From Micromonospora sp. WMMD882 (lineage in GTDB: Bacteria > Actinomycetota > Actinomycetes > Mycobacteriales > Micromonosporaceae): a DNA stretch of 64,000 bases. A model generated the notes under the pieces. That model saw only the letters and a program-made list of their open reading frames with translations. It was not told where the DNA came from and did not search any database. This document shows positions 1 to 64,000 of the stretch, one piece after another; position 1 is the stretch's first letter, and each line of letters begins with the position of its first letter. The translations under genes were made by a program, and so were the position numbers. The stretch covers positions 806,001 through 870,000 of the forward strand of contig NZ_CP114903.1 in assembly GCF_027497255.1 (NCBI RefSeq). Direction: 5' to 3'.

Positions 1-70
1 CGGCCGGGGCGAACGCCGCCAGACACAGACCCAGCCGGACCGGCCCCGTCCACTGCTGCGCGGTCGTCAC
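1..70 (-). CDS. N-terminus of an unidentified protein, cut by window edge
   Basis: Only the first 23 codons are visible. A GTG at 68-70 overlaps the TGA of the preceding kinase gene in the GTGA arrangement that links most of this operon, so it is very probably the next gene of the pseudosugar operon. The visible protein begins VTTAQQWTGPVRLGLCLAAF. The short hydrophobic strand after the start would suit a TIM-barrel isomerase/epimerase or another Rossmann-like enzyme, but nothing can be assigned from so little sequence. Confidence 0.5.
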   Translation of the reverse strand, partial: MTTAQQWTGPVRLGLCLAAFAPA

Positions 71-1038
71 CGCCCACCTCCCAACGGTCGGACCCACACC
101 CACCGGTCGGCCAGGGCCGCCGGGACGCGGTCGCCGACGTCCCGCAGCGCCCGCAGGACGACGTCGACCGGGTCGTCGACGACCGCCGGGTCGCCGTCCG
201 CGCCCAACTCGTCGACGAGTCGTCGACGCAGCACGTCGGCGAACTCGGGGCAGCCCCGGAACACCCCGCCGGCCAGCGTCGCCGACCAGTCCCCGTCCAG
301 CCCGGCCCGGTCCCGCGCCGCCCGAACCCCGTCGACCAGGTGGTCGAGGGCGCCGCGGACCACCGCCCCGGCGACCGCGTCGCCGTCGAGCCAGCAGCGG
401 GTGACCGCCGCCGCCAACGCGGCCACCGCCGCCTTGGGGAACGGCTGCCCGGCCAGGGCGCGGGCCAGGTCCTGCACGGTGCCGCCGCCGGCCCCGGTCA
501 GGGCCGCGGTGAGGGCCGTCGGCGCGCCCCGGCCGTCGCTGGCCCGCACGGCGGCCCGCAGGCCGTCCAGGCCGATCGCGAAGGCGCTGCCCTCGTCGCT
601 GCCGAGGTACTCGCATCCGCCCACGGACAGCGGGGCGGCGGCCCCGTCGCCGGCCAGGAAAGCCGTCCCCGTGCCGCACACCACGGCCACCCCCCGCCCA
701 CCCAGCGGACGGGCCACCAGCAGCGGAAGGACGTCCCGGGAGACGACCAGCTCGCCGGTCAGCCCGGCGGCCCGGGCGAGCCCGGCCAGGTGGTCCACCA
801 CGGCACGTGGCGCGTCGGCGTCCAGGGTAGCCGTCGCCAGCCAGCCCCGGGTCGGCTGGCCGCCGGTCCGCTCGGCGATCGTCCTGAACAGCCCGAGCAG
901 GTCGGCGTCGGCGGCGGGCGCGCCCACCGAGGCCGGGTTCACCGACCCGACCGACCAGCGGTTACCGTCGTCCAGCAGGGCTTTCGTCGCGGTGCCGCCC
1001 GCGTCGACGGCCCAGAGCCTCGTCGTACGAGATGTCAT
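67..1038 (-). CDS. BadF/BadG/NAG-kinase-type sugar or cyclitol kinase (ValC/AcbU-like)
   Basis: A 323-residue ATP-dependent kinase of the ASKHA fold. Visible motifs are the phosphate-1 loop VDAGGTATKALL near the N-terminus, the phosphate-2 loop VVCGTGTAFLAG about one third in, a GSDEGSAFAIG segment (the BadF/N-acetylglucosamine kinase signature) and the adenosine loop LAGGVF. In acarbose- and validamycin-type pathways a kinase of this kind phosphorylates the C7 hydroxyl of the free cyclitol ketone (valienone, validone or valiolone). I infer the same role here from its position. The ATG at 1036-1038 overlaps the stop of the upstream dehydrogenase (ATGA), so the two are translationally coupled. 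The substrate is not provable from sequence. Confidence 0.85.
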   Translation of the reverse strand: MTSRTTRLWAVDAGGTATKALLDDGNRWSVGSVNPASVGAPAADADLLGLFRTIAERTGGQPTRGWLATATLDADAPRAVVDHLAGLARAAGLTGELVVSRDVLPLLVARPLGGRGVAVVCGTGTAFLAGDGAAAPLSVGGCEYLGSDEGSAFAIGLDGLRAAVRASDGRGAPTALTAALTGAGGGTVQDLARALAGQPFPKAAVAALAAAVTRCWLDGDAVAGAVVRGALDHLVDGVRAARDRAGLDGDWSATLAGGVFRGCPEFADVLRRRLVDELGADGDPAVVDDPVDVVLRALRDVGDRVPAALADRWVWVRPLGGGR

Positions 1039-2066
1039 CGTGCGCCTCCCGAAGGTGGCGGCCGGTCGGGCCAGACCACCGTCTTGCCGAGCCGACGCCC
1101 GGCGGCCTGCTCCCGCAGCACGTCCGCCAGGTCGGTGAGCGGAATCTCGTTCGTGATCATGCGTTCCACCGGGAGCGTGGCCGGGTCGGGCCCGGTCAGC
1201 AGCCCGACGGCCGCCGCGAAGTCCTGCGGAGCGGTGCCGTAGCTGCCCCCCACCCGTACCGGCTTGCCCTGCCAGCAGGTGGCGACGGCGGCCTCGGCCC
1301 GACGGACCGTGTCCAGGTCGCAGTCCAGGCCGGGCAGCCGGTCGCCGGGCGCGGTGCCGCCGTACAGCAGCGCCAGCCCGCCGGGCCGGACCACCCGCAG
1401 GGCGTGCGCCAGCACCTCGGGGAGCACGAAGCTCGTCGCCACCACGGCCAGGTCCACGTCGTCCGACGGCAGGTCGGTCAGCGCGCCCACCGGCACGTCG
1501 AGGACCCGGCGTCGCCGCAGGAACGTGGTGCGGTCGGCGCTGCGGTTGCCGAGCGCCACCTCGGCGCCCTGCGCGTGGGCCGCCCCGGCGATGAGCACGC
1601 CGGCCGTCCCCGCGCCGAGCACGGCGACCCGCAGGGATCCCAGGCCCCGGCCGAGGTGCCCGGTCGCCGCCCGCAGGCAGTGCGCCGCGCACGCCAGCGG
1701 CTCGGCGAAGACCAGCCGTCTCGGGTCGCCGTCCGCCGGCACCACCGGCAGGGCCGCGACCAGCAGGTCCGCCGGCCCGGCCGCCCACATGGCGGTGGCG
1801 AAACCGGTGCCCCGGTCCACCGGGACGTTCGGGTCCAGGCCGACCCGCCGGCCCGGCGGGAGGGCGGCGAGCGTGGACTCCTCCACCACGCCGACGATCT
1901 CGTGCCCGAACTGGCTGGGCCCGTGCCGCTCGCCGGCGACCTCCTTGAGGTCCGACCGGCACAACCCGACGAGCTCGACGCGTACGCGCACCGCGTGCTC
2001 GCCGGGCGGCCGGCGCGGCGGGTCGGTCGTCAGCCGGGGGCCGTCGGCCGCCAGGACGCACCTCAC
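1035..2066 (-). CDS. MDR-family (zinc alcohol dehydrogenase-like) cyclitol dehydrogenase
   Basis: A 343-residue medium-chain dehydrogenase. The N-terminal GroES-like domain carries CRSDLKEV and FGHEIVGVVE, the catalytic zinc ligand region. The Rossmann domain has VAVLGAGTAGVLIAG. The four-cysteine structural zinc lobe typical of long alcohol dehydrogenases appears to be missing or shortened. It starts at a GTG (2064-2066) that overlaps the TGA of the aminotransferase gene. In validamycin-type clusters an enzyme of this class (the ValN/AcbL type) reduces the unsaturated or keto cyclitol. Here it sits between the aminotransferase and the kinase, so reduction or oxidation of a cyclitol intermediate before amination or phosphorylation is the likely job. 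Confidence 0.8.
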   Translation of the reverse strand: MRCVLAADGPRLTTDPPRRPPGEHAVRVRVELVGLCRSDLKEVAGERHGPSQFGHEIVGVVEESTLAALPPGRRVGLDPNVPVDRGTGFATAMWAAGPADLLVAALPVVPADGDPRRLVFAEPLACAAHCLRAATGHLGRGLGSLRVAVLGAGTAGVLIAGAAHAQGAEVALGNRSADRTTFLRRRRVLDVPVGALTDLPSDDVDLAVVATSFVLPEVLAHALRVVRPGGLALLYGGTAPGDRLPGLDCDLDTVRRAEAAVATCWQGKPVRVGGSYGTAPQDFAAAVGLLTGPDPATLPVERMITNEIPLTDLADVLREQAAGRRLGKTVVWPDRPPPSGGAR

Positions 2067-3331
2067 GGCACGTCGTCCAGCGCCTCGCCGAACCGGTCGG
2101 CGACGAGGTGCGCGTCCGCCGGGGAGAGGATCAGCGGCGGACGCAGCTCGATGACGTTGCCCAGGCCGTGCTCGGAGACCCGGGTGATGACGCCCCGCCG
2201 GTGCAGCGCGCGCTGGAACGCCTGCGCCCTGCCGACGCCCCGGCTGCCGTCCGGCTCGACCAGCTCCACGCCGAGCATCAGCCCGACCCCGCGCACGTCA
2301 CCGATCACGGGATGGTCCCCCTGGAGGGCCCGCAGCCGGTCCAGCAGCACCGCGCCGCTGGCCCGTACGTTCTCCAGGAAGCCGGGACGCTGCACGATCT
2401 CCAGGGTCTTCGCGGCGGCGGCGGCGGCCAGCGTGTGCCCGCCGAAGGTGAAACCGTGCAGGCTGCGGTCCCAGTCCGCCATCCGTTCCTCGGTGAGGAT
2501 CGCGGCGAGCGAGAGCCCGCTGCCGGTGAGCCCCTTCGCGACGGTCATCATGTGCGGCTGCACGCCGAAGTGGTCGGCGGCGAACATCTGCCCGGTACGG
2601 CCGAACGCGGTCTGGATCTCGTCGAAGATCAGCACGATCCCGCGGGCGTCGCAGAACGCCCGCAGCTCGTCGAGGTAGCCGTCCGGCGGCACCACGTTCC
2701 CGCCCACCCCGCTGATCGGCTCGATGATCAGGCAGGCCACGCTGCCGGAGCTGGCGTAGTCGATGAAGTCGTCGATGCGCTGCACGCACCAGAACCCGCA
2801 CGAGTCCGGGTGCTGGCGGTAGAAGCACCGGAAGCAGTACGGCTCCGGCACCCGCACCCCGCCGGCCAGCGCGTACGGGAACGGCGCGCGCATCCGGCTG
2901 GTGCCGTTGAGGCTGGTGGCGGCCACCGTCTGACCCAGGTGGCCACGGAACGGCACGATCACGTCCCGCCGCCCGGTCAGGTGCTGGGCGATCTTGATGG
3001 CGCCCTCGTTGGCGGTGGAGCCGCCCGAGCTGCGCAGGTTGACCCGGGTCAGGTTGGGCGGGCTGATCCTGACCAGCTCCTGCATGACCTCGTTGGTGGC
3101 CTCGGTCTGGAACGACGAGCTGGCGAAGATCAACCGTTCGCTCTGCTCCCGGACCGCCGCCACGATCTCCGGATGCTGGTAGCCGAGCAGCAGGTTGAAG
3201 GTGCCGGAGACACAGTCGAGGTACTCGCGGCCGGCGCTGTCCCAGGCGCGCAGACCCTCCCCGCCGACCAGCACCGCGTCGCCGAGCTGGTACTGCGCCA
3301 CCTGTCCGGGGCCGCCGGGCAGCTCACTCAT
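2063..3331 (-). CDS. Class III PLP-dependent aminotransferase (ValM/AcbV-like)
   Basis: A 422-residue fold-type I aminotransferase of normal family length. It shows SSGGSTANEGAIKIA (phosphate-binding region), IFDEIQTAFGRTGQMF (the cofactor-stacking Asp) and TVAKGLTGSG, whose lysine forms the PLP Schiff base. A cysteine-rich insert (residues about 165-185, YCFRCFYRQHPDSCGFWC) is unusual and might bind a metal. The ATG at 3331 overlaps the end of the pseudoglycosyltransferase gene by 8 bp. In C7N aminocyclitol pathways this enzyme aminates the ketone of validone- or valienone-type intermediates to give the amine acceptor used by the coupling enzyme encoded next to it. The exact substrate is inferred. 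Confidence 0.85.
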   Translation of the reverse strand: MSELPGGPGQVAQYQLGDAVLVGGEGLRAWDSAGREYLDCVSGTFNLLLGYQHPEIVAAVREQSERLIFASSSFQTEATNEVMQELVRISPPNLTRVNLRSSGGSTANEGAIKIAQHLTGRRDVIVPFRGHLGQTVAATSLNGTSRMRAPFPYALAGGVRVPEPYCFRCFYRQHPDSCGFWCVQRIDDFIDYASSGSVACLIIEPISGVGGNVVPPDGYLDELRAFCDARGIVLIFDEIQTAFGRTGQMFAADHFGVQPHMMTVAKGLTGSGLSLAAILTEERMADWDRSLHGFTFGGHTLAAAAAAKTLEIVQRPGFLENVRASGAVLLDRLRALQGDHPVIGDVRGVGLMLGVELVEPDGSRGVGRAQAFQRALHRRGVITRVSEHGLGNVIELRPPLILSPADAHLVADRFGEALDDVP

Positions 3332-4769
3332 GCCGGTCCCGGTGGTCGTCGTCCAGCCCCGCCAACTGCGCGCGTACCCAGGTCTCCACCGTCCACGGCT
3401 CGGCGACCTCCCGGCGTCGGCGCGCGGCGTCGGCGCGTTCCCCGGCGGACGCGGTCAGGCCGGCCACGATCGCCTCGGCCTGCTCCACCACGTCGAACGG
3501 GTTGACCACCCGGCACACCGGACCGAGGACCTCGGCGGCCCCGCAGCTCTCCGACAGGATCACGTCGGCGTCGCGGGTGTTGACCAGCGGCGTCTCGAAG
3601 GCGGTGAGGTTCTGCCCGTCGACCGTGGAGTTGATCATTACCAGGTCGGCCCGGCGCAGACAGCCGATGCTGTGGTCCACGTCGTTGTCGCAGTGGGTAC
3701 GCACCACCTCCGCGCCCAGCTCGGCGTTGACCTTGGCGACCGCCGCCTCCACCCGACGCACGTAGTCGGCGTTCGCCGCCACGTACAACCGGTTGGGGTT
3801 CATCCGCACCAGCATCCGGGCCCCGCGCAGCCGCTCGTCGGAGCGCACCGCCAGGTGGAACGCCTGCACCGCGCGCTCCGCGTTCTTCATCGGATCGGTA
3901 CGTCCGCTGTGCACCACCAGCGGCGCGTCCCCGACCCACTCCGCGACCCCCTCGGGCAGCCGGGGCCGGCGGCCCCGCAGGGCCAGCGGGCTGTAGCCCA
4001 GCGGCATCGTCCGGACGTGGCAGCGCCGGCCCCGCCAGCGGACCACCCCGGACTCCCGGTCGACGGTGGCGTCGGGCACCAGGTCGGCCACGCAGTCCAG
4101 GAAGTTGCGGGTCCACCGGTCGGCGAAGAAACCGATCGTGGTGGAGGCCAGCATGCCTTCCAGCAGCGTCGTCCGCGCGGGCCGGGGCAGCACCCGCCAG
4201 TAGTCGGCCGACGGCCAGGGGATGTGCACGAACAGCAGGACCGGCGCGTCCGGCCGCTGCTCGCGCAGCCGCGCCGGCACGCCGATCAGTTGGTAGTCGT
4301 GCACCAGGTAGACCGGCTCGTCGACCCCGGCGGAGGCGGTGAGCAGCGCGTCGGCGAAGTCCCGGGTGAACTCCTCGAACCGCTCGAACGCGTCGTACGT
4401 CCGCGCGTCGAAGGTCGGCGTGGTCCATCTGTCCCAGCCGTAGTTGTTCGCCGCCCACAGCAGCTCGGCGGTGAGGAAGTCCTGCACCACCGTGAACGTC
4501 TCGCGGTCGTGCCGCAGCAGCCGCACCTGGATCTCCCGCCCGGACGGCAGCGTCATCGGCAGGCCGTCCGGGTTCTCGGCGGCGGCGCGGTGGTCGTCGT
4601 CGGAGTCCGCGCTGGCGATCCAGGAGACGTGCAGCACGCCCGCCTGCTCGGCCACGACGTTGCCGGTGCCGCCGGGCGCGAGCCAGGAGCGCAGCGCCCC
4701 GGTCTCCGGGTCCGGGGCGTACGTCACGGCAGCCCGCTTGCTGGCCAGGAACAGATGCTGTTCGGTCAC
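3324..4769 (-). CDS. valL: VldE/ValL-type pseudoglycosyltransferase (GT20 fold)
   Basis: A 481-residue GT-B protein of the trehalose-6-phosphate synthase family, and the most diagnostic gene of the operon. It carries stretches I recognise from VldE/ValL of validamycin producers: FLASKRAA at the N-terminus, WLAPGGTGNVVAEQAGV, AANNYGWDRW, VHDYQLIGVPARLREQ, HSGRTDPMKNAERAV and NSTVDGQNLTAFE. VldE/ValL joins a GDP-activated unsaturated cyclitol to an aminocyclitol phosphate through a non-glycosidic C-N bond, giving a pseudodisaccharide. The GTG start at 4767-4769 follows a strong AGGAGGAG ribosome-binding site. The overlapping aminotransferase would supply the amine acceptor. True OtsA function in trehalose synthesis is unlikely, given the motif match and the cluster. 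Confidence 0.9.
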   Translation of the reverse strand: MTEQHLFLASKRAAVTYAPDPETGALRSWLAPGGTGNVVAEQAGVLHVSWIASADSDDDHRAAAENPDGLPMTLPSGREIQVRLLRHDRETFTVVQDFLTAELLWAANNYGWDRWTTPTFDARTYDAFERFEEFTRDFADALLTASAGVDEPVYLVHDYQLIGVPARLREQRPDAPVLLFVHIPWPSADYWRVLPRPARTTLLEGMLASTTIGFFADRWTRNFLDCVADLVPDATVDRESGVVRWRGRRCHVRTMPLGYSPLALRGRRPRLPEGVAEWVGDAPLVVHSGRTDPMKNAERAVQAFHLAVRSDERLRGARMLVRMNPNRLYVAANADYVRRVEAAVAKVNAELGAEVVRTHCDNDVDHSIGCLRRADLVMINSTVDGQNLTAFETPLVNTRDADVILSESCGAAEVLGPVCRVVNPFDVVEQAEAIVAGLTASAGERADAARRRREVAEPWTVETWVRAQLAGLDDDHRDRHE

Positions 4770-4829
4770 CGTGGTCTCCTCCTGTCTCGATCAGCTCGAT
4801 CCGTCTCGATCAGCGCGGGGCCGTCCCGG

Positions 4830-5741
4830 TCAGCTCGGTGGCGGCCCCGCCTCAATCAACCGGGTGGTGGCGGTGAGCACGTCCACCGGCCGCAGGCCCC
4901 GCAACTCGGGAAGGTCACCGGCCCGCTCACTGTGCAGACACGCGTTGCGCGGGCGGCACGCGTACCGGGTGTCGCGCCGGGGGACCGGCCGGAGCAGCCC
5001 CGGGTCGGCGTCGACGCGCTCGGCGACGTGTCGGGCCCAGGCGAGCCTGCTCAGCCGCCGGGGCCCGCCGAGATGCACGACCCCGGTGTGCGGGGAGTCG
5101 AGCAGCGCCGTCGTCCAGGCGGCCACGTCGTCCACCAGGACGGGGGTGTTCCAGTGGTCGTCCGGCACCGGCACCGGACGACCCGCGCGCAGCAGCTCCA
5201 CGCAGGTGGTGAAGAAGTTGGGCCGCAGGCCGGCGGAGTCCCAGCCGTAGACCAGGCTCACCCGCAACGCCAACGCGTCCGCGCGGTCGCGCAGCAGCTC
5301 CCGCTCGGCGGCGAGCTTCGCCCGGCCGTACACGTTGGCCGGCTCGGTGGGCTCGGACTCCCCGCACGAGTCCCGGCGGCCCGGGAAGACGTTGTCCGTC
5401 GAGATCATCACCACCCGGCGACCGGCCAGGACCTCGGCGAGGTGCCGGGCGCTGCCCAGGTGGGCGGCCATGGCCTGCGCCGCGTTCTCCTCGCACCAGG
5501 TGATGTCCGAGGGACCGTGCACGGTCACCACCGCGTCCGGCCGTACGGCGTCTACCAGCTCACGTACCTGGTCCCGGTCCACCACGTCGACCGGTGACCA
5601 GTCGAGCTGCCGGGTCTCCGGCGTCGACGGGCGACGCCGCGAGCTGATGGTGACGGCGTGCCCGAGGGCGCGCAGCCGCTGCCCGACGTGGCCGGCGATG
5701 AAGCCCGACCCCATGATCAGCACCCGTGGTCGACCGCTCAC
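4830..5741 (-). CDS. RmlD-like NAD(P)-dependent sugar reductase/epimerase
   Basis: A 303-residue short-chain dehydrogenase of the extended (dTDP-4-dehydrorhamnose reductase) type. The Rossmann glycine motif is MGSGFIAGHVGQ near the N-terminus and the catalytic YxxxK is VYGRAKLAAE at about residue 145, preceded by the VVMISTDNVFPG serine strand. The GTG start at 5739-5741 overlaps the MFS stop as GTGA. I chose it because the Rossmann strand follows directly (SGRPRVLIMGSG). It probably reduces or epimerises a cyclitol or nucleotide-sugar intermediate of the pseudosugar pathway. The substrate cannot be read from sequence. A 60-bp gap with repeated CTCGATC elements separates it from the next gene. 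Confidence 0.8.
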   Translation of the reverse strand: MSGRPRVLIMGSGFIAGHVGQRLRALGHAVTISSRRRPSTPETRQLDWSPVDVVDRDQVRELVDAVRPDAVVTVHGPSDITWCEENAAQAMAAHLGSARHLAEVLAGRRVVMISTDNVFPGRRDSCGESEPTEPANVYGRAKLAAERELLRDRADALALRVSLVYGWDSAGLRPNFFTTCVELLRAGRPVPVPDDHWNTPVLVDDVAAWTTALLDSPHTGVVHLGGPRRLSRLAWARHVAERVDADPGLLRPVPRRDTRYACRPRNACLHSERAGDLPELRGLRPVDVLTATTRLIEAGPPPS

Positions 5742-6973
5742 CCCGTCCGTCCCCCTCCGCCGTCGCCCTGCCCCGGTTCGGCCGCCCGCGCCCCGCTGAG
5801 GGCGGGCGACTCCGCGCCGCCCGGCCCGCCGGCCGGGGCCGACAGCATCCGGGTGACCTGCGCGCCGACCACCAGCACCGCGCCGCCGAGCGCCACCAGC
5901 GTCAATGCCGTCCGCAGGCCCAACCCGCCGGCGAGCACGCCCACCAGCGGGGGACTGGACAGGAAACCCGCGTACCCGACGATCGTGACCACCGAGATCG
6001 CGGTGGCCCGCCGCTGCGGGCCGGCGGCCCGACCGGCCGCGCTGAGCAGGGTCGGCAGGACGGGCGCGATGCCGAGACCGGAGATCCCGAACCCGAGCAG
6101 CGACCACCACGGGCTCCACGCCGCCGCGCCGACCGCCAGCCCCACCCCGCCCAACGCGCCACCCAGCATCAACAGCCGACGCTCGCTGACCCGGTCGCCG
6201 TGGCGTTGCGCGATCATCCGGCCGATCGCCAGACCCGCCATGTACGTGGCCGGCGCGAGACTGGCCACCAGGGGACCCACCCCGAGCCGCTGCTCCAGGT
6301 GGATCGCGCCCCACTGCTCGACCGCGTTCTCCATCAGCAGCGCGGTCGCGCCGATCGCACCGACCAGCAGCAACGGGGCGAGCAGCCGACGCGGGCGGGC
6401 GCCGGCGGGCGCGGCGGCCGGCTCCTGCCAGCCGCGCCGGTCCACCACCAGCGCCGCGCTGACCGCCACCACCGCCGCGATCAGGAGCAGGACCGCCTCG
6501 GTGGGGACGCCCACCTGACGGGCCAGCCCGACCGCGGGGGCGGCGGCCAGCATCGCCACCGGCGTGGCGGCGTGCACCCGGTTGAACAGCCGGCGGCCGT
6601 CGCGCGCCTCGTAGGCGGCCGTGGTCGCGTTCAGCGCCACCTCGATCGCGCCGCTGGACCCGCCGACCAGGAACAACGCGACGACGAACGCCTGGTACGA
6701 CGACGCGACCGCCGTCGACGCGACGGCCAGCGCGAACACCACCGTCACCAGCGGCAGGGTGTGCTGCCGCAGCCGCCGGGCGAGCCGCCCGGTGAGGAGC
6801 ATGGCCGGCACCGCCCCCACCGGGATCGCGAACAACGCGAAGCCGAGCTGCTGGTCGCTCAGCGCGAGATCCGCCTTCATGCCGGGAATCAGGGCAGCCC
6901 AGCCACCCCAGAAGACCCCCCAACTGGCGGCTACGGCCAGTAGCCCGTCGGCCGAAGCCACGCCACGTTTCAC
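5738..6973 (-). CDS. MFS transporter, probable product exporter
   Basis: About 411 residues with roughly twelve hydrophobic segments and a conserved MFS loop between helices 2 and 3 (LTGRLARRLRQH). An ATG exists at 6997 but has no ribosome-binding site. The sequence AAGGAG lies inside that reading frame and sits 7 bases before the GTG at 6971-6973, so I take that GTG as the start (6976 is possible). The hydrophilic C-terminus (PAGGPGGAESPAL onward) is glycine-rich and probably disordered. Its place between the cyclase and the reductase suggests export of the finished pseudosugar or uptake of a precursor. It resembles the ynfM/fucose-permease-like MFS type, but no substrate can be named. Confidence 0.8.
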   Translation of the reverse strand: MKRGVASADGLLAVAASWGVFWGGWAALIPGMKADLALSDQQLGFALFAIPVGAVPAMLLTGRLARRLRQHTLPLVTVVFALAVASTAVASSYQAFVVALFLVGGSSGAIEVALNATTAAYEARDGRRLFNRVHAATPVAMLAAAPAVGLARQVGVPTEAVLLLIAAVVAVSAALVVDRRGWQEPAAAPAGARPRRLLAPLLLVGAIGATALLMENAVEQWGAIHLEQRLGVGPLVASLAPATYMAGLAIGRMIAQRHGDRVSERRLLMLGGALGGVGLAVGAAAWSPWWSLLGFGISGLGIAPVLPTLLSAAGRAAGPQRRATAISVVTIVGYAGFLSSPPLVGVLAGGLGLRTALTLVALGGAVLVVGAQVTRMLSAPAGGPGGAESPALSGARAAEPGQGDGGGGRTG

Positions 6974-7058
6974 CACTGTTCTCCTTGCATTGATCATTTT
7001 CTGTTCACGGGCGACCGGCAGGACGCCCGGACGCCCGGCGCGTCGGCGGCGCGGAAAC

Positions 7059-8234
7059 CTACGCCGCCGTCCGCTGCCGGTGGGCGCCGTCGCCGCGGTG
7101 CGTCACCGCCGCGTGGATCTCCCGGTCCGACACGTCGTCGGCGATCACCGTCTCACCCAGACCGACCGGAAGCACGAACCGGAGCCGCCCGTCGCGGATC
7201 TTGCGGATCTGACCCAGCGCGGCGACCGTACGGGCCGGATCGACCCGGGCCGGCAACGTGTCCAACGTGGTGGGCAGACCGACCGTGGCCAGCAGGCCGG
7301 TGATCCGCTGTCGGGTGCGGGCGTCGAGCAGGCCGCGCGCCTCGGCGATGCGGGCGGCGCAGGCGGTGCCGAACGCGACGGCCTCTCCGTGCAGCACCGG
7401 ACCGTAGCCGGTGACCGTCTCCACGGCGTGCCCGACGGTGTGGCCGAGGTTGAGTGGGCGACGCAGGTCCTCCTCGTACGGGTCCTTCGCGACCAGCCGG
7501 CACTTGATCGCGCTCGCCGCCCGGACGAGCGTCATCGTGGCGGCGACGTCGGCGGACAGGATCGCCGGATGCCGCTGCTCGATCAGCGCGAACAGATCCG
7601 GGGACGCGATGATGCCCTTCTTGATCGCCTCGGCCAGCCCGGCCCGGAGTTGACGCTTGTCGAGCGTGCTCAGGTAACCGACGTTGGAGACGACAGCCTT
7701 CGGCTGGTGAAAGGAGCCGATCAGATTCTTCGCGGTCGAGTGGTCGACGGCGACCTTGCCGCCCAGAGCCGCGTCCACCTGGGCCAGCAGAGTGGTAGGC
7801 ACATTGATGTAGGGCAGTCCCCGCATGTATGCGCTGGCCACCCAGCCGACGGTGTCGATGACCACGCCGCCGCCCACGCCGAGCACGATGTCCCGGCGGG
7901 TCAGCTCGGTGCCGGCGAGCCAGTCCCACAGGTCGGCGGCGGTGCGCAGACTTTTGTTTTCCTCACCCGATTCGAAAGCTCTGAGCGTTACCGGAACCCC
8001 TTCCCGCGCCAACTTCTCGGCGAGTCGGTTGGCGTGCAGCGCCACCACGGTGTCGTCGGTTATCAGCGCGACCCGCCGGCCGTCGATGTCCTCGCACAGG
8101 CGTCGCACCAGAGCCGATTCGTCCTGGCACACGGAAACGCGATAAACGTCCGTACGGCGCACCGAAGTGCTGATCTCGTCGTCTGACTCCTGCGGCAACG
8201 CGACCCGTTCCGACACCCGAACGTACCCGAGCAT
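7059..8234 (-). CDS. DHQS-fold sugar phosphate cyclase, first gene of the pseudosugar operon
   Basis: A 391-residue member of the 3-dehydroquinate synthase superfamily. The NAD-binding GGGVVIDTVGW is at residues 121-131, PTTLLAQVDAALGGK at 146-160, KNLIGSFHQP at 169-178, and the zinc ligands are Glu202 (GLAEAIKKG), His265 (NLGHTVGHA) and His282 (LHGEAVAFG). In a VldE-containing cluster the expected enzyme is 2-epi-5-epi-valiolone synthase, but that group has the KNRLGTY signature and VGAKTGVN. This protein instead looks like DHQS in the active-site loop, with Val-Ala-Val-Asp after the lysine. It could be a 2-epi-valiolone synthase-like or another sedoheptulose-7-phosphate cyclase. DOI synthase motifs are absent. 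It starts at ATG 8234 after GGGGGTG. Confidence 0.85.
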   Translation of the reverse strand: MLGYVRVSERVALPQESDDEISTSVRRTDVYRVSVCQDESALVRRLCEDIDGRRVALITDDTVVALHANRLAEKLAREGVPVTLRAFESGEENKSLRTAADLWDWLAGTELTRRDIVLGVGGGVVIDTVGWVASAYMRGLPYINVPTTLLAQVDAALGGKVAVDHSTAKNLIGSFHQPKAVVSNVGYLSTLDKRQLRAGLAEAIKKGIIASPDLFALIEQRHPAILSADVAATMTLVRAASAIKCRLVAKDPYEEDLRRPLNLGHTVGHAVETVTGYGPVLHGEAVAFGTACAARIAEARGLLDARTRQRITGLLATVGLPTTLDTLPARVDPARTVAALGQIRKIRDGRLRFVLPVGLGETVIADDVSDREIHAAVTHRGDGAHRQRTAA

Positions 8235-8631
8235 GTGTCACCCCCGGTGATTGCGCACGGCTCGAAAGTGAAAGCCAATCGAACCTGACGCGTGATCTGC
8301 TCTCCACGTCACAAGGAACGTTCCTGCTAACGACAACCTGTCGCTCAGTCTAGAGGCCGCCGGACAACCCGCAACTCGACCGAATCACCACCCGGCTCCG
8401 ACCATATCGCCGGCTCAAGGTCAGAGTCAAAGCACAACTTAATTGATCTCCGTTGTTGCTGGTGAAGGGCGTGACGAACGGACGGGATCAAGGAAAATCC
8501 GGCTTCGGCGCCTGTCGTCCGACGCGTTCCGCCGGCCGGCGGCGGCGCCGCGGTCGCCCCGCCGACGGCAGCCGACGCCCTCGGCGGGACGGTGCATACT
8601 GGAGCGTCGTTCCACTCCCGGAGGCGAGACC
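8235..8631. promoter_or_regulatory. Divergent promoter region between cyclase operon and AraC gene
   Basis: This 397-bp gap is more AT-rich than its flanks and must hold the promoter of the minus-strand pseudosugar operon and that of the plus-strand AraC gene. A perfect 12-bp palindrome, AGGAACGTTCCT, lies at 8314-8325, about 80 bp upstream of the cyclase start. It is a plausible operator for the adjacent AraC protein or another regulator. I see no coding potential with a credible start. Confidence 0.45.
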
Positions 8632-9591
8632 ATGGGGTACGTCCTCGACACGTCGGACATCCCCGCGCCCGACCGCGTGGAGGCCGTGCACACGGCGATG
8701 ATGCACGCGTCCGCCCCCTGCCACGTGCTGCACGAGAATCCCGACGGTGGCATCCACGCCCGGATGGAGGTGTGGGACCTCGGCAACGCCAACATCTTCA
8801 CCCACCGGTCCTCCGGCATCCGGTTGCTGCGCACGGCGAAACTGGCCCGGCAGGACGGCATGCCGGTGATCGCCCTGTCGGTGCAGCAGCGCGCCGACGG
8901 GCGGATCGAGCAGCGGGCCCGGCAGCGGGTCGTGCCACCGGGCGAACTGCTCGTGGTGGACCTGTCCGGGGCGTACGACTTCTCCTGGTCGGGCGACGGG
9001 GCCGCCGGCTGCCTGCAGATCCCGTACGACCAGCTCGGTCTCCCGCTCGACCTGGTGCGTCGGGCCGCGTTCGAGGTGGCCGCCAGCCCGCTGTACCCGA
9101 TGGTCACGGCACACATCGCACAGCTCAGCCGGCGAGCGGCCGGCATCGCCACCGACGCGGCCTCGGCGACGGTGGCGGCGGCCAGCATCGACCTGGCCCG
9201 GGCGTTGCTGGTCTCGGCGGCCCGCTCCGGGCGGCACCGACAGGTGCGCGCCGAGACGTTGTTGACCCGCGTCCGGGCCTTCGTCCGGATGCGGCTGGCC
9301 GACCCGGATCTCACCCCGGCGGCGATCGCCACGGCACACGGCATCTCGCTGCGGCAGCTCTACAAGGTGTGCGCCGAAGCGAACCTCAGCATCGAACAGT
9401 GGATCATCAGCGAGCGACTGCACCGGGTACGGCACGAGCTCACCCAGCCGGACCGGCAGCACGTGCCGATCGGCGTGATCGCCCTCCGCTGGGGCTTCCG
9501 CGACCCCACCCACTTCACCCGCCGCTTCAAGGCCCGGTACGGCATGACGCCGAGCCAGTGGCGGCGCGCGTCGGCCGCCGCCCGCGCCTGA
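8632..9591 (+). CDS. AraC-family transcriptional regulator
   Basis: A 319-residue protein with an N-terminal AraC-binding-like (cupin-type) ligand domain at about 1-190 and a C-terminal double helix-turn-helix at about 215-315: IATAHGISLRQLYKVCAEAN, then VIALRWGFRDPTHFTRRFKA and YGMTPSQWRR. The ATG at 8632 follows GGAGGCGAG. It is transcribed away from the pseudosugar operon across a shared 397-bp promoter region that contains a perfect palindrome, so it is the best candidate for that operon's pathway regulator. A paralogue lies 1 kb downstream at 10580; both share the VLDT start, the ARM...VxDxG segment and the LRxTxKxxR segment. The ligand is unknown. Confidence 0.88.
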   Translation: MGYVLDTSDIPAPDRVEAVHTAMMHASAPCHVLHENPDGGIHARMEVWDLGNANIFTHRSSGIRLLRTAKLARQDGMPVIALSVQQRADGRIEQRARQRVVPPGELLVVDLSGAYDFSWSGDGAAGCLQIPYDQLGLPLDLVRRAAFEVAASPLYPMVTAHIAQLSRRAAGIATDAASATVAAASIDLARALLVSAARSGRHRQVRAETLLTRVRAFVRMRLADPDLTPAAIATAHGISLRQLYKVCAEANLSIEQWIISERLHRVRHELTQPDRQHVPIGVIALRWGFRDPTHFTRRFKARYGMTPSQWRRASAAARA

Positions 9592-10579
9592 CCGGCACGC
9601 CGGCACCCGCTCCACCACCCCACCCGACCACCCCCACCACCCTCACCCACCCGCTGGCCTGTCCCCCTCCGGCTGTGGTGCCCTGCGTCCAGCCTGCCTG
9701 CCTCCGGGGGCGTGCCCTGCCTCCGGCGGCGTGCCCTGCCTTCTGCGGGCCTGCGTCCGGCCGGCGTGCCCTGCGTCCGGCTGACTCCGTCCGGCTGGCT
9801 CCGGTCCGGCGGGTCAGCGGGTCAGCGGGTCAGCGGGAGTATCGCAAGCGAGCCACTGTCGAGCTGCCCCGTCTGTGCTACCGGCCCGTCCGCCGCCACT
9901 GGCCCCGCGGTTTCCACCCCGGACGTCTCCTGGTTTCGGCATCCGTGCCGACAGTCCCACTCCGGCAGGCTGGGCCGATGCCGGCGACCAGCTCCGGCAG
10001 GGCCGCGACCACCTGCACCGGCAGTCCCCACTGCGGCGACGATCTCGGCTCCGGTGCTTGGGCCGGTGTGCGGTGCCCCGTATCCGGGGCAGCTCGACAG
10101 TCCGGGTAGGACCTTGTCTGCTCCTCCGGAGGCGGTGGTCACCGCCTGGTGGTGCGCTTGCGCGCTCAGGTCCGGGGAGGCGATCGGTCGGGTGCCCCAT
10201 ATCTGGGGCAGCTCGACAGGCTGTGCGGAGCACTACCTGTTCCCGGGCCGCCGCCGCCGGCGCCGCGGGCACGACCCTTGACCGGTGCCCTCCCGGCGCG
10301 CGCCGAGGCGGCGGTGCCGCGCACAGCGCCGAGGCGGCCGTGCCGGCGCGCAGCGACAGCCGAGCGCCTGCGCAGCGAGAGGCGGCCACGCCGGGCCCGG
10401 GTGCGGCGAGGACAGGCCCACGCGTGCGCCGGGGCCCACCGCGCGCGTGCAGCGAGGGCCGACAACCCTGCGCGTACGGCCGATCCGGCGGCTCGCTTTC
10501 CCGTTACGGTACGGCGCGGACCCGCTCGGGGCAGCGGGATCCGCTGGGCACAGGGGTGCCCGACGATGGGGGAGGGGCC
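9592..10579. other. Long non-coding gap with tandem and palindromic repeats
   Basis: Nearly 1 kb separates the two AraC genes. I see no credible gene: open frames here lack ribosome-binding sites and normal codon use. The first part (about 9690-9830) is a degenerate tandem array of GCGTGCCCTGC-TCCGG units and four GGGTCAGC units. The second part holds two full copies and one inverted half copy of a palindromic element (listed separately). The sequence from about 10260 to 10500 is arginine-codon-like, very GC-rich low-complexity DNA. It may contain the AraC2 promoter, but no clear consensus is visible. Confidence 0.5.
9856..10219. repeat. Palindromic repeat element, two full copies and one inverted half copy
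   Basis: Full copies lie at 10073-10100 and 10192-10219 and share GTGCCCC(R)TATC(Y)GGGG followed by CAGCTCGACAG. The stem pair changes in a compensating way: CCCCG-TATC-CGGGG in the first copy and CCCCA-TATC-TGGGG in the second. The 15-base CTGTCGAGCTGCCCC at 9856-9870 is an exact reverse complement of the right half. A third full-stem copy with a different loop is at 55905-55927. The covariation argues that the dyad or hairpin is what is maintained. Confidence 0.7.
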
Positions 10580-11566
10580 GTGCTCGTACTCGACACGCGG
10601 TCGCTGCCGGCCGGGGAACGCGCCGAGGCGTTCCAGAGCACGGTCAGCGCCAACTGTTCCTCCAGTATGGCGTCGTTCGAGGACCCCGACGCCATCCAGG
10701 CGCGGATGACGGTCTTCGACTTCGGGCCGGCGAAGGTGTTCAACATCGACGCCTCGGGGACCACGCTGCGGCGTACCCCGAAGATGTCCCGGGCGGAGAC
10801 CGAGACGTCCGTCGTCCTGGCGCTGCCGATGCGGACCGACAACCACATCGCCTGGGCCCGCGAGGAGCGCCAGTTCGGGCCGCGTGACCTGCTCCTGGTC
10901 GACCTGTCCGTGCCGTACGTCTACGGCTGGAAGGGACGGGGGGCCTCCTACGCCCTGCACGTCGACGTGGACGACCTCGACCTGCCCCGCGACATGATCC
11001 ATTCGGCGGCCCGGGAGCTGCGCGGCAGCCCGCTCTACGATCTGGTGCGCGACCATGTGGCCCGGGTGACGGCCGACGCGGACACCCTGGCCCACCGCCC
11101 GGGCGCGGCGGAGCTGGGCGCGGCCTCGGTCGACCTGATGCGGGCGCTTGTGGTTTCCGCCGCCGGCGCGGACCGTCGGCTGCGGGACGCCCTGCACTCC
11201 TCGACGCAGGCGCGGGTCCGCGCGTACGTCCGTCACCACCTGCGGGATCCGGACCTGACCCCGGAGCGCATCGCCGCCGCCAACGCCATCTCCGTACGGA
11301 CCCTCTACAAGTTGTACGAGGAGTCGGGGCAGAGTCTGGAACAGTCGATCATCGAGCAGCGGTTGCGGGGCGCCCGCGCCGACCTGACCGCCGACCGACC
11401 CCGGCACACCTCCATCGCGGCGGTGGCCCGGGCCTGGGGTTTCGCCAACCCCAGCTTCTTCACCCAGCGGTTCCGGGCCGCCTTCGGCGTGACCCCGCGC
11501 CAACTGGCGACCGCGCGCCCGCGCCAACCGGAGGCTGCGCGCAGGCGACAGAACCGCGCGTCCTGA
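10580..11566 (+). CDS. AraC-family transcriptional regulator, paralogue of the 8632 gene
   Basis: A 328-residue regulator with the same architecture as its neighbour: N-terminal AraC-binding-like domain (starts VLVLDTRSLPAGER) and C-terminal AraC double helix-turn-helix (IAAANAISVRTLYKLYEESG, then AVARAWGFANPSFFTQRF and FGVTPRQL). I chose the GTG at 10580 because GGGGGAGGGG stands just before it. Upstream in-frame codons run through low-complexity DNA. The end of this gene is 72 bp before the LAL regulator, so the two may be co-transcribed. The target is unknown. The two AraC proteins look like an old tandem duplication that has since diverged. Confidence 0.85.
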   Translation: MLVLDTRSLPAGERAEAFQSTVSANCSSSMASFEDPDAIQARMTVFDFGPAKVFNIDASGTTLRRTPKMSRAETETSVVLALPMRTDNHIAWAREERQFGPRDLLLVDLSVPYVYGWKGRGASYALHVDVDDLDLPRDMIHSAARELRGSPLYDLVRDHVARVTADADTLAHRPGAAELGAASVDLMRALVVSAAGADRRLRDALHSSTQARVRAYVRHHLRDPDLTPERIAAANAISVRTLYKLYEESGQSLEQSIIEQRLRGARADLTADRPRHTSIAAVARAWGFANPSFFTQRFRAAFGVTPRQLATARPRQPEAARRRQNRAS

Positions 11567-11638
11567 GAACACTTCTCCCGCCGTCGTTCTGCGACAGTTC
11601 TCGCCGTACGACGGGTGGTCCGCGTCGGAGGTGGGTCG

Positions 11639-14395
11639 ATGCTGGCGCAGAAGGTGGGCGACGGAGCTGTGGTGCTGCGCGGCCGGGACCGGGAGTTGGC
11701 GGCGGTCACCGACCTGCTGGCCGCCGCCCGCGCCGCGCGCGGGGCGGCGCTGGTGGTGCGCGGCCATGCCGGGATCGGCAAGACGACGCTGCTCGACGCG
11801 GCCCGCCGGGCCGCGACCGACGCCGGCATGCTGGTCCTGGAGACGAACGGCGCCGAGGCCGAGACGGCGTTGCCGTTCGCCGGCCTGCACCAGCTTCTCG
11901 CGCCGCTGCGGGGCAATCTCGACGCCCTGACGCCCCGGCTGCGGCGCACCCTGCGGGGCGCGTTCGGTGAGGACGACGTCCGCCCGGACCTGTTCAGCGT
12001 CGGGTTGGCGGTGCTGGAGCTGCTGGGCGACACGGCGTCCCGCACGCCGCTGCTCGTCGTCGCCGAGGACGCGCACTGGCTGGACCCGGAGACCCGTGAC
12101 GTGCTCGTGTTCGTGGCCCGCCGGCTGACGGTGGAGCCGATCGCCGCGCTGATGTCCGTCCGCGCCCAGCACACCGACGTGCTGGTCCGGACCGGTCTGA
12201 CGCAGCTCGACCTCGGCGAGCTCGACGACGAGGCGGCGCGGCGGGTGCTGGGCGACCACGCGCCGGCGCTGCCGGCGGGCCTGCGGGACCGGATCCTCAC
12301 GGAGGCGGCGGGCAATCCGCTCGCCCTGGTGGAGCTGCCCCGGTTGCTCACCGCCGGTGGCGTCGGCCTGCCGGACCTGCTGCCCCTCAACGAACGGCTG
12401 GAGTCGGCGTTCACCGACCGGTTCGCGCAGTTGCCGGCGGCCACCCGGGCGGTGCTGGCGGTGTTCTCCGCCGACACCGGGTGCCCGCTGTCGACGCTGT
12501 TGACGATCGCCGGGGTGCTGACCCGCACGGAGGTCGCCACGGACGCCATTCAACCGGCCATCGACGCGGGCCTGCTGGAGATCCGGGCGCAGCGGCTGTG
12601 GTTCCGGCATCCGCTGGTGCGTTCGGCGGTGTACCGGTCGGTCGGCGACATCGCCCGGCTCACCATCCACGCGCTGCTCGCCGAGGCTCTCACCGGTGAT
12701 CCGGACCGGCGGGCCTGGCACCGCAGCGCCGCGACGCTCGGCGCTGACGAGGACGTCAGCGCCGAGCTTGAGGCGGCGGCCGGGCGGGCCCTGGACCGGG
12801 GCGCGCTCGGTGTCGCCGTCGCCGGTCTCGACCGGGCCGCCGACCTGACCGGCGACCCGGACCGCCGGTCGTCGATGCTGTTGCGGGCGGCCGACCTCGC
12901 CGCGCAGTCGCACGACCGGCGGGTCGCCGCGCACCTGGTCGCCAGGGTCGACCCGACCCGGGGCGACGCCGTCGACCGGGGCCGGCTCGCCCTGGTCCGC
13001 GACATCGTGGACGCCGGCGACGTGCGTGACACCGCCCGCATCGACGCGCTCTGCGACCTCGCCGTGGCGGCCCACGCCGCCGGTGACACCGGCCTGGCCG
13101 CGACGTTGTGCTGGCGGGCGGCGTCCCGCCGCTGGTGGGCCTGCCTGCCGGCGCACGTCGGCGGTCGGGTCACCGCGGCGCTCGACGCGCTCGGGCTGGC
13201 CGCCGACGATCCGCGTGCCCTGGCGATCGGCGCGTACGCCCAGCCGGACGTCTGCGGGCCGGAGGCGCTGCGGCGGCTGCCCACCATCGTCCCGGACCGG
13301 GCCGACGTCGACGGCATGCGTTACCTGGGCAGCGCCGCGCTGGTCCTCGGTGACTTCGTCACCGCGTCGTCGTTGCTGGCCACCGTGGCCGCCGCGTACC
13401 GGTCCGAGGGGCGGGCCGCGTTGTTGGCCCGTACGCTCTCCTCCGCCGGCTTCGTCCGCCTGTGGCTGGGACACTGGCCGGAGGTGCGGGCCGACACCGA
13501 GGAGGCCGAGCGGCTGGCGGAGGAGACCGGCGAACGCTTCTGGGTGGTGGCCGCCCGGGCCAGTCGCGCCCTGCACGAGGCGATGAGCGGCAACAGCGAC
13601 GCCGCCGTCCGGCTCGCCGACGCCGTGCTGGCCAGCCCGCTGGTCACCGGGGTGCGGTTCGCCGCCGAGGCCGCCCAGCACGCCCGGGGTGTCGCCGCCA
13701 ACGCCGCCGGACGGCACGACGAGGCCCTGGAGATCCTGCTGCGGCTGTTCGACCCGGCGGACCCCACCCACCACCTGGACATGGCCGGCTGGGCGCTACC
13801 GGATCTCGCCGACGCCGCCGTCCGCGCCGGCCGGCAGCCGGAGGTCGCGGACATCGTGCGGCGGGCCGGGGAGCGGGCCGCGCGGCTGCCGTCGCCGATG
13901 CTGCGGCGTTCGCTCGGGTACGCCGCCGCGGTGCTGGCCGCCGACGGGGAGGCCGGGCCGGCGTTCGCGCGGGCGTACGCGACGGACCTCGCCGACTGGC
14001 CCGTGCACCGGGCCCGGCTGGATCTGGCGTACGGCACCTGGTTGCGCCGCCGGAAACGGATCCTGGAGTCCCGGGCCCCGTTGCGGGCCGCCCGGGACGG
14101 CTTCGACGCGCTCGGCGCGCACGCGTGGGGGCGGCTGGCCCGGGAGGAGTTGCGCGCCACCGGCGAGGAGAGCGCCGGACGGGCGGTGAGCTCGGGGGAG
14201 CGGCTGAGCGCGCAGGAGCTCCAGACGGCGATGCTCGCGGCGGCCGGGCTGAGCAACCGCGAGATCGGCCAACGGCTGTTCCTGTCGCACCGTACGGTCA
14301 GCTCCCACCTGTACCGGATCTATCCGAAGCTCGGCATCAGCGGCCGGGCCCAGTTGCGCGCCGCGTTGGACGCCCTGGCCGGCGACCCCGGTTGA
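11639..14395 (+). CDS. LAL-type LuxR-family regulator with AAA ATPase domain
   Basis: A 918-residue large ATP-binding LuxR regulator. The N-terminal AAA/NACHT-like ATPase has Walker A GHAGIGKTT at about residues 42-50 and a Walker B-like LLVVAEDAHWLDPE at about 138-150. A long TPR-like helical middle follows, and the C-terminal LuxR helix-turn-helix is AAGLSNREIGQRLFLSHRTV at about residues 870-890. The ATG at 11639 is preceded by GGAGGTGGG; a GTG 24 bases earlier lacks a site. LAL proteins usually activate adjacent catabolic or secondary-metabolite genes. Three alpha/beta hydrolase genes follow directly on the same strand and are the obvious candidate targets. Confidence 0.9.
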   Translation: MLAQKVGDGAVVLRGRDRELAAVTDLLAAARAARGAALVVRGHAGIGKTTLLDAARRAATDAGMLVLETNGAEAETALPFAGLHQLLAPLRGNLDALTPRLRRTLRGAFGEDDVRPDLFSVGLAVLELLGDTASRTPLLVVAEDAHWLDPETRDVLVFVARRLTVEPIAALMSVRAQHTDVLVRTGLTQLDLGELDDEAARRVLGDHAPALPAGLRDRILTEAAGNPLALVELPRLLTAGGVGLPDLLPLNERLESAFTDRFAQLPAATRAVLAVFSADTGCPLSTLLTIAGVLTRTEVATDAIQPAIDAGLLEIRAQRLWFRHPLVRSAVYRSVGDIARLTIHALLAEALTGDPDRRAWHRSAATLGADEDVSAELEAAAGRALDRGALGVAVAGLDRAADLTGDPDRRSSMLLRAADLAAQSHDRRVAAHLVARVDPTRGDAVDRGRLALVRDIVDAGDVRDTARIDALCDLAVAAHAAGDTGLAATLCWRAASRRWWACLPAHVGGRVTAALDALGLAADDPRALAIGAYAQPDVCGPEALRRLPTIVPDRADVDGMRYLGSAALVLGDFVTASSLLATVAAAYRSEGRAALLARTLSSAGFVRLWLGHWPEVRADTEEAERLAEETGERFWVVAARASRALHEAMSGNSDAAVRLADAVLASPLVTGVRFAAEAAQHARGVAANAAGRHDEALEILLRLFDPADPTHHLDMAGWALPDLADAAVRAGRQPEVADIVRRAGERAARLPSPMLRRSLGYAAAVLAADGEAGPAFARAYATDLADWPVHRARLDLAYGTWLRRRKRILESRAPLRAARDGFDALGAHAWGRLAREELRATGEESAGRAVSSGERLSAQELQTAMLAAAGLSNREIGQRLFLSHRTVSSHLYRIYPKLGISGRAQLRAALDALAGDPG

Positions 14396-14513
14396 CGTGG
14401 TCGGTGAACGTCGCCGGGTGACGCAGTCGGGCGGGACAGTCAACGTACGGATTCGTCGTCGGGTCGGGTCGCGGCACAGTCGTCGGCACACCCTCTGCGA
14501 ACGGAGCGCACGA

Positions 14514-15329
14514 ATGAACACCTCCCGGAGAACCCTGATCGCCGGTTCGGCCGCGGTCGCGGCCGGCGCCCTCCTCGGGCCGGCGCAGGCCGCGGCGATC
14601 CCCCCGCCGCCCCCGTACCGCGCGAGCGGGCCGACGATCGTGCTGGTGCACGGCGCGTTCGCTGACGCTTCCGGCTGGACCGAGGTGGTCCGCATCCTGC
14701 AACGCGACGGCCACCGGGTCATCGCCCCCGCGAACCCGCTGCGCAGCGTGAGCGCCGATTCGGCGTACCTGGCGAGCGTGCTGACCACCGTGGACGGTCC
14801 GCTGGTCCTGGTCGGCCACTCGTACGGCGGCATGGTCATCACCAACGCCGCCGTCGGCAACCCCCGCGTCAAGTCCCTGGTGTACGTGGCGGCGTTCGCG
14901 CCGGAGCAGGGCGAGACGGTCCAGGAGCTGCAACTGAAGTACCCGGGCAGCAAGCTCGGCGAGGCGGCGCTGGACTTCCGCCCGTACCCGACCGCGGACG
15001 GCGCGGGCAGTGTGGACGGCTACGTCAAGCCGGAGGCGTTCCGGGAGGTCTTCGCGGCCGACCTGCCCCGGGCCACCACCGACGTGATGGCCGCCACCCA
15101 GCGGCCCGGCGACGTGCACACCCTCGGGGAGCCGTCCGGCCCGCCGGCCTGGCGCAGCGTCCCCTCCTGGTACCTGGTGGCCCGGCAGGACAACCTGATC
15201 CCCGCCGACGCGCAGCGGTTCATGGCCCGCCGTGCCGGGGCGCAGACCCGGGAGGTCGACGCCTCGCACGTCGCCATGATCTCCCAGCCCCGGGTGACCG
15301 CCGACGTGATCCGGAGGGCTGCCCGGTGA
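14514..15329 (+). CDS. Secreted alpha/beta hydrolase
   Basis: A 271-residue hydrolase with a twin-arginine-like signal ([20 protein letters not shown]) and a cleavage-type AQAAA about residue 28, so it is probably exported through Tat. The fold markers are [13 protein letters not shown] (oxyanion strand), the nucleophile elbow VGHSYGGM (Ser about 105) and a C-terminal histidine in [12 protein letters not shown]. It resembles the salicylate/methyl-ester esterase-like (EstC) group of alpha/beta hydrolases. It is the first of three hydrolase genes; its TGA overlaps the GTG of the next. The natural substrate is unknown. Confidence 0.85.
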
Positions 15330-16162
15330 GCCACGTGACCACCGCCGACGGGACGCGGATCTTCTACAAGGACTGGGGCGTGGGTCGCCCGGTGCTGCTG
15401 TCGCACGGCTGGCCGCTGAGCTCGGACAGTTGGGAGGCCCAGCAACTGTTCCTCGCCGAACACGGCTACCGGGTGGTCGCCCACGACCGCCGGGGCCACG
15501 GGCGGTCCACCCAGACCTGGCACGGCAACGAGATGGACACCTACGCCGACGACCTGGCGGCCCTGCTGGACCATCTGGACCTGCGCGAGGTGACCCTGGT
15601 CGGCTTCTCCACCGGCGGTGGCGAGGTGGCCCGCTACATCGGCCGGCACGGTACGGCCCGGGTCGCCCAGCTCGTGCTGGTGTCCGCGGTGCCGCCGTTC
15701 ATGTTGCGCACCGACGACAACCCGGGTGGCGTGCCGGTCGAGGTGTTCGACGGGATCCGGGCCGGCTCGCTGGCCGACCGCTCGCAGCTCTACCACGACC
15801 TGGCCGACGGCCCGTTCTTCGGCAACAACCGGCCGGGCGGGCACGTCTCCCCGGGCGTGCGGGAGGCGTTCTGGCGGCAGGGTCTCCAGGCCGGGCACCG
15901 TAACGCGTACGAGTGCGTGGCGGCGTTCTCCGCCACCGACTTCCGGCCGGACCTGGACGCGGTGGACGTGCCGACCCTGGTCGTTCACGGCGACGACGAC
16001 CAGATCGTGCCCTACGCTGTGGGTGGCCAGGCTTCCGCCGCGCGGATCAAGAACGCCCGGCTGATCACCTACCCGGGGGCCCCGCACGGCATCACCGACA
16101 CCCACAAGGGTCAGCTCGGCGACGACCTGCTCGCGTTCCTGAAGGAGTACGACAATGGGTAG
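15326..16162 (+). CDS. Alpha/beta hydrolase, non-heme chloroperoxidase type
   Basis: A 278-residue cytoplasmic protein closely resembling the cofactor-free haloperoxidase/esterase group: [14 protein letters not shown] at the start, [25 protein letters not shown], the nucleophile elbow VGFSTGGGE (Ser about 97), [10 protein letters not shown] (acid region) and APHGITDTH (catalytic His). The GTG at 15326 overlaps the TGA of the upstream hydrolase, and its own end overlaps the next start by 8 bp. Family members act as esterases or perhydrolases. Halogenation is a side activity of the fold, and I do not claim it here. Confidence 0.88.
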
Positions 16163-16952
16163 GACCATCGTGCTGGTGCACGGCCTGTGGGTGACTCCGC
16201 GGAGCTGGGAGCACTGGGTGCCGTACTACGAGGCCCGGGGCCACACCGTGCTGACTCCGGCCTACCCGGGTTTCGAGATCGAGGTGGAGGCGCTGCGCGC
16301 CGACCCCGACACGATCGCGAAGCTCACCGTGCCGGAGACGGTCGCCCACCTGGAGAAGGTCATCGGCGCGCTGCCCGAGAAGCCGATCATCATGGGGCAC
16401 TCCTTCGGCGGCACCCTCACCCAGCTCCTGCTGGACCGGGGGCACGGCGCGGCCGGCGTGGTGATCAACTCGGCCCCGCCGGAGGGCATCCGGGTGAACC
16501 CGCCCTCGCAGATCAAGTCGCTGTTCCCGATCCTCAACAATCCGGCCAAGCGGCACCAGGCCGCCGGGTTCACCCCCGAGCAGTGGCACTACGCCTTCAC
16601 GAACACGCTGTCCGAGGAGGACTCGCGGGCCGCCTACGACCGGTACGCGATCCCCGCGCCGGGAAGCTGGGTGTGGGCGTACGGGCTGCTGGCCAACTTC
16701 ACCCCGGGCCGGCAGGAGACCTGGGTCGACTTCCACAACGAGAGTCGCGCCCCGCTGCTGTTCCTGGCCGGCGGCGCGGACCACATCATGCCGCCGTCGG
16801 TGAACAAGTCCAACGCCCGGCACTACAAGGCGGCCGGCACGGTCACCGACTACCGCGAGTTCCCGGGGCGGTCCCACTGGACGTGCGCCGAGCCCGGCTG
16901 GGAGCAGATCGCCGACGCCGCGCTCGACTGGGCGTTGCGGCACGCCCGCTGA
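16155..16952 (+). CDS. Alpha/beta hydrolase
   Basis: A 265-residue hydrolase: [32 protein letters not shown], nucleophile elbow MGHSFGGTL (Ser about 79), [13 protein letters not shown] and the histidine region [15 protein letters not shown]. There is no signal peptide. It overlaps the upstream hydrolase gene by 8 bp. It differs enough in sequence from the other two not to be a recent duplicate, so the three form a mixed hydrolase set that presumably acts on related esters or lactones under the LAL regulator. The operon ends here; the next gene is on the opposite strand 12 bp away. Confidence 0.85.
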
Positions 16953-16964
16953 GCCGGCGGCTAC

Positions 16965-17369
16965 CTACCGGACGCCGACCGGCGTCAGGCGCCGGTCCCG
17001 GACCCGCTGGTACAGGGTGCTGTCGTGACGGCCCGGGGTGTAGGCGAGATAGTCCCAACCGATCTCGTCGCCGTCGTGGAGCACGGTGGTGTCCACCCCG
17101 GTGTCGGCGATCTTCCCGTTGACCGAGAGCTCCCAGAACACGAACGTGCCCGGATCGCTGCCGATCTGGTCGGAGAGGTCGTCGATCATGCTGACGAGGT
17201 AGCCGAGACTCTGGCCGTAGTACCGCATTTCGAAGTGGTACGCCTTGGCGGTGTGCTGGTCGAACGCCCGTTCCATCGCCTGGCGCACGGTCAACCCGGG
17301 CGCGTACGCGATGTTGTCGATCTTGCCGACCGTGTTGCCGAACACCTGTAACCGCATCCTGACCGACAT
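16965..17369 (-). CDS. DUF4430-like domain protein
   Basis: A 134-residue protein without a signal peptide. It contains a beta-grasp-like domain with GLTVRQAMERAF, FWELSVNGKIADTGVDTTVL and HDGDEIGWDYLAY, the pattern of the DUF4430 / transcobalamin C-terminal-like family. Such domains occur in cobalamin-binding and surface proteins; whether this one binds anything is unknown. It converges on the hydrolase operon end. A 13-bp perfect inverted repeat lies just upstream of its start. Confidence 0.65.
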   Translation of the reverse strand: MSVRMRLQVFGNTVGKIDNIAYAPGLTVRQAMERAFDQHTAKAYHFEMRYYGQSLGYLVSMIDDLSDQIGSDPGTFVFWELSVNGKIADTGVDTTVLHDGDEIGWDYLAYTPGRHDSTLYQRVRDRRLTPVGVR

Positions 17370-17383
17370 GGTCTCCCCCGATG

Positions 17384-17420
17384 ATCGTACGGCCGGGGCA
17401 CGCCCGACCGGCCGTACGAT
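17384..17420. promoter_or_regulatory. Perfect 13-bp inverted repeat
   Basis: ATCGTACGGCCGG at 17384-17396 is the exact reverse complement of 17408-17420, with an 11-base loop. It lies between the stop of the SRPBCC gene (17507) and the start of the DUF4430 gene (17369), both on the minus strand. It could be a terminator for the former or an operator for the latter. No T-run follows in either direction. Confidence 0.6.
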
Positions 17421-17506
17421 TGTCTCCCGCGCCGGGCCCTCCCGACCCCGGAATGGCCCGACCCCTGGGCCCGTCCGCCCCCGGCGTCACGACGACCGGG
17501 CCGCGG

Positions 17507-17974
17507 TCAGGCGGCGGCCTCGACGTGCGACGCCAGGTTGGCCAGGGAGGAGGCGATGCCGGCCTGGTGGTCGGCCTGGCCGACGCCGGGCGGCACGCCG
17601 GTGGCGGTGACGGTCACCTCGGTCCCCGTGCCGCTGGCGGCCAGCTCCCAGGTCATGGTCATCACCCCCGCGTACGTCGGGTCGTCGGAGTCGAACACGG
17701 CCCGCTGCACGACCCGTTCCGGTGGAGTCAGGTCGACGAAGCCCACCTCGACCACGTCGGTCGCGTCGGACGTCTTGCCCGGCGCGTCGGCGGCGTCGAG
17801 GTAGGTCAGGACCATCCGGAAGCCGCCCCCGGGGCGCGGATCCCACCGCTCGATCCGCCCACGCATGCCCGTCGGCGGCAGCCACGCCTGCAGCGCCCCC
17901 GGGTCGAGCAGCGCGCCGTAGACGGCCGCCGGAGCTGCCGCGATCACCCGGCTGACCCGGTCGGTCCGTCCCAT
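17507..17974 (-). CDS. SRPBCC (AHSA1/START-like) domain protein
   Basis: A 155-residue single-domain protein of the Aha1/CalC-like SRPBCC superfamily: the first strand is VSRVIAAAPAAVYGALLDP, then LQAWLPPTGMRGRIERWDPR and PGGGFRMVLTY, and the usual C-terminal helix. Members bind small hydrophobic ligands or act as stress proteins. Nothing here narrows the ligand. It lies 51 bp downstream of the RNase H gene on the same strand and may be co-transcribed with it. Confidence 0.8.
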   Translation of the reverse strand: MGRTDRVSRVIAAAPAAVYGALLDPGALQAWLPPTGMRGRIERWDPRPGGGFRMVLTYLDAADAPGKTSDATDVVEVGFVDLTPPERVVQRAVFDSDDPTYAGVMTMTWELAASGTGTEVTVTATGVPPGVGQADHQAGIASSLANLASHVEAAA

Positions 17975-18025
17975 GTCGCGATCCTAGACCTGGCCGGTGG
18001 TCCGCCGGCCGGTCCGGGAGCCGGC

Positions 18026-18853
18026 TCAGGTCGCCGGGGTGCGGGCGGCGTGCCAGTCCCGCAGGAACGCGTCGACCAGCTCGTACGCGCGGGGCCGCAG
18101 GTCGAAGGACTCCTCCTGGCGGCGGCGGGCCATGTGCGCCAGCGCGTCGGCGGCCTCGTTGAGCAGGTGGTTGCGGTGGCCCTTGACGTGCGTGAAGACC
18201 AGGTCCGGGCGGGCGGCGACCTGGGTGGCGAGCCGCAGCAGCGTGGGCTGGGCGCCGAAGCGGCGCTCCCGGAGCCGGTAACCGGCGGGCATCTCGTCGA
18301 CCGCGCCGGCCTGCCAGCGGCGCAGCCACTTCACCGCCTCCAGGTTGTCCACCAGCACGGTCAGCCCGGCCGGCGGATCGTCGTACCCGCTGAGCAGGTA
18401 CTCGACCGCGCGCAGCTCGTCGACGAGGACGCGGGACGGGCCGGTCGGGTCGAGCCGACCGGTGCCCCGGCCGCGCAGTCCGTAGTGACCGTCGGCGACG
18501 ACGTATCCGATGCCACCGACGCGTCCCTTCCAGCTCGCGTCGGTGGCCGCGACGAGTGGCGTGGCCGCGGCGGCGGCCCACCGGGCGACGTGGCCCCGGC
18601 CCCGGCCGGGGTCGTCGCCGGCACGGCGGTGGGCCGGGTGCCCGGCCGCGAGGCGCTCGGCGGCGTCGAGCCGGTCGCCGGCCACGGCCGTCTCGTCGTA
18701 GCGGGCGGCTTCGCACGCCGCCCGGACGTGGTCGGCTACCGGCCGGCAGCCGGCGCAGTCGTTGTCGAGCAGGTACGCGCGCAGGTCGGTGGCCCGTTGG
18801 CGTTGCCCGGCCGGGAAGAGGCGCGCCGCCCGGAGAAACTCGTCCGGACGCAT
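18026..18853 (-). CDS. RNase H-fold protein
   Basis: A 275-residue protein whose C-terminal part is an RNase HI-like domain. The acidic residues occur in order: Asp105 in ATDASWKG, Glu146 in LVDELRAVEYLL, Asp169 in VLVDNLEAVKWL, and an Asp near 245 in NEAADALAHMAR. HVKGHRNHLLNEAADAL matches the His-loop/last Asp region of RNase H. The N-terminal 90 residues are separate and contain DNDCAGCRPVADHV, a Cys-x-x-Cys-type element. The domain cuts RNA in RNA-DNA hybrids, or it may act on another nucleic acid. It is not the housekeeping rnhA, which is shorter and lacks this N-terminal extension. Confidence 0.75.
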   Translation of the reverse strand: MRPDEFLRAARLFPAGQRQRATDLRAYLLDNDCAGCRPVADHVRAACEAARYDETAVAGDRLDAAERLAAGHPAHRRAGDDPGRGRGHVARWAAAAATPLVAATDASWKGRVGGIGYVVADGHYGLRGRGTGRLDPTGPSRVLVDELRAVEYLLSGYDDPPAGLTVLVDNLEAVKWLRRWQAGAVDEMPAGYRLRERRFGAQPTLLRLATQVAARPDLVFTHVKGHRNHLLNEAADALAHMARRRQEESFDLRPRAYELVDAFLRDWHAARTPAT

Positions 18854-18854
18854 G

Positions 18855-19376
18855 TCAGCCGAGCGTCACGTCGACGCCGCCGGAGAACGGCGAGTCGTGC
18901 AGTTCGAGCTTGGTGAGCTTGACGCCCTTGGGGATGTCGAAGACGACCACGCCGGTGACCTGGTTGCCGGGGTTGATGTCGTTGAGGAACGTCTCGGCGT
19001 CCTTGTTGGCGTAGATAGCGGCCCCGTTGTCGGCGGAGAACTCGGTGCCGTCGGCGTCGTACGCCTTCTGGCTGCTGCCGTCGAACATCTGCGCCTCCTT
19101 GCCGATGTTCTTGACGTTGACGGTGACCAGGCAGAACTGGCCCTGCGCCTTGGCCCCGAGCAGGTCGCTGCCGACCTTGGCGACGCCGCACTTCGACGAC
19201 TTGACGGTGAACTCGAACTTGCCGTCGCGGGCCGGCTCACCGATCTTCGCGGTCTTCGCGGGCGCGTCGTCGCCGCCCTGGGCGGCGCTGCCGGCGGTGT
19301 CGTCGGCGCTGCCGGCGCCGCAGCCGAGGGCGACGAGGCCGGTGGTGATCAGGGCGAGGGTGCTGATGCGGCGCAT
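18855..19376 (-). CDS. Lipoprotein with DUF4352 (TeIRG-like) domain
   Basis: A 173-residue lipoprotein. The signal peptide MRRISTLALITTGLVALGC ends in a lipobox with Cys19, so the mature protein should be lipid-anchored outside the membrane. A short acidic linker is followed by an immunoglobulin-like DUF4352 domain: CLVTVNVKNIGKEAQMF, YDADGTEFSADNGAA and FDIPKGVKLTKLELH. The start was chosen at ATG 19376 after GAGGAGA; a farther upstream ATG lacks a site. DUF4352 proteins are common on actinomycete surfaces and their role is generally unknown. Confidence 0.85.
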   Translation of the reverse strand: MRRISTLALITTGLVALGCGAGSADDTAGSAAQGGDDAPAKTAKIGEPARDGKFEFTVKSSKCGVAKVGSDLLGAKAQGQFCLVTVNVKNIGKEAQMFDGSSQKAYDADGTEFSADNGAAIYANKDAETFLNDINPGNQVTGVVVFDIPKGVKLTKLELHDSPFSGGVDVTLG

Positions 19377-19628
19377 GGCGCTCTCCTCTGTGTCCGTCCG
19401 AAGTGGCGGCGTCCATGAGAGCATCAGTCGTGAACGCCGTCAACAAAGATATCGTTTGGCAGCGGACGACACATTGGGGGATGCCGGCTAGTCGGTCCGG
19501 TCGGCCGGCACCCGTCGAACGGGCACTGGCCGTCGCAGCCTCCACGTTGTACGGTCGTGCGTTTGTCAGCCGCCGGACCGACCGTGGGGGCCCGGATTCC
19601 GGGCGGCTGTCATCGTGAGGGGAGCGGG

Positions 19629-20711
19629 ATGACGCTGGGCGCCGTCGGCGGTTTCGAGCGGGTCAGGCCACTGGGCTCGGGCGGCATGGGCGAGGTGTTC
19701 TTCGCGGTGTCGCCGACCGCCGACCCGGTGGCGCTCAAGGTGATCCGGCAGCACCTCGTCGCCGAGCCCACCATCCGGGAACGCTTCGCCACCGAAGTGG
19801 ACAGCCTGCGACTGGTGTACGGCTCCCGGGTGGCCCGCCTGGAGGCCGCCGACCCGTACGGCGACCCGCCCTGGCTGGCCGTGGAGTACGTGCCCGGCGC
19901 GACCCTGCGCCAGCACGTCGACGCGCACGGCCCGCTGCCGTTGCCGCTGGCCGCGATGGTCGGGGCGATGCTCGCCGACGGGCTGGCCAAGGTGCACCAG
20001 GTCGGCCTGCTGCACCGGGACCTGAAACCGCAGAACATCATCCTCGGCCCGGACGGCCCGAAACTCATCGACTTCGGCCTGGCGGTGCTGCTGGACCGCA
20101 ACGACTACCTGACCGAGCCCGGCGCGCTGGTCGGCACCCCCGCCTACATGTCACCCGAGCAGGTCCGGGGCGAACGCGACCTGACCCCGGCGGTGGACAT
20201 CTACGGCCTGGCGGCGACCCTGGTGTTCGCGCTGACCGCGCACGGCCTCTACCCGCCGTCGAACTCGTGGAACCTGCTGCTGCGGATCACCGAGCCGACC
20301 GACCTGCCGGACCTGTCCGGGGTGCCCGCCGAGCTGACGCAGGTGCTCGGCGCGATGCTCGCCCACGACCCGGAGGCCCGGCCCGGTCTGGCCGACGTGC
20401 GCGCCCGACTGCTGACGGTCGCCACGGCCAGCAGCGGGTTGAGCGTCCCCGACCTGCGCCGGGAGGTCGCGTCCCGCACCTACGACGCCGACTCCGCGCT
20501 GCCCGTCCCACCGGACCGGCAGGACCCGCGCGTCGACCCGGAGGGCGGCGGCCCGACCGACGTCCCGGAGCCGCCACCGGCCCCGGACACCCCCGACGAG
20601 CCCGGCGCCCCGCCGGCCGCCCCCGGGCGACCCGACGTGACCTGGCTGGTCGACCGGATCCGCCACCGGTACGCCCGCCGCGCCACCCTCCTCCAGGAAG
20701 GCCCCCGATGA
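19629..20711 (+). CDS. Soluble serine/threonine protein kinase, first gene of a defence-like operon
   Basis: A 360-residue Hanks-type kinase: glycine loop LGSGGMGEVFFAV, VALKVI lysine, catalytic loop HRDLKPQNI, IDFGLA (Asp-Phe-Gly) and GTPAYMSPEQ. It has no transmembrane helix or PASTA domain. The C-terminus after about residue 290 is a Pro/Asp-rich linker and a short basic helix. The stop overlaps the next ATG (ATGA), and that gene overlaps the methyltransferase the same way, so kinase, SNF2 helicase and methylase are made together. In phage-growth-limitation and some BREX systems a kinase accompanies an adenine methylase, which makes a defence role more likely than housekeeping signalling. 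Confidence 0.88.
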   Translation: MTLGAVGGFERVRPLGSGGMGEVFFAVSPTADPVALKVIRQHLVAEPTIRERFATEVDSLRLVYGSRVARLEAADPYGDPPWLAVEYVPGATLRQHVDAHGPLPLPLAAMVGAMLADGLAKVHQVGLLHRDLKPQNIILGPDGPKLIDFGLAVLLDRNDYLTEPGALVGTPAYMSPEQVRGERDLTPAVDIYGLAATLVFALTAHGLYPPSNSWNLLLRITEPTDLPDLSGVPAELTQVLGAMLAHDPEARPGLADVRARLLTVATASSGLSVPDLRREVASRTYDADSALPVPPDRQDPRVDPEGGGPTDVPEPPPAPDTPDEPGAPPAAPGRPDVTWLVDRIRHRYARRATLLQEGPR

Positions 20712-23506
20712 GCAGCCAGGACGTCACCTTCGCCCCGGGCTCCCGGGTCCTCGTCCGGGACGAGGAGTGGCTGGTGCGCGGCGTGCGGACCGGCACCGCC
20801 GACGGCACCATGATCAAGGCGGTCGGCGTGTCGGAGTTCGTGCAGGACGTCGAGGCGACCTTCTTCACCGCCCTGGAGCCCGTCCAGGCGATGCGCCCGG
20901 AGGACACCGTCCTGGTCCGGGACACGTCGTCGCGGTTCCGGCAGAGCCGGCTGTTCCTGGAGGCGGCGCTGCGCCGTACGCCGCTGCCGCGTACCGAACG
21001 CGGCCTGGCCCTGGCCGACCGGTTCCTGCTCGACCCGCTCAGCTACCAGCAGCGCCCGGTGGAGCTGGCGCTGGCCGGGCTGCGACCCCGGATCCTGCTG
21101 GCCGACGTGGTCGGGCTGGGCAAGACCCTGGAGATCGGGCTGATCCTCGCCGAGCTGATCCGCCGGGGCCGGGGCGACCGCATCCTGGTCGTCTCGCCGC
21201 AGCAGGTGCTGGAGCAGTTCCAGCGGGAGCTGTGGACCCGCTTCGCGATTCCGCTGGTGCGACTGGACTCCACCGGCATCCAACGCATCCAGCAGGAGAT
21301 CCCGGCCGGACGGAACCCGTTCACGTACTTCAAACGGGCCATCATCTCGGTCGACACGCTCAAGGACGCCGGCCAGTTCGGTCACCACCTGGACGCCACC
21401 ACCTGGGACGCGGTGGTCGTCGACGAGTCGCACAACCTGATCAACAAGGGCACCCAGCGGCACGAGCTGGCCCGCCGGCTCGCCGCGAAGACCGACGCGC
21501 TGCTGCTGGCCAGCGCCACCCCGCACAACGGCGACCAGGAGTCCTTCGCGCAGCTCATCTCCCTGCTCGACCCGGCGGCCATCGCCAACGAGAAGGACTA
21601 CCAGGCCAGCGACATCGCCCACCTCTACCTGCGCCGCACCAAGATCAGCCCCGAGGTACGCGACCAGATCGGCGACCGCTGGGCCGACCGGGGCCCGTCC
21701 CTGGCCATCACCTGCCCGGCCAGCCCGGTCGAGGAGCAGATCTTCGACGAGCTGACCGACGTGTGGCTCGCCGGGAAGTGGAGCGACGAGGCGGTCACCG
21801 GCCAGCACCGGCTGTTCCCGTACACGTTGCTGAAGTCGTTCCTGTCCTCGCACCGGGCGCTGTACGAGACGGTGACCAACCGGCGACGCCGGGCCACCGG
21901 CACGGAGGCGGCGGCGCTGGACCGGCTCGCCGCGCTGACCGCCGCGCTGACCGACGACGACGCCAGCAAGCTCCGCGCCCTGGTCAGCGAGCTGAAGACG
22001 ATCGGCGTCGGCCGGGGCAGCGACGTACGGGCGGTGGTCTTCTCCGAGCGGGTACCCACCGTGAAGTGGCTCGCCGGGACGGTGCGTGCCCTGCTCGGCC
22101 TCCCGCCCGGCGCGGTACGGGCGCTGCACGGCGGCGTCGCCGACTCCGACGAGCAGCGCATCCTCCAGGAGTTCGAGCTGGCCGGCAGCGAGGTGCGGCT
22201 GCTGTTCACCGGCGACGTCGCCTCCGAGGGCGTCAACCTGCACCAGCAGTGCCACCACCTGGTCCACTACGACATCCCGTGGAGCCTGATCCGCATCGAG
22301 CAGCGCAACGGCCGGATCGACCGCTACGGCCAACGCCACCGGCCGCAGTTCCGCGCGCTGCTCCTCACCTCCGCCCGCGCCGACGCCAAGGACGACCAGG
22401 CGATCTCCAAGCGGCTGCTGGACCGGGAGGAGACCGCGCACCGCACCCTTGGCAGCGTCAGCGCCGCCACCGGCGTCTACGACGCGAAAGCCGAGGAGGA
22501 CCGGCTGGTCCGCGACCTGTTCCACGACCGGTCGGTGGACGAGTCCTACGACGCCGCGCACGCCGAGGTCGACGTGATGGCCGACCTGTTCGCCGACGTC
22601 GGCACCGCCCCGGTCACCGCCGACGTGCCCCGCGCCCGGGTGCCGAAACTCTTCGACTCCACCGAGGACTTCGTGCACGCCGCCCTGCGGGAGATCTACG
22701 ACGACCGCCCCGAGGACCACATCGACCTGCGCCGCGAGGACGAGCTGATCACCTTCCTCGCCCCCGACGACCTGGTGCACCGGCTCACCGACCTGCCCCG
22801 CTCCTACCTACGCGCCCACCGCGAGGGCGACCACCTGCGCCTCAAGGTCACCTTCGACCGGGCCCTCGCCCAACGCAAACTCGACCAGGCCCGGCAGCGC
22901 AAGACCCCCACCTGGCCGGAGATCGCCTTCCTCAGCGACGTGCACCCGATGGTCGACTGGCTGGTCGACAAGGTGCTGATCCGGCTCGGCCGGCAGCAGG
23001 CCCCGGTGCTCACCGCCGACGTCACCGCCCCCACCTACCTCGTGCAGGGCGTCTACGCCAACCGGCTCGGCCAGCCGACCGTGGTGCAGTGGATGGCCGT
23101 CACCGGCCTGCCCGACGCCCCCGAGATCCGCCCGATGGACGACGCGCTGCGCGCGGCCGGCGTCGGCCCGACCATGGTCAACCGCGCCGGGCACGTCGAC
23201 CTGGAACCGCTGACCCGGCTGCTGCCACAGGCCGTCGACGCCGCCCGCGCGCACCTGGCCGGCAAACGCGCCGAGTGGGCCGACGCGAACGCCGAGCCGC
23301 TGCGCCGCCACCGGCAGCAGCTCGACCACTTCCAGCAGGCCAGCCTCCTCGACGAGCTGCCCGCCGCGCACCGCGAGAAACGCCGCCGACGGGTCCGCGC
23401 CACCGTCGCCGAACAACACGACCTGCTCGACCGCCTGGAAACCGACGGCGACCCGCTGCTGCGGGTGCTCGCCGTCCTCGTCCCGTCCCCGGAGTCCGCC
23501 GCATGA
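20708..23506 (+). CDS. SNF2-family helicase (DrmD-like)
   Basis: A 932-residue SF2 ATPase of the SNF2/RapA type. Walker A is ADVVGLGKTLEIG (about 131-144), the Walker B-like box is VVVDESHNL (about 237), motif III LLLASATPHNG (about 266), and motifs V-VI run from TGDVASEGVNLHQ to IEQRNGRIDRYGQ (about 500-540). The C-terminal 350 residues have no domain I can name. DISARM class 1 pairs a SNF2 helicase (DrmD) with an N6-adenine methylase, and BREX has similar helicases. The overlap with the methylase gene here fits that type of module. It presumably translocates on invading DNA. Confidence 0.85.
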   Translation: MSSQDVTFAPGSRVLVRDEEWLVRGVRTGTADGTMIKAVGVSEFVQDVEATFFTALEPVQAMRPEDTVLVRDTSSRFRQSRLFLEAALRRTPLPRTERGLALADRFLLDPLSYQQRPVELALAGLRPRILLADVVGLGKTLEIGLILAELIRRGRGDRILVVSPQQVLEQFQRELWTRFAIPLVRLDSTGIQRIQQEIPAGRNPFTYFKRAIISVDTLKDAGQFGHHLDATTWDAVVVDESHNLINKGTQRHELARRLAAKTDALLLASATPHNGDQESFAQLISLLDPAAIANEKDYQASDIAHLYLRRTKISPEVRDQIGDRWADRGPSLAITCPASPVEEQIFDELTDVWLAGKWSDEAVTGQHRLFPYTLLKSFLSSHRALYETVTNRRRRATGTEAAALDRLAALTAALTDDDASKLRALVSELKTIGVGRGSDVRAVVFSERVPTVKWLAGTVRALLGLPPGAVRALHGGVADSDEQRILQEFELAGSEVRLLFTGDVASEGVNLHQQCHHLVHYDIPWSLIRIEQRNGRIDRYGQRHRPQFRALLLTSARADAKDDQAISKRLLDREETAHRTLGSVSAATGVYDAKAEEDRLVRDLFHDRSVDESYDAAHAEVDVMADLFADVGTAPVTADVPRARVPKLFDSTEDFVHAALREIYDDRPEDHIDLRREDELITFLAPDDLVHRLTDLPRSYLRAHREGDHLRLKVTFDRALAQRKLDQARQRKTPTWPEIAFLSDVHPMVDWLVDKVLIRLGRQQAPVLTADVTAPTYLVQGVYANRLGQPTVVQWMAVTGLPDAPEIRPMDDALRAAGVGPTMVNRAGHVDLEPLTRLLPQAVDAARAHLAGKRAEWADANAEPLRRHRQQLDHFQQASLLDELPAAHREKRRRRVRATVAEQHDLLDRLETDGDPLLRVLAVLVPSPESAA

Positions 23507-26500
23507 GCCCCGAGTCGCTGACCAACCGCGGCGAGTACCTCTCCGCGCACTACCTCGCCGAGATCCTGCCCACCACCCTCAAGGGCAGCGACCTGGTGAA
23601 ACGCTGGGCCGCGGCGGAAAAGGACGGCGAGCAGACCCCGCGTACCCGGTTGCGGGCCCTGCGCCGCGCCTACTTCGACGCGAAGACCGAGCTGGCCGAC
23701 GAGGCGTTCTTCGACCCGGAACGCCTCCGCAAACTGCACCGCGAGCTGCTGCGCGCCCTCGGCTTCGACCCCGAAACCGAGCCGCCCGCCGAGACCGAGC
23801 CGCACCCCGAGCCGCGCACCGAGACCCGCGCCGAGCCGCGCACCGTCACCGTCGAACGGGCCGGTCAGGAGCACGTCGTCACCGTCGCCTACGCCGAGCT
23901 GGGCGGCGGCCACGGCGGCATCGTCGCGCTGGACTGCGGCTGGGCCGTCGACACCGAGGCCGCCCAGGACCCGGACGACGCCGGCCGACTGCTCACCCCG
24001 GTCACCCTCACCGCCGCCGACAGCATCGACACCGGCGCGAAACTCGCCTCCTGGCTGTTCGCCGCCGACGAGCCGAGACCCCGGTACGTGCTGCTGCTCA
24101 GCGGCGGCGTCGTCACCCTCGCCGACCGGGGCGCCTGGGGCGAGGGCCGCTACCTCGCGGTCAGCCTGGACACCCTCTACGCCCGCAACGACGACCGGGA
24201 GTACGACGTCGTCGCCGCCCTGTTCGGCGCGGACTCGCTGCGCCCGCCCGCCGAGGGCGGCACGGAACCCCTCGCCGAGCTGGTGACCGGCTCCCGCCAG
24301 CACGCCGTCGGCGTCTCCGGCGAGCTCCGCGAGGGGCTGAAGGTCTCCGTCGAGCTCATCGCCAACGAGGTCCTCGACCGGATCCGGCAGGCCGGCTACC
24401 GGCCCGAGCAGGTGATGGCGCTGGACGAGCTGGCCCGCGAGCTGGGCCGGGAGGCGCTGCGCTACCTGTACCGGATCCTGTTCCTGCTCTACGCCGAGGC
24501 CCGCCCGGAGCTGGGCGTCCTGCCCGTCAACGACCGCGAGTACGTCGAGGGCTACAGCCTGGCCCGCCTCGGTGACCTGGTGGCCCGCCGGCTGCCCCCG
24601 TCCGCCGACGGCGGCTTCCACCTGTACGACTCCCTCGACCTGCTGTTCCGCATGGTCAACGAGGGCCACCGGGAACGCGCCGGGGCGACCGTCGACGAGC
24701 ACGCCAGCGAGGGCGAGGGGCTGCGCTTCGAGCCGATGAGATCCGACCTGTTCCTGCCCGAGCGGACCCGGCTCATCGGCCGACTGATGCCCGCCCCGGG
24801 CGACGACGAGGACGACGACGACCCGCCGACCATCGACACCCGCCTGCGCAACAAGGTCCTCTACCAGGTGCTCCGCCGGCTGATGCTGACCAAGGGCGGC
24901 AAGCGCCGCCGGGGCGGCTTCATCTCGTACGCGCAGCTCGGCATCAACCAGCTCGGCGCGGTCTACGAGGGCCTGATGTCGTACACCGGTTTTGTCGCCA
25001 CCGAACCGCTCTACGAGGTCGCGAAGAACGGCGACCCGAAGGACGGCTCGTGGATGATCCCGGCGTCCCGGGCCGACGAGTACGACGACGCGGTCTTCGT
25101 CTACAAGGAGGACCCGTACACCGGGGTGCGCAGCCGGGTCAGCCACGACCCCGGCGCGTTCGTCTGGCGGCTCGCCGGCCGCGACCGGCAGACCAGCGCC
25201 TCCTACTACACCCCGCAGTCACTGACCGAGGTGACCGTCCAACTCGCCCTCAAGTACCGCCTCGACCAGGACGACACGGTCACCCCGGCGCGGGAGCTGC
25301 TGGACTGGACGATCTGCGAGCCGGCGCTGGGCTCCGGCGCGTTCCTCAACGAGGCGATCAACCAGGTCGCCGCCGAGTACCTGCGCCGCCGGCAGAAGGA
25401 GCTGGCCGTCACCCTCGACCCGGAGGACTACCACCTGGAGCTCCAGCGGGTGAAGGCGTACATCGCCCTGCACAACTGCTACGGCGTCGACCTGAACCGC
25501 ACCGCCGTCGAGCTGGCCGAGGTGTCGCTCTGGCTCAACGTCATGCACGCCGGCCTCCAGGCCCCCTGGTTCGGCCTGCACCTGCGACGCGGCAACTCGC
25601 TCATCGGCTGCGGACGCAAGACGTACGACGCGAAACAGCTCACCGACAAGTCCTGGCTGACCACCGCCCCGCAGGAGAAACCCTTCCGGCACGGCGACGT
25701 CGACAGCGGCGCCGTCCACCACTTCCTGCTCCCGGCCGACGGGTGGGGCGCGGTCGCGGGGGAGAAGGAGGCCCGCGAGCTGGCCCCCGCCGAAACCGCC
25801 AAACTCAAAGCCTGGCGTACGGCGATGCGCCGCACCCCCACCGCCAAAGGCAAGAACCCGCAGGTCAGACGGTTGCAGGCGCTGGCCCGTCGGGTCGAGT
25901 TCCTGTGGGGCCTGGTGCAGCAGCGACTCGCCATCTCCGAAGCCGAGATCCGCCGCGACATCCCCGTGTGGGGCGCTGACGATCTGCCCCCGGTCACCGG
26001 GGCGGTGGAGCGGGAGAAGATCCTCGCCGACCTGACCGCGCCCGGCACCCCGTACTGGCGGCTCAAGACCCTGATGGACGTCTGGTGCGCGCTGTGGTTC
26101 TGGCCGCTGGACGCCGTCGGCCTGCTCGACGGCTCCGACCCCGCGTACCCGACCACGCCCGTCGAGGTGTCACAGGTCCGCGACGTGCCGGCGGACGCCG
26201 AGCCGACCGGCTACGAGGTCGCCGACTTCTTCGGCAACGTGCAGACCCACCAGGTCAAACCGTCGACGAAGCCCATCGGCGGCACCCGGCAGATCACCGT
26301 GGCCGAGAAGCTACGCCGGCAGGTGCCCCTGACCAGCCTGGACGACTGGCTCACCTTCGCCGAAGCCCTGATCGGCCGCAAGGACGCCGACGAGGACGAC
26401 GAGCACTTCTACGGCCTGACGTTCACCAGCCTGGACGAGATGAGCGCCTTCGAGCAGAAGCTGGACGGCGTGATCGGCGTCGACGCCCCCTGGACCCTCA

Positions 26501-28485
26501 CCGACCGCTTCCCCTGGCTGCTCACCGCCGAACAGATCGCCGACCAGCAGGGCTTCTTCCACTGGGAACTCACCTTCGCCCAGGCCTTCACCAACGGCTT
26601 CGACCTCCAGGTAGGAAACCCACCCTGGGTACAGCCAGACTGGATGGATGCTTCCGTTCTCGCTGAGGTGGATCCGTGGTTTATGGTTGCCGCCGAAAAT
26701 GAATGGGCGACCTATGTGCGTCGCAGACAGAGTTTGCTCGAAACTGGATCTGCGCGCGACTTCTATCTAAGTGAGCGTTCGGTAGTCGGTGGAAGTGCTG
26801 CTTTTACCGGCTCGCCGATTTATTATCAAGTGTTAGGCGGTGGGCGTGCCGACTTTTATCGCTGCTTTATCGCTCAAGTATGGCGCAATGCGACCGTGGC
26901 GGGTATTTCCGGTCTACTTCACCCCGGCACTCATCTCACAGGGCCGCAGGAAGGATCTCTTCGCCCCGAGGCTTACCGACGTCTGCGGATACTTGGCAGT
27001 TTTGTCAACGTGGCGAACTGGGCGTTCGCGCCTCCTGTGGGGAGGAAGCAAGAGTTTGGCGTAAATGTTTATGGGAGAGCTGGGGAAATCTCCTTTGTTC
27101 ATGCCAGCAAGCTTTACTCTGTCGAAACCTTCAGGGCGTCTCTTAATCATGATGGCAATGGCGAGATTCCGGGCATCAAGAATGGCAGGAATTGGGATAG
27201 AAGGCCACATAGGGATCGCCTGATTCGCGTCGATCGTGACCGTCTCGAAATGTGGCGTCGTCTACTAAATTTGAGCAATGCTCCTGTTGAATCGACGCCC
27301 CTTCTGCATCCCGTTACCACTGCCGAGACGGCAGCAATGGAGGCGCTTGCGAGGGCGAAGCCTAGACTGCGTGATTGTGAGGCATTTATTAGTGTTGGTT
27401 TCAATGAGCGGACCGACAAGGTTGCGGGACTCTTTTATGAGGAAGTCGGTCGGCGCGACACCTGGGAAGATGTAATCCTTAATGGGCCAAACTTCTCGTT
27501 GGCCACTCCGTTTGCCAAGCAGGATCCGCAGACAGGAAATTTTGATCAACCGGTAGACTTAGAGGAATTAACAGAAAATTTTCTCCCTTCCACCAAATTT
27601 CGGCCACCAAATGATCGAGAAAATTACGAGCGAAAGCTCGATAATCGGCCGGACGGGAGAGGAGGTAGGCGCAGTAGCATAGAATTTTACCGGCTGTTTT
27701 GGCGTGAAATGACGAAAGCCGAAAACGAAAGAAGCCTTTTCGTTGCGCTCTTTCCGCCGGGGCCCAGTCATGTTCATGCTGTCCGCAGCATGGCTATGGG
27801 GAGTGACTTGCAGACCGCTTTGGTCGCCGGATTCTGGTCGGCTCTACCTCTGGATTATCTGCTCAGGGTGACAGACAGGGACCATATGAGCCGAACAGAA
27901 GCCCTTGTGATGCCGGTGCCGGAGGAAAATCACCCTTTGCAGTCTGCGCTTCTGCTTCGCACGCTTAGGCTGAATGCGTTGACTTCCGGTTATGGCCAGT
28001 TGTGGAACCGTCTGTTCCGAGAATCTTGGCAGCATGAGGAGTGGGCCCTGAATTGGCCGTCTCCTGGGCGCCTTGGTGATGTGCCTCGAACATGGGATCC
28101 ATCTGTGCCGATCCGTAGTGAGCTGATGCGACGGTCAGCCCTGTTGGAAATTGATGCTTTGGTGGCGGTCTGGCTGGGTATGGAAGTAGAGCCGTTGTTG
28201 GCCCTATACAAATCTAGATACGGCACGCTGGCGAAGTATGAGACTGCTATGTACTTCGACGCTGCCGGTCGGAAGATTGCAGCGGATAGAATAGCCTGGG
28301 GAAGGCGGCAGCGCCCCGATACCTTCGCCGAATTAGAGAAGCATCTGTCGGATCCGGCGGGATGCCCGGCTCCGAAGGGATATGCTGCACCGTTCTACCA
28401 TGCGGATCGAGAGAGCGAGTATCGATTGGCCCATTCGATCTTCAGTGAGCGATATAAGGAAGCGGATATCAGCTCACGATCGTAG
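23503..28485 (+). CDS. Large N6-adenine DNA methyltransferase (PglX/DrmMI-like), mosaic C-terminus
   Basis: A 1660-residue methylase. The N-terminal 550 residues are helical and unassigned. ASYYTPQSLTEVTVQL (about 565) leads into SAM motif I EPALGSGAFLNEAI (about 605), then CYGVDLNRTAVELAEVSLW and, after a long insert, catalytic motif IV VGNPPWVQPDW (about 1036-1046). It methylates adenine, presumably to mark self DNA for the SNF2 partner. From about 26610 to the stop the DNA is far less GC-rich and contains TTA leucine codons (for example at 26833), unlike the upstream two thirds. This is consistent with exchange of the target-recognition half. The ATG at 23503 overlaps the SNF2 stop. Residues ELTFAQAFTNG before motif IV match a CRISPR spacer of this window. 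Confidence 0.88.
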   Translation: MSPESLTNRGEYLSAHYLAEILPTTLKGSDLVKRWAAAEKDGEQTPRTRLRALRRAYFDAKTELADEAFFDPERLRKLHRELLRALGFDPETEPPAETEPHPEPRTETRAEPRTVTVERAGQEHVVTVAYAELGGGHGGIVALDCGWAVDTEAAQDPDDAGRLLTPVTLTAADSIDTGAKLASWLFAADEPRPRYVLLLSGGVVTLADRGAWGEGRYLAVSLDTLYARNDDREYDVVAALFGADSLRPPAEGGTEPLAELVTGSRQHAVGVSGELREGLKVSVELIANEVLDRIRQAGYRPEQVMALDELARELGREALRYLYRILFLLYAEARPELGVLPVNDREYVEGYSLARLGDLVARRLPPSADGGFHLYDSLDLLFRMVNEGHRERAGATVDEHASEGEGLRFEPMRSDLFLPERTRLIGRLMPAPGDDEDDDDPPTIDTRLRNKVLYQVLRRLMLTKGGKRRRGGFISYAQLGINQLGAVYEGLMSYTGFVATEPLYEVAKNGDPKDGSWMIPASRADEYDDAVFVYKEDPYTGVRSRVSHDPGAFVWRLAGRDRQTSASYYTPQSLTEVTVQLALKYRLDQDDTVTPARELLDWTICEPALGSGAFLNEAINQVAAEYLRRRQKELAVTLDPEDYHLELQRVKAYIALHNCYGVDLNRTAVELAEVSLWLNVMHAGLQAPWFGLHLRRGNSLIGCGRKTYDAKQLTDKSWLTTAPQEKPFRHGDVDSGAVHHFLLPADGWGAVAGEKEARELAPAETAKLKAWRTAMRRTPTAKGKNPQVRRLQALARRVEFLWGLVQQRLAISEAEIRRDIPVWGADDLPPVTGAVEREKILADLTAPGTPYWRLKTLMDVWCALWFWPLDAVGLLDGSDPAYPTTPVEVSQVRDVPADAEPTGYEVADFFGNVQTHQVKPSTKPIGGTRQITVAEKLRRQVPLTSLDDWLTFAEALIGRKDADEDDEHFYGLTFTSLDEMSAFEQKLDGVIGVDAPWTLTDRFPWLLTAEQIADQQGFFHWELTFAQAFTNGFDLQVGNPPWVQPDWMDASVLAEVDPWFMVAAENEWATYVRRRQSLLETGSARDFYLSERSVVGGSAAFTGSPIYYQVLGGGRADFYRCFIAQVWRNATVAGISGLLHPGTHLTGPQEGSLRPEAYRRLRILGSFVNVANWAFAPPVGRKQEFGVNVYGRAGEISFVHASKLYSVETFRASLNHDGNGEIPGIKNGRNWDRRPHRDRLIRVDRDRLEMWRRLLNLSNAPVESTPLLHPVTTAETAAMEALARAKPRLRDCEAFISVGFNERTDKVAGLFYEEVGRRDTWEDVILNGPNFSLATPFAKQDPQTGNFDQPVDLEELTENFLPSTKFRPPNDRENYERKLDNRPDGRGGRRSSIEFYRLFWREMTKAENERSLFVALFPPGPSHVHAVRSMAMGSDLQTALVAGFWSALPLDYLLRVTDRDHMSRTEALVMPVPEENHPLQSALLLRTLRLNALTSGYGQLWNRLFRESWQHEEWALNWPSPGRLGDVPRTWDPSVPIRSELMRRSALLEIDALVAVWLGMEVEPLLALYKSRYGTLAKYETAMYFDAAGRKIAADRIAWGRRQRPDTFAELEKHLSDPAGCPAPKGYAAPFYHADRESEYRLAHSIFSERYKEADISSRS
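26569..26600 (-). other. Near-match (28/32) to a CRISPR spacer of this window
   Basis: The reverse complement of the spacer at 32043-32074 aligns here without gaps. It has 28 identities of 32; the differences are at positions 15, 21, 31 and 32 of this strand. Two of the mismatches fall at spacer positions 1 and 2, the PAM-proximal seed. The adjacent triplet, read on the spacer strand, is TCG rather than the AAG typical of type I-E. It should therefore not be an efficient self-target. Confidence 0.85.
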
Positions 28486-28825
28486 TCCTCGGAAGCGCTG
28501 ACTAGAGCGGAGGGCGAGGTTGTGCGCTCACTTGGCGGTGGATGGGGAGCGCCGACGACTTTCTTCAGTTAACGCGCAGCCTCCGACTGGCGAGCAAAGA
28601 CCTCTACAGCGCCCGGAGCTTCCGAAAAGTCCTGATGAAGTCCGATTTTGCGGAAGTGAGTGGTGGACGGCCGAACATCTTGTCTGTCTGGAGCGGGAAC
28701 CGCAGTGCTGATGGTCACCGTATTGGGATGGTAGATCGAGCGGCGGGCTGGCTGCTACGTCGAGCGGACAGTCAGCAGCGCGACCGTATGGTGCCTTTCG
28801 GTTGCGCTGCCGTCCCCGATTTTGT
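26610..28825. other. Low-GC segment of probable foreign origin
   Basis: From about 26610, inside the methyltransferase gene, base composition drops sharply to near 50 percent GC by eye, and codons ending in A/T, including TTA, become common. This continues past the stop at 28485 to about 28825, where the DUF397 gene begins and composition starts to recover. The reading frame is not interrupted at the junction. Confidence 0.75.
28486..28825. other. Gap without a supported gene
   Basis: The 340 bp after the methyltransferase stop belong to the low-GC segment. A weak plus-strand open frame from ATG 28542 (begins MGSADDFLQLTRSL) runs into the DUF397 gene on the opposite strand and lacks a clear ribosome-binding site. 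It may be a remnant of the DNA that brought the new methyltransferase tail. I see no clear terminator. Confidence 0.4.
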
Positions 28826-29020
28826 TCAGTGCCGGGTCTTAGTCGTCTGGATAAAGGTGGTCCAAGCGGTGGTAGGGAAGGTGAGGGCGGGGCCCGCCGG
28901 GTTCTTGCTGTCGCGTACGGCGACGAGGCCGGGTAGGTTGTCGGCTACCTCGACGCAGTCACCTCCGTTGTCGCCGCTGCGGGTGCTCTTGCGCCACTGA
29001 GCACCGGTCAGGTCAGCCAT
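28826..29020 (-). CDS. DUF397 protein
   Basis: A 64-residue DUF397 protein with the family pattern TGAQWRKSTRSGDNGGDCVEV, VAVRDSKNPAGPALTF and a Trp-rich end. Its ATG at 29020 lies inside the end of the upstream helix-turn-helix gene (8-bp overlap). DUF397 proteins are encoded next to XRE/DUF5753 regulators all over Streptomyces and Micromonospora and are thought to act with them, in a toxin-antitoxin-like or developmental pair (whiJ/bldB-associated type). The gene is only 64 codons but entirely typical. Confidence 0.88.
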   Translation of the reverse strand: MADLTGAQWRKSTRSGDNGGDCVEVADNLPGLVAVRDSKNPAGPALTFPTTAWTTFIQTTKTRH

Positions 29021-29894
29021 GGTGAACCTCCATGATGATCTTGTTGACCAGATTTTCCGATTGTGCCTCATCCAACGCGAGATCATCGAGGCTCGCCCAT
29101 ACTTCTTCGTAGATTGCGAGTTCTTCCTTGCGGTCGAGGTAGAGCGCCCCGGTCAGAGACTCCTTGTAGACGACCGACGGCTCAGGCTCGACCCGGTTGC
29201 GGATGGGGAAGTCCAGCATGACGAAGGAGCCGGCGACCGCGCCGAAGTGCAGGCCGACGCTGTGGGGTAGGACGCGGATGGAGACGTGGGGCAGTTCCCT
29301 GATCTCCAACAGGTGACGGAGTTGCCCAGCCATGGTCGCTGGGCTGCCTACCGTGCGCAGTAGTGCTCCCTCGGACAGGATCACCTCCAGCTTGGGTGCC
29401 CGAGGAAGCCTCCGATGCAGGATGGCCTGCCGTTGTTGCCGTACCTCAACGAGGCGTTCACGCTCATCGTCCGTCATCGTGCGTCGGCGCTGGTAGACCG
29501 CGTGCGCATACTCGGGTGACTGCAGCATGCCGGCGATCAGGGCTTCGTCGAAGCGGCGGATGCTGGAGGCTGCTGACTCCAGGCCGACGTACAGCTCGAA
29601 CCACTCGGGGATGGCGTCGAGGTAGGAGTGCCACCAGCCCTTGGCCTTGGTCTCGTGGGCGACGGCGATGAGGGCCTGGGTCAGGGTGGGTGTCGCGCCG
29701 TAGAGGTCGCAGAGGGCGCGGACGTCGAGAGGGCGGATCGGGCCCAGGCCGCTCTCGATGCGCCACACCTTCTGCCGGCTACAGTGCAGCGCGTCCGCCG
29801 CGCCGTCGAGGGTCATCTGCGCTTCGGAGCGCAGCTCCCGTAGCGCTCGCCCGAGCTGTCGTCTCGGGACGGTCGATCCCATGTCGTCGGCCAT
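29013..29894 (-). CDS. XRE-family regulator with DUF5753 domain
   Basis: A 293-residue regulator. The N-terminal XRE helix-turn-helix is LRSEAQMTLDGAADALHCSR plus the QKVWRIESG recognition helix. The DUF5753 domain follows (YVGLESAASSIRRFDEALI, GMLQSPEYAHAV, LPHSVGLHFGAVAGSF). The ATG at 29894 follows GAGAGGGG; an upstream in-frame ATG at 29939 lacks a site. On the minus strand a TTGACA-like box occurs at 29956-29961. It pairs with the DUF397 gene it overlaps. It probably binds its own promoter and governs a small local regulon. Confidence 0.88.
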   Translation of the reverse strand: MADDMGSTVPRRQLGRALRELRSEAQMTLDGAADALHCSRQKVWRIESGLGPIRPLDVRALCDLYGATPTLTQALIAVAHETKAKGWWHSYLDAIPEWFELYVGLESAASSIRRFDEALIAGMLQSPEYAHAVYQRRRTMTDDERERLVEVRQQRQAILHRRLPRAPKLEVILSEGALLRTVGSPATMAGQLRHLLEIRELPHVSIRVLPHSVGLHFGAVAGSFVMLDFPIRNRVEPEPSVVYKESLTGALYLDRKEELAIYEEVWASLDDLALDEAQSENLVNKIIMEVHHG

Positions 29895-30489
29895 CCGCCA
29901 CCCCTCTCCGTGTTGCGTTTTGTTACATCGGGATGCCACCGGTGAAACGTCGCTCTGTCAACAAATCGGAAATGACTGGGTCGGCGATGTCTCGCGCTTT
30001 CGTGGCTACTCCATGGACCTTACCGGACGCCTTCGACAATCGCTATAACGGCGCAATTCCCACGCCTGAAAATATCACGTTCCTTCGCGAGGAAGGGTTG
30101 GCGTGAAAGTGGTTGTCCTGACCGGGGGCGGCTACGTCGGGCGATAGAATCAAGTTTATCGATTCAGGTCGGCGGCTGTCCTGAACCCGCATAGCGTTCT
30201 GCATGTTCCGTGCTGGAGCCGAGCTTCCTGGCATTCCCGCCAACGCCTCGTCACAGGCTGGACGTTGCCCCGACACCGCGACCGCAGAGGCAAGGAGATC
30301 CGACGTACGGGCAGAGACGCCCCCGACCCTCCGCTGTGGGTGCGACTCGCCGGCGTCGGCGGCTGCCTCCGGACAGTGGAATCCCGGACACTGTCCGGTG
30401 TGACGACCACCGTCCACGCTGTGGACAGCAGGCGAATCAAAGTGAAGGAAAACGCACTAGTTGATCTTTAGCGCCCCAGCTCAGGAAGT
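29895..30489. promoter_or_regulatory. XRE promoter side and CRISPR leader
   Basis: This is a gap of about 600 bp. The left part should hold the XRE gene promoter (minus strand). The last 65 bp or so before the first CRISPR repeat (about 30425-30489) are AT-rich, with runs such as AATCAAAGTGAAGG and AAAACGCACTAGTTGATC, as expected of a type I-E leader. Repeats are intact on this side and degenerate at the far end, which also puts the leader here. No cas gene or other supported gene lies in the gap. Confidence 0.6.
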
Positions 30490-30588
30490 CTCTTCCCCGC
30501 GCACGCGGGGGTGATCCGGTGCCGGCCGAGAGCCACCATCCACTGCCCGCCTCTTCCCCGCGCACGCGGGGGTGATCCCCCGATGCCG
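30490..30588 (+). CRISPR. CRISPR array, leader-proximal part (type I-E-like)
   Basis: Two repeats start at 30490 and 30551, exactly 61 bp apart. The repeat is 29 bp: CTCTTCCCCGCGCAC followed by GCGGGGGTGATCCG; the second ends in C. The first spacer is 30519-30550 (32 bp). The second spacer is cut after 9 bases at 30588 by an insertion sequence. Repeat sequence, palindromic core and 29/32 geometry match type I-E arrays of actinomycetes. The array reads left to right. Confidence 0.95.
30579..30588. repeat. Target-site duplication, left copy
   Basis: CCCGATGCCG directly precedes the left end of the insertion sequence and is repeated exactly at 31920-31929 after its right end. The 10-bp length is within the range usual for ISAs1-family elements. 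Confidence 0.9.
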
Positions 30589-31919
30589 CAGGGTCCCGGC
30601 AAAGTCGTTAGATGATGCCGAGGAGGGCCAGTGCCCGGCTGCTGTCGCGGGCGTGATGCCGGTTGGCAGCGGCGATGTTGGTGAGCCCGGCGAGGCGTAG
30701 GGCGCCGATGGCGGCGTTGCGCAGGGCGGCCATGACTTGCGGTCCGGTGCCGGTACGGATTTGGCTGCGGTCTTCGTCGTAGGTGACGTCGCGGACCCAG
30801 TGGATCTTGTTCTCGATGGACCAGTGGCCGCGGATCCACGCGGCCAGTTGATCCGGTTTCGCCTGGTGGACTTGCAGGTCGGTGATGGCGTAGACGGTCT
30901 CGGTGGTGAAGCGTTTCGGCTCATCGAGGCGTCGTCGGCGGCGGCGGATCTGGATGGCCTGGGCGGCGTGCGGGAAGTCGATGCCGGTGGAGATGGTGAG
31001 GATCTTCAGGGTGCGTATCTCGCGGCGGCCGTGCCCGCGGTCGTCGTGGCGGGTGGCGTCGGGGACGGCCCGCCAGGGCAGACCGGCGAGTTGGGCGTGC
31101 AGGTGGGGCTGGTTGGCTTTGACGGTCAGGATCCAGTGCGCGCTGCGTTCGGCGAGGTAGGCGACGTGTTCGCGCTGGCAGTGCAGCGCGTCCGCGGTGA
31201 TCACCGTGTTGCGCAGGTCGCTGATCTGGTCGAGTAGAGGTCCGAACCGGGTGATCTCGTTGGTCTTGCCGTCTACGTTGGTGCTTGCCAGGACCACACC
31301 GGTGGCCTGATCACAGGCGGCCATCACGTGATCGGCGGCGGTGACGGCGGTGCGGGATCCGCGCAGGGTCTTGCCGTCGACCGCGATCGCCTGCCGGCTG
31401 CCCGAGGCGCTGGTCGTGGCCCGGCCGACGAGCCAGCCGCTGATCGCCGTGGTCAGCAGATCCGGGTCCAGGGCCTGCAGCAACCGGCGGATCATCGCCT
31501 CCGACGGGCGCCGGTCAGCGGCGATACCCAGTGCCTCGGCCGTCTCGTCCGGGACATCGGCCACCCACTCCGCGATCGCGGAGTACGAGCGGTAGCCGGC
31601 CACCACGGCACACACCACCGCGGTCACCACCACGCACAGCCGATGCCGCACACCGCGGCGAGCTCGTGGATCAGGCACCCCGGCCAGTGCTGCGGGTAGC
31701 CCGCCAGCGGTTTCGGGCACGGTCAGAGCCGGTGCATCGGACAAAGACGAGATCAGCGATGATGGCAGGGCGGGCATGACTCACTTCGGATCGATCACCG
31801 TGGCGTAGGAACCTTGATGATCTTCTGAGCTGGTCATGCCCGTCTTGCTGCCACAAACGCTGGCGCTTCTACTTCAGAAGCCTCAAGTCGGACAGCGTCA
31901 CGACTTTGCCGGGGCCCTG
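30589..31919. mobile_element. ISAs1-family insertion sequence, complete
   Basis: A 1331-bp element. The left end CAGGGTCCCGGCAAAGTCGT (30589-30608) and the right end read inward from 31919 agree at 19 of 20 bases. One transposase gene fills it, and its stop codon overlaps the left inverted repeat. A 10-bp target duplication flanks it. It has inserted inside the second spacer of the CRISPR array. Removing it with one duplication copy restores a 32-bp spacer between perfectly phased repeats. Confidence 0.93.
30608..31777 (-). CDS. ISAs1-family DDE transposase
   Basis: A 389-residue transposase with an N-terminal DUF4338/H-repeat-associated region (VPDPRARRGVRHRL, GYRSYSAIAEWV) and a DDE core: AVDGKTLRGS (first Asp), ITADALHCQREH (second Asp) and GHWSIENKIHWVRDVTYDED (Glu region with the Y-D-E-D end). 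It appears full length and intact, so the element may still be mobile. The ATG at 31777 is close to the right terminal inverted repeat. The stop TAA (30608-30610) overlaps the left one. Confidence 0.93.
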   Translation of the reverse strand: MPALPSSLISSLSDAPALTVPETAGGLPAALAGVPDPRARRGVRHRLCVVVTAVVCAVVAGYRSYSAIAEWVADVPDETAEALGIAADRRPSEAMIRRLLQALDPDLLTTAISGWLVGRATTSASGSRQAIAVDGKTLRGSRTAVTAADHVMAACDQATGVVLASTNVDGKTNEITRFGPLLDQISDLRNTVITADALHCQREHVAYLAERSAHWILTVKANQPHLHAQLAGLPWRAVPDATRHDDRGHGRREIRTLKILTISTGIDFPHAAQAIQIRRRRRRLDEPKRFTTETVYAITDLQVHQAKPDQLAAWIRGHWSIENKIHWVRDVTYDEDRSQIRTGTGPQVMAALRNAAIGALRLAGLTNIAAANRHHARDSSRALALLGII

Positions 31920-31929
31920 CCCGATGCCG
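31920..31929. repeat. Target-site duplication, right copy
   Basis: CCCGATGCCG is identical to 30579-30588. The remaining 23 bases of the interrupted spacer continue at 31930-31952, up to the next repeat. Confidence 0.9.
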
Positions 31930-31952
31930 TCGGTGCCGCCGCCGGGCCTGTC

Positions 31953-32285
31953 CTCTTCCCCGCGCACGCGGGGGTGATCCGTACGTGTGCGCCTCATCGA
32001 TGATCGTCACGACCTCTTCCCCGCGCACGCGGGGGTGATCCGCCGCCGTTGGTAAAGGCTTGGGCGAAGGTGAGCTCTTCCCCGCGCACGCGGGGGTGAT
32101 CCGGCGGTGTCGAGGGGGAGTAAGTCCGTCTCTCGCTCCTCCCGCGCACACGGGGATGATTCCGTCCACACGGTGCTGTCGATGTCCTGCGCGACCTTCT
32201 CCCCGCGTGTGCGAGGGTGGTCCGATCAGCACGGCTCCGGTGGTGTCGCGCAGCTCGTTTCCCCGCGTACGCGGGGGCTGATGCC
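31953..32285 (+). CRISPR. CRISPR array, leader-distal part
   Basis: Three perfect repeats start at 31953, 32014 and 32075, followed by three decaying repeats near 32136, 32196 and 32256, which is typical of the trailer end. Spacers are 31982-32013, 32043-32074, 32104-32135, about 32165-32195 and about 32225-32256. With the left part this gives eight repeats and seven spacers before the insertion. Read on the minus strand, spacer 31982-32013 encodes VVTIIDEAHT and spacer 32043-32074 encodes LTFAQAFTNG. Confidence 0.93.
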
Positions 32286-32821
32286 GCCGAGAACGCGAGC
32301 GCGGTTTCTGCTGCCGGGAGGGCCGAGGGGTGTCGCCCCGTCGGTCCGGTCGGACCGCCTGCGTGGTCGCCGGCCCCGGGAGCCGGTGCCGGGCCACGTG
32401 GACCCTCAGTCGTTCGTTGTCGGGTCCACGTGGCCGTAGGCGGTTGCCGCGTGGGTGCCGGTGGCCGGGTCGGCTGCGGTGGCGTTTCTGCCGGCCATCC
32501 ACCTTTCTGTCGACGATCTTCATCAAGGCACATGGGATCCGGAATGGGCGACGACTGTGACCTCCTCCATGGGCGACCGGTGTCCGGGGTGACGTATCCG
32601 CATGACTCCTGATCGCGGATTCGTCGCCCCGCTGAGTGGCTGACTTCGCTCACCCCAGGAAAGCCGCAGGTAAGGCGGTAGATCGGGTTATTTCGGAATG
32701 GGCGTCCACAGTGAAGTTCGTCAATTGACTGACGGTTGGCGGCGCGGATATCCTGGCGTGGCGATCATGATTCGCGTTCTCCACGGTTTCCCCCACCAGT
32801 GTCAGCACGGAAGGGATCACC
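32286..32821. promoter_or_regulatory. Intergenic region with candidate protease promoter
   Basis: There is no supported gene in these 536 bp. A vegetative-type promoter is plausible at 32725-32754: TTGACT, 18-base spacer, TATCCT. It lies about 70 bp ahead of the protease start. The left part may be decayed array trailer. Confidence 0.4.
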
Positions 32822-34405
<1,584 letters not shown>

Positions 34406-34790
34406 CCCTGAGCGGTTCCGTTCCGACCCCCCCGACGACGGCCGTGGCGCGCGAGCGCCGCGGCCGTCGTCCGTCAGTGGCTCACGTGCGGCTCAGCTCC
34501 GCTTCGCCGGGCACTGCGGCAGCCGGTCGTCCCCGAGTGGCCCGTGAGCTGCTGGTGGGCTGACCGGCGGCCCGCCGGTGCCGGCGGGGAGCGGGCGGGT
34601 TCGGTTCGCTGCGGGTTCCGGTTCTCGGCTGGCCGTCGCGCGCTGGCATGGGCCCATTTAAACCGGCCCACGCCATCCGGGTCCGCAGTGGACGAACTTT
34701 GTGGACAGGATTCACGATCTGGCGTACTGTCCGCTCGGCCGACCGAGCGTGGACCCCGGCCGGCGGAAAGCGAGCGGAGGAGCGCGCGGC
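34406..34790. other. Intergenic region
   Basis: Between the protease and the EcsC-like gene. It contains the strong terminator at 34435-34470 and otherwise no supported gene. A GTGGACAGGATTCACGATCT stretch near 34699 could be promoter DNA for the downstream gene, but no clear consensus is present. Confidence 0.4.
34435..34470 (+). terminator. Strong hairpin after the protease gene
   Basis: A 16-bp stem, ACGACGGCCGTGGCGC at 34435-34450 pairing with 34455-34470 (one T-G wobble) around a GCGA tetraloop, 30 bp after the protease stop. No U-run follows, which is usual for high-GC actinomycete terminators. Confidence 0.8.
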
Positions 34791-35561
34791 ATGGCGACAG
34801 TGCCCCACGACGGACCGGTCCCGGAGGCGGCCACCGGCGGTAACCGGGTCCTCGACCTGCTGGACAAGGCGATCGACCTGCAAGGTCCGCTGGTCCGCAA
34901 GAACATCGCCCGCGCTCGCCAGCGGAACCCGGACGCCACGCCGGCCGAGGTGATCCGCAGCCTGGAACGGATGTACGTCAGCGCCCTGACCGGCTCGGGT
35001 GCCGCCGTGGGCGGGGCAGCCGCCGCGCCCGGCGTCGGCACCGGCGTCGCGGTCGCCCTGTCGGCCGGCGAGTTCCTGTCGTCGCTCCAGTTGAGCGCGC
35101 TCTTCGCGCTCTCGGTCGCCGAGGTCCACGGCGTGCCCATCGACGAGGTTGAACGCCGGCGCACCATCGTCATGGGCATCATGCTCGGCGGGTCCGGCCA
35201 GGCCACCATCGCCAAGGTCGCCGAGCGCACCGGGAAACACTGGGGCCGCCACATCGCCGCCAAGGTGCCCGGCGAGACGCTGCGCCAGATCAACAAGGTC
35301 CTGGGCAGACACTTCGTCACCAGGTTCGGCACCCGGCAGGGCATCATCGTCCTTGGTCGGGTGGCGCCCTTCGGCATCGGCGCGGTGATCGGCGGCGGCG
35401 CGAACGCCGCCCTCGCCGCGCTGGCTGTCCGGGCCGCCCGGCACGCCTTCGGCCCCGCCCCGGAAGCCTGGCCCGACACCACGACGCCCGACACTCCGAC
35501 GCCCGACACTCCGACGCCCGACATCGCGACGCCCGGCACCCCGCCCCCGACCGCCGGGTAG
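34791..35561 (+). CDS. EcsC-like predicted membrane-associated protein
   Basis: A 256-residue protein. Two hydrophobic glycine/alanine-rich stretches (GSGAAVGGAAAAPGVGTGVA at about 65-85 and FGIGAVIGGGANAALAALAV at about 195-215) enclose a helical middle. This layout resembles EcsC-family proteins (membrane-binding, function poorly known), but the match is only in pattern. The C-terminus is a TPDTPTPDTPTPD tail encoded by 15-bp direct repeats near 35475-35530. The ATG at 34791 follows GGAGGAGC. It has no operon partner, as the next gene is on the other strand. Confidence 0.6.
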   Translation: MATVPHDGPVPEAATGGNRVLDLLDKAIDLQGPLVRKNIARARQRNPDATPAEVIRSLERMYVSALTGSGAAVGGAAAAPGVGTGVAVALSAGEFLSSLQLSALFALSVAEVHGVPIDEVERRRTIVMGIMLGGSGQATIAKVAERTGKHWGRHIAAKVPGETLRQINKVLGRHFVTRFGTRQGIIVLGRVAPFGIGAVIGGGANAALAALAVRAARHAFGPAPEAWPDTTTPDTPTPDTPTPDIATPGTPPPTAG

Positions 35562-35590
35562 CTGCCGCAGCGTCCGCCCGGCGTACCCGG

Positions 35591-36253
35591 TCACTCCGGC
35601 GTGCCGGCCCCCGTCGCCGCCCGCAGGATGCCGTCGAGCCCCGCCGCGAAGAGCAGGCCGTCGTCCCAGCGGGCGTCGTCCAGGTGGCTGGAGGCGTCGA
35701 GGGTCGGATAGGCGTCCGGGTTCCTGGTGACGAGGTCGCGGGCCGCCGCCCTCGCCCGCGGGTCGGCGGTCCGTCGCCAGGTGGCCTCCGTCAGCGAGGC
35801 CCCGATGACGTAGTTCGCCACCATCCGGGTCGCCACCGCGAGCGCCCGTCCCCGGCAGCCGCCGCGCGCCAGCGCCGACTGGAGGAATTCGGTACGGGTC
35901 AGGACGTTGGGCCCGAGCGTCGGGCGTCCGATCAGCCCCGGCGCCCACGGGTGCCGCAGCATGGCCTCCCGCCAGCCCAGGACGAGCAGGCGCACGTCCG
36001 CCCGCCAGTCGTCGCTCACCTCCGGCACCGGCACGTCACCGAAGATCCGGTCGACGGCCAGGTCCAGGACGTCGTCCTTCGTCCGCACGTGCCAGTACAA
36101 CGCGGTGGCCGTCACGTCGAGCCGCTGGGCGAGGCCGCGCATCGTCAGGCCCTCGACGCCCTGCGCGTCCAGCAGGGCGACCGCCGCCGCCACGATGTGG
36201 TCGAGCAGCAGCGCCGGTCTCCGGCGGGCCCGCGCCGGCCCTGCGGTGGTCAT
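35591..36253 (-). CDS. TetR/AcrR-family repressor
   Basis: A 220-residue regulator. The N-terminal helix-turn-helix is VEGLTMRGLAQRLDVTATAL with YWHVRTKDDVLDLAVD, the TetR-class pattern. The C-terminal TetR_C-like domain contains LGWREAMLRHPWAPGLIGRP. It lies divergently, 92 bp from the small gene at 36345. A perfect inverted repeat, TTAAC-AGC-GTTAA, sits between them at 36284-36296 and is the likely operator. The ligand is unknown. Divergent regulation of the 36345 gene is the simplest model. Confidence 0.88.
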   Translation of the reverse strand: MTTAGPARARRRPALLLDHIVAAAVALLDAQGVEGLTMRGLAQRLDVTATALYWHVRTKDDVLDLAVDRIFGDVPVPEVSDDWRADVRLLVLGWREAMLRHPWAPGLIGRPTLGPNVLTRTEFLQSALARGGCRGRALAVATRMVANYVIGASLTEATWRRTADPRARAAARDLVTRNPDAYPTLDASSHLDDARWDDGLLFAAGLDGILRAATGAGTPE

Positions 36254-36283
36254 CGTCCCACCTTATTACGGTGGACCAGAAAC

Positions 36284-36296
36284 TTAACAGCGTTAA
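36284..36296. promoter_or_regulatory. Candidate TetR operator
   Basis: TTAACAGCGTTAA has perfect 5-bp arms and an AT-rich context in an otherwise GC-rich region, 31 bp upstream of the TetR start and about 50 bp upstream of the divergent small gene. This is the usual position for an autoregulated TetR operator. Confidence 0.55.
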
Positions 36297-36344
36297 TCTG
36301 ATGGGTGTACGACGTGGACCGACGGACGCCCCGGAGGACGCCCC

Positions 36345-36575
36345 GTGCCGCTGCTGCGGATCCAGCTCGACACCGACCCGGTCACCGCACGTCGGGTGCT
36401 GCGCCTGCACCAGGAGGGCCGGGTCCACCACGAGTCCCGGGAAGCGGCCCGCGAGCAGGCGTGGCGGCAGGGCCGCACCCCGGCCGGCGACCCGGTCTTC
36501 GTCGGCGTCACCAACGGCCGCCGAAACGTACGGCTCCTCTACGACGTCGAGGTCTACTCCGACACCGTGCCCTGA
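36345..36575 (+). CDS. Small hypothetical protein
   Basis: A 76-residue protein starting at GTG 36345 after GGAGGACG. Its sequence (LLRIQLDTDPVTARRVLRLH, EAAREQAWRQGRTP, RNVRLLYDVEVYSD) is mixed alpha/beta with no motif I recognise. It is the divergent partner of the TetR gene and the presumed object of its control. It ends 10 bp before the convergent acetyltransferase gene. Confidence 0.6.
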   Translation: MPLLRIQLDTDPVTARRVLRLHQEGRVHHESREAAREQAWRQGRTPAGDPVFVGVTNGRRNVRLLYDVEVYSDTVP

Positions 36576-36584
36576 CCCGGGCGC

Positions 36585-37445
36585 TCACCCGAGCGCGGGC
36601 CGGCGCAGGTCGCGTACCTCGGGAAGCTGCCGGAACCCGGCGGACCGGTAGGTGGCGACCGCGCCGACGTTGCCGCTCGGGGTGGCCACGACCGCGCCCG
36701 ACGCGCCCATCTCCCGCAGCGTCGCCGCCGCGGCGACGCAGATCGCCGTACCGTGGCCGTGGCCGCGATGATCCCGGTGCACGCCCATCGGTTCGAGCAG
36801 GCCGGGCCGCCCCGGCCCGGCCGACCACACCGTCACCACGGCCACCGCCGCGCCCCGCGTGTCGTAGCCGACCAGGCAACAAGCATCCGCGTACGGCGAC
36901 CCGGCGGCCATCGCGTGCCACCGCCGCGCCGTGAACGTCGACCTGTCGAACGCCGCCCGCTGCACCGCCACCCGCGCCGCCACCTGCTCCGGGCCCACCA
37001 CCTCGACCCGCAGACCGGACCCCTCGACGGGCCCGGTCAGGTCACGCCGCAGCGGCGTCCACGCCTCGTCGGGCTGCCATCCGGCGGCCAGCAGCAGCGC
37101 CCGGAAGGCGCCCTCGCCGCGCGCCTCGACGGCCACGCTGCCCGACGGCAGGACGCCACGCCCCGGCCGGCTCACGTCGTCGACCATCCGCCGCGCCAGC
37201 TCCTCGTCCCCGGCGACGTCCGGGGCGATCGCCAGCCGTACCAGGTCGGGGCTGTCCAGCAGCCCGACCGCGACGATCGTGCCGTTGCGCCGCCAGACCC
37301 GCAGCGCGCCGGCCGTCGCCGCCGTGCCGTACGACAGGTGCCAGCCCACGTCGCCCGGGTGCAGGTGCGGCGGCGCTTCGTCGTGCTGCCACCCGCGCAA
37401 CGCGCGCACGACCTCGGCCAACCCGGCGACACCTGGCACGCTCAT
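36585..37445 (-). CDS. GNAT-family N-acetyltransferase
   Basis: A 286-residue protein with two GNAT-like halves. The C-terminal half holds the acetyl-CoA loop MGVHRDHRGHGHGTAICVAA (Arg/Gly-x-Gly-type) and GNVGAVATYRSAGFRQL, the standard end of the fold. The N-terminal half (about 1-130) looks like a degenerate GNAT copy. The acceptor substrate is unknown. I chose the ATG at 37445; a GTG nine bases upstream is an alternative. The gene converges on the small hypothetical gene. Confidence 0.82.
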   Translation of the reverse strand: MSVPGVAGLAEVVRALRGWQHDEAPPHLHPGDVGWHLSYGTAATAGALRVWRRNGTIVAVGLLDSPDLVRLAIAPDVAGDEELARRMVDDVSRPGRGVLPSGSVAVEARGEGAFRALLLAAGWQPDEAWTPLRRDLTGPVEGSGLRVEVVGPEQVAARVAVQRAAFDRSTFTARRWHAMAAGSPYADACCLVGYDTRGAAVAVVTVWSAGPGRPGLLEPMGVHRDHRGHGHGTAICVAAAATLREMGASGAVVATPSGNVGAVATYRSAGFRQLPEVRDLRRPALG

Positions 37446-37684
37446 CGTGACCGACACGCCCCGATCAGACACCGCCGCCGGTAGCGGATCAACCGGATTT
37501 CCTGGTCGGCGCCGCCGGGCCGGACACGTTCCGGTGTCGATCATCCGACGGTCGCGCGCCGCCGTCGTGGGCGTCACGGTGTAGTACCGTCGCCTCCACT
37601 CAGCCGCGGAAATCGCGCGGTGGCCGACGGGAAACCGATGTCGACGGTCATCTGACGTGCCCTGCGCAATTGAAGGAGAAAAGC

Positions 37685-38491
37685 TTGCCGGCCATCGCGA
37701 GGATCTACCTTCAGGGCGCGACCAGGCGGGTTCTCGGGGACGGTTTCGAAGAGCTGGACGGCAGTTACCGGTACGTCCGGGGGGAACGGACCGGCCGTTG
37801 GTCGTGGGAGGTCCTCGACGCCAGAAAAGGCGTCTGGACGTACGGGGGAACCGGCCCGAACGGGCCACGTGACTTCGTCGCCACGGTACGGGCGGACGCC
37901 GAGAACGCGGCCCGCGCCGAGAGCACGGCGTCGCTGGACGTCCTCGGCTCGATGGAGCTGGGGACGGTCGACCCGGCCCGGCCGCGCGCGGTCCACGCGA
38001 TGGTGGCCTCCTGCGTGCCGGTCGCCCTGCACGCCACCGACAGCGACCGCTACCTGCTGTGCCACCGGGCCCCGACCACCGAATGGGCGGACGTGTTCCG
38101 GGTCGCCCGCGCGAACGGCCTGACCCGGGTGACCGTGCACTGCCCGCCCGGCGCCTGGGACGACGCGGCCAGCCGGGCCGCCGCCGGGGAGAACGTCACC
38201 GCCCGGGCCGGGACGCCGTGGGAGTCCAACGCGACCTGGGTGGTCGGCGGGCCGGTTCCCCCACCCGGGGACGGACTGGTCCCCGGGGCCGACGCCCGGC
38301 CGGCGGAGCCGGCGGACGACGCGGTCCCCGGCGCGGCGGACCGCGCGCGGGAGGCGTTCCCGGGTGAACGGGACGCCGTGCCCGACGACCCGGACGCGGT
38401 CGTGCCGGGCGGCCCGGAGCCCGGCGACGCCCTGGCCGGCCCGGAGCCCGCCGAGCCGGGCATGAGATCGACTTTGGAGGAGATGGCGTGA
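37685..38491 (+). CDS. Hypothetical protein coupled to a leukocidin-like gene
   Basis: A 268-residue protein beginning at TTG 37685, six bases after AAGGAG. I do not recognise it. The N-terminal 190 residues look globular (ARIYLQGATRRVLGDGFEEL, SYRYVRGERTGRWSWEVLD, THR/Cys-rich middle). The last 75 residues are Pro/Asp/Glu/Gly-rich and probably disordered. There is no signal peptide. Its TGA overlaps the GTG of the pore-forming-toxin-like gene (GTGA), so the two proteins are made together. A chaperone, partner subunit or immunity factor are all possible. Confidence 0.65.
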   Translation: MPAIARIYLQGATRRVLGDGFEELDGSYRYVRGERTGRWSWEVLDARKGVWTYGGTGPNGPRDFVATVRADAENAARAESTASLDVLGSMELGTVDPARPRAVHAMVASCVPVALHATDSDRYLLCHRAPTTEWADVFRVARANGLTRVTVHCPPGAWDDAASRAAAGENVTARAGTPWESNATWVVGGPVPPPGDGLVPGADARPAEPADDAVPGAADRAREAFPGERDAVPDDPDAVVPGGPEPGDALAGPEPAEPGMRSTLEEMA

Positions 38492-39324
38492 CCGACACCG
38501 CAGACTTCTGGCAGTTCCGCAGCAACACCGTCGGCACGTGGCACAACGACTTCCACTTCCAGCGGTGGATGGCCGAGCACGCCGAGGCGGCGGACCACCG
38601 CCTCCACCTGGAGGTCACCACGCAGGCGTTCCCGTGCTCGACGCACACCCTGGACGGGGAGCTGCGCTACCTGTTCTACCTGGCCCACTACTGCGTGTTC
38701 AACGCGTCCGACGTCTACCGGCAGGACGGCTCCGACCGCAAGGGCCTGTACGCGCGGACGTACGCCATCCAGACCCACGTGGTGGACGACGCCGGCCACC
38801 CGCTGCCCTACGAGCGGGCCAGCATGGTCAGCAACAGTCCCGAGAACAGCCAGGGCGTCACCACGTACACCAGCTCGATGAGCGCGTCACTCGACGGGAA
38901 CGTCGGCATGTTCGGCGACCAGCCCACCGCGGGCGTGAGCGGCGGCGTCTCGTTCGGCACGTCGAAGAGCTTCGCCATGGCCGACGTGACGATCGTCAAC
39001 GACAGCAACTACGAGAACGACGTCAACGCCTCCCGGTGGACGTTCGAGTTCAAGCGCCCCGACATCGACCAGGGCGTGTTCAGCTCCGAGCTGAGTCCGC
39101 CCGCCGCGCTCGCGCACGCCACCTTCGAGCCGGTGCTCTACGAGGCGTGGAGCCTCCCCGAGCCGTACGGGGAGCGGTTCACCCTGCGGATGACCGTCGA
39201 CGTCGGGCTGGAGTACAGCACCCTGGACCGGGGGCTCGTCCTGCGCCACCAGTGGCAGGGCTACGGCTCCCAGGCCACCCACCTGCTCGACGTGCCGTAC
39301 CCGCCGCCGCCCTCGCGGGGATAG
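38488..39324 (+). CDS. Leukocidin/cytolysin-like beta-barrel pore-forming protein candidate
   Basis: A 278-residue protein. The middle (about 110-185) has the pattern of the beta-channel family that includes staphylococcal leukocidins and Vibrio cytolysin: NSPENSQGVTTYTSSMSASL, a GNVGMFGDQPTAGVSGGVSF hairpin rich in Ser/Gly/Thr, then DVTIVNDSNYENDVNASRW. That alternating small-polar stretch is what forms the membrane-spanning stem in the family. No signal peptide is present, which is odd for an exported toxin. It starts at a GTG that overlaps the upstream gene. Function as a toxin is inferred from sequence pattern only. Confidence 0.55.
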   Translation: MTDTADFWQFRSNTVGTWHNDFHFQRWMAEHAEAADHRLHLEVTTQAFPCSTHTLDGELRYLFYLAHYCVFNASDVYRQDGSDRKGLYARTYAIQTHVVDDAGHPLPYERASMVSNSPENSQGVTTYTSSMSASLDGNVGMFGDQPTAGVSGGVSFGTSKSFAMADVTIVNDSNYENDVNASRWTFEFKRPDIDQGVFSSELSPPAALAHATFEPVLYEAWSLPEPYGERFTLRMTVDVGLEYSTLDRGLVLRHQWQGYGSQATHLLDVPYPPPPSRG

Positions 39325-39513
39325 GGCGTCCCGTACGACGATTTCTGCCTCAAGGTGGCCTACACCTGGATCGGGCGCTTTGTCAGTGTTGACCAGGCAG
39401 TCTGCCTACGCGAATCCCGAAAATGCGAAGCTTGACAGGGCGCGGTATCGGAAATCACACTCACTGCCAATAAAGTAATGGCGTTGATCATTGGCCGTCG
39501 AGGGTGGGGAGTC

Positions 39514-40059
39514 ATGCGCAAAATACGCAGGATCCTGCAAGCGGTCCTTTCCGGAGCGGCGGCGACCCTGCTGGTGGCGCTGGCCGCGCAACCGGCCGCC
39601 GCGTGGACGTGGTCGCCCGTGACGACCGTCTACTCGTCGGTCAGCTCCTCCTACTGCGTACGGGCCCAGGCCGGGATCGACCACTTCGTTCCCGGAAGCC
39701 TTTCGGGGAACCTCGCCTACGCCAACGCCTACCTGCTGCGGGTCCGGGTGGACCTGCTGACCGGCTTTCGCTCCTGCGAGCTGTCCGCCACCGGCTGGGG
39801 CCGCGCCCGCCTGGACGTGGAGAGGTGGAACGGCTCCACGTGGACGTTCTGCCGGGGCTCCGGCTGGGCGTACGGCAGCTTCGGCTGGTCCGGCGGCGAA
39901 TTCCCCGGACCCTACGGGCCGTCGCAGATCCTCGACTACGGCGGGTCGTCCTCGTGCGGCCAGGGCTACTACCGGACGAGGGCGTTCGCCGAGTACGAGA
40001 CCAGCCCGTCTACCTGGGTCGGCGGCAACGTCGTCTCAGGCTACGAATGGGTACCGTGA
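39514..40059 (+). CDS. Small secreted protein, unknown
   Basis: A 181-residue exported protein: signal peptide MRKIRRILQAVLSGAAATLL through LAAQPAAAWTW (cleavage about residue 30). The mature part is rich in Ser, Gly, Tyr and Trp, with several cysteines (SYCVRAQAG, RSCELSATG, TFCRGSGWA, SSCGQGYYR) that could form disulfides. I do not recognise a family. The start was taken at ATG 39514 after GGGGAGTC. It lies downstream of the leukocidin-like gene but 190 bp away, with its own AT-rich upstream region, so it is probably a separate unit. Confidence 0.65.
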   Translation: MRKIRRILQAVLSGAAATLLVALAAQPAAAWTWSPVTTVYSSVSSSYCVRAQAGIDHFVPGSLSGNLAYANAYLLRVRVDLLTGFRSCELSATGWGRARLDVERWNGSTWTFCRGSGWAYGSFGWSGGEFPGPYGPSQILDYGGSSSCGQGYYRTRAFAEYETSPSTWVGGNVVSGYEWVP

Positions 40060-40079
40060 CCTGATCGGGTGAGCGCCGC

Positions 40080-40113
40080 TTGACCCTGACACAGTGGCAA
40101 GCTTTTCACTGTG
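40080..40113 (+). promoter_or_regulatory. Candidate MerR-type promoter/operator
   Basis: The sequence begins with a TTGACC -35-like box (40080-40085) and contains two overlapping dyads: CTTGAC...GGCAAG, and a perfect CACAGTG (40090-40096) with CACTGTG (40107-40113). It lies just upstream of the HEAT gene that is co-oriented with a MerR regulator. MerR proteins bind such dyads within the promoter spacer. Confidence 0.5.
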
Positions 40114-40131
40114 CCGCAGGAGGTGGTAGCG

Positions 40132-40872
40132 ATGAGCGTCCCGACCGAGGACCAGACCACGACGAAAGCCATCCGCGCGCTCGCGCACGACAGCCCGACG
40201 GTGCGGCTGCGGGCCACGATGGCGGTCGGCACGACCCCCGACCCCCGGTACGTCGACACCCTCGTCGAACGCTGCGGCGTCGAACCCGAGTTCTTCGTAC
40301 GCGAGGCGCTGACCTGGGCGCTCACCCGTCACCCGGCCACCCTGACCGTGCCGAAACTGGTCGCCGAACTCCGCTCCGAGCATGCCCCGGCCCGCAGCCA
40401 GGCCCTGCACACCCTCTCCAAGGTCGGAGACCGGCGGGCGTGGCCGTCGATCACCCGGGCCCTGCTCACCGACCCCGACGACGAGGTGGCCCGCGCCGCG
40501 TGGCGGACCGCCGTCGTCCTCGTACCCGAAGAGGAGGCATCCGGGCTGGCCGTGACGCTGGCCACGCAGCTCGGGCGCGGCGGACGGGAGACGCGGTTGA
40601 GCCTCAGCCGGGCGCTGGCCGCGCTCGGCGAGGCCGCCGAGCCGGCGCTGCGGGCCGCCGCCACCCACCCCGACCCGCGCGTACGGCAACACGCCCTCGC
40701 CACCGAACGCCTGCTCCACGACCCCGACGCCGGCTTCGACCTCGCCGTCGAGGAGGCGAAACGCGTCGTCGCCCTCGGCCCAGCCGGCGTCGCCGCCCTC
40801 GACTCGGCCGGTGTCGCGGCTCCCGGCCCGGCCGGCTTCGCGGCCTCCGACCCGGACGGGCAGGGAGGATGA
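40132..40872 (+). CDS. HEAT-repeat protein
   Basis: A 246-residue protein made mostly of HEAT-like helical repeats (AIRALAHDSPTVRLRATMAV, LVERCGVEPEFFVREALTWAL, LVAELRSEHAPARSQALHTL, ITRALLTDPDDEVARAAWRT, ALGEAAEPALRAAATHPDPR). The C-terminus is a low-complexity Ala/Gly/Pro tail with three AG(V/F)AA-type units. The ATG at 40132 follows AGGAGGTGG. It is separated by 6 bp from the MerR gene, whose own C-terminal half is also HEAT repeats. The pair probably forms a scaffold/regulator unit, and the MerR protein probably controls both. Confidence 0.8.
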   Translation: MSVPTEDQTTTKAIRALAHDSPTVRLRATMAVGTTPDPRYVDTLVERCGVEPEFFVREALTWALTRHPATLTVPKLVAELRSEHAPARSQALHTLSKVGDRRAWPSITRALLTDPDDEVARAAWRTAVVLVPEEEASGLAVTLATQLGRGGRETRLSLSRALAALGEAAEPALRAAATHPDPRVRQHALATERLLHDPDAGFDLAVEEAKRVVALGPAGVAALDSAGVAAPGPAGFAASDPDGQGG

Positions 40873-40878
40873 CCTGCC

Positions 40879-41982
40879 GTGCGGATCGGTGAGGTGGCCC
40901 GACGCTCCGGGGTCAGCGCCCGCATGCTCCGGCACTACGAGACGCTCGGCCTGGTGCGGCCCACCGGACGCACCGGCGTCGGCTACCGCGAATACTCCCG
41001 CGACGACATCCGACGCATCCTGCACATCGAGATCCTGCGCTCGCTCGGCCTGTCGCTGCGGGACGTCGGACGCGCCCTCGACGACCCCGGCTTCACGCCC
41101 GCCGCGCACGTCGACGAGCTCATCGAGCAGACCCGCGAACGCATCGCCCGCGAGGAGGAGCTGCTCGCCCGGCTCCGCCGCATCGACGCCACCGACCCCA
41201 CCGACTGGGACGACGTCCTCCAGGTCGTCGCGCTCCTGCACAACCTCGGCTCGGAGAGCGCCGGCAAACGCCAACGCGCCGCCCTCTCCTCGGTCTCCGC
41301 CACCGGACCGGTGCCGGTGGAAGCCCTCGTCGAGGCGGTGCTGCGCGAACCCGACCCGAGCGCCGCCGGCGCCCTGCGCTGGGCCCTCGCCCGCTCCGGC
41401 GACGCCGCCCTGGCGCCGCTCGCCGACGCCCTGACCGCCCCCGAGCCCGCCGTACGCAAACGCGCCGTCGACACCATCGCCAAGATCCCCCACGGTACGG
41501 CCACCGCCCTGCTCCGTGACGCCCTCACCAGCCCGGACGTCGTGGTCGTCCGGTCGGCGGCCCTGGCGCTCGCCCCACGTGGCGTCCCCGACGCGATCCC
41601 CACCCTCCTCGCCATGATCGTCGAAGGCACGAACGACGCCGACGCCGCCGACGCCCTGAGCGCCCTGGCAACCGCCCCACCGCCCACTCCGACGAATGCT
41701 CCCGCCTCAGGCGATGTTCCCGCCTCGATGGGGGATCGCGGGCCGGTAGCGAATGGGGGGTTGGCGGGGGAGCGCGGGTTGGCGGATCAGATCGCCGGCC
41801 GACTGGTCGAACGCCTCGGCGGTGACGGTGTCGAGCCGGCCGCCCGGCAACGGCTCACCCAGGCGCTCGGCGACATCCCGGGCGCCGCGGCGGCCCGTGC
41901 CCTCGCCGAGCTGACCCACGACCAGGACCGCATCGTCGCCCTCACCGCCACCTCCATCCTCAAACTCCGCGACTCCCGGTGA
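40879..41982 (+). CDS. MerR-family regulator with C-terminal HEAT repeats
   Basis: A 367-residue protein. The N-terminal winged helix is RIGEVARRSGVSARMLRHYE with the GLVRPTGRTGVGYREYSRDD wing. A coiled-coil dimerisation helix (about 75-110, QTRERIAREEELLARLRRID) follows, and then HEAT repeats replace the usual small effector domain (about 140-230 and 290-365). A Pro/Ala/Gly linker (about 235-285) splits the repeats and contains less typical codon use (GGGGGG runs). HEAT domains suggest control by a protein partner rather than a small molecule. The start is GTG 40879. Confidence 0.87.
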   Translation: MRIGEVARRSGVSARMLRHYETLGLVRPTGRTGVGYREYSRDDIRRILHIEILRSLGLSLRDVGRALDDPGFTPAAHVDELIEQTRERIAREEELLARLRRIDATDPTDWDDVLQVVALLHNLGSESAGKRQRAALSSVSATGPVPVEALVEAVLREPDPSAAGALRWALARSGDAALAPLADALTAPEPAVRKRAVDTIAKIPHGTATALLRDALTSPDVVVVRSAALALAPRGVPDAIPTLLAMIVEGTNDADAADALSALATAPPPTPTNAPASGDVPASMGDRGPVANGGLAGERGLADQIAGRLVERLGGDGVEPAARQRLTQALGDIPGAAAARALAELTHDQDRIVALTATSILKLRDSR

Positions 41983-42448
41983 CGAAGAGCCCCCGACCCT
42001 CCACCGCCTCGCCTTTCCTGAAAAGGTGGCCTCCGGCCCTGAGGAAACCCCCTTATCCCAGCAACGCTGCGGGCCTTTCTCGCTAAGATCCACAGACCCA
42101 CCATCGGTGGCTAACTCCGGTGACGGCAGATTGGGGAGGCCGGCGCGGCAACACGATCTCGGTCAGTGCTGCTGACATCAGCGGGTGCGGTCCTGTTCTG
42201 GGTCATGGTCTTCGCAAAATCATGATCATCAACGGACCGCACCCACCCTACATGGGCCCCCGAATCTCACCGAACCGTGCGGCTCGACAGCCCTTCAACC
42301 GGCCCGGCACCGAGCAACCCGCTCACCCAGTCGTCAAGCAAGGCGCCCATCCACACCAAATCAATCCATGTATTCGGATGCTTTAGGGTTCTCTGGCGGC
42401 AACACTGACGGCAACGCGAACGCCCCGCGATGCCCTTCGACGCACAAC
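41983..42448. other. Gap without a supported gene
   Basis: Between the MerR gene end and the terminator of the Rhs operon. Composition falls from left to right. Near 42090-42240 there is AT-richer DNA without a credible start and ribosome-binding site. No RNA or mobile element is recognised. Confidence 0.4.
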
Positions 42449-42485
42449 GGAGTGGCACCAATGCTCTTGGTATTGGCGCCACTCC
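42449..42485 (-). terminator. Strong hairpin after the Rhs immunity gene
   Basis: GGAGTGGCACCAAT (42449-42462) pairs with ATTGGCGCCACTCC (42472-42485), a 14-bp stem with one wobble and a 9-base loop. It lies 8 bp beyond the immunity gene stop and may serve both strands. Confidence 0.8.
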
Positions 42486-42493
42486 GGGAGGAA

Positions 42494-42745
42494 TTATGCG
42501 CCAGCGCCCGGACGAATAGCCGATTCTCGCCCGAGAAGATAATCGAACTTTAACGGGATAATCGTTAAGCCGAATCGTGCAGCTAGATAGCTCAGGGATG
42601 CGTCAGAAACGTCGTAGAGATCTGCGTCTCCAAGCTCATTCAATCCAAGTATCGTCAGTGCATCGCTATCTGCAAGGCCGCTTAGCCTGTGCCGAGCCCA
42701 AAGCGATCCTGACTTCCGATCGAATTCTTCTAGCACCCACTCCAT
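42494..42745 (-). CDS. Putative immunity protein for the E3-type Rhs toxin tip
   Basis: An 83-residue acidic protein, MEWVLEEFDRKSGSLWARHR onward, with LTILGLNELGDADLYDVSD and a C-terminal FGLTIIPLKFDYLLGRES. Its ATG (42743-42745) overlaps the toxin stop codon (ATGA) and follows GGGAGG, so it is translated with the toxin, as immunity genes commonly are. The length equals that of colicin E3 immunity proteins (about 84), but the sequence is closer to the DUF7683-like small proteins found beside actinomycete toxins. Composition is lower in GC than the Rhs body, as for the toxin tip, so the pair travels as a module. Confidence 0.75.
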   Translation of the reverse strand: MEWVLEEFDRKSGSLWARHRLSGLADSDALTILGLNELGDADLYDVSDASLSYLAARFGLTIIPLKFDYLLGRESAIRPGAGA

Positions 42746-45700
42746 CAGCAACCTCCCAGCTTGCGCCCTGGCACCGGCTGACCCTTTCTGCCGGGGAGTT
42801 GCTCGCCCGTAGCTGGATTGAACTCCCCCATATGCTTGGCGTTCTTTTTGCCATTGGTCCACATCTCAATTGTGCCGTGCGCCGAATCCCACTCGAGAAT
42901 TCGGCCGTCCGACAAGGACCAACGAGCACGATATCCGCCGCCGGCTTTCGGTGATCCACGCCCAACGTATGTCGCATCAGGGAAGCCCGGAAGTGCCTTA
43001 TCCGATGGCGGAGGCGTGTAACCCCCATCATTGTGTACGAGCACCGGCGTGTCGCCGGCGAGTACATAGTACGTGTGGATGTGGGCGATGGTGAGGTTGT
43101 AGGTGGTTGTGGTGGTGTCGTGGGTGGGGCGGGTGCCGTTGATCTGGGCGGTCGTGCCGTCGGGGGTGCGGAGGTGTTGTCCTGGGGTGAGGGTGCCGGC
43201 GGGTTGCCACTGCTGTCGGGTGGCGTTCCAGAGGGGGTGGTCGGCGGTGGTGTCGAGTGGTTGGCCGTCGACGATCAGGGTGAGCAGGGTGTCTTCGTGG
43301 ATCCAGAGGTGGGTGACGGGTCGGGGGCCCTGCTCGCCGGTTTCGGGGTCGGTGGCGAGGACGGTGTCGCCGAGGCGGATGGCGCTGAGGGGTTTGGTGG
43401 TGCCGTCGGCCATGAGCACTTGGGTGTCGCCGCTGAAGCTGCACAGGCCTCCCCAGGGCACGTCGTCGCTGGCCCGCCCGGCGTCGAGTAGGACCGCCCC
43501 GGCGCGGCCGAAGGATCTGACCTTGCCGAGCCGGGGCAACAGGATGTCGATGGAGAGGAACACGCAGCCGGTCGCGCTGCCGTCGGCGCAGTCGATGGCG
43601 TCGGCGGCGCCGGTGAGCTCCAGGACGACGTCGCCAAGGGCCTGCCGGAACTTCTGCTGCTCCTCCTTGTCGATCTGTCGGCAGATGTCGGGTGAGTTGT
43701 AGCAGAAGGCCATCCACTGCGCATTCCGCTGCTCGACGGGGTCGAGGTCGCGGAACTCCCGCTGGTTGTTGGTCATGGCAAGCGCGACCTGGTCGAGGGT
43801 CCGGGCGTCCCTGCCCTCGGTGGTCTTGCCGCCTCCGGTGCCGCCGAGTTGGATGCCGCGGTACTGGTTCAACGAGGTGCCGCTGACCTGCATGCCGCCG
43901 CCGGTGTTCTTGCCGCCGCCCGCGCCGCTTTTCGGGTGCGCGATCTGGCCGCCGCCGTGGGCGTCCTCGAAGAAGGTCAGGCCGGACGGGTCGGAGAAGG
44001 TGGCCGGGCTGTTGTTGCCGTACGCGTAGCCGTTCCACTGTTGTGGATCGCCGAGGTCCTGAAGCGGGTCCACGCTGATGAACCGGCCGAGCGCCGGATC
44101 GTACTCGCGGGCCCCGATGTGGACCAGCCCGGTGTTGTCCCTGGTGCCGCCCAGGAAACCCTTGTCCATGATGGCGGGCCACGCTCCGGTGGGGGTGCCG
44201 CGATCGTTGCCGAACGGCAGGGTGCGCCGCCGGGTGACCGACAGGTCCGTGTTGGCGATGCTGACCTCGGCCGTGCCGTGGTGGTCGTTGACCAGCCACG
44301 TCAGGCCGGTGAGGGAACGCATCGCGACGACCGTGCCGGCGTGCGAGTAGTAGCGGGTGCCCGCTGCGGCGCTCGCGGTGGGTTTGCGTACCTCGGTGCC
44401 GTCCGGCAGGTAGAGGGTGGCGCCCGTGGGGTCACGGCGGATGAGCCGGTTGCCGTCGGCGTCGTATACGTAGCTGGTGGTGCCGGCGGGCTCGGCGAGA
44501 TGGTCGAGCCGGCCCTCGGGGCTCCACGTCAGCGTCTGGTTGCCCGGCCGGGTGGCCGTGTCGCCGGTGCCGGTGTACGTGTAGGCGTCGGTCCTGCTGA
44601 TCGTGCCGGTGGTGACCACCGAGGTCACCGCGTGCGGGCGGGAGCCGGCGGCCCCGCCGGGCGCGGGGTAGGCGTAGGTGCGGAGCGTGCCGGCCAGGTG
44701 GTCGGTCTCGGTCTTGCGGTTACCGGTCACGTCGTACGTGTAGGAGTGCCAGTAGCGGGCCGGGCCGACCAGACCCCCGAGGCTGGGAGTCGTGCAGGCG
44801 CCGGGGCCCGGCGTCCACGCGGCCGTCAGGCGACGCAGGTAGTCGTACTCGAAGCACTGGACGTCGGCGGCCCCACCTGCGGGCGTGTCGGCGATCTGGG
44901 TGAGGTTGCCCCGTTCGTCGTAGCTGTAGCCGAAGTTGACCGCCTCCGGTTTGAGCTCCGGGATGGCGTTGGTGTTGAGCAGCCGGCCGGTGTGCTGGTC
45001 GGTGGTGTGGGTGATCCAGGTGCGCTTGCCGGTCGCCCCCAGGATCCGTTGGCTGAGGTTGCCGAGCTTGTCGTAGACGGTGTTGTTGACGTAGATCTGC
45101 GATCCTGCGGTCAGCATGACCATCGGCGCCCCGATGTCGGTGTAGCTGTAGGTCAGCTTCTCGCTGGCCAGACCACCGGCGGCGGGAAGCGTGCTGGTGG
45201 CGACCGCGCCGTCGGGCCGGTAGGTCGTCGCGTACGGGTACGTGCAGGGCGTGCTGCCGCCGGCCGCGCAGAGCGCGCTGTCGACCGCCGGGAGGGTGAG
45301 CTGGCTGCTCAGGGGACGGCCGGCCACGTCGTACCCGGTGATGTCGGTCCGGTACGCGTTCGTGGAGCCGGCCGGCTCGTACCGGATCGCCGCGCTCAGC
45401 CGGCCCACGCCCTTGACCGACGTGTCGTAGCTCCACTCGGCCCGCTTCGGGCCGGTGACCGAGTCGTTCCGCAGCGTGGTCCGGCGGCCGAGACTGTCGT
45501 ACGTGTACGCGAGGGTTCGGTTGCGGGCGTCGGTGACCGTGGTCAACTGCCCGGCCGCGTCGTAGGTGGAGACGGTGACCCCCCGGTCCGGGTCCTCGTC
45601 CCGGACCCGACGACCGAGCTGGTCGTACGCGTACCGCCAGGTGTTGCCGGCCGGGTCGGTGAGGCTGGCCAGTTCGCCGAACGCGGCGTAACCGTAGGTG

Positions 45701-48700
45701 GTCTTGTCGAAGTGCGCAGGATTGTCGCTGCCCACGTCGGCCCGGTTCTTGTACTGCCGCAGCTCGACGGCGCGGCCCCGGGCATCGCTGATGGTCGTGG
45801 TGGCGGTGCCGCCCCGCGGCGGGGTGACACTGACCCGTTCACCGTCGTAGCTGGTGGTGGTGCGCCACTTCTCGTTGGTGGCCTGGTTCACGCCGACCTT
45901 GAAGATGGCGTCGGTGACGCGGGCGGCCCCGTCGTAGACGTTCAGGGTGTGCGCGGGCACCGCCGGGGTGCCGGTCTGGCCCACCAACTCCGTGCCCGGC
46001 GGGTCGTTGGTCGTGTCGTAGTAGGGCTGGGAGGTCCACTGCACCAGGCCACGTGAGTCGTGGACGGTGTCGGTGAGCACCCGGCCGCCGCCGGTCGCCT
46101 GCGTCTGGGTCTGGCGCGGCCGCAGCAGCCCGTCGTAGAGGGTGATCGACGTCCGGCGGGCGTAGGTGACGCTCGGCGTCATCGTCCAGGTGGTGACCGC
46201 GGTCGGCGCGGTGTTGCGGACCAGGTAGCTGTGCTCGACGTCCGGGGCGTTGGGGTAGGTCGCCTTGGCGCGCCCCGGTCGCCACGCCTTCAGTAGCCGA
46301 CCGAGTCCGTCGTAGGTGACCTCGGAGATCCCGCCGTTGTTGTTGTCGGTGGTCGTCAACGGGAGGTGCCAGGCGGTCGCGTAGGTGGTGGTGGCGCTGT
46401 ACCCAAGCGCGTTGGTGATCGTCTTGGCGGTCACCGGTCCGGTGGTGGCCGGGGTGTAGGCGGTGGTCGTCTTGCGGTCGAGCGCGTCGTAGGCCTCCTT
46501 GTTGCGGCCGTTGTCGTCGTAGACCGCCCGCGCGGTGGTGACCCAGGTGGGGGTGGTGCCCGACCACGAGGCGATCTCCTCGGTACGGACCGCGTTCCCC
46601 TTGACCGGGAGGTAGGTGTTCCAGTCGCTGCCCGGCAGGTCGTACGTGATCCGGGTGCTGGAGATCATGTCGGCGGGCAGACTGGGCGTCGCGGCGCAGT
46701 TGACGGCGACCGTCTCGACTTTCTTGACCCGACCCAGCAGGTGATTGGTCGGGTTACGGGCATACCAGGTGCGGGTGCACCTGTCGTCGCCCGCGGTCGA
46801 CTCGTCGCCGAGGTCGTCGACCTGGGTGGGCAGGTTGTCACTGTTGAACGTGGTGACGGTCTTGACCCAGCGGACGCCCCCGGCGGCGAGTCGGCTGCGC
46901 GACCGGGTGGTACCCACGTTGGTCATCCACGCCTTCAGCGGGCCCGAGGTGGCGGTGGGGCCCTGCCGGACAGGGGTGTTGATGGTGCCGGACACCCAGT
47001 CCCCGCCGTTGCCGAGCAGGGTCGTCTCCTCGCGGAGCATCCCGGCGTACGCCTCGTGGTCGGCGATCGCCACGTTCTGCGAGTCGGTGACGGTCACGCT
47101 GCGGGTGCCGGTCGGCTGTTTGTCGCCGTCCATGCCCCGGAAGTAGCGGTACTCGCTGGCGGACTGCACGCCCGTCTCCAGACCCTTGCGGACCCGGACG
47201 TGCCCGTAGCCGCGGAACTGGCTCCAGGTGCGCTCCTTCTCCTCGACCAGCTCCGAGTCCTCGTAGTGCCAGGCCGGGCTGTCGAGGTAGTCGTAGTTGC
47301 TCTGCTCGTGCGCGAACCCGCCGGCGTTGTCGTACACGTCGATGCGGGTGACCCGGTACTTGTGGAACCAGTCCCGTTCCGGTTCCCCGCCGTCGGGCGC
47401 CCAGTAGCGGGGGAAGCACGCCTTCGTGTTGGTGTGCGGTTGCGGGAGAGCGTTGCGGGCGCACTCCGGGGCCGAGTAGGTGACCGCGACCTGGGCGCCG
47501 GTCTCGGTGGTCACCGTGTTCACGCGGTACCGGAACAGGTCCGACCGGCCGTCGGCGATGGCGTCGACCCGGTTGGGGCGCGCCTCACTGCCAGGATCGA
47601 AGACGATCTCCGGATCGGAGACCTCCGGGCCGCCCGCGCTGGTCACCTTGCCGGTACGGGTCACTCCGGCCAGCCACATCGGCTCGCCGGTGTTGTCGCC
47701 GGTCTGCAGGTAGGTGTGCCGCAGGGTCCACCAGGTCACGTCCTGATAGGAGGTGCCGGCGCCGGAGTAGACCTGGGAACGGACCTGAGCCAGCCGCTTG
47801 GCGGTCCAGAAGGTCGGTGACAGTTGGCTGGTGCAGGGGCTGGCCCTGCAGTACTGGTCCCAGGGGGTGTCCGGCCACGACGACGCGACCGCGTCAGACC
47901 CGGACCAGCAGTTGCTCTCACAGCGGTCGGCGGGGTCGAAGATCAGCCTGGCGGCGGCCTGCGTGGTGGACGTGGCGTCGCTGCGGTTGCCGTACTCGAC
48001 GCGGCTCAACCAGCCGCCGCGGTGGTAGGTGGTGCGCTTGGTCGGGTCGCCTTCCCGACCGTAGGCGCCCGCCTCCCGGCTGTAGAAGTAGGTGAGCGTG
48101 TTGCCGTGCAGATCCACGACGTGGTCGAGGTTCCAACGCCAGGCCTGCGTGGTGCGGGAGGCGGCGAAGTTCCCGGCGGTGTAGCCGTGCTCGTCGGGGT
48201 GGTTGCCGTACACGGGCACGGTCCACACCGAGTTCGTCGCGACGGTCCCGGAGGCCCCGCCGGGGCCCGAGTTGCGGCCGAAGAAGTACTGGACGCCGTC
48301 GGGCGTGGTGACCTTCCAGTACTCGCCGTCGTCGTCCCCGTTGCCGAATCCCGTGTTGGTCGACAGTTCGATCCTGGAGCCGTCGTCGCTGACGCCCTTC
48401 CAGGTGTTGCCGGCAGACTTGACCAGCTCGGTGGCGCGGCCGTTGAGCGAGATGGTGGCGTTGCCGTCCGGCTTCAACCAGCACAGGTCACCGCTGTTGA
48501 CCGCGGTGTTGTTGGCGGGGCTGCCTCGCATCGGCTCCTTGTCGCCGTTGCACGCGGTGTACTGCCGCTCGATGTAGCCGGGCCAGAAGTCCCAGCCGTC
48601 GCCGATCCACGAGCCCTGGGTGTTCGTGCCCGCGGTGCGTCCGTCGACCGCCCCGGAGGAGTACGTCAACGCGACGGACGGCTCCGGCCCGCCGACCCCG

Positions 48701-49521
48701 GGGGGTGCGTCGAACGGGTACGACCAGGTGAAGTCGCCGGTCTGCGGCCCGACCTGCCAGGTGGAGGCCGGGGACAGGCTGGTGGCGGCGAAGTCACCCG
48801 AGTCGCCGGACGGCCCGCTGGTGACGGCGAGAGTCACCGCCGTGCCGTCGGCGGGCAACTCGACCGGCGCGGACACCACTGCGGCACGTCGGTCGTTCGT
48901 GCTGGGCAGCGGCTGGCCGTCCGGCAGGCGGACCAGCCGGAGCCGGTTCGCCCAGTCGGCCCCGTAGGCTCGGGCGAACCCGGAATAATCCACCTGCACC
49001 GTCACGGTGTCCCGCCGGCGCACGCCGTCGGCCCGGCTCACCGTGAGCGCCACCCCGGGCGCGCCCCGGTCCCGCGCGGACCGTTGGTCCAGGACCTCGA
49101 CGGTCACCTGACGTACGGGAACCGCGTCATCGGACCCGGGCCGGGCCCCGGCGGGCGGCGTCACCCGTACCGGGAGCTTCCCGGTCCTGGTTCCGTTGCT
49201 CCGGCTGGCGTCGGTCGCCACGTCGGTCAGGTCGACCGTCGCCCGGCCCGGAGCAGGCCAGGTGACCTTCGGGTTCCCGCGACGCTGCCGGTCTGCTGCC
49301 GTCCAGGCGGGCCTGGTCTTGTGGACCAGTGGGGTGGCCGCCACCCCGGCCACCTCGGGGGCCTTCGGCGGGGACCAGGCGGGGGCCGCGTCGACGGCCG
49401 GCGCCTGGCCGGCGAGGGTGACCGCCATGACGACGGCGAGCGACGCGGCGACCCGGCGGCCGGCCCTACCGACCGTCCGGAAAGTGGCCCGGTACGGACC
49501 TGAGCGGCGTGCGACGGACAT
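42745..49521 (-). CDS. Rhs/YD-repeat toxin delivery protein with Hint domain and colicin E3-type RNase tip
   Basis: A 2258-residue secreted polymorphic toxin. The signal region is MSVARRSGPYRATFRTVGRA plus a hydrophobic core to AVDAAP. A long YD-repeat shell follows. The conserved core end is YDPALGRFISVDPLQDLGDP plus NGYAYGNNSPATFSDPSG. A Hint (intein-like) autoprotease starts at CSFSGDTQVL (about 2027), with TTADHPLW and a terminal VLVHN. The 94-residue tip after VHN contains EWDSAHGTIEMW, the Asp-x-x-His-x-x-x-Glu triad of colicin E3 16S rRNA nucleases, and GEFNPATGEQL. The ATG at 49521 follows GGGGAGACGCT. It is downstream of the LamG gene (49 bp) and overlaps its immunity gene. The last 1313 bp before the tip are duplicated in inverse orientation at 53091. 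Confidence 0.92.
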   Translation of the reverse strand: MSVARRSGPYRATFRTVGRAGRRVAASLAVVMAVTLAGQAPAVDAAPAWSPPKAPEVAGVAATPLVHKTRPAWTAADRQRRGNPKVTWPAPGRATVDLTDVATDASRSNGTRTGKLPVRVTPPAGARPGSDDAVPVRQVTVEVLDQRSARDRGAPGVALTVSRADGVRRRDTVTVQVDYSGFARAYGADWANRLRLVRLPDGQPLPSTNDRRAAVVSAPVELPADGTAVTLAVTSGPSGDSGDFAATSLSPASTWQVGPQTGDFTWSYPFDAPPGVGGPEPSVALTYSSGAVDGRTAGTNTQGSWIGDGWDFWPGYIERQYTACNGDKEPMRGSPANNTAVNSGDLCWLKPDGNATISLNGRATELVKSAGNTWKGVSDDGSRIELSTNTGFGNGDDDGEYWKVTTPDGVQYFFGRNSGPGGASGTVATNSVWTVPVYGNHPDEHGYTAGNFAASRTTQAWRWNLDHVVDLHGNTLTYFYSREAGAYGREGDPTKRTTYHRGGWLSRVEYGNRSDATSTTQAAARLIFDPADRCESNCWSGSDAVASSWPDTPWDQYCRASPCTSQLSPTFWTAKRLAQVRSQVYSGAGTSYQDVTWWTLRHTYLQTGDNTGEPMWLAGVTRTGKVTSAGGPEVSDPEIVFDPGSEARPNRVDAIADGRSDLFRYRVNTVTTETGAQVAVTYSAPECARNALPQPHTNTKACFPRYWAPDGGEPERDWFHKYRVTRIDVYDNAGGFAHEQSNYDYLDSPAWHYEDSELVEEKERTWSQFRGYGHVRVRKGLETGVQSASEYRYFRGMDGDKQPTGTRSVTVTDSQNVAIADHEAYAGMLREETTLLGNGGDWVSGTINTPVRQGPTATSGPLKAWMTNVGTTRSRSRLAAGGVRWVKTVTTFNSDNLPTQVDDLGDESTAGDDRCTRTWYARNPTNHLLGRVKKVETVAVNCAATPSLPADMISSTRITYDLPGSDWNTYLPVKGNAVRTEEIASWSGTTPTWVTTARAVYDDNGRNKEAYDALDRKTTTAYTPATTGPVTAKTITNALGYSATTTYATAWHLPLTTTDNNNGGISEVTYDGLGRLLKAWRPGRAKATYPNAPDVEHSYLVRNTAPTAVTTWTMTPSVTYARRTSITLYDGLLRPRQTQTQATGGGRVLTDTVHDSRGLVQWTSQPYYDTTNDPPGTELVGQTGTPAVPAHTLNVYDGAARVTDAIFKVGVNQATNEKWRTTTSYDGERVSVTPPRGGTATTTISDARGRAVELRQYKNRADVGSDNPAHFDKTTYGYAAFGELASLTDPAGNTWRYAYDQLGRRVRDEDPDRGVTVSTYDAAGQLTTVTDARNRTLAYTYDSLGRRTTLRNDSVTGPKRAEWSYDTSVKGVGRLSAAIRYEPAGSTNAYRTDITGYDVAGRPLSSQLTLPAVDSALCAAGGSTPCTYPYATTYRPDGAVATSTLPAAGGLASEKLTYSYTDIGAPMVMLTAGSQIYVNNTVYDKLGNLSQRILGATGKRTWITHTTDQHTGRLLNTNAIPELKPEAVNFGYSYDERGNLTQIADTPAGGAADVQCFEYDYLRRLTAAWTPGPGACTTPSLGGLVGPARYWHSYTYDVTGNRKTETDHLAGTLRTYAYPAPGGAAGSRPHAVTSVVTTGTISRTDAYTYTGTGDTATRPGNQTLTWSPEGRLDHLAEPAGTTSYVYDADGNRLIRRDPTGATLYLPDGTEVRKPTASAAAGTRYYSHAGTVVAMRSLTGLTWLVNDHHGTAEVSIANTDLSVTRRRTLPFGNDRGTPTGAWPAIMDKGFLGGTRDNTGLVHIGAREYDPALGRFISVDPLQDLGDPQQWNGYAYGNNSPATFSDPSGLTFFEDAHGGGQIAHPKSGAGGGKNTGGGMQVSGTSLNQYRGIQLGGTGGGKTTEGRDARTLDQVALAMTNNQREFRDLDPVEQRNAQWMAFCYNSPDICRQIDKEEQQKFRQALGDVVLELTGAADAIDCADGSATGCVFLSIDILLPRLGKVRSFGRAGAVLLDAGRASDDVPWGGLCSFSGDTQVLMADGTTKPLSAIRLGDTVLATDPETGEQGPRPVTHLWIHEDTLLTLIVDGQPLDTTADHPLWNATRQQWQPAGTLTPGQHLRTPDGTTAQINGTRPTHDTTTTTYNLTIAHIHTYYVLAGDTPVLVHNDGGYTPPPSDKALPGFPDATYVGRGSPKAGGGYRARWSLSDGRILEWDSAHGTIEMWTNGKKNAKHMGEFNPATGEQLPGRKGQPVPGRKLGGC
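43031..44343 (-). repeat. Inverted repeat, copy A (Rhs core end plus Hint)
   Basis: 1313 bp coding for the Rhs residues from HAGTVVAMRSLTGLTW to the Hint C-terminal VLVHN. It is the reverse complement of 53091-54403. By eye I find only two differences (54381 and 54389), and both fall within the last 25 bp before the toxin tip. Identity stops inside the final Asn codon, exactly at the predicted Hint/toxin junction. Confidence 0.93.
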
Positions 49522-49570
49522 AGCGTCTCCCCGGGCGACAACGAATCGGTCTGGAAGGGCGGGAAAGGAC

Positions 49571-52500
49571 TCAGGCGAAGGCATGGTCGATCACCTCACC
49601 GGGACCCCAGACGCCCTGGCTGGCGTAGACGTGGTCGAGGTCGCCGACCCATCGTTCGGCGGCCGCCCCGGCGTCGAGGGCCCGGGCCAGCGCGAGTGGC
49701 CCGGTGGCCGACCAGGGTGTGGTGTGCGCGGCCTCGGCGTAAGACCCGCCGAGGTCCGGCGTGCCGTTGACGTACAGGCGGATCGTGCTGGTCGGTCGGT
49801 CGTAGACGCCGACGAGGCTGACCCAGTCACCGTCGACCACGTAGTCGGCGGTGCAGGCGGCCGTCTGGTTGGCGGCGCCGCTGTCGGTCTGAGCCAGGGT
49901 GAAACACCACGCCGGATCGGCCGCGCCGTCACCGTCGACGTCGACGTCGGTACGGAGGCCCAGCCGGAACAACGAGGTGGTGGTGCCGTCCTGGGAGACA
50001 GCGGCGTGTGGGCTGGCCAGGTCGGTGAGCCTGACCCAGGCCGCGACCGTGAAACCCTCGGGAGCGTTGGTGTCGAGCACGGGGGACGAGGTCGTGAGTT
50101 GGCCGCTGCCGTCGGTGGTGACCGCGCCGCCCACCCGGCCGTCCGGCTGCCAGGTCACGCCGCTCCCGCTGAGAGCGGCCGGCCGGGTGTTCCCCGGCAC
50201 GGAGGAAGCCGCTGTCCCGGTGGCGTCGTCCAGCGTCCAGTGCCAACTGTCGGTGCTCGGATTGACCAGGAACTGGTAGACCCGGGGATCGGAGGTGGCG
50301 CCAGCGGCGGTACGGGACTGCACCGCCAGGACGTTCAGCCCGTCCCGGGCCGGCGTGATCGTCTCGGCGGTGGTCGTCCCGGTCACCTCCCGCACGGACA
50401 GGTCGTCCCAGAACACGCTCTTGCCGGTGCCCGGCGCGAAGCCGTTGTAGAGGCGCACGAAAGCCTCGGTCGCGGTCACCGGCACGGTCAGCACGACCGA
50501 GAGCCGCTGCCACGTGTCGGTCGCGGTGGGCCGGGATGACAGGACGTGGGTGTAGGCGCCGGCGTTGTGGTACGTGGGAACGATGGCGAGACCACGCCAG
50601 TCCGTCGGGTTGAGCCCGGTCGCCCCCGGGACGTAGACCCAGCCGGTGACCCAGTACCGCCTACCGGCCTGCATGCCGAGGTGGAACCCGCCGCTCCACT
50701 CCCCGCCGACGGTCGCATACGCGAACGCAGCCCCCGCCGCGGTCCCGGACGCGGCCGGGGTGACCTGAAGCGAATCCTGACTCTGGTGGCCGCGGGCGGT
50801 GGAACGGGAGATCGTCGCGTACTGGCCGGCGGTGAAGCCGGTGAGCCCGCTGGAAACCTGCTGCTGGTTGGTGGTCAGCAACTGGGTCTGGGGAGTGCCG
50901 GCGGGCACGGTCACCAGCGGGTCGCCGTTGAGCTGGTAGACGTACTCCGCCACCTCCGTGGCACCGCCGGGCCCGTAGGTGAACGAGCCGGGCTGACCGG
51001 GACCGCCGTTCCAACCCCCGGTGCTCTTCTCGGGGTAGGCGCTGCTCGAAACAGCCGGCAGGGACGGGTCCTGCGTGTTCACAGTGAAGGTGAACCAGGC
51101 CGAGTAGTCGCCGCACAGGTAGGCGTCACATGCCTTCACCCGCCAGTGGTAGGTGCCGTCCGCCAGGGCGGCGCCGGTGAGCGGAACGACCCGCCACGGC
51201 CGGGCGGTGCCCGACGACACACCGGTCACGGCGGTCCCGGACTTCGCCATCAGGGTGCCCTTGGTGCTGTTGTAGACCTGGTACTCGGCGCGCAGGGTGC
51301 CGGTGTCCGGATCGGACACGGTGGCGGCGAGCTGGGGAGTGCCGGAACGGACCACCGCCGGGGACGTGCAGGCCGAATAGCACGAGTCGATCTTCAGGCT
51401 GGTGGGGCTGTTCGGGGTGCGGTTGTACTTGAGCGTCACGTACGGCGTGTGTGTCGCCGCCTCGGACGAGTTGAACTTCTTCCAACCGTTGTGGTTGGAC
51501 TCGCTGGTCGCCCGCAACCCGATGTTGGCCCACTGCTGTTCAGCGGAGTCGAAGGCGGCCTGGAAACTCTTCTTGACCGATACCGAGACCCAGCCGTCGG
51601 CGCAGTTGGGGCCGTAGCCCTTGGTGCCGGTGGAGGTGCCGTCCTGTTCGAGCCAGGCCGGCTGGTTGCCCCAGCGGGCGGAGGAGTTGGCCCAACTGAC
51701 CCGCCACGACTCCCACGACGCCGCCGTGCACGACCAGGAGTAGAAGTTCCACAGGAACAGCTCGGCGGAGATGACCGTGGCGCCGTCCAGACCACCGAGG
51801 CGTTGGAAGTTCAGCAGCGACCGGGCCGTGCAGCCGGAGGAACAGCCCGCGCCGCCGTCGTCGCTGTAGCCCAGCCGCAGCTCGGTGTCCCCCGACTTGT
51901 CGGTGGTGGCGATGGTGTTCTGGACATAGGCGTCGAACCCTGGCGCGAGATTCACCGACGGATCGATGGTCACCGGGTACGTGAGTTGACTGTCCTCGTA
52001 GAAGCCCGGATCAGGGGTCATCACGAGTTCCTGGCCGCCGTCCTCACCGATCGCGGTCACCACCTCGACCTCGGCTCGGTGCGCCGGATCGCCCGACGGC
52101 AGCGACCGGGCGTCCCACATCTCGCCCTGCGACACGGTTGCGGTTCGGGTCGGCGCGTTGGCAGCGCGGTTGCGATCACCGGACGGGCCGGTCGACCACG
52201 GCAGGCTGATGGTCTGCATGGTGGCCGCTGCGGTGGCGTCCTTGACAGTGAACGAGTACTGAAAGCCGGTCCGTCTGGCCTCGACCACCAGGTCGACGCC
52301 CGGCTTCACCTCGGCATAAGTAGCGGTCACCCCGTCGAGCTGCGGCTCGGGCAGCGCCCCCGTCCAACCCAACTCGACCCGCTGCTCGCCGCTGCCGGCC
52401 ACGGCCAGCACGTCCGTCGCGGCGTCCCGCGCGCCGGACAGCCACAGCCCGTTGGCGTCGACGGCCGGTGCCACGTTCCCGTCCGGCAGCCGACGAAGTG

Positions 52501-52867
52501 TCAGGTCGACGTCGACCCACTGCCCGGTGCCGACGCGGGCGCGTACGGGCGCCGCGTGCAGCTCGGCGCTGAAGGTGCCGTCCGGGTACGCCCAGGCCCG
52601 GCTGGTCTCCGTCGTCGCCCCGGTGACCAGGATCGGCTTACGGGTACGGTAGGCCAGCTCAGCGGCTGCTGCCTCGTCGGCCGCTGCGGAAGGCGTTGCG
52701 GCGGACGCTGCGGCTTGTGGTGGCAGGACCGCAGCGTGGGCGGGTGCCCCGAGCAGAGGCGATGTCAATCCGATGACGAGACCGGCCGCCGCAGTGAGGC
52801 CGACAGCTGAGAACCCATTGCCCGAAGTGCAGCGTCGTCGAAAGAGCCTTGCCCATGATCGCACCAT
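49571..52867 (-). CDS. Secreted LamG-domain, DNRLRE-type protein, first gene of the Rhs operon
   Basis: A 1098-residue exported protein. The signal is MVRSWARLFRRRC followed by a hydrophobic stretch to APAHAAVLPP. The N-terminal half has a DNRLRE-like region (SVNLAPGFDAYVQNT, TELRLGYSDDGGAGCSSG, YSWSCTAASWESWRVSWANS), fibronectin/Ig-like and carbohydrate-binding-like modules lie in the middle, and a C-terminal LamG jellyroll starts about 890 (SWHWTLDDATGTAASS ... GFTVAAWVRLTD ... WVSLVGVYDRPTSTIRLYVN). Such proteins are regularly encoded before Rhs toxins in actinomycetes and probably help surface display or adhesion. The ATG at 52867 follows GGGGGAC. It lies wholly within the predicted invertible segment. 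Confidence 0.87.
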   Translation of the reverse strand: MVRSWARLFRRRCTSGNGFSAVGLTAAAGLVIGLTSPLLGAPAHAAVLPPQAAASAATPSAAADEAAAAELAYRTRKPILVTGATTETSRAWAYPDGTFSAELHAAPVRARVGTGQWVDVDLTLRRLPDGNVAPAVDANGLWLSGARDAATDVLAVAGSGEQRVELGWTGALPEPQLDGVTATYAEVKPGVDLVVEARRTGFQYSFTVKDATAAATMQTISLPWSTGPSGDRNRAANAPTRTATVSQGEMWDARSLPSGDPAHRAEVEVVTAIGEDGGQELVMTPDPGFYEDSQLTYPVTIDPSVNLAPGFDAYVQNTIATTDKSGDTELRLGYSDDGGAGCSSGCTARSLLNFQRLGGLDGATVISAELFLWNFYSWSCTAASWESWRVSWANSSARWGNQPAWLEQDGTSTGTKGYGPNCADGWVSVSVKKSFQAAFDSAEQQWANIGLRATSESNHNGWKKFNSSEAATHTPYVTLKYNRTPNSPTSLKIDSCYSACTSPAVVRSGTPQLAATVSDPDTGTLRAEYQVYNSTKGTLMAKSGTAVTGVSSGTARPWRVVPLTGAALADGTYHWRVKACDAYLCGDYSAWFTFTVNTQDPSLPAVSSSAYPEKSTGGWNGGPGQPGSFTYGPGGATEVAEYVYQLNGDPLVTVPAGTPQTQLLTTNQQQVSSGLTGFTAGQYATISRSTARGHQSQDSLQVTPAASGTAAGAAFAYATVGGEWSGGFHLGMQAGRRYWVTGWVYVPGATGLNPTDWRGLAIVPTYHNAGAYTHVLSSRPTATDTWQRLSVVLTVPVTATEAFVRLYNGFAPGTGKSVFWDDLSVREVTGTTTAETITPARDGLNVLAVQSRTAAGATSDPRVYQFLVNPSTDSWHWTLDDATGTAASSVPGNTRPAALSGSGVTWQPDGRVGGAVTTDGSGQLTTSSPVLDTNAPEGFTVAAWVRLTDLASPHAAVSQDGTTTSLFRLGLRTDVDVDGDGAADPAWCFTLAQTDSGAANQTAACTADYVVDGDWVSLVGVYDRPTSTIRLYVNGTPDLGGSYAEAAHTTPWSATGPLALARALDAGAAAERWVGDLDHVYASQGVWGPGEVIDHAFA

Positions 52868-53090
52868 GCTGAGTCCCCCGTTTGTCGACCATCCGTCAAG
52901 GCCGCCGGTAAGACTAGGGATCGCATGCCCTCGATGTAAGCAACGGTCACAACTCGACACCACAAACCGGACCAGTCGTGTAAATCGACAAGCCGCCATG
53001 ACTTTGGGTTACCGCGTGATCGCTTGACGCCTCCTGTGACGCGTCGTCGGCCGTGAGTATCCGCGCCGTCTGCTTCGGCAGGGTCGACTC
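52868..53090 (-). promoter_or_regulatory. Upstream region of the LamG-Rhs operon
   Basis: 223 bp between the LamG start and inverted repeat copy B. The operon promoter must be here, because nothing else lies upstream before the repeat. The position means that the promoter would move together with the operon on inversion. I cannot pick a -35/-10 pair with confidence. Confidence 0.4.
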
Positions 53091-54403
53091 CACGCCGGCA
53101 CGGTCGTCGCGATGCGTTCCCTCACCGGCCTGACGTGGCTGGTCAACGACCACCACGGCACGGCCGAGGTCAGCATCGCCAACACGGACCTGTCGGTCAC
53201 CCGGCGGCGCACCCTGCCGTTCGGCAACGATCGCGGCACCCCCACCGGAGCGTGGCCCGCCATCATGGACAAGGGTTTCCTGGGCGGCACCAGGGACAAC
53301 ACCGGGCTGGTCCACATCGGGGCCCGCGAGTACGATCCGGCGCTCGGCCGGTTCATCAGCGTGGACCCGCTTCAGGACCTCGGCGATCCACAACAGTGGA
53401 ACGGCTACGCGTACGGCAACAACAGCCCGGCCACCTTCTCCGACCCGTCCGGCCTGACCTTCTTCGAGGACGCCCACGGCGGCGGCCAGATCGCGCACCC
53501 GAAAAGCGGCGCGGGCGGCGGCAAGAACACCGGCGGCGGCATGCAGGTCAGCGGCACCTCGTTGAACCAGTACCGCGGCATCCAACTCGGCGGCACCGGA
53601 GGCGGCAAGACCACCGAGGGCAGGGACGCCCGGACCCTCGACCAGGTCGCGCTTGCCATGACCAACAACCAGCGGGAGTTCCGCGACCTCGACCCCGTCG
53701 AGCAGCGGAATGCGCAGTGGATGGCCTTCTGCTACAACTCACCCGACATCTGCCGACAGATCGACAAGGAGGAGCAGCAGAAGTTCCGGCAGGCCCTTGG
53801 CGACGTCGTCCTGGAGCTCACCGGCGCCGCCGACGCCATCGACTGCGCCGACGGCAGCGCGACCGGCTGCGTGTTCCTCTCCATCGACATCCTGTTGCCC
53901 CGGCTCGGCAAGGTCAGATCCTTCGGCCGCGCCGGGGCGGTCCTACTCGACGCCGGGCGGGCCAGCGACGACGTGCCCTGGGGAGGCCTGTGCAGCTTCA
54001 GCGGCGACACCCAAGTGCTCATGGCCGACGGCACCACCAAACCCCTCAGCGCCATCCGCCTCGGCGACACCGTCCTCGCCACCGACCCCGAAACCGGCGA
54101 GCAGGGCCCCCGACCCGTCACCCACCTCTGGATCCACGAAGACACCCTGCTCACCCTGATCGTCGACGGCCAACCACTCGACACCACCGCCGACCACCCC
54201 CTCTGGAACGCCACCCGACAGCAGTGGCAACCCGCCGGCACCCTCACCCCAGGACAACACCTCCGCACCCCCGACGGCACGACCGCCCAGATCAACGGCA
54301 CCCGCCCCACCCACGACACCACCACAACCACCTACAACCTCACCATCGCCCACATCCACACGTACTATGTACTCGCCGGCAACACGCCCGTGCTCGTACA
54401 CAA
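53091..54403 (+). repeat. Inverted repeat, copy B (Rhs core end plus Hint)
   Basis: The reverse-complement duplicate of 43031-44343, of the same length (1313 bp). The left boundary is sharp: the base before CACGCCGGCACGG differs between copies. The right boundary is inside the Asn codon that ends the Hint domain. The two differences are A for G at 54381 (Asp to Asn) and C for G at 54389 (silent). Confidence 0.93.
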
Positions 54404-54719
54404 CACCGGTGGCTCGTGTGCTGTTGGACTTCCGAACGATCCGTATGACCCAGCGGCAGTTGCCGAACGTAGCGCAGCCAACCGTGCGCTATACGCTCCG
54501 AGCGCTTCCGACAGGGCGGCCGATTTGGGATATGGCACTCGCATCCCAGCACAGAAGGCTCCCTTCAATTCCCACGGGCAGGAAGTCTTCTCTAACGGGA
54601 AAACCTACATCACGCGAGACGTTGACGGGCACAATGTAACCGACGGGTGGAAGATGTTTAACCGTAGGGGGCAACGGATTGGGACCTATGACAGCGACTT
54701 GAACTATCTCAAGGAGTAG
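53112..54719 (+). CDS. Orphan Rhs C-terminal cassette with Ntox21-like toxin tip
   Basis: The frame is open from 53040 with no natural start; the first ATG (53112, 535 residues) is internal to the Rhs core. There is no signal peptide, shell or ribosome-binding site, so as it stands this is a silent cassette. Residues 1-430 equal the Rhs core end plus Hint of the main gene (last residue N, VLVHN). The tip that follows (about 105 residues) is different: RAADLGYGTRIPAQKAPFNS, HGQEVFSNGKTYITRDVDGH, GWKMFNRRGQRIGTYDSDLN. This pattern resembles the Ntox21-type toxin tips seen in CdiA/Rhs proteins (recalled, not searched). Tip DNA is lower in GC than the core. An immunity gene follows after 1 bp. 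Confidence 0.85.
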   Translation: MRSLTGLTWLVNDHHGTAEVSIANTDLSVTRRRTLPFGNDRGTPTGAWPAIMDKGFLGGTRDNTGLVHIGAREYDPALGRFISVDPLQDLGDPQQWNGYAYGNNSPATFSDPSGLTFFEDAHGGGQIAHPKSGAGGGKNTGGGMQVSGTSLNQYRGIQLGGTGGGKTTEGRDARTLDQVALAMTNNQREFRDLDPVEQRNAQWMAFCYNSPDICRQIDKEEQQKFRQALGDVVLELTGAADAIDCADGSATGCVFLSIDILLPRLGKVRSFGRAGAVLLDAGRASDDVPWGGLCSFSGDTQVLMADGTTKPLSAIRLGDTVLATDPETGEQGPRPVTHLWIHEDTLLTLIVDGQPLDTTADHPLWNATRQQWQPAGTLTPGQHLRTPDGTTAQINGTRPTHDTTTTTYNLTIAHIHTYYVLAGNTPVLVHNTGGSCAVGLPNDPYDPAAVAERSAANRALYAPSASDRAADLGYGTRIPAQKAPFNSHGQEVFSNGKTYITRDVDGHNVTDGWKMFNRRGQRIGTYDSDLNYLKE

Positions 54720-54720
54720 C

Positions 54721-55182
54721 GTGTTCGCAATCGAAGTGGTCCAGAATGGGTTCGTCCTCGGCGCGGATGAGAGCGCTGACGGTGTGACCGGGCGAATCAC
54801 AATCGATGACTTCGCGGAGACATTCGAGGTGCCGCTAGGCTTCTGGACGGTCTCTGACTACCAAAATAGCTGGTGTCGGGCGTTTGCGGTGCTGGAAGAA
54901 GGATCATCTGCGGCATCATGCTTGATGGCGTCTATGACTGATCCGGAAACCACCAACTTTCTGTTTTGCTGGCCGCTGTATCGCGATGGAGAAACTGTCC
55001 ACATTCAGAACTCTATAATTTTTCTTGACGAGGTTCGATCCGAGTTCGATCCAGGCCAGCCGTGGCTTTCGATTTCCTCGCGTTGCGCTGTCGACGAGGA
55101 TGGAAACGTCGTTTCTGAATGGGTAACCTCCATGGATTCGATGAGAGAGTTTTTCGGAAGCCGTTGTGATGACGTGCAGTGA
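54721..55182 (+). CDS. Putative immunity protein for the second toxin tip
   Basis: A 153-residue acidic protein, GTG start 1 bp after the orphan tip's stop. The sequence (MFAIEVVQNGFVLGADESAD, GFWTVSDYQNSWCRAFAVLE, CWPLYRDGETVHIQNSIIFL) fits small cytosolic immunity proteins of the CdiI type; WxVSDYxxSW and the aromatic FLFCWPLYRDG are what I would look for in that family. No signal or membrane segment is seen. Composition is close to that of the tip rather than the Rhs core, so tip and immunity were probably acquired together. Confidence 0.75.
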   Translation: MFAIEVVQNGFVLGADESADGVTGRITIDDFAETFEVPLGFWTVSDYQNSWCRAFAVLEEGSSAASCLMASMTDPETTNFLFCWPLYRDGETVHIQNSIIFLDEVRSEFDPGQPWLSISSRCAVDEDGNVVSEWVTSMDSMREFFGSRCDDVQ

Positions 55183-55215
55183 GGCGAGGCTCTACGCCCT
55201 ATAGGGCAGGTTTCA

Positions 55216-55596
55216 ATGTCCGAGCGCTTGCGGCCCTCGGATTACCGGGGCCTCTACTTCACGGAGCGTACCCGATTTGACATAACGCCAGGTCAAAGCT
55301 ATCGCGTCTACGAGATGGCGCTGTTCAACTCGGGGCTCACTGTGCTAGTAGTGGACGACAAGCGGCAACCCAATTGGTATCCGATGGAGTTGTTCGAAGT
55401 GGAAGAGGGGGTCCTGCCTGCCAACTGGACTTTCGCCTTACGTAATGGGGGTCAAGCTGGAACTCAAGCCGTTTGGGGTCATCCTCGACTCGTAAACGAC
55501 TCAGCCTTGGATGAGTCGCTTGCAGATCAGGATTCTGATGCACAGGTGATTTTCTGGCAGGATGTCGCCGTCCCTGAGGGCGTGGAGACCGAATAG
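55216..55596 (+). CDS. Small cytosolic protein, possible additional immunity gene
   Basis: A 126-residue acidic protein without signal peptide, 33 bp after the immunity gene. The middle VYEMALFNSGLTVLVVDDKR followed by NWYPMELFEVEEG and NWTFALRNGG resembles small proteins that I associate with toxin-immunity neighbourhoods, but I cannot name the family. It may be a leftover immunity gene from an earlier tip (Rhs loci often collect these) or a second subunit. Low GC like its neighbours. Confidence 0.65.
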   Translation: MSERLRPSDYRGLYFTERTRFDITPGQSYRVYEMALFNSGLTVLVVDDKRQPNWYPMELFEVEEGVLPANWTFALRNGGQAGTQAVWGHPRLVNDSALDESLADQDSDAQVIFWQDVAVPEGVETE

Positions 55597-56436
55597 AGCA
55601 GCCGAAAGTTTGCTGGGAGAGCCAGGTGGGGAGCCTGGCGGTCAGCGGTCTGGCTGTTCGGGACAATCGGAAACGGTAGCGCTGAGTAGCGAAGGGCTGT
55701 CGATGACTGCTGTATTGGTGCCACTCGACCATGGGGCTGCCGCACTCATAGGTGACATCTGAGCTGACGAGAAGGTGACCGGCCAAGATCCCACTACTTC
55801 CGGGTTGTAGTGGTGCCCGAGCGGGGTGAAGGCACTACTCCCCCCAGGTAAGACGATCTTGCCCGGCGGTGGGGAGGGCAGGGAGGGCGGCGTGGAATGG
55901 GTGGGTGCCCCAAATGTGGGGCAGCTCCAAAGGATCCGCGTACTGGTACCCGCAGAGGGCCGTTGCGTTCTCGCTCGGTGGGCCGGTGAGCTGGGATGAT
56001 GCTGGGCGTACCCGCACCACCGGCGGCAATACTAACCGCGAGACCGCCTACCTGGTCACATCCCTGCCCGCCGCCGACGCCCAACCGGCTGACCTGCAAA
56101 AATGGGCAAGAGCGGAGATCGCCATCGGGCCCGCACCGGCACCGGACCTGCCGTCATGGCCACCCTGCGTAACACCGCAATTGGTTGGCACCGCATCCAC
56201 GGCGAACCCAACATCGCCCGCGCCAACCGACGGCCGACCGTCGCTCACACGACCTCATAACCGCCGTGCCAGCAGCTACGTCAGAACGCAATAGCCCGGG
56301 GTGCCCGCACCCGCGCGCCGTACCTGGGCGTCGCGCCGCACGCGCGTGCCGCGCCGGCGAGAGAACTGGCCCACGGACGACTGTCCTCGGGCGGGTCACT
56401 GTGGAGGGTGGCGTAGCATGCCTCGGTGATTCGCGT
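55597..56436. other. Intergenic region with hairpins, no supported gene
   Basis: 840 bp between the Rhs island and the helicase operon. It contains a perfect stem CCACTAC/GTAGTGG (55791-55813, 9-base loop) that may be the terminator of the preceding genes, a copy of the palindromic repeat (listed separately), and a rising GC content toward the right. Short open frames in it lack ribosome-binding sites. The promoter of the helicase gene presumably lies after 56270. Confidence 0.45.
55905..55927. repeat. Palindromic repeat element, third full-stem copy
   Basis: GTGCCCCAAATGTGGGGCAG followed by CTC has the same GCCCCA/TGGGGC stem as the copies at 10073 and 10192, but the loop is AATG and the tail diverges after CAGCTC. 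It lies in an intergenic region, as the other copies do. Confidence 0.65.
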
Positions 56437-59400
56437 ATGAGGCCGACCATCGCGGCCGACACCCTGCGCCGGACCCTCACCCAGTACCTCACCACCACGT
56501 TCGGGCTCAGCGAGGCCGACGTACGGCAGGGCCTGGAAGGGTTTCTCTCCCACCCGGAGCAGGGCATCTTCCGCGGGCCGTACCTGCGGATCCGGACCCC
56601 CTTCCGGCCGGCGGCCGGTGACTGGCGGGCGGGGCTGGAGTGGGCGCCGGCCGGCTTCGCGCCCTACTCGCACCAGGCGAGGGCGTTCGCCCGACTGTCC
56701 ACCCGGGACGGGGTTGCCCGACCGACCCTGATTACCACCGGCACCGGATCCGGCAAGACCGAGTCGTTCCTGATCCCGGTGCTGGACCACTGCCGGCGAC
56801 GGAAGCGGCGGGGCGCGGGCGGCGTCAAGGCGATCCTGCTGTACCCGATGAACGCCCTCGCCACCGACCAGACCCAGCGGATCAACGAGCTGCTCACCGA
56901 TCCGGCGCTGGCCGGGGTGACCGCCGGCCTCTACATCGGCGACGTGGCGGCCATCGAGTACCCGCACGTGCTGACCCGACGGTCCGAGATGCGGCGCACC
57001 CCGCCGGACATCCTGGTCACCAACTACAAGATGCTGGACCTGCTGCTCCAGCGCGCCGACGACCTGCCGCTGTGGCGGGACGCCGAGCCGGCGTACGTGG
57101 TGCTGGACGAGTTCCACACCTACGACGGCGCGCAGGGCACCGACGTGGCGATGCTGCTGCGGCGGCTCGCCGCCGCGCTCGGCCTGGCCGAGCCGGACCG
57201 GCCGTTGGGGACGATCTGCCCGGTCGCCACCTCGGCCACCCTCGGCGAGGGCGGTGACCGGGACGGCCGGACCGCCATCCGGGAGGTCGCCGAACAGGTC
57301 TTCGGGGTGCCGTTCGACGTCGACTCGCTGGTGGGGGAGGACCGCTACGCGCCCGCCGAGTTCATCGTCCGGCAGGACTTCAGCCTGCCGCTGCCCAGCC
57401 CGGAGCAGCTCGCCGCCCTCGACGACCGCGACCCCGACGCGCTGATGGCCGACGTCGCCGCGCTGGTCGTCGGGGAACGCTGCCTCGACGACCCGGTGCG
57501 CCTCGGCGAGCTGCTGCGCCGGCATCCGCTGACCAAGGCGGTGCTCGACTCGCTCCAGTCCCGGCCGGGCACCCTCGACGAGATCATCGACGTGCTGCCC
57601 CGCAAGAACGCCACCGGCTGGGGCAGCGCCATGAAGACCCGACCCGAGGTCACCGCGACCGCCCTGGCCCGCTTCGTCGGCCTGCTGGCCATGGCACAGC
57701 ACCCGGACGCGCCGGGCCGCCCGCTGCTGAACATCGAAACCCACCTGTGGGTACGGGCCGTCTCCCGGCTGCTGCGCGGCACGTCCCACCAGCCCACCTT
57801 CGGCTGGTACGGGGAGCCGCCCCGAGAGCCCGACCCGTACGCGCCGGACGCCGACCGGGTGGTCGCCGACAACCGCCACCCGCGCCTGCCCGCCGTGTAC
57901 TGCCGGCACTGTGGCCGCTCCGGCTGGATGGCGCTGTCCCCGGAGAGGGACCCGCAGGAGCTGGAGACCGACCCGGACAAGATCTACCGGGCCAGCGTCG
58001 GCCGGGACAAACGTCGGGTCCGGGCGCTGCTCGCCGCCACCGCGGACGAGATCCGGCAGCAGCCGACCGGCCTGCTGGTGCTGGAGCACGGCCGGCGGGC
58101 GCGCCCGTTCGACCCGGGCCGCGACGGCCGGCCCGACGACGACGCGATCGTCGTGCGCGGGGACCTGACCGGCGTCGACGCGGCCGAGAAGGACCGCTGC
58201 CCGGCCTGCCAACTGGACCACGGTATCCGCTTCCTCGGGGCCGGGTTGGCCACCCTCGCCTCGGTGGCGGTCACCCAGCTCTTCACCGGCGGCGAGCTGA
58301 CCGGGGACGAGAAGAAGACCCTGCTGTTCAACGACTCGGTGCAGGACGCCGCGCACCGCGCCGGGTTCGTCGCCAACAGGTCGTACGCGTTCTCGCTGCG
58401 TACCCTGCTCGCCGACCAGCTCGCCCCGGGCGTGCCGGTGGGGCTCGACGAGCTGGTCGCGACGATGGTGGCCAGGGCCGCCCAGCCGGAGGTCCTCTCC
58501 ACGGTGGTCCCGCCGGACCTGCACGACCAGCCGGGCGTGGACGGTCTGCTCGCCGGCGAGCACACCGGCAGCCGGGAGACCTGGTCGCTGATCAGCGAGC
58601 GGCTCGTCTTCGCCACCGTGCTGGAGACCGGGCTGCGCTCCCGGCAGGGTCGCACGCTGGAGCTGACCCGCGGCGTCGCCGTCGAAGTGGCCGTCGACGA
58701 CCCGCAACGGGCCGTGGCGATCTGCCGGGACGTGCGCCGCACCGGCCCCGGGCAGCTCGACGGCACACCCCCGGACGACGCCCGCTACCTGGCGTTCCTG
58801 CGGGGCCTGTTGGAGCGGCTGCGGGCGCGGGGCGCGGTCTACCACGAGTGGCTGACGCCGTACCTGCGGCGCGGCGGCACCCGGTGGCAGGTGTGGGGTG
58901 GCCGTCCGGCCGGCCTGCCGGCCTTCCCGAAGGGCGTGTCCGCGCCGGCGTTCCTGCTGGCCAACCCGAAAGCCCGGTCCGAGTTCGACGTGCTCACCGC
59001 CCGCGGCAACTGGTACCAGGACTGGACGCAGCGCTGCCTCGGCATGGATCTCGCCGCGACCGCCGGCTACCTGGGCCAGCTCCTGCCGGCGCTGGCCGCC
59101 GAGGGCGTCGTCGCCGTCGGCGACACCGAGGACGGCAACCGGGTGTACGGGCTGATGCCCGGCCACCTGCGGGTGACCCGGCTCGACGACGCCGCCGCCC
59201 GGCTGGCCGGGGTGGGCTGCGACACCTGCCACTGGCAGCAGACCGAGCACCCCGACCGGGTCGCCGACTGGGACGGGCACCCGTGCCGGCAGTACCGCTG
59301 CCGGGGCCGGCTGCGTCCCGCCCCCGACGACACCGCCCCCGACGACTACTACCGGCGGCTCTACCTGGGCGGCCGGGTCTTCCGGGTGGTCACCGGTGAG

Positions 59401-62400
59401 CACACCGGCATGCTCACCCGCGCCCAGCGGGAGACCGTGGAGCAGCAGTTCCGCGTCGGCCGGCGGTACACCGACCCGAACGTGCTGTCCTGCACGCCCA
59501 CCCTGGAGATGGGCATCGACATCGGGGCGCTCTCCGCGGTGGTGCTGGCGTCGCTGCCCCAGGGGCCGGCGAACTACGTGCAGCGGGCCGGTCGGGCCGG
59601 CCGGCGCAGCGGCAACGCGCTGGTGCTCACCCTGGTCGGTCGCAGCGAACGGGACCGCTACTACCTGACCGAGCCGAGGGACATGATCGCCGGGCAGATC
59701 GTGCCGCCCGGTTGTTTCCTCTCCGCCGTGGAGATCCTGCGCCGGCAGTACCTGGCGCACCTGATCGACCTGGCCGCGCGCGGCCGGCTGCCCGGGGCGC
59801 AGCCGATGCCCCGGCGGGCGCACGTGCTGTTCGGCCCGACCGGCTGGCTCACCGGCCTCGCCGACGCCGCCCGCCGGGACGGGGCGCGGCTGGTGGCGGA
59901 CTTCCTGGCGCTCTTCGGTGACAAGGTGCTGCCGGTCGCCGCCGACCAGCTCCGTGGGTTCGCCGCCGACGGCATCGCGCACCGGGTGAAGGAGGCCGAC
60001 GGGAGCTGGGAGGAACGGTTGGCCGACCTGCGCCGCCGACTCCAGGGCATCGCCCGCGCCCGGGGCGGCCTGGTCGACAGCGACCCGGACCACGCCCGTG
60101 AGGCCCGGATGCTACGGGCGGAGGAGGCCGCCGTCCGCCGCCGCCTGCGGGAGCTCACCGCCGCGCCCGCGCACGCCACCATGGTCGAGTTCGGGCTGCT
60201 GCCGAACTACGCGCTCGTCGACAGCCGCACCGACCTGGAAGCCACCCTGACCTGGGAGGAGCAGACCGACGGCGGCCGCCGGTACCACAGCGAGCTGCGC
60301 GAGTACGCCCGCCCGGCCCGCCCGGCGCTGGTCGAGATCGCCCCCGGCAACAGCTACTACGTGCGCGGCTACCAGCACGAGATCTCCGGGCTCGACGTCG
60401 GCCCCGCCGACCGGCCCGGGTACGCGCAGTGGCGGGTCTGCGCCCGGTGCGGGTACGTGCGCACCCACCTGGCCGCCGAGGACACCAGCGCCTGCCCGCG
60501 CTGCCAGGACCGGGGCATCGCCGACCACGGGCAACTGTTCCAGGTGCTCCGGCCGACCCGGGTGTACGCCCGGGACAAACGCGACGACGCCCGGATCCGC
60601 GACGACAGCGACGACCGCAGACGCCGCTTCTACGCCACCGCCGTGGCGGTCGACGTCGACCCGGCCACCGTCGAGTCGTCGTGGCGGCACGCGCACGACA
60701 CGTTCGGCGTCGACTACAGCCGGCACGCCATGGTCCGGCACTTCAACCTGGGCGCGCAGCGCTACGACCGGGCCGCCGAGCTGTTCGCCGGGGAGGAGGT
60801 GCGGATCAACCGCTTCCACACCTGCGTCTCGTGCGGCGGCACCACGGTGGACGGCGCGGCCACCGCCGGTCAGCAGCTCGCCGCGCAGGCGTCCGGGGCG
60901 ACCGTCGCGGCGGGCGCCGAGCACCACCGGCCGTGGTGCCCGTACCGGCGGGCGACGCCCGGCCCGGACAGCCACGTCGACCTGATCCTGGCCCACGAGC
61001 TGGAGACCGAGGCGCTGCGCATCCTGATCCCGGCGGCGACCGCGCTGGTCCGGGAGCGGCTGCTGTCGTTCGCCGCCGCGGTCCGGCTCGGCATCGCCGC
61101 CCGGTACGGCGGCGAGCCCGCCCACCTGCAGGCCGTCCCGGCCAGCATGCCCGACGGGCACAGCGAGGGCACCCGCAACTTCGTCGTCGTCTACGACACC
61201 CAGCCGCAGGGCACCGGCTACCTGCACCGGCTGGCCAGGCAGGAGGAGTTCCGCGCGGTGCTGACCTCGGCCCGCCAGCGGATCGCCGACTGCGTCTGCC
61301 GGCACGAGGCGAGACCGGTGTGCCACCGCTGCCTGCTGCGCTACGCCCGCAACGAGCACTTCGCCCTGATGAGCCGGGACGAGGCGCTCGGCATGCTGGA
61401 CAAGCTCCTGGACACCTGGGACGTCCAGGAGGGCACCCGCACCGACGAGATCTCGCTGATCCACCAGGTGGAGAGCGAGCTGGAGTTGCAGTTCCTCACC
61501 AAGCTGCTGGCCCTCGGCGAGACGCCCGGCGCCGGGTTGCGCATCGACAGGCGACGCGACCACGACGGCGCGCGCGTCGCCGACCTGCGGTTCGTCCGCG
61601 ACGGCGGGCGGCACGTCACGCACTGGCAGATGAAGCTGCAGAACACCATCCGGGGCACCCGCCCCGACGTGCACTTCACACGCCTCGACGGGCCGTCCCC
61701 GGAGGTGGCCGTCTACCTCGACGGCTACAAGTACCACGCCACGGCGCAGCGCAACCGGCTCGCCGACGACGCCGAGAAACGCGCCCGGCTGCGCGCCCAC
61801 GGCTACCTGGTCTTCGCCGCCACCTGGGACGACGTCAAGAGCTGGGGCAACGCCGACGCGCCCGGTCGGTGGAGCCCGTACGGCGGCGTCGCCGAGCAGA
61901 CCGCGCGGGAACGGTACCGGACGTTCCTGCCCGGCGCGGACCCGGACGAGCTGCGGGTGACCGTGTGGACCAACCCGGTCGAGCAACTGCTGGGGTTCCT
62001 CGCCGAACCCGACCTGACCCGCTGGCAGCGCCGCGCCGAGGCGACTCTGGCCGGGCTGCTCAAGCAGGCCCGGGAGCACAGCCCCACCGACTCCGCCGGC
62101 GCGCCGCAGCGGCTGCTCGCGGCGTTGCGTGGCGAGCCGCTGCCCCCACCCGGCCGGCACCGGCACATCCTCGTCGCCCGCGCCCGGGACAACGCCGACT
62201 GCCCGCTGACCGTGGTCGCCGACGGCCGGAGCAGACCGCTGCCGACCTGGTCGGCGCTGGCCGTCGTGGACGACTCGCCGGCCGCGCTCGCCGACCCGGG
62301 TCACCGGGCACGCTGGGCGGCCTGGCTCACCTGGGGCAACGTGTTGCAGTTCCTGACCGGCGGGGGCGGGGACGCCGGCCAGTTGGCGGTCTCCACCCTG

Positions 62401-62868
62401 GACGCCTTCGATCCCGCCTCGCTGGCGGTCACCGAGGGCACCGGGCTGACGCCGGCCCGGCGTGGGCTGCCCCTCGACGAGGAGACCGCCGCCTGGCTCG
62501 GGGTCACGCCGCAGCCGGCCCCGACCGCGCCGGACCCGGTCGACGACGGGTCGCCCTGGCAGGAGGTGCTGCGCTACCTGGACCGTGACGAGAGCGCCCT
62601 GACGCAGCTCGTCGCGCAGCTCGCCCGGCAGGGCCTGCCCGCGCCGGTGGTCGGCTACGAGCTCGGTGACGAGGCGTGGCCGGCCGAGCTGGCCTGGCCG
62701 CAGCAGCGGATCGCCGTCGTGCTCACCGGCCCGGCCGGTGACCCGGAGACCGAGGACCGGGACCGGGCGTACGTGGCGGCGGGCTGGCACGCCCGGACGG
62801 CCCGGGACTGGTCCGCCGCCGAGCTGGCCGGGAGGCTCGCCGGCACGAGTGGGGGAGAGGGCCGATGA
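56437..62868 (+). CDS. Giant DEAD/DEAH helicase-DUF1998 protein with C-terminal Vsr-like nuclease domain
   Basis: A 2143-residue protein. The DEAD-type helicase has Walker A TTGTGSGKTESFLIP (about 100-112) and VVLDEFHTYDGAQGTDV (about 224). A FNDSVQDAAHRAGF segment is near 632, and helicase C has CTPTLEMGIDIGALSAVVLA then NYVQRAGRAGRRSGNA (about 1018-1060). A DUF1998-like zinc region follows (HTCVSCGG about 1463, CVCRHEARPVCHRCLLRY about 1618). At about 1680-1800 there is a PD-(D/E)xK/Vsr-like domain (ESELELQFLTKLLAL, RVADLRFVRDGG, EVAVYLDGYKYHATAQRN, LRAHGYLVFAATWDDV). The rest is unassigned. Helicase plus DUF1998 is the DrmA/DrmB theme of DISARM, here in one chain with a nuclease. The stop overlaps the next ATG. 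Confidence 0.85.
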   Translation: MRPTIAADTLRRTLTQYLTTTFGLSEADVRQGLEGFLSHPEQGIFRGPYLRIRTPFRPAAGDWRAGLEWAPAGFAPYSHQARAFARLSTRDGVARPTLITTGTGSGKTESFLIPVLDHCRRRKRRGAGGVKAILLYPMNALATDQTQRINELLTDPALAGVTAGLYIGDVAAIEYPHVLTRRSEMRRTPPDILVTNYKMLDLLLQRADDLPLWRDAEPAYVVLDEFHTYDGAQGTDVAMLLRRLAAALGLAEPDRPLGTICPVATSATLGEGGDRDGRTAIREVAEQVFGVPFDVDSLVGEDRYAPAEFIVRQDFSLPLPSPEQLAALDDRDPDALMADVAALVVGERCLDDPVRLGELLRRHPLTKAVLDSLQSRPGTLDEIIDVLPRKNATGWGSAMKTRPEVTATALARFVGLLAMAQHPDAPGRPLLNIETHLWVRAVSRLLRGTSHQPTFGWYGEPPREPDPYAPDADRVVADNRHPRLPAVYCRHCGRSGWMALSPERDPQELETDPDKIYRASVGRDKRRVRALLAATADEIRQQPTGLLVLEHGRRARPFDPGRDGRPDDDAIVVRGDLTGVDAAEKDRCPACQLDHGIRFLGAGLATLASVAVTQLFTGGELTGDEKKTLLFNDSVQDAAHRAGFVANRSYAFSLRTLLADQLAPGVPVGLDELVATMVARAAQPEVLSTVVPPDLHDQPGVDGLLAGEHTGSRETWSLISERLVFATVLETGLRSRQGRTLELTRGVAVEVAVDDPQRAVAICRDVRRTGPGQLDGTPPDDARYLAFLRGLLERLRARGAVYHEWLTPYLRRGGTRWQVWGGRPAGLPAFPKGVSAPAFLLANPKARSEFDVLTARGNWYQDWTQRCLGMDLAATAGYLGQLLPALAAEGVVAVGDTEDGNRVYGLMPGHLRVTRLDDAAARLAGVGCDTCHWQQTEHPDRVADWDGHPCRQYRCRGRLRPAPDDTAPDDYYRRLYLGGRVFRVVTGEHTGMLTRAQRETVEQQFRVGRRYTDPNVLSCTPTLEMGIDIGALSAVVLASLPQGPANYVQRAGRAGRRSGNALVLTLVGRSERDRYYLTEPRDMIAGQIVPPGCFLSAVEILRRQYLAHLIDLAARGRLPGAQPMPRRAHVLFGPTGWLTGLADAARRDGARLVADFLALFGDKVLPVAADQLRGFAADGIAHRVKEADGSWEERLADLRRRLQGIARARGGLVDSDPDHAREARMLRAEEAAVRRRLRELTAAPAHATMVEFGLLPNYALVDSRTDLEATLTWEEQTDGGRRYHSELREYARPARPALVEIAPGNSYYVRGYQHEISGLDVGPADRPGYAQWRVCARCGYVRTHLAAEDTSACPRCQDRGIADHGQLFQVLRPTRVYARDKRDDARIRDDSDDRRRRFYATAVAVDVDPATVESSWRHAHDTFGVDYSRHAMVRHFNLGAQRYDRAAELFAGEEVRINRFHTCVSCGGTTVDGAATAGQQLAAQASGATVAAGAEHHRPWCPYRRATPGPDSHVDLILAHELETEALRILIPAATALVRERLLSFAAAVRLGIAARYGGEPAHLQAVPASMPDGHSEGTRNFVVVYDTQPQGTGYLHRLARQEEFRAVLTSARQRIADCVCRHEARPVCHRCLLRYARNEHFALMSRDEALGMLDKLLDTWDVQEGTRTDEISLIHQVESELELQFLTKLLALGETPGAGLRIDRRRDHDGARVADLRFVRDGGRHVTHWQMKLQNTIRGTRPDVHFTRLDGPSPEVAVYLDGYKYHATAQRNRLADDAEKRARLRAHGYLVFAATWDDVKSWGNADAPGRWSPYGGVAEQTARERYRTFLPGADPDELRVTVWTNPVEQLLGFLAEPDLTRWQRRAEATLAGLLKQAREHSPTDSAGAPQRLLAALRGEPLPPPGRHRHILVARARDNADCPLTVVADGRSRPLPTWSALAVVDDSPAALADPGHRARWAAWLTWGNVLQFLTGGGGDAGQLAVSTLDAFDPASLAVTEGTGLTPARRGLPLDEETAAWLGVTPQPAPTAPDPVDDGSPWQEVLRYLDRDESALTQLVAQLARQGLPAPVVGYELGDEAWPAELAWPQQRIAVVLTGPAGDPETEDRDRAYVAAGWHARTARDWSAAELAGRLAGTSGGEGR

Positions 62869-64000
62869 GCGTCGGGGCCACGCTGCGGATGCTGGACCGC
62901 GCCGACCGGGAGGTCATGAAGCTCACCCGCGCCGACATCGGCGCGGTGTACGAGTTCATGCACCGGTTCCGGCGCAACCCGGACGATCCCGGGCTGCGGC
63001 TGAAACCGCTGAGCGGCGACTCCCGGCTGATGTCGGCGCGGGTCAACCGGGACCACCGGGCGCTGCTGCTGCGCATCGCCGACCGGGACTACCTGCTCGT
63101 CGACGTCAAGCACCGCAGCGAGGTGTACGACGACCTGTCGCGGTACGCGTACCGGATCAACCGGGTCACCGGCGGCATCGAGGTGGTCGACCTGACGCCG
63201 GTCGGGGACAGCATCGTCGGCCGGGTCGTGCCCCCGGACGGAGCGGCTCCGCCCGCCGAGCCCCCGGCCCCGCCCGCCGAGCCCTCATCCGCGTCCGCCG
63301 AGCCCCCGCCCGCGTCCGCCGAGCCCCCGCCCGCGCCCGCCGAGCCCTCATCCGCGTCCGCCGCGCCCGCGCCCGCCGAGTCCCCGGCCGTGGAGACGGC
63401 GCCGGCCGGCGGGATCGCGCCCTCCGGGACGCCGCTGTTCGGCGCGTACGCCGACGCCCAGCTCGTGGAGCTGGGCGTGGCCGAGCCGCTGCTGCCGCAG
63501 ATCCGGGTCCTCACCACCGAGGCCGAGCTGCTGGCCCTGCTGGACCGGGCCCCGCAGCTCACCACCGACGTGCTGTTCGCCCTCTACGACGGCGTGCCCT
63601 ACGACGAGGTGCTCCGGCAGGTCACCGAGCCGGTGCGCGCCGGGGAACCGGTCGACCCGGAGGACTTCGCGGCGGCGGTGCGCCGCCCCGCCACCCAGGT
63701 CACCTCGGACGACGAGGCGTTGCAGGCGATCATCGGCGAGGCGTTCGAGCGGTGGCAGATCTTCCTGCACCCCACCCAGCGCAAACTGGTCGGGAAGCCG
63801 TACAGGGGGCCGGCCCGGGTCGGTGGGGGCCCCGGCACCGGCAAGACCATCGTCGCCCTGCACCGGGTCGCCCACCTCGCCCGGAAGCTGCCCCCCGGCA
63901 CGGACCGGCCGATCCTGCTCACCACGTTCAACCGTAACCTCGCCGCCGACCTGCGTACCCGGCTGCTCGCCCTCGGTGGCCAGGAGCTGGTGGCGCGGGT
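62865..64000 (+). CDS. ParE/RelE-like domain fused to UvrD-type helicase, cut by window edge
   Basis: Only the N-terminal 378 residues are visible. Residues 1-90 have a ParE/RelE-like pattern (FMHRFRRNPDDPGLRLKPLS, LMSARVNRDHRALLLRIADR, YLLVDVKHRSEVYDDLSRYA). Then comes a Pro/Ala/Glu/Ser-rich linker encoded by 18-bp direct repeats at about 63240-63380. Superfamily 1 helicase motif I GGGPGTGKTIVALHRVAHLA is close to the right edge, followed by LLTTFNRNLAADLRTRLLA. The ATG at 62865 overlaps the stop of the giant helicase gene (ATGA). The ParE-like part may be a non-toxic docking module, or a real toxin held inactive by fusion. It is encoded as a unit with the nuclease-helicase. Confidence 0.85.
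   Translation, partial: MSVGATLRMLDRADREVMKLTRADIGAVYEFMHRFRRNPDDPGLRLKPLSGDSRLMSARVNRDHRALLLRIADRDYLLVDVKHRSEVYDDLSRYAYRINRVTGGIEVVDLTPVGDSIVGRVVPPDGAAPPAEPPAPPAEPSSASAEPPPASAEPPPAPAEPSSASAAPAPAESPAVETAPAGGIAPSGTPLFGAYADAQLVELGVAEPLLPQIRVLTTEAELLALLDRAPQLTTDVLFALYDGVPYDEVLRQVTEPVRAGEPVDPEDFAAAVRRPATQVTSDDEALQAIIGEAFERWQIFLHPTQRKLVGKPYRGPARVGGGPGTGKTIVALHRVAHLARKLPPGTDRPILLTTFNRNLAADLRTRLLALGGQELVAR

What the first reader, a model, noticed from the sequence alone, without database searches (positions are those of the whole stretch)
43031..54403. Near-perfect inverted repeats form a predicted DNA-inversion switch between two Rhs toxin tips
Seen: 43031-44343 and 53091-54403 are 1313-bp inverted copies with only two differences found by eye. 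They flank the promoter region, the LamG gene and the Rhs body. Copy A ends in a colicin E3-like tip plus immunity gene; copy B ends in an unrelated tip plus its own immunity gene. Both repeats carry the same Rhs frame. Inference: homologous recombination between them would invert 8.7 kb, keep the promoter attached, and fuse the same Rhs shell to tip B with immunity B immediately downstream. Orphan rhs tips are known (Enterobacteriaceae), but there they lie in direct orientation downstream of the main gene. A head-on arrangement that makes the switch reversible and keeps both immunity genes in place is, to my knowledge, not described.
Basis: partly seen in the sequence, partly recalled or inferred. 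Interest (0 to 1): 0.94.

Follow-up and report, generated by a model that had tools for sequence, protein, structure and literature searches.

The report
Mirror-image repeats swap Rhs toxin tips
In this actinobacterial chromosome a giant Rhs gene, predicted to encode a secreted antibacterial toxin, has an almost identical 1.3-kb mirror-image copy of its last conserved part on its far side, joined to a different predicted toxin end and immunity gene, so that recombination between the two copies would likely flip the gene onto the other toxin end and back without losing either immunity gene.

Summary
43031-44343 and 53091-54403 are inverted copies, 1311 of 1313 bases identical, in the same reading frame, the only two copies in a one-contig 6.37-Mb genome (Micromonospora by inference). 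They flank 8,747 bp holding leader, partner gene and Rhs body. Copy A ends in a colicin E3-type tip, copy B in an Ntox21/CdiA-ECL-type tip, each followed by its own immunity gene. Inversion would keep frame and promoter region and lose neither immunity gene; direct-orientation Rhs recombination in Salmonella would lose one. Flipping was not seen here and could not be tested: no close relative was found. Beyond the finding: (1) the tips are unrelated by sequence but belong to families cutting the same 16S rRNA bond, so a flip would change the immunity needed rather than the target; (2) in 168 compared loci, those with several Rhs cores have them in direct orientation (8 of 8); (3) Streptomyces plasmids carry inverted Rhs twins with different tips, bodies 100% identical within a plasmid (7 of 7) but 73-85% between plasmids; two plasmids with near-identical twin loci hold the middle segment in opposite orientations (assembly caveat). 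I read it as a recombination-driven tip switch: inferred, well supported.

The parts
43031..44343 (-). Arm A: end of the Rhs core plus pretoxin-HINT region inside the full-length Rhs gene
53091..54403 (+). Arm B: inverted copy of arm A, 1311/1313 identical, same frame
44344..53090 (.). Segment predicted to invert (8747 bp): Rhs body, partner gene, leader
   Evidence: coordinates; inversion inferred
42745..49584 (-). Full-length Rhs gene, 2279 aa: YD/RHS repeats, Rhs_assc_core, PT-HINT, colicin E3-type tip
42745..43030 (-). Tip A, beyond the arm: PF09000 Cytotoxic (colicin E3 family)
   Evidence: E 2.6e-16 for the whole protein; colicin E3 1e44, E 4.7e-10; alignment
42494..42745 (-). Immunity A candidate, 83 aa, TGATG overlap with tip A, GGGAGG before the ATG; weak DUF7683 match
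   Evidence: (below Pfam cut-off)
42448..42486 (.). Hairpin with 15-nt arms, 93% complementary, directly after immunity A (possible operon end)
49571..52999 (-). Partner gene, 1142-aa frame (likely start 52867), CBM_4_9 and DNRLRE, overlaps the Rhs start by 14 bp
52868..53090 (-). Leader / presumed promoter region between arm B and the partner gene; no sigma-70 consensus found
53112..54719 (+). Orphan frame, 535 aa: core end, PT-HINT, tip B; in-frame stops upstream, no evident ribosome-binding site, no Rhs body or export signal
54404..54719 (+). Tip B, beyond the arm: PF15526 Ntox21, homologue of the E. cloacae CdiA toxin domain (4NTQ chain A), D-x-D-x-H-(6)-K kept
   Evidence: residues from PMC9086364
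54721..55182 (+). Immunity B: CdiI_N, homologue of 4NTQ chain B; GTG start 1 nt after the tip B stop, AAGGAG before it
43045..43053 (.). Span holding the two arm A mismatches (43045, 43053; partners 54389, 54381)

Best explanation
Two inverted, almost identical 1.3-kb copies of an Rhs gene's conserved end face outwards onto two different predicted toxin tips, each with its own predicted immunity gene, and homologous recombination between the copies would likely invert the 8.7 kb between them and fuse the same Rhs body in frame to the other tip. Shown: the arms, their identity, the shared frame, the tip and immunity families, and that leader and body lie between the arms while both immunity genes lie outside. 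By arithmetic the flipped gene would encode about 2289 aa instead of 2279, and the tip A fragment would become the orphan (about 525 aa). Inferred: inversion happens at low rate through general recombination; only the tip fused to the body is exported; the immunity gene beside the silent tip is expressed well enough to protect cells from siblings in the other state. Because characterised members of both tip families cut the same 16S rRNA bond while the two immunity proteins belong to different families, the switch would mainly change which immunity a neighbour needs, not what is damaged.
For: Arms and frame; sole copies in a one-contig genome. Identical interior of 1290 bp with both differences within 23 bp of the tip edge (2.9e-4 for random placement, a post hoc figure), as expected if recombination renews the interior but not the last bases. 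Among the seven counted Streptomyces twins, the two that differ show the same: 7 of 7 differences in L220 and the single one in L200 lie within 22 bp of the tip edge. On Streptomyces plasmids, inverted Rhs twins with different tips have bodies 100.0% identical within the plasmid (7 of 7 pairs, first 5780-6100 nt) but 72.8-84.7% between plasmids (84 comparisons): seven equally fresh duplications are unlikely, continuing exchange between inverted copies is likely. Two plasmids with near-identical twin loci (L218 and L222; 99.8% over 88% of a 16.1-kb query) have the 234-bp spacer between the arms in opposite orientations (233/234 in reverse, 137/261 forward) while the tip-side flank keeps its orientation (1901/1921). 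For direct copies, recombination between main gene and orphan tip is evidenced in Salmonella (PMC3967940, passages), where it would delete the main immunity gene unless the locus is first duplicated; the head-on layout avoids this. No site-specific recombinase among 46 window frames scanned.
Against: No flipped copy of this locus was found: the best-scoring other protein has 58% identity over 85% of the compared part. That absence is weak, because the full-length window protein is not in that list either and the set is clustered at 90% identity. Near-identity fits one recent inverted duplication equally well here. Loci with several Rhs cores among 168 compared have them in direct orientation (8 of 8), so inversion is not needed for such modules to exist. 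The reversed spacer in L222 sits in a record that ends at the outer arm edge, so an assembler's choice could mimic inversion; L222 also has two single-base gaps inside its arms, both in short homopolymer runs, which breaks the tip-edge rule unless they are sequencing errors. The Streptomyces twins are a different layout (two full genes), and two of seven are convergent, with tips inside. No promoter consensus was found, and how the silent-side immunity gene is expressed is unknown.
Confidence: 0.6

Rival explanations
1. Static orphan: a single recent inverted duplication or acquisition left a silent tip B with its immunity gene, which serves only as protection against neighbours; no regular inversion.
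For: Orphan tip plus immunity modules are common (PMC9086364, passage); relatives carry second cores of the same size in direct orientation (L180 1327 bp 100%, L150 1128 bp 99.5%). No second orientation seen. Tips and immunity genes are AT-richer than the bodies, as expected of acquired modules.
Against: The two differences cluster at the tip edge, and inverted twins elsewhere show homogenisation. Perfect 1.3-kb arms would be expected to recombine in a recombination-proficient cell (established knowledge).
Confidence: 0.21
2. Homogenisation without switching: gene conversion keeps the arms identical, but crossovers that invert the segment are rare or counter-selected.
For: Identical interiors and tip-edge differences are explained by conversion alone.
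Against: Reversed spacer in L222 relative to L218; conversion and crossover come from the same intermediates (established knowledge).
Confidence: 0.13
3. Assembly artefact: the inverted copy or its orientation was made by the assembler.
For: 1.3-kb repeats defeat short reads; one Streptomyces locus (L224) starts at an arm edge with a near-palindromic spacer, which looks like a collapsed repeat.
Against: Each arm is joined to different unique sequence on both sides and the arms differ at two bases; comparable inverted twins occur in plasmid records of seven strains, by their names from different collections.
Confidence: 0.03
4. Site-specific inversion by a dedicated recombinase acting at short sites inside the arms.
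For: Many invertible loci work this way (recalled); pneumococcal hsdS inversions occur by a mechanism still unresolved in PMC6620402 (abstracts).
Against: No recombinase among 46 scanned frames of the window, some of them overlapping alternatives; one DDE transposase lies 11 kb from arm A. No inverted repeat of 14 nt or more within 52700-53200, at the inner edge of arm B; the inner edge of arm A was not scanned this way.
Confidence: 0.03

Closest known systems
Salmonella Typhimurium rhs-main / rhs-orphan switching (PMC3967940, passages read)
   Same: Full-length Rhs gene plus an orphan tip with its own immunity gene and a shared near-identical stretch (522 bp, 95% there); homologous recombination fuses body to orphan tip.
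   Different: There the orphan lies downstream of the main gene; the exchange would delete the main immunity gene and is proposed to follow a duplication. Here the copy is inverted, upstream of the operon, and inversion would lose nothing.
Invertible hsdS specificity genes (S. pneumoniae SpnIII; PMC6620402 abstracts read; PMC4948785 and PMC7394358 seen in a listing only)
   Same: Works alike: gene copies share inverted repeats, so inversion joins a different coding end to the expressed gene.
   Different: DNA specificity subunits, not toxins with immunity genes; inversion there is shown experimentally.
CDI orphan cdiA-CT/cdiI modules and Neisseria mafB-CT cassettes (PMC9086364, PMC4287609, passages read)
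   Same: Silent toxin ends with immunity genes beside a full-length toxin gene, thought to be used by recombination.
   Different: Described downstream of the main gene, or in Burkholderia between cdiI and cdiB; the Neisseria paper's main text holds no 'inversion' or 'inverted'.
Inverted Rhs twins on Streptomyces plasmids (found here: NZ_CP108040.1, NZ_CP107864.1, NZ_CP027023.1, NZ_CP109388.1, NZ_CP109010.1, CP003276.1, NZ_CP108539.1)
   Same: Inverted near-perfect Rhs copies ending in different tips; where the seven counted pairs differ, the differences lie at the tip edge.
   Different: Both copies are full length (6-kb arms); no HINT domain matched in the one pair scanned; two of seven convergent. 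Analogues, not orthologues.
CdiA-CT/CdiI of Enterobacter cloacae (4NTQ) and colicin E3
   Same: Tip B and immunity B match both chains of 4NTQ; tip A matches colicin E3.
   Different: Joined to an Rhs/HINT protein here; activity of the window's tips untested.

Membership tests
Rhs polymorphic toxin with pretoxin-HINT | YD/RHS repeats, Rhs_assc_core and PT-HINT before a variable tip | tested here: met
Rhs polymorphic toxin with pretoxin-HINT | Immunity gene directly after tip B | tested here: met
   CdiI_N, 4NTQ chain B homologue
Rhs polymorphic toxin with pretoxin-HINT | Immunity gene directly after tip A | tested here: inconclusive
   by position and overlap only; DUF7683 match below cut-off, no solved immunity protein matched
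Rhs polymorphic toxin with pretoxin-HINT | Export and toxicity of the tip | not testable with these tools
   signal-like starts seen by eye only
Orphan Rhs tip module | Shares conserved core with the main gene but lacks the body and export signal | tested here: met
Orphan Rhs tip module | Lies downstream of the main gene in direct orientation (usual layout) | tested here: not met
   inverted and upstream of the operon; same strand in 8 of 8 multi-core loci
Inversion switch (hsdS-like) | Inverted repeats joining alternative coding ends in one frame | tested here: met
Inversion switch (hsdS-like) | Both orientations found | tested here: inconclusive
   window: no close relative; Streptomyces L218/L222 opposite spacers, with assembly caveat
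Site-specific invertase system | Linked recombinase gene | tested here: not met
   none among 46 frames of the window; distant genes not tested
Ntox21 / CdiA-CT ECL 16S rRNase (tip B) | Active-site D, D, H, K (D203, D205, H207, K214) | tested here: met
   D-x-D-x-H-(6)-K identical in the alignment, matched by spacing to the residue list in PMC9086364
Colicin E3 rRNase (tip A) | PF09000 match with the catalytic D, H, E (residues recalled, not from a call) | tested here: met
   EWDS-x-HG-xx-E aligned with 1e44

The most novel reading that the evidence does not exclude
Actinomycetes carry a class of reversible Rhs 'flip' loci in which inverted copies of one toxin body are kept identical by recombination so that a lineage can change its toxin tip, and the immunity its neighbours need, without losing any immunity gene; the window is the asymmetric form (one full gene, one orphan) and toggles between two nucleases for the same ribosomal bond but with unrelated immunity proteins, and the Streptomyces plasmid twins are the symmetric form.
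Probability: 0.5. Interest if true: 0.87.

Novelty: new variant of a known kind. Interest (0 to 1): 0.78.

Why it matters
Tip switching between direct copies has a known cost: the old immunity gene would be lost, leaving a switched cell open to its sisters. A head-on layout removes that cost and makes the switch reversible, turning a one-way evolutionary event into possible phase variation of an antibacterial weapon. That both tips belong to families cutting the same bond suggests selection on immunity mismatch rather than on the target. The Streptomyces twins give a ready comparative system: inverted toxin genes kept identical within, but not between, plasmids.

Tried and rejected
Other strains or metagenome proteins with the alternative fusion: two searches of the 5.8-billion-protein set, 120 of 544 and 120 of 1940 hits shown; the only close match is the window's own orphan (P0001, 2 member sequences, 1 contig); even the window's own full-length protein is not listed, so a flipped form could have been missed. 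Close orthologues in genomes: best by E-value 46% identity over residues 2-439 in 81 genomes and 51% (best segment) among 79 named loci. Flanking MerR gene as locus anchor: match at E <= 1e-40 in 24 of 61 genus genomes, the window's included; not pursued to an empty site. Rfam: nothing. Promoter scan: 0 sites against 0.9 in shuffles. G134 opposite-strand pair: no inverted repeat. G224, G113 and G151 opposite-strand neighbours: no inverted repeat (searches had compared the two halves of G113 and G151 only with themselves). G343 matches lie near the two ends of one contig and were not used. L224 (G245): arms at a contig start with a near-palindromic spacer (246/272), orientation unreadable, dropped. 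L223 is a copy of L220 and L222 is incomplete at the record end; both were left out of the seven-pair count. L222's arms differ by two single-base gaps in homopolymer runs at offsets 1189 and 5950; its mismatch list is meaningless because of them. L185's direct repeat was not counted because no second core was found there. Structure prediction was not run.
Full report
OBSERVATION. The repeat finder gives one inverted pair in 40000-58000: 43031-44343 and 53091-54403, 1313 nt, 8747 nt apart. A base-by-base comparison finds two mismatches, 43045/54389 and 43053/54381, both within 23 bp of the tip-side edge, with background similarity immediately outside both edges and the same reading frame in both copies. 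In the one-contig genome of 6,366,961 bp these are the only copies; the next match is 68% over 366 query bases. The genus is Micromonospora by inference: G035 contig 9 (373,930 bp) has the same length as the longest contig of a Micromonospora mirobrigensis protein (P0210); the genome itself carries no name.

ANATOMY. The minus-strand operon is a partner gene (49571-52999, likely start 52867; CBM_4_9 and DNRLRE matches) overlapping the 2279-aa Rhs gene (42745-49584) by 14 bp. Rhs carries RHS/YD repeats, the Rhs-associated core and a PT-HINT domain; arm A runs from the core to the end of the HINT domain, so the arms stop at the toxin module boundary. Tip A is PF09000 (colicin E3); the immunity A candidate (83 aa) starts in the tip's stop codon (TGATG). 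On the other side, arm B continues in frame into tip B, PF15526 Ntox21, followed after 1 nt by a CdiI_N immunity gene. The orphan frame has stops upstream and no evident ribosome-binding site. The 1-kb windows holding tips and immunity genes have 58-61% GC, the body 67-74%.

THE TWO TIPS. BLASTP finds no meaningful similarity between them. Tip B and immunity B match chains A and B of 4NTQ, the E. cloacae CdiA toxin and its CdiI (E 4.6e-30 and 1.1e-25), and the D-x-D-x-H-(6)-K residues are kept. Tip A matches colicin E3 (E 4.7e-10). Two reviews, of which I read passages, state that the E. cloacae CdiA toxin cleaves 16S rRNA between A1493 and G1494 as colicin E3 does (PMC9990079; PMC9086364). 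The activity of the window's tips is predicted, not shown. If it holds, a switch changes the immunity needed, not the target. Immunity A has no convincing match to a solved structure and six relatives at E <= 1e-5 among 8 candidates.

MECHANISM. A crossover within the arms would invert the 8.7 kb, keep the leader (52868-53090) and operon together, and attach tip B in frame; by coordinates the product would have about 2289 aa (2279 + 30/3). Both immunity genes stay outside the segment. In Salmonella, recombination between main gene and orphan would delete the main immunity gene, so the authors proposed a prior duplication (PMC3967940, passages). The head-on layout removes that problem. No site-specific recombinase was found among 46 frames of the window scanned with Pfam, some of them overlapping alternatives; one DDE transposase lies at 30608-31777. 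General homologous recombination is therefore the likelier route.

COMPARISON WITH OTHER LOCI. I compared 168 loci (from; they include four stretches of this genome outside the window, three with an Rhs core, and some overlapping stretches). 165 of the 168, plus the window, gave a core or HINT hit; 8 loci have more than one Rhs core and all 8 have them on one strand; only the window has both strands. Near-identical direct copies of the same size occur (L180 1327 bp at 100%, L150 1128 bp at 99.5%), so the module is ordinary in size and the orientation is what differs. Among Rhs-core matches in the genus (41 genomes, 137 matches, all listed) the only opposite-strand neighbours within 25 kb are the window's, against 5 same-strand pairs, two of them within one frame; in the class (59 genomes, 113 matches, all listed) opposite-strand pairs are the window, G168 and G134, against 6 same-strand pairs. 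In the family (36 genomes, 234 matches, list cut) I saw by eye only the window's pair within 25 kb, and one pair of full-length genes 27 kb apart (G113). In the genus of G168 (46 genomes, list cut) I saw by eye one more, G224. G113, G224 and a 27-kb pair in G151 share no inverted repeat, nor does G134; G168 does.

INVERTED TWINS IN STREPTOMYCES. G168 is Streptomyces sp. NBC_00299, by exact match to its plasmid NZ_CP108040.1. This and six further plasmids (S. europaeiscabiei NBC_00497, WAC00288, S. anulatus NBC_01543, NBC_00690, S. hygroscopicus 5008, NBC_01217) carry two full-length Rhs genes in opposite orientation with 6.06-6.25-kb arms, 99.89-100% identical, the genes differing at their 3' ends. 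Within a plasmid the bodies are 100.0% identical (7 of 7; first 5780 nt of the gene, 6100 in L200); between plasmids 72.8-84.7% (84 comparisons; TL01, a copy of 5008, and the incomplete NBC_01116 left out). Where these seven differ at all, the differences lie at the tip edge: 7 of 7 in L220 within 22 bp, the single one in L200 16 bp away, and 2 of 2 in the window within 23 bp. Against this, the left-out L222 has two single-base gaps inside its arms, both in short homopolymer runs. Five of the seven are divergent (tips outside, like the window), two convergent. The twin locus of NBC_01116 (L222, NZ_CP108645.1) is nearly identical to that of NBC_01543 (L218; 99.8% over 88% of a 16.1-kb query; the plasmids themselves differ, 110 and 320 kb), but its 234-bp spacer is the reverse complement (233/234 against 137/261 forward) while the flank with tip a keeps its orientation (1901/1921). 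This is what an inversion between arms would leave; the caveat is that the L222 record ends at the outer edge of arm b, so a resolved repeat cannot be assumed. These twins are analogues of the window locus, not orthologues.

LITERATURE. Seven searches of the open-licence library for Rhs or polymorphic toxins with inversion, invertible, inverted repeats, orphan or gene conversion listed no title or abstract start describing an inverted or reversible tip switch; these are listings, apart from the passages cited, and most subscription papers are not held. The hsdS precedent rests on a listing and the PMC6620402 abstracts.

JUDGEMENT. Observation confirmed. Reversible tip switching by homologous recombination is the best explanation (0.60), inferred from anatomy and from the Streptomyces twins; a static orphan is the main rival (0.21). 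New variant of a known kind.

Noticed in passing
window 56185-62868 (+) and 20267-23506 (+): Large helicases resembling DruE (PADLOC E 3e-92) and DrmD (E 6e-82) near the Rhs locus; possible defence genes, partners not examined.
   Followed up: partly
window 30608-31777 (-): DDE transposase, the only mobile-element gene found in the frames scanned.
   Followed up: no
window 55216-55596 (+): Small frame after immunity B without Pfam or PADLOC match; could be a further immunity gene.
   Followed up: no
L180 4337-5663 and 11625-12951; L150 12547-13674 and 15570-16697: Near-identical direct Rhs core copies beside full-length genes in relatives, good loci for comparing direct and inverted switching.
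   Followed up: partly
L224 1-12524 (G245 contig 1 start): Rhs twin at a chromosome contig start with a near-palindromic spacer, probably a collapsed repeat in the assembly.
   Followed up: partly
L097 10001-15450: Three Rhs core copies in direct orientation, 91-94% identical.
   Followed up: no
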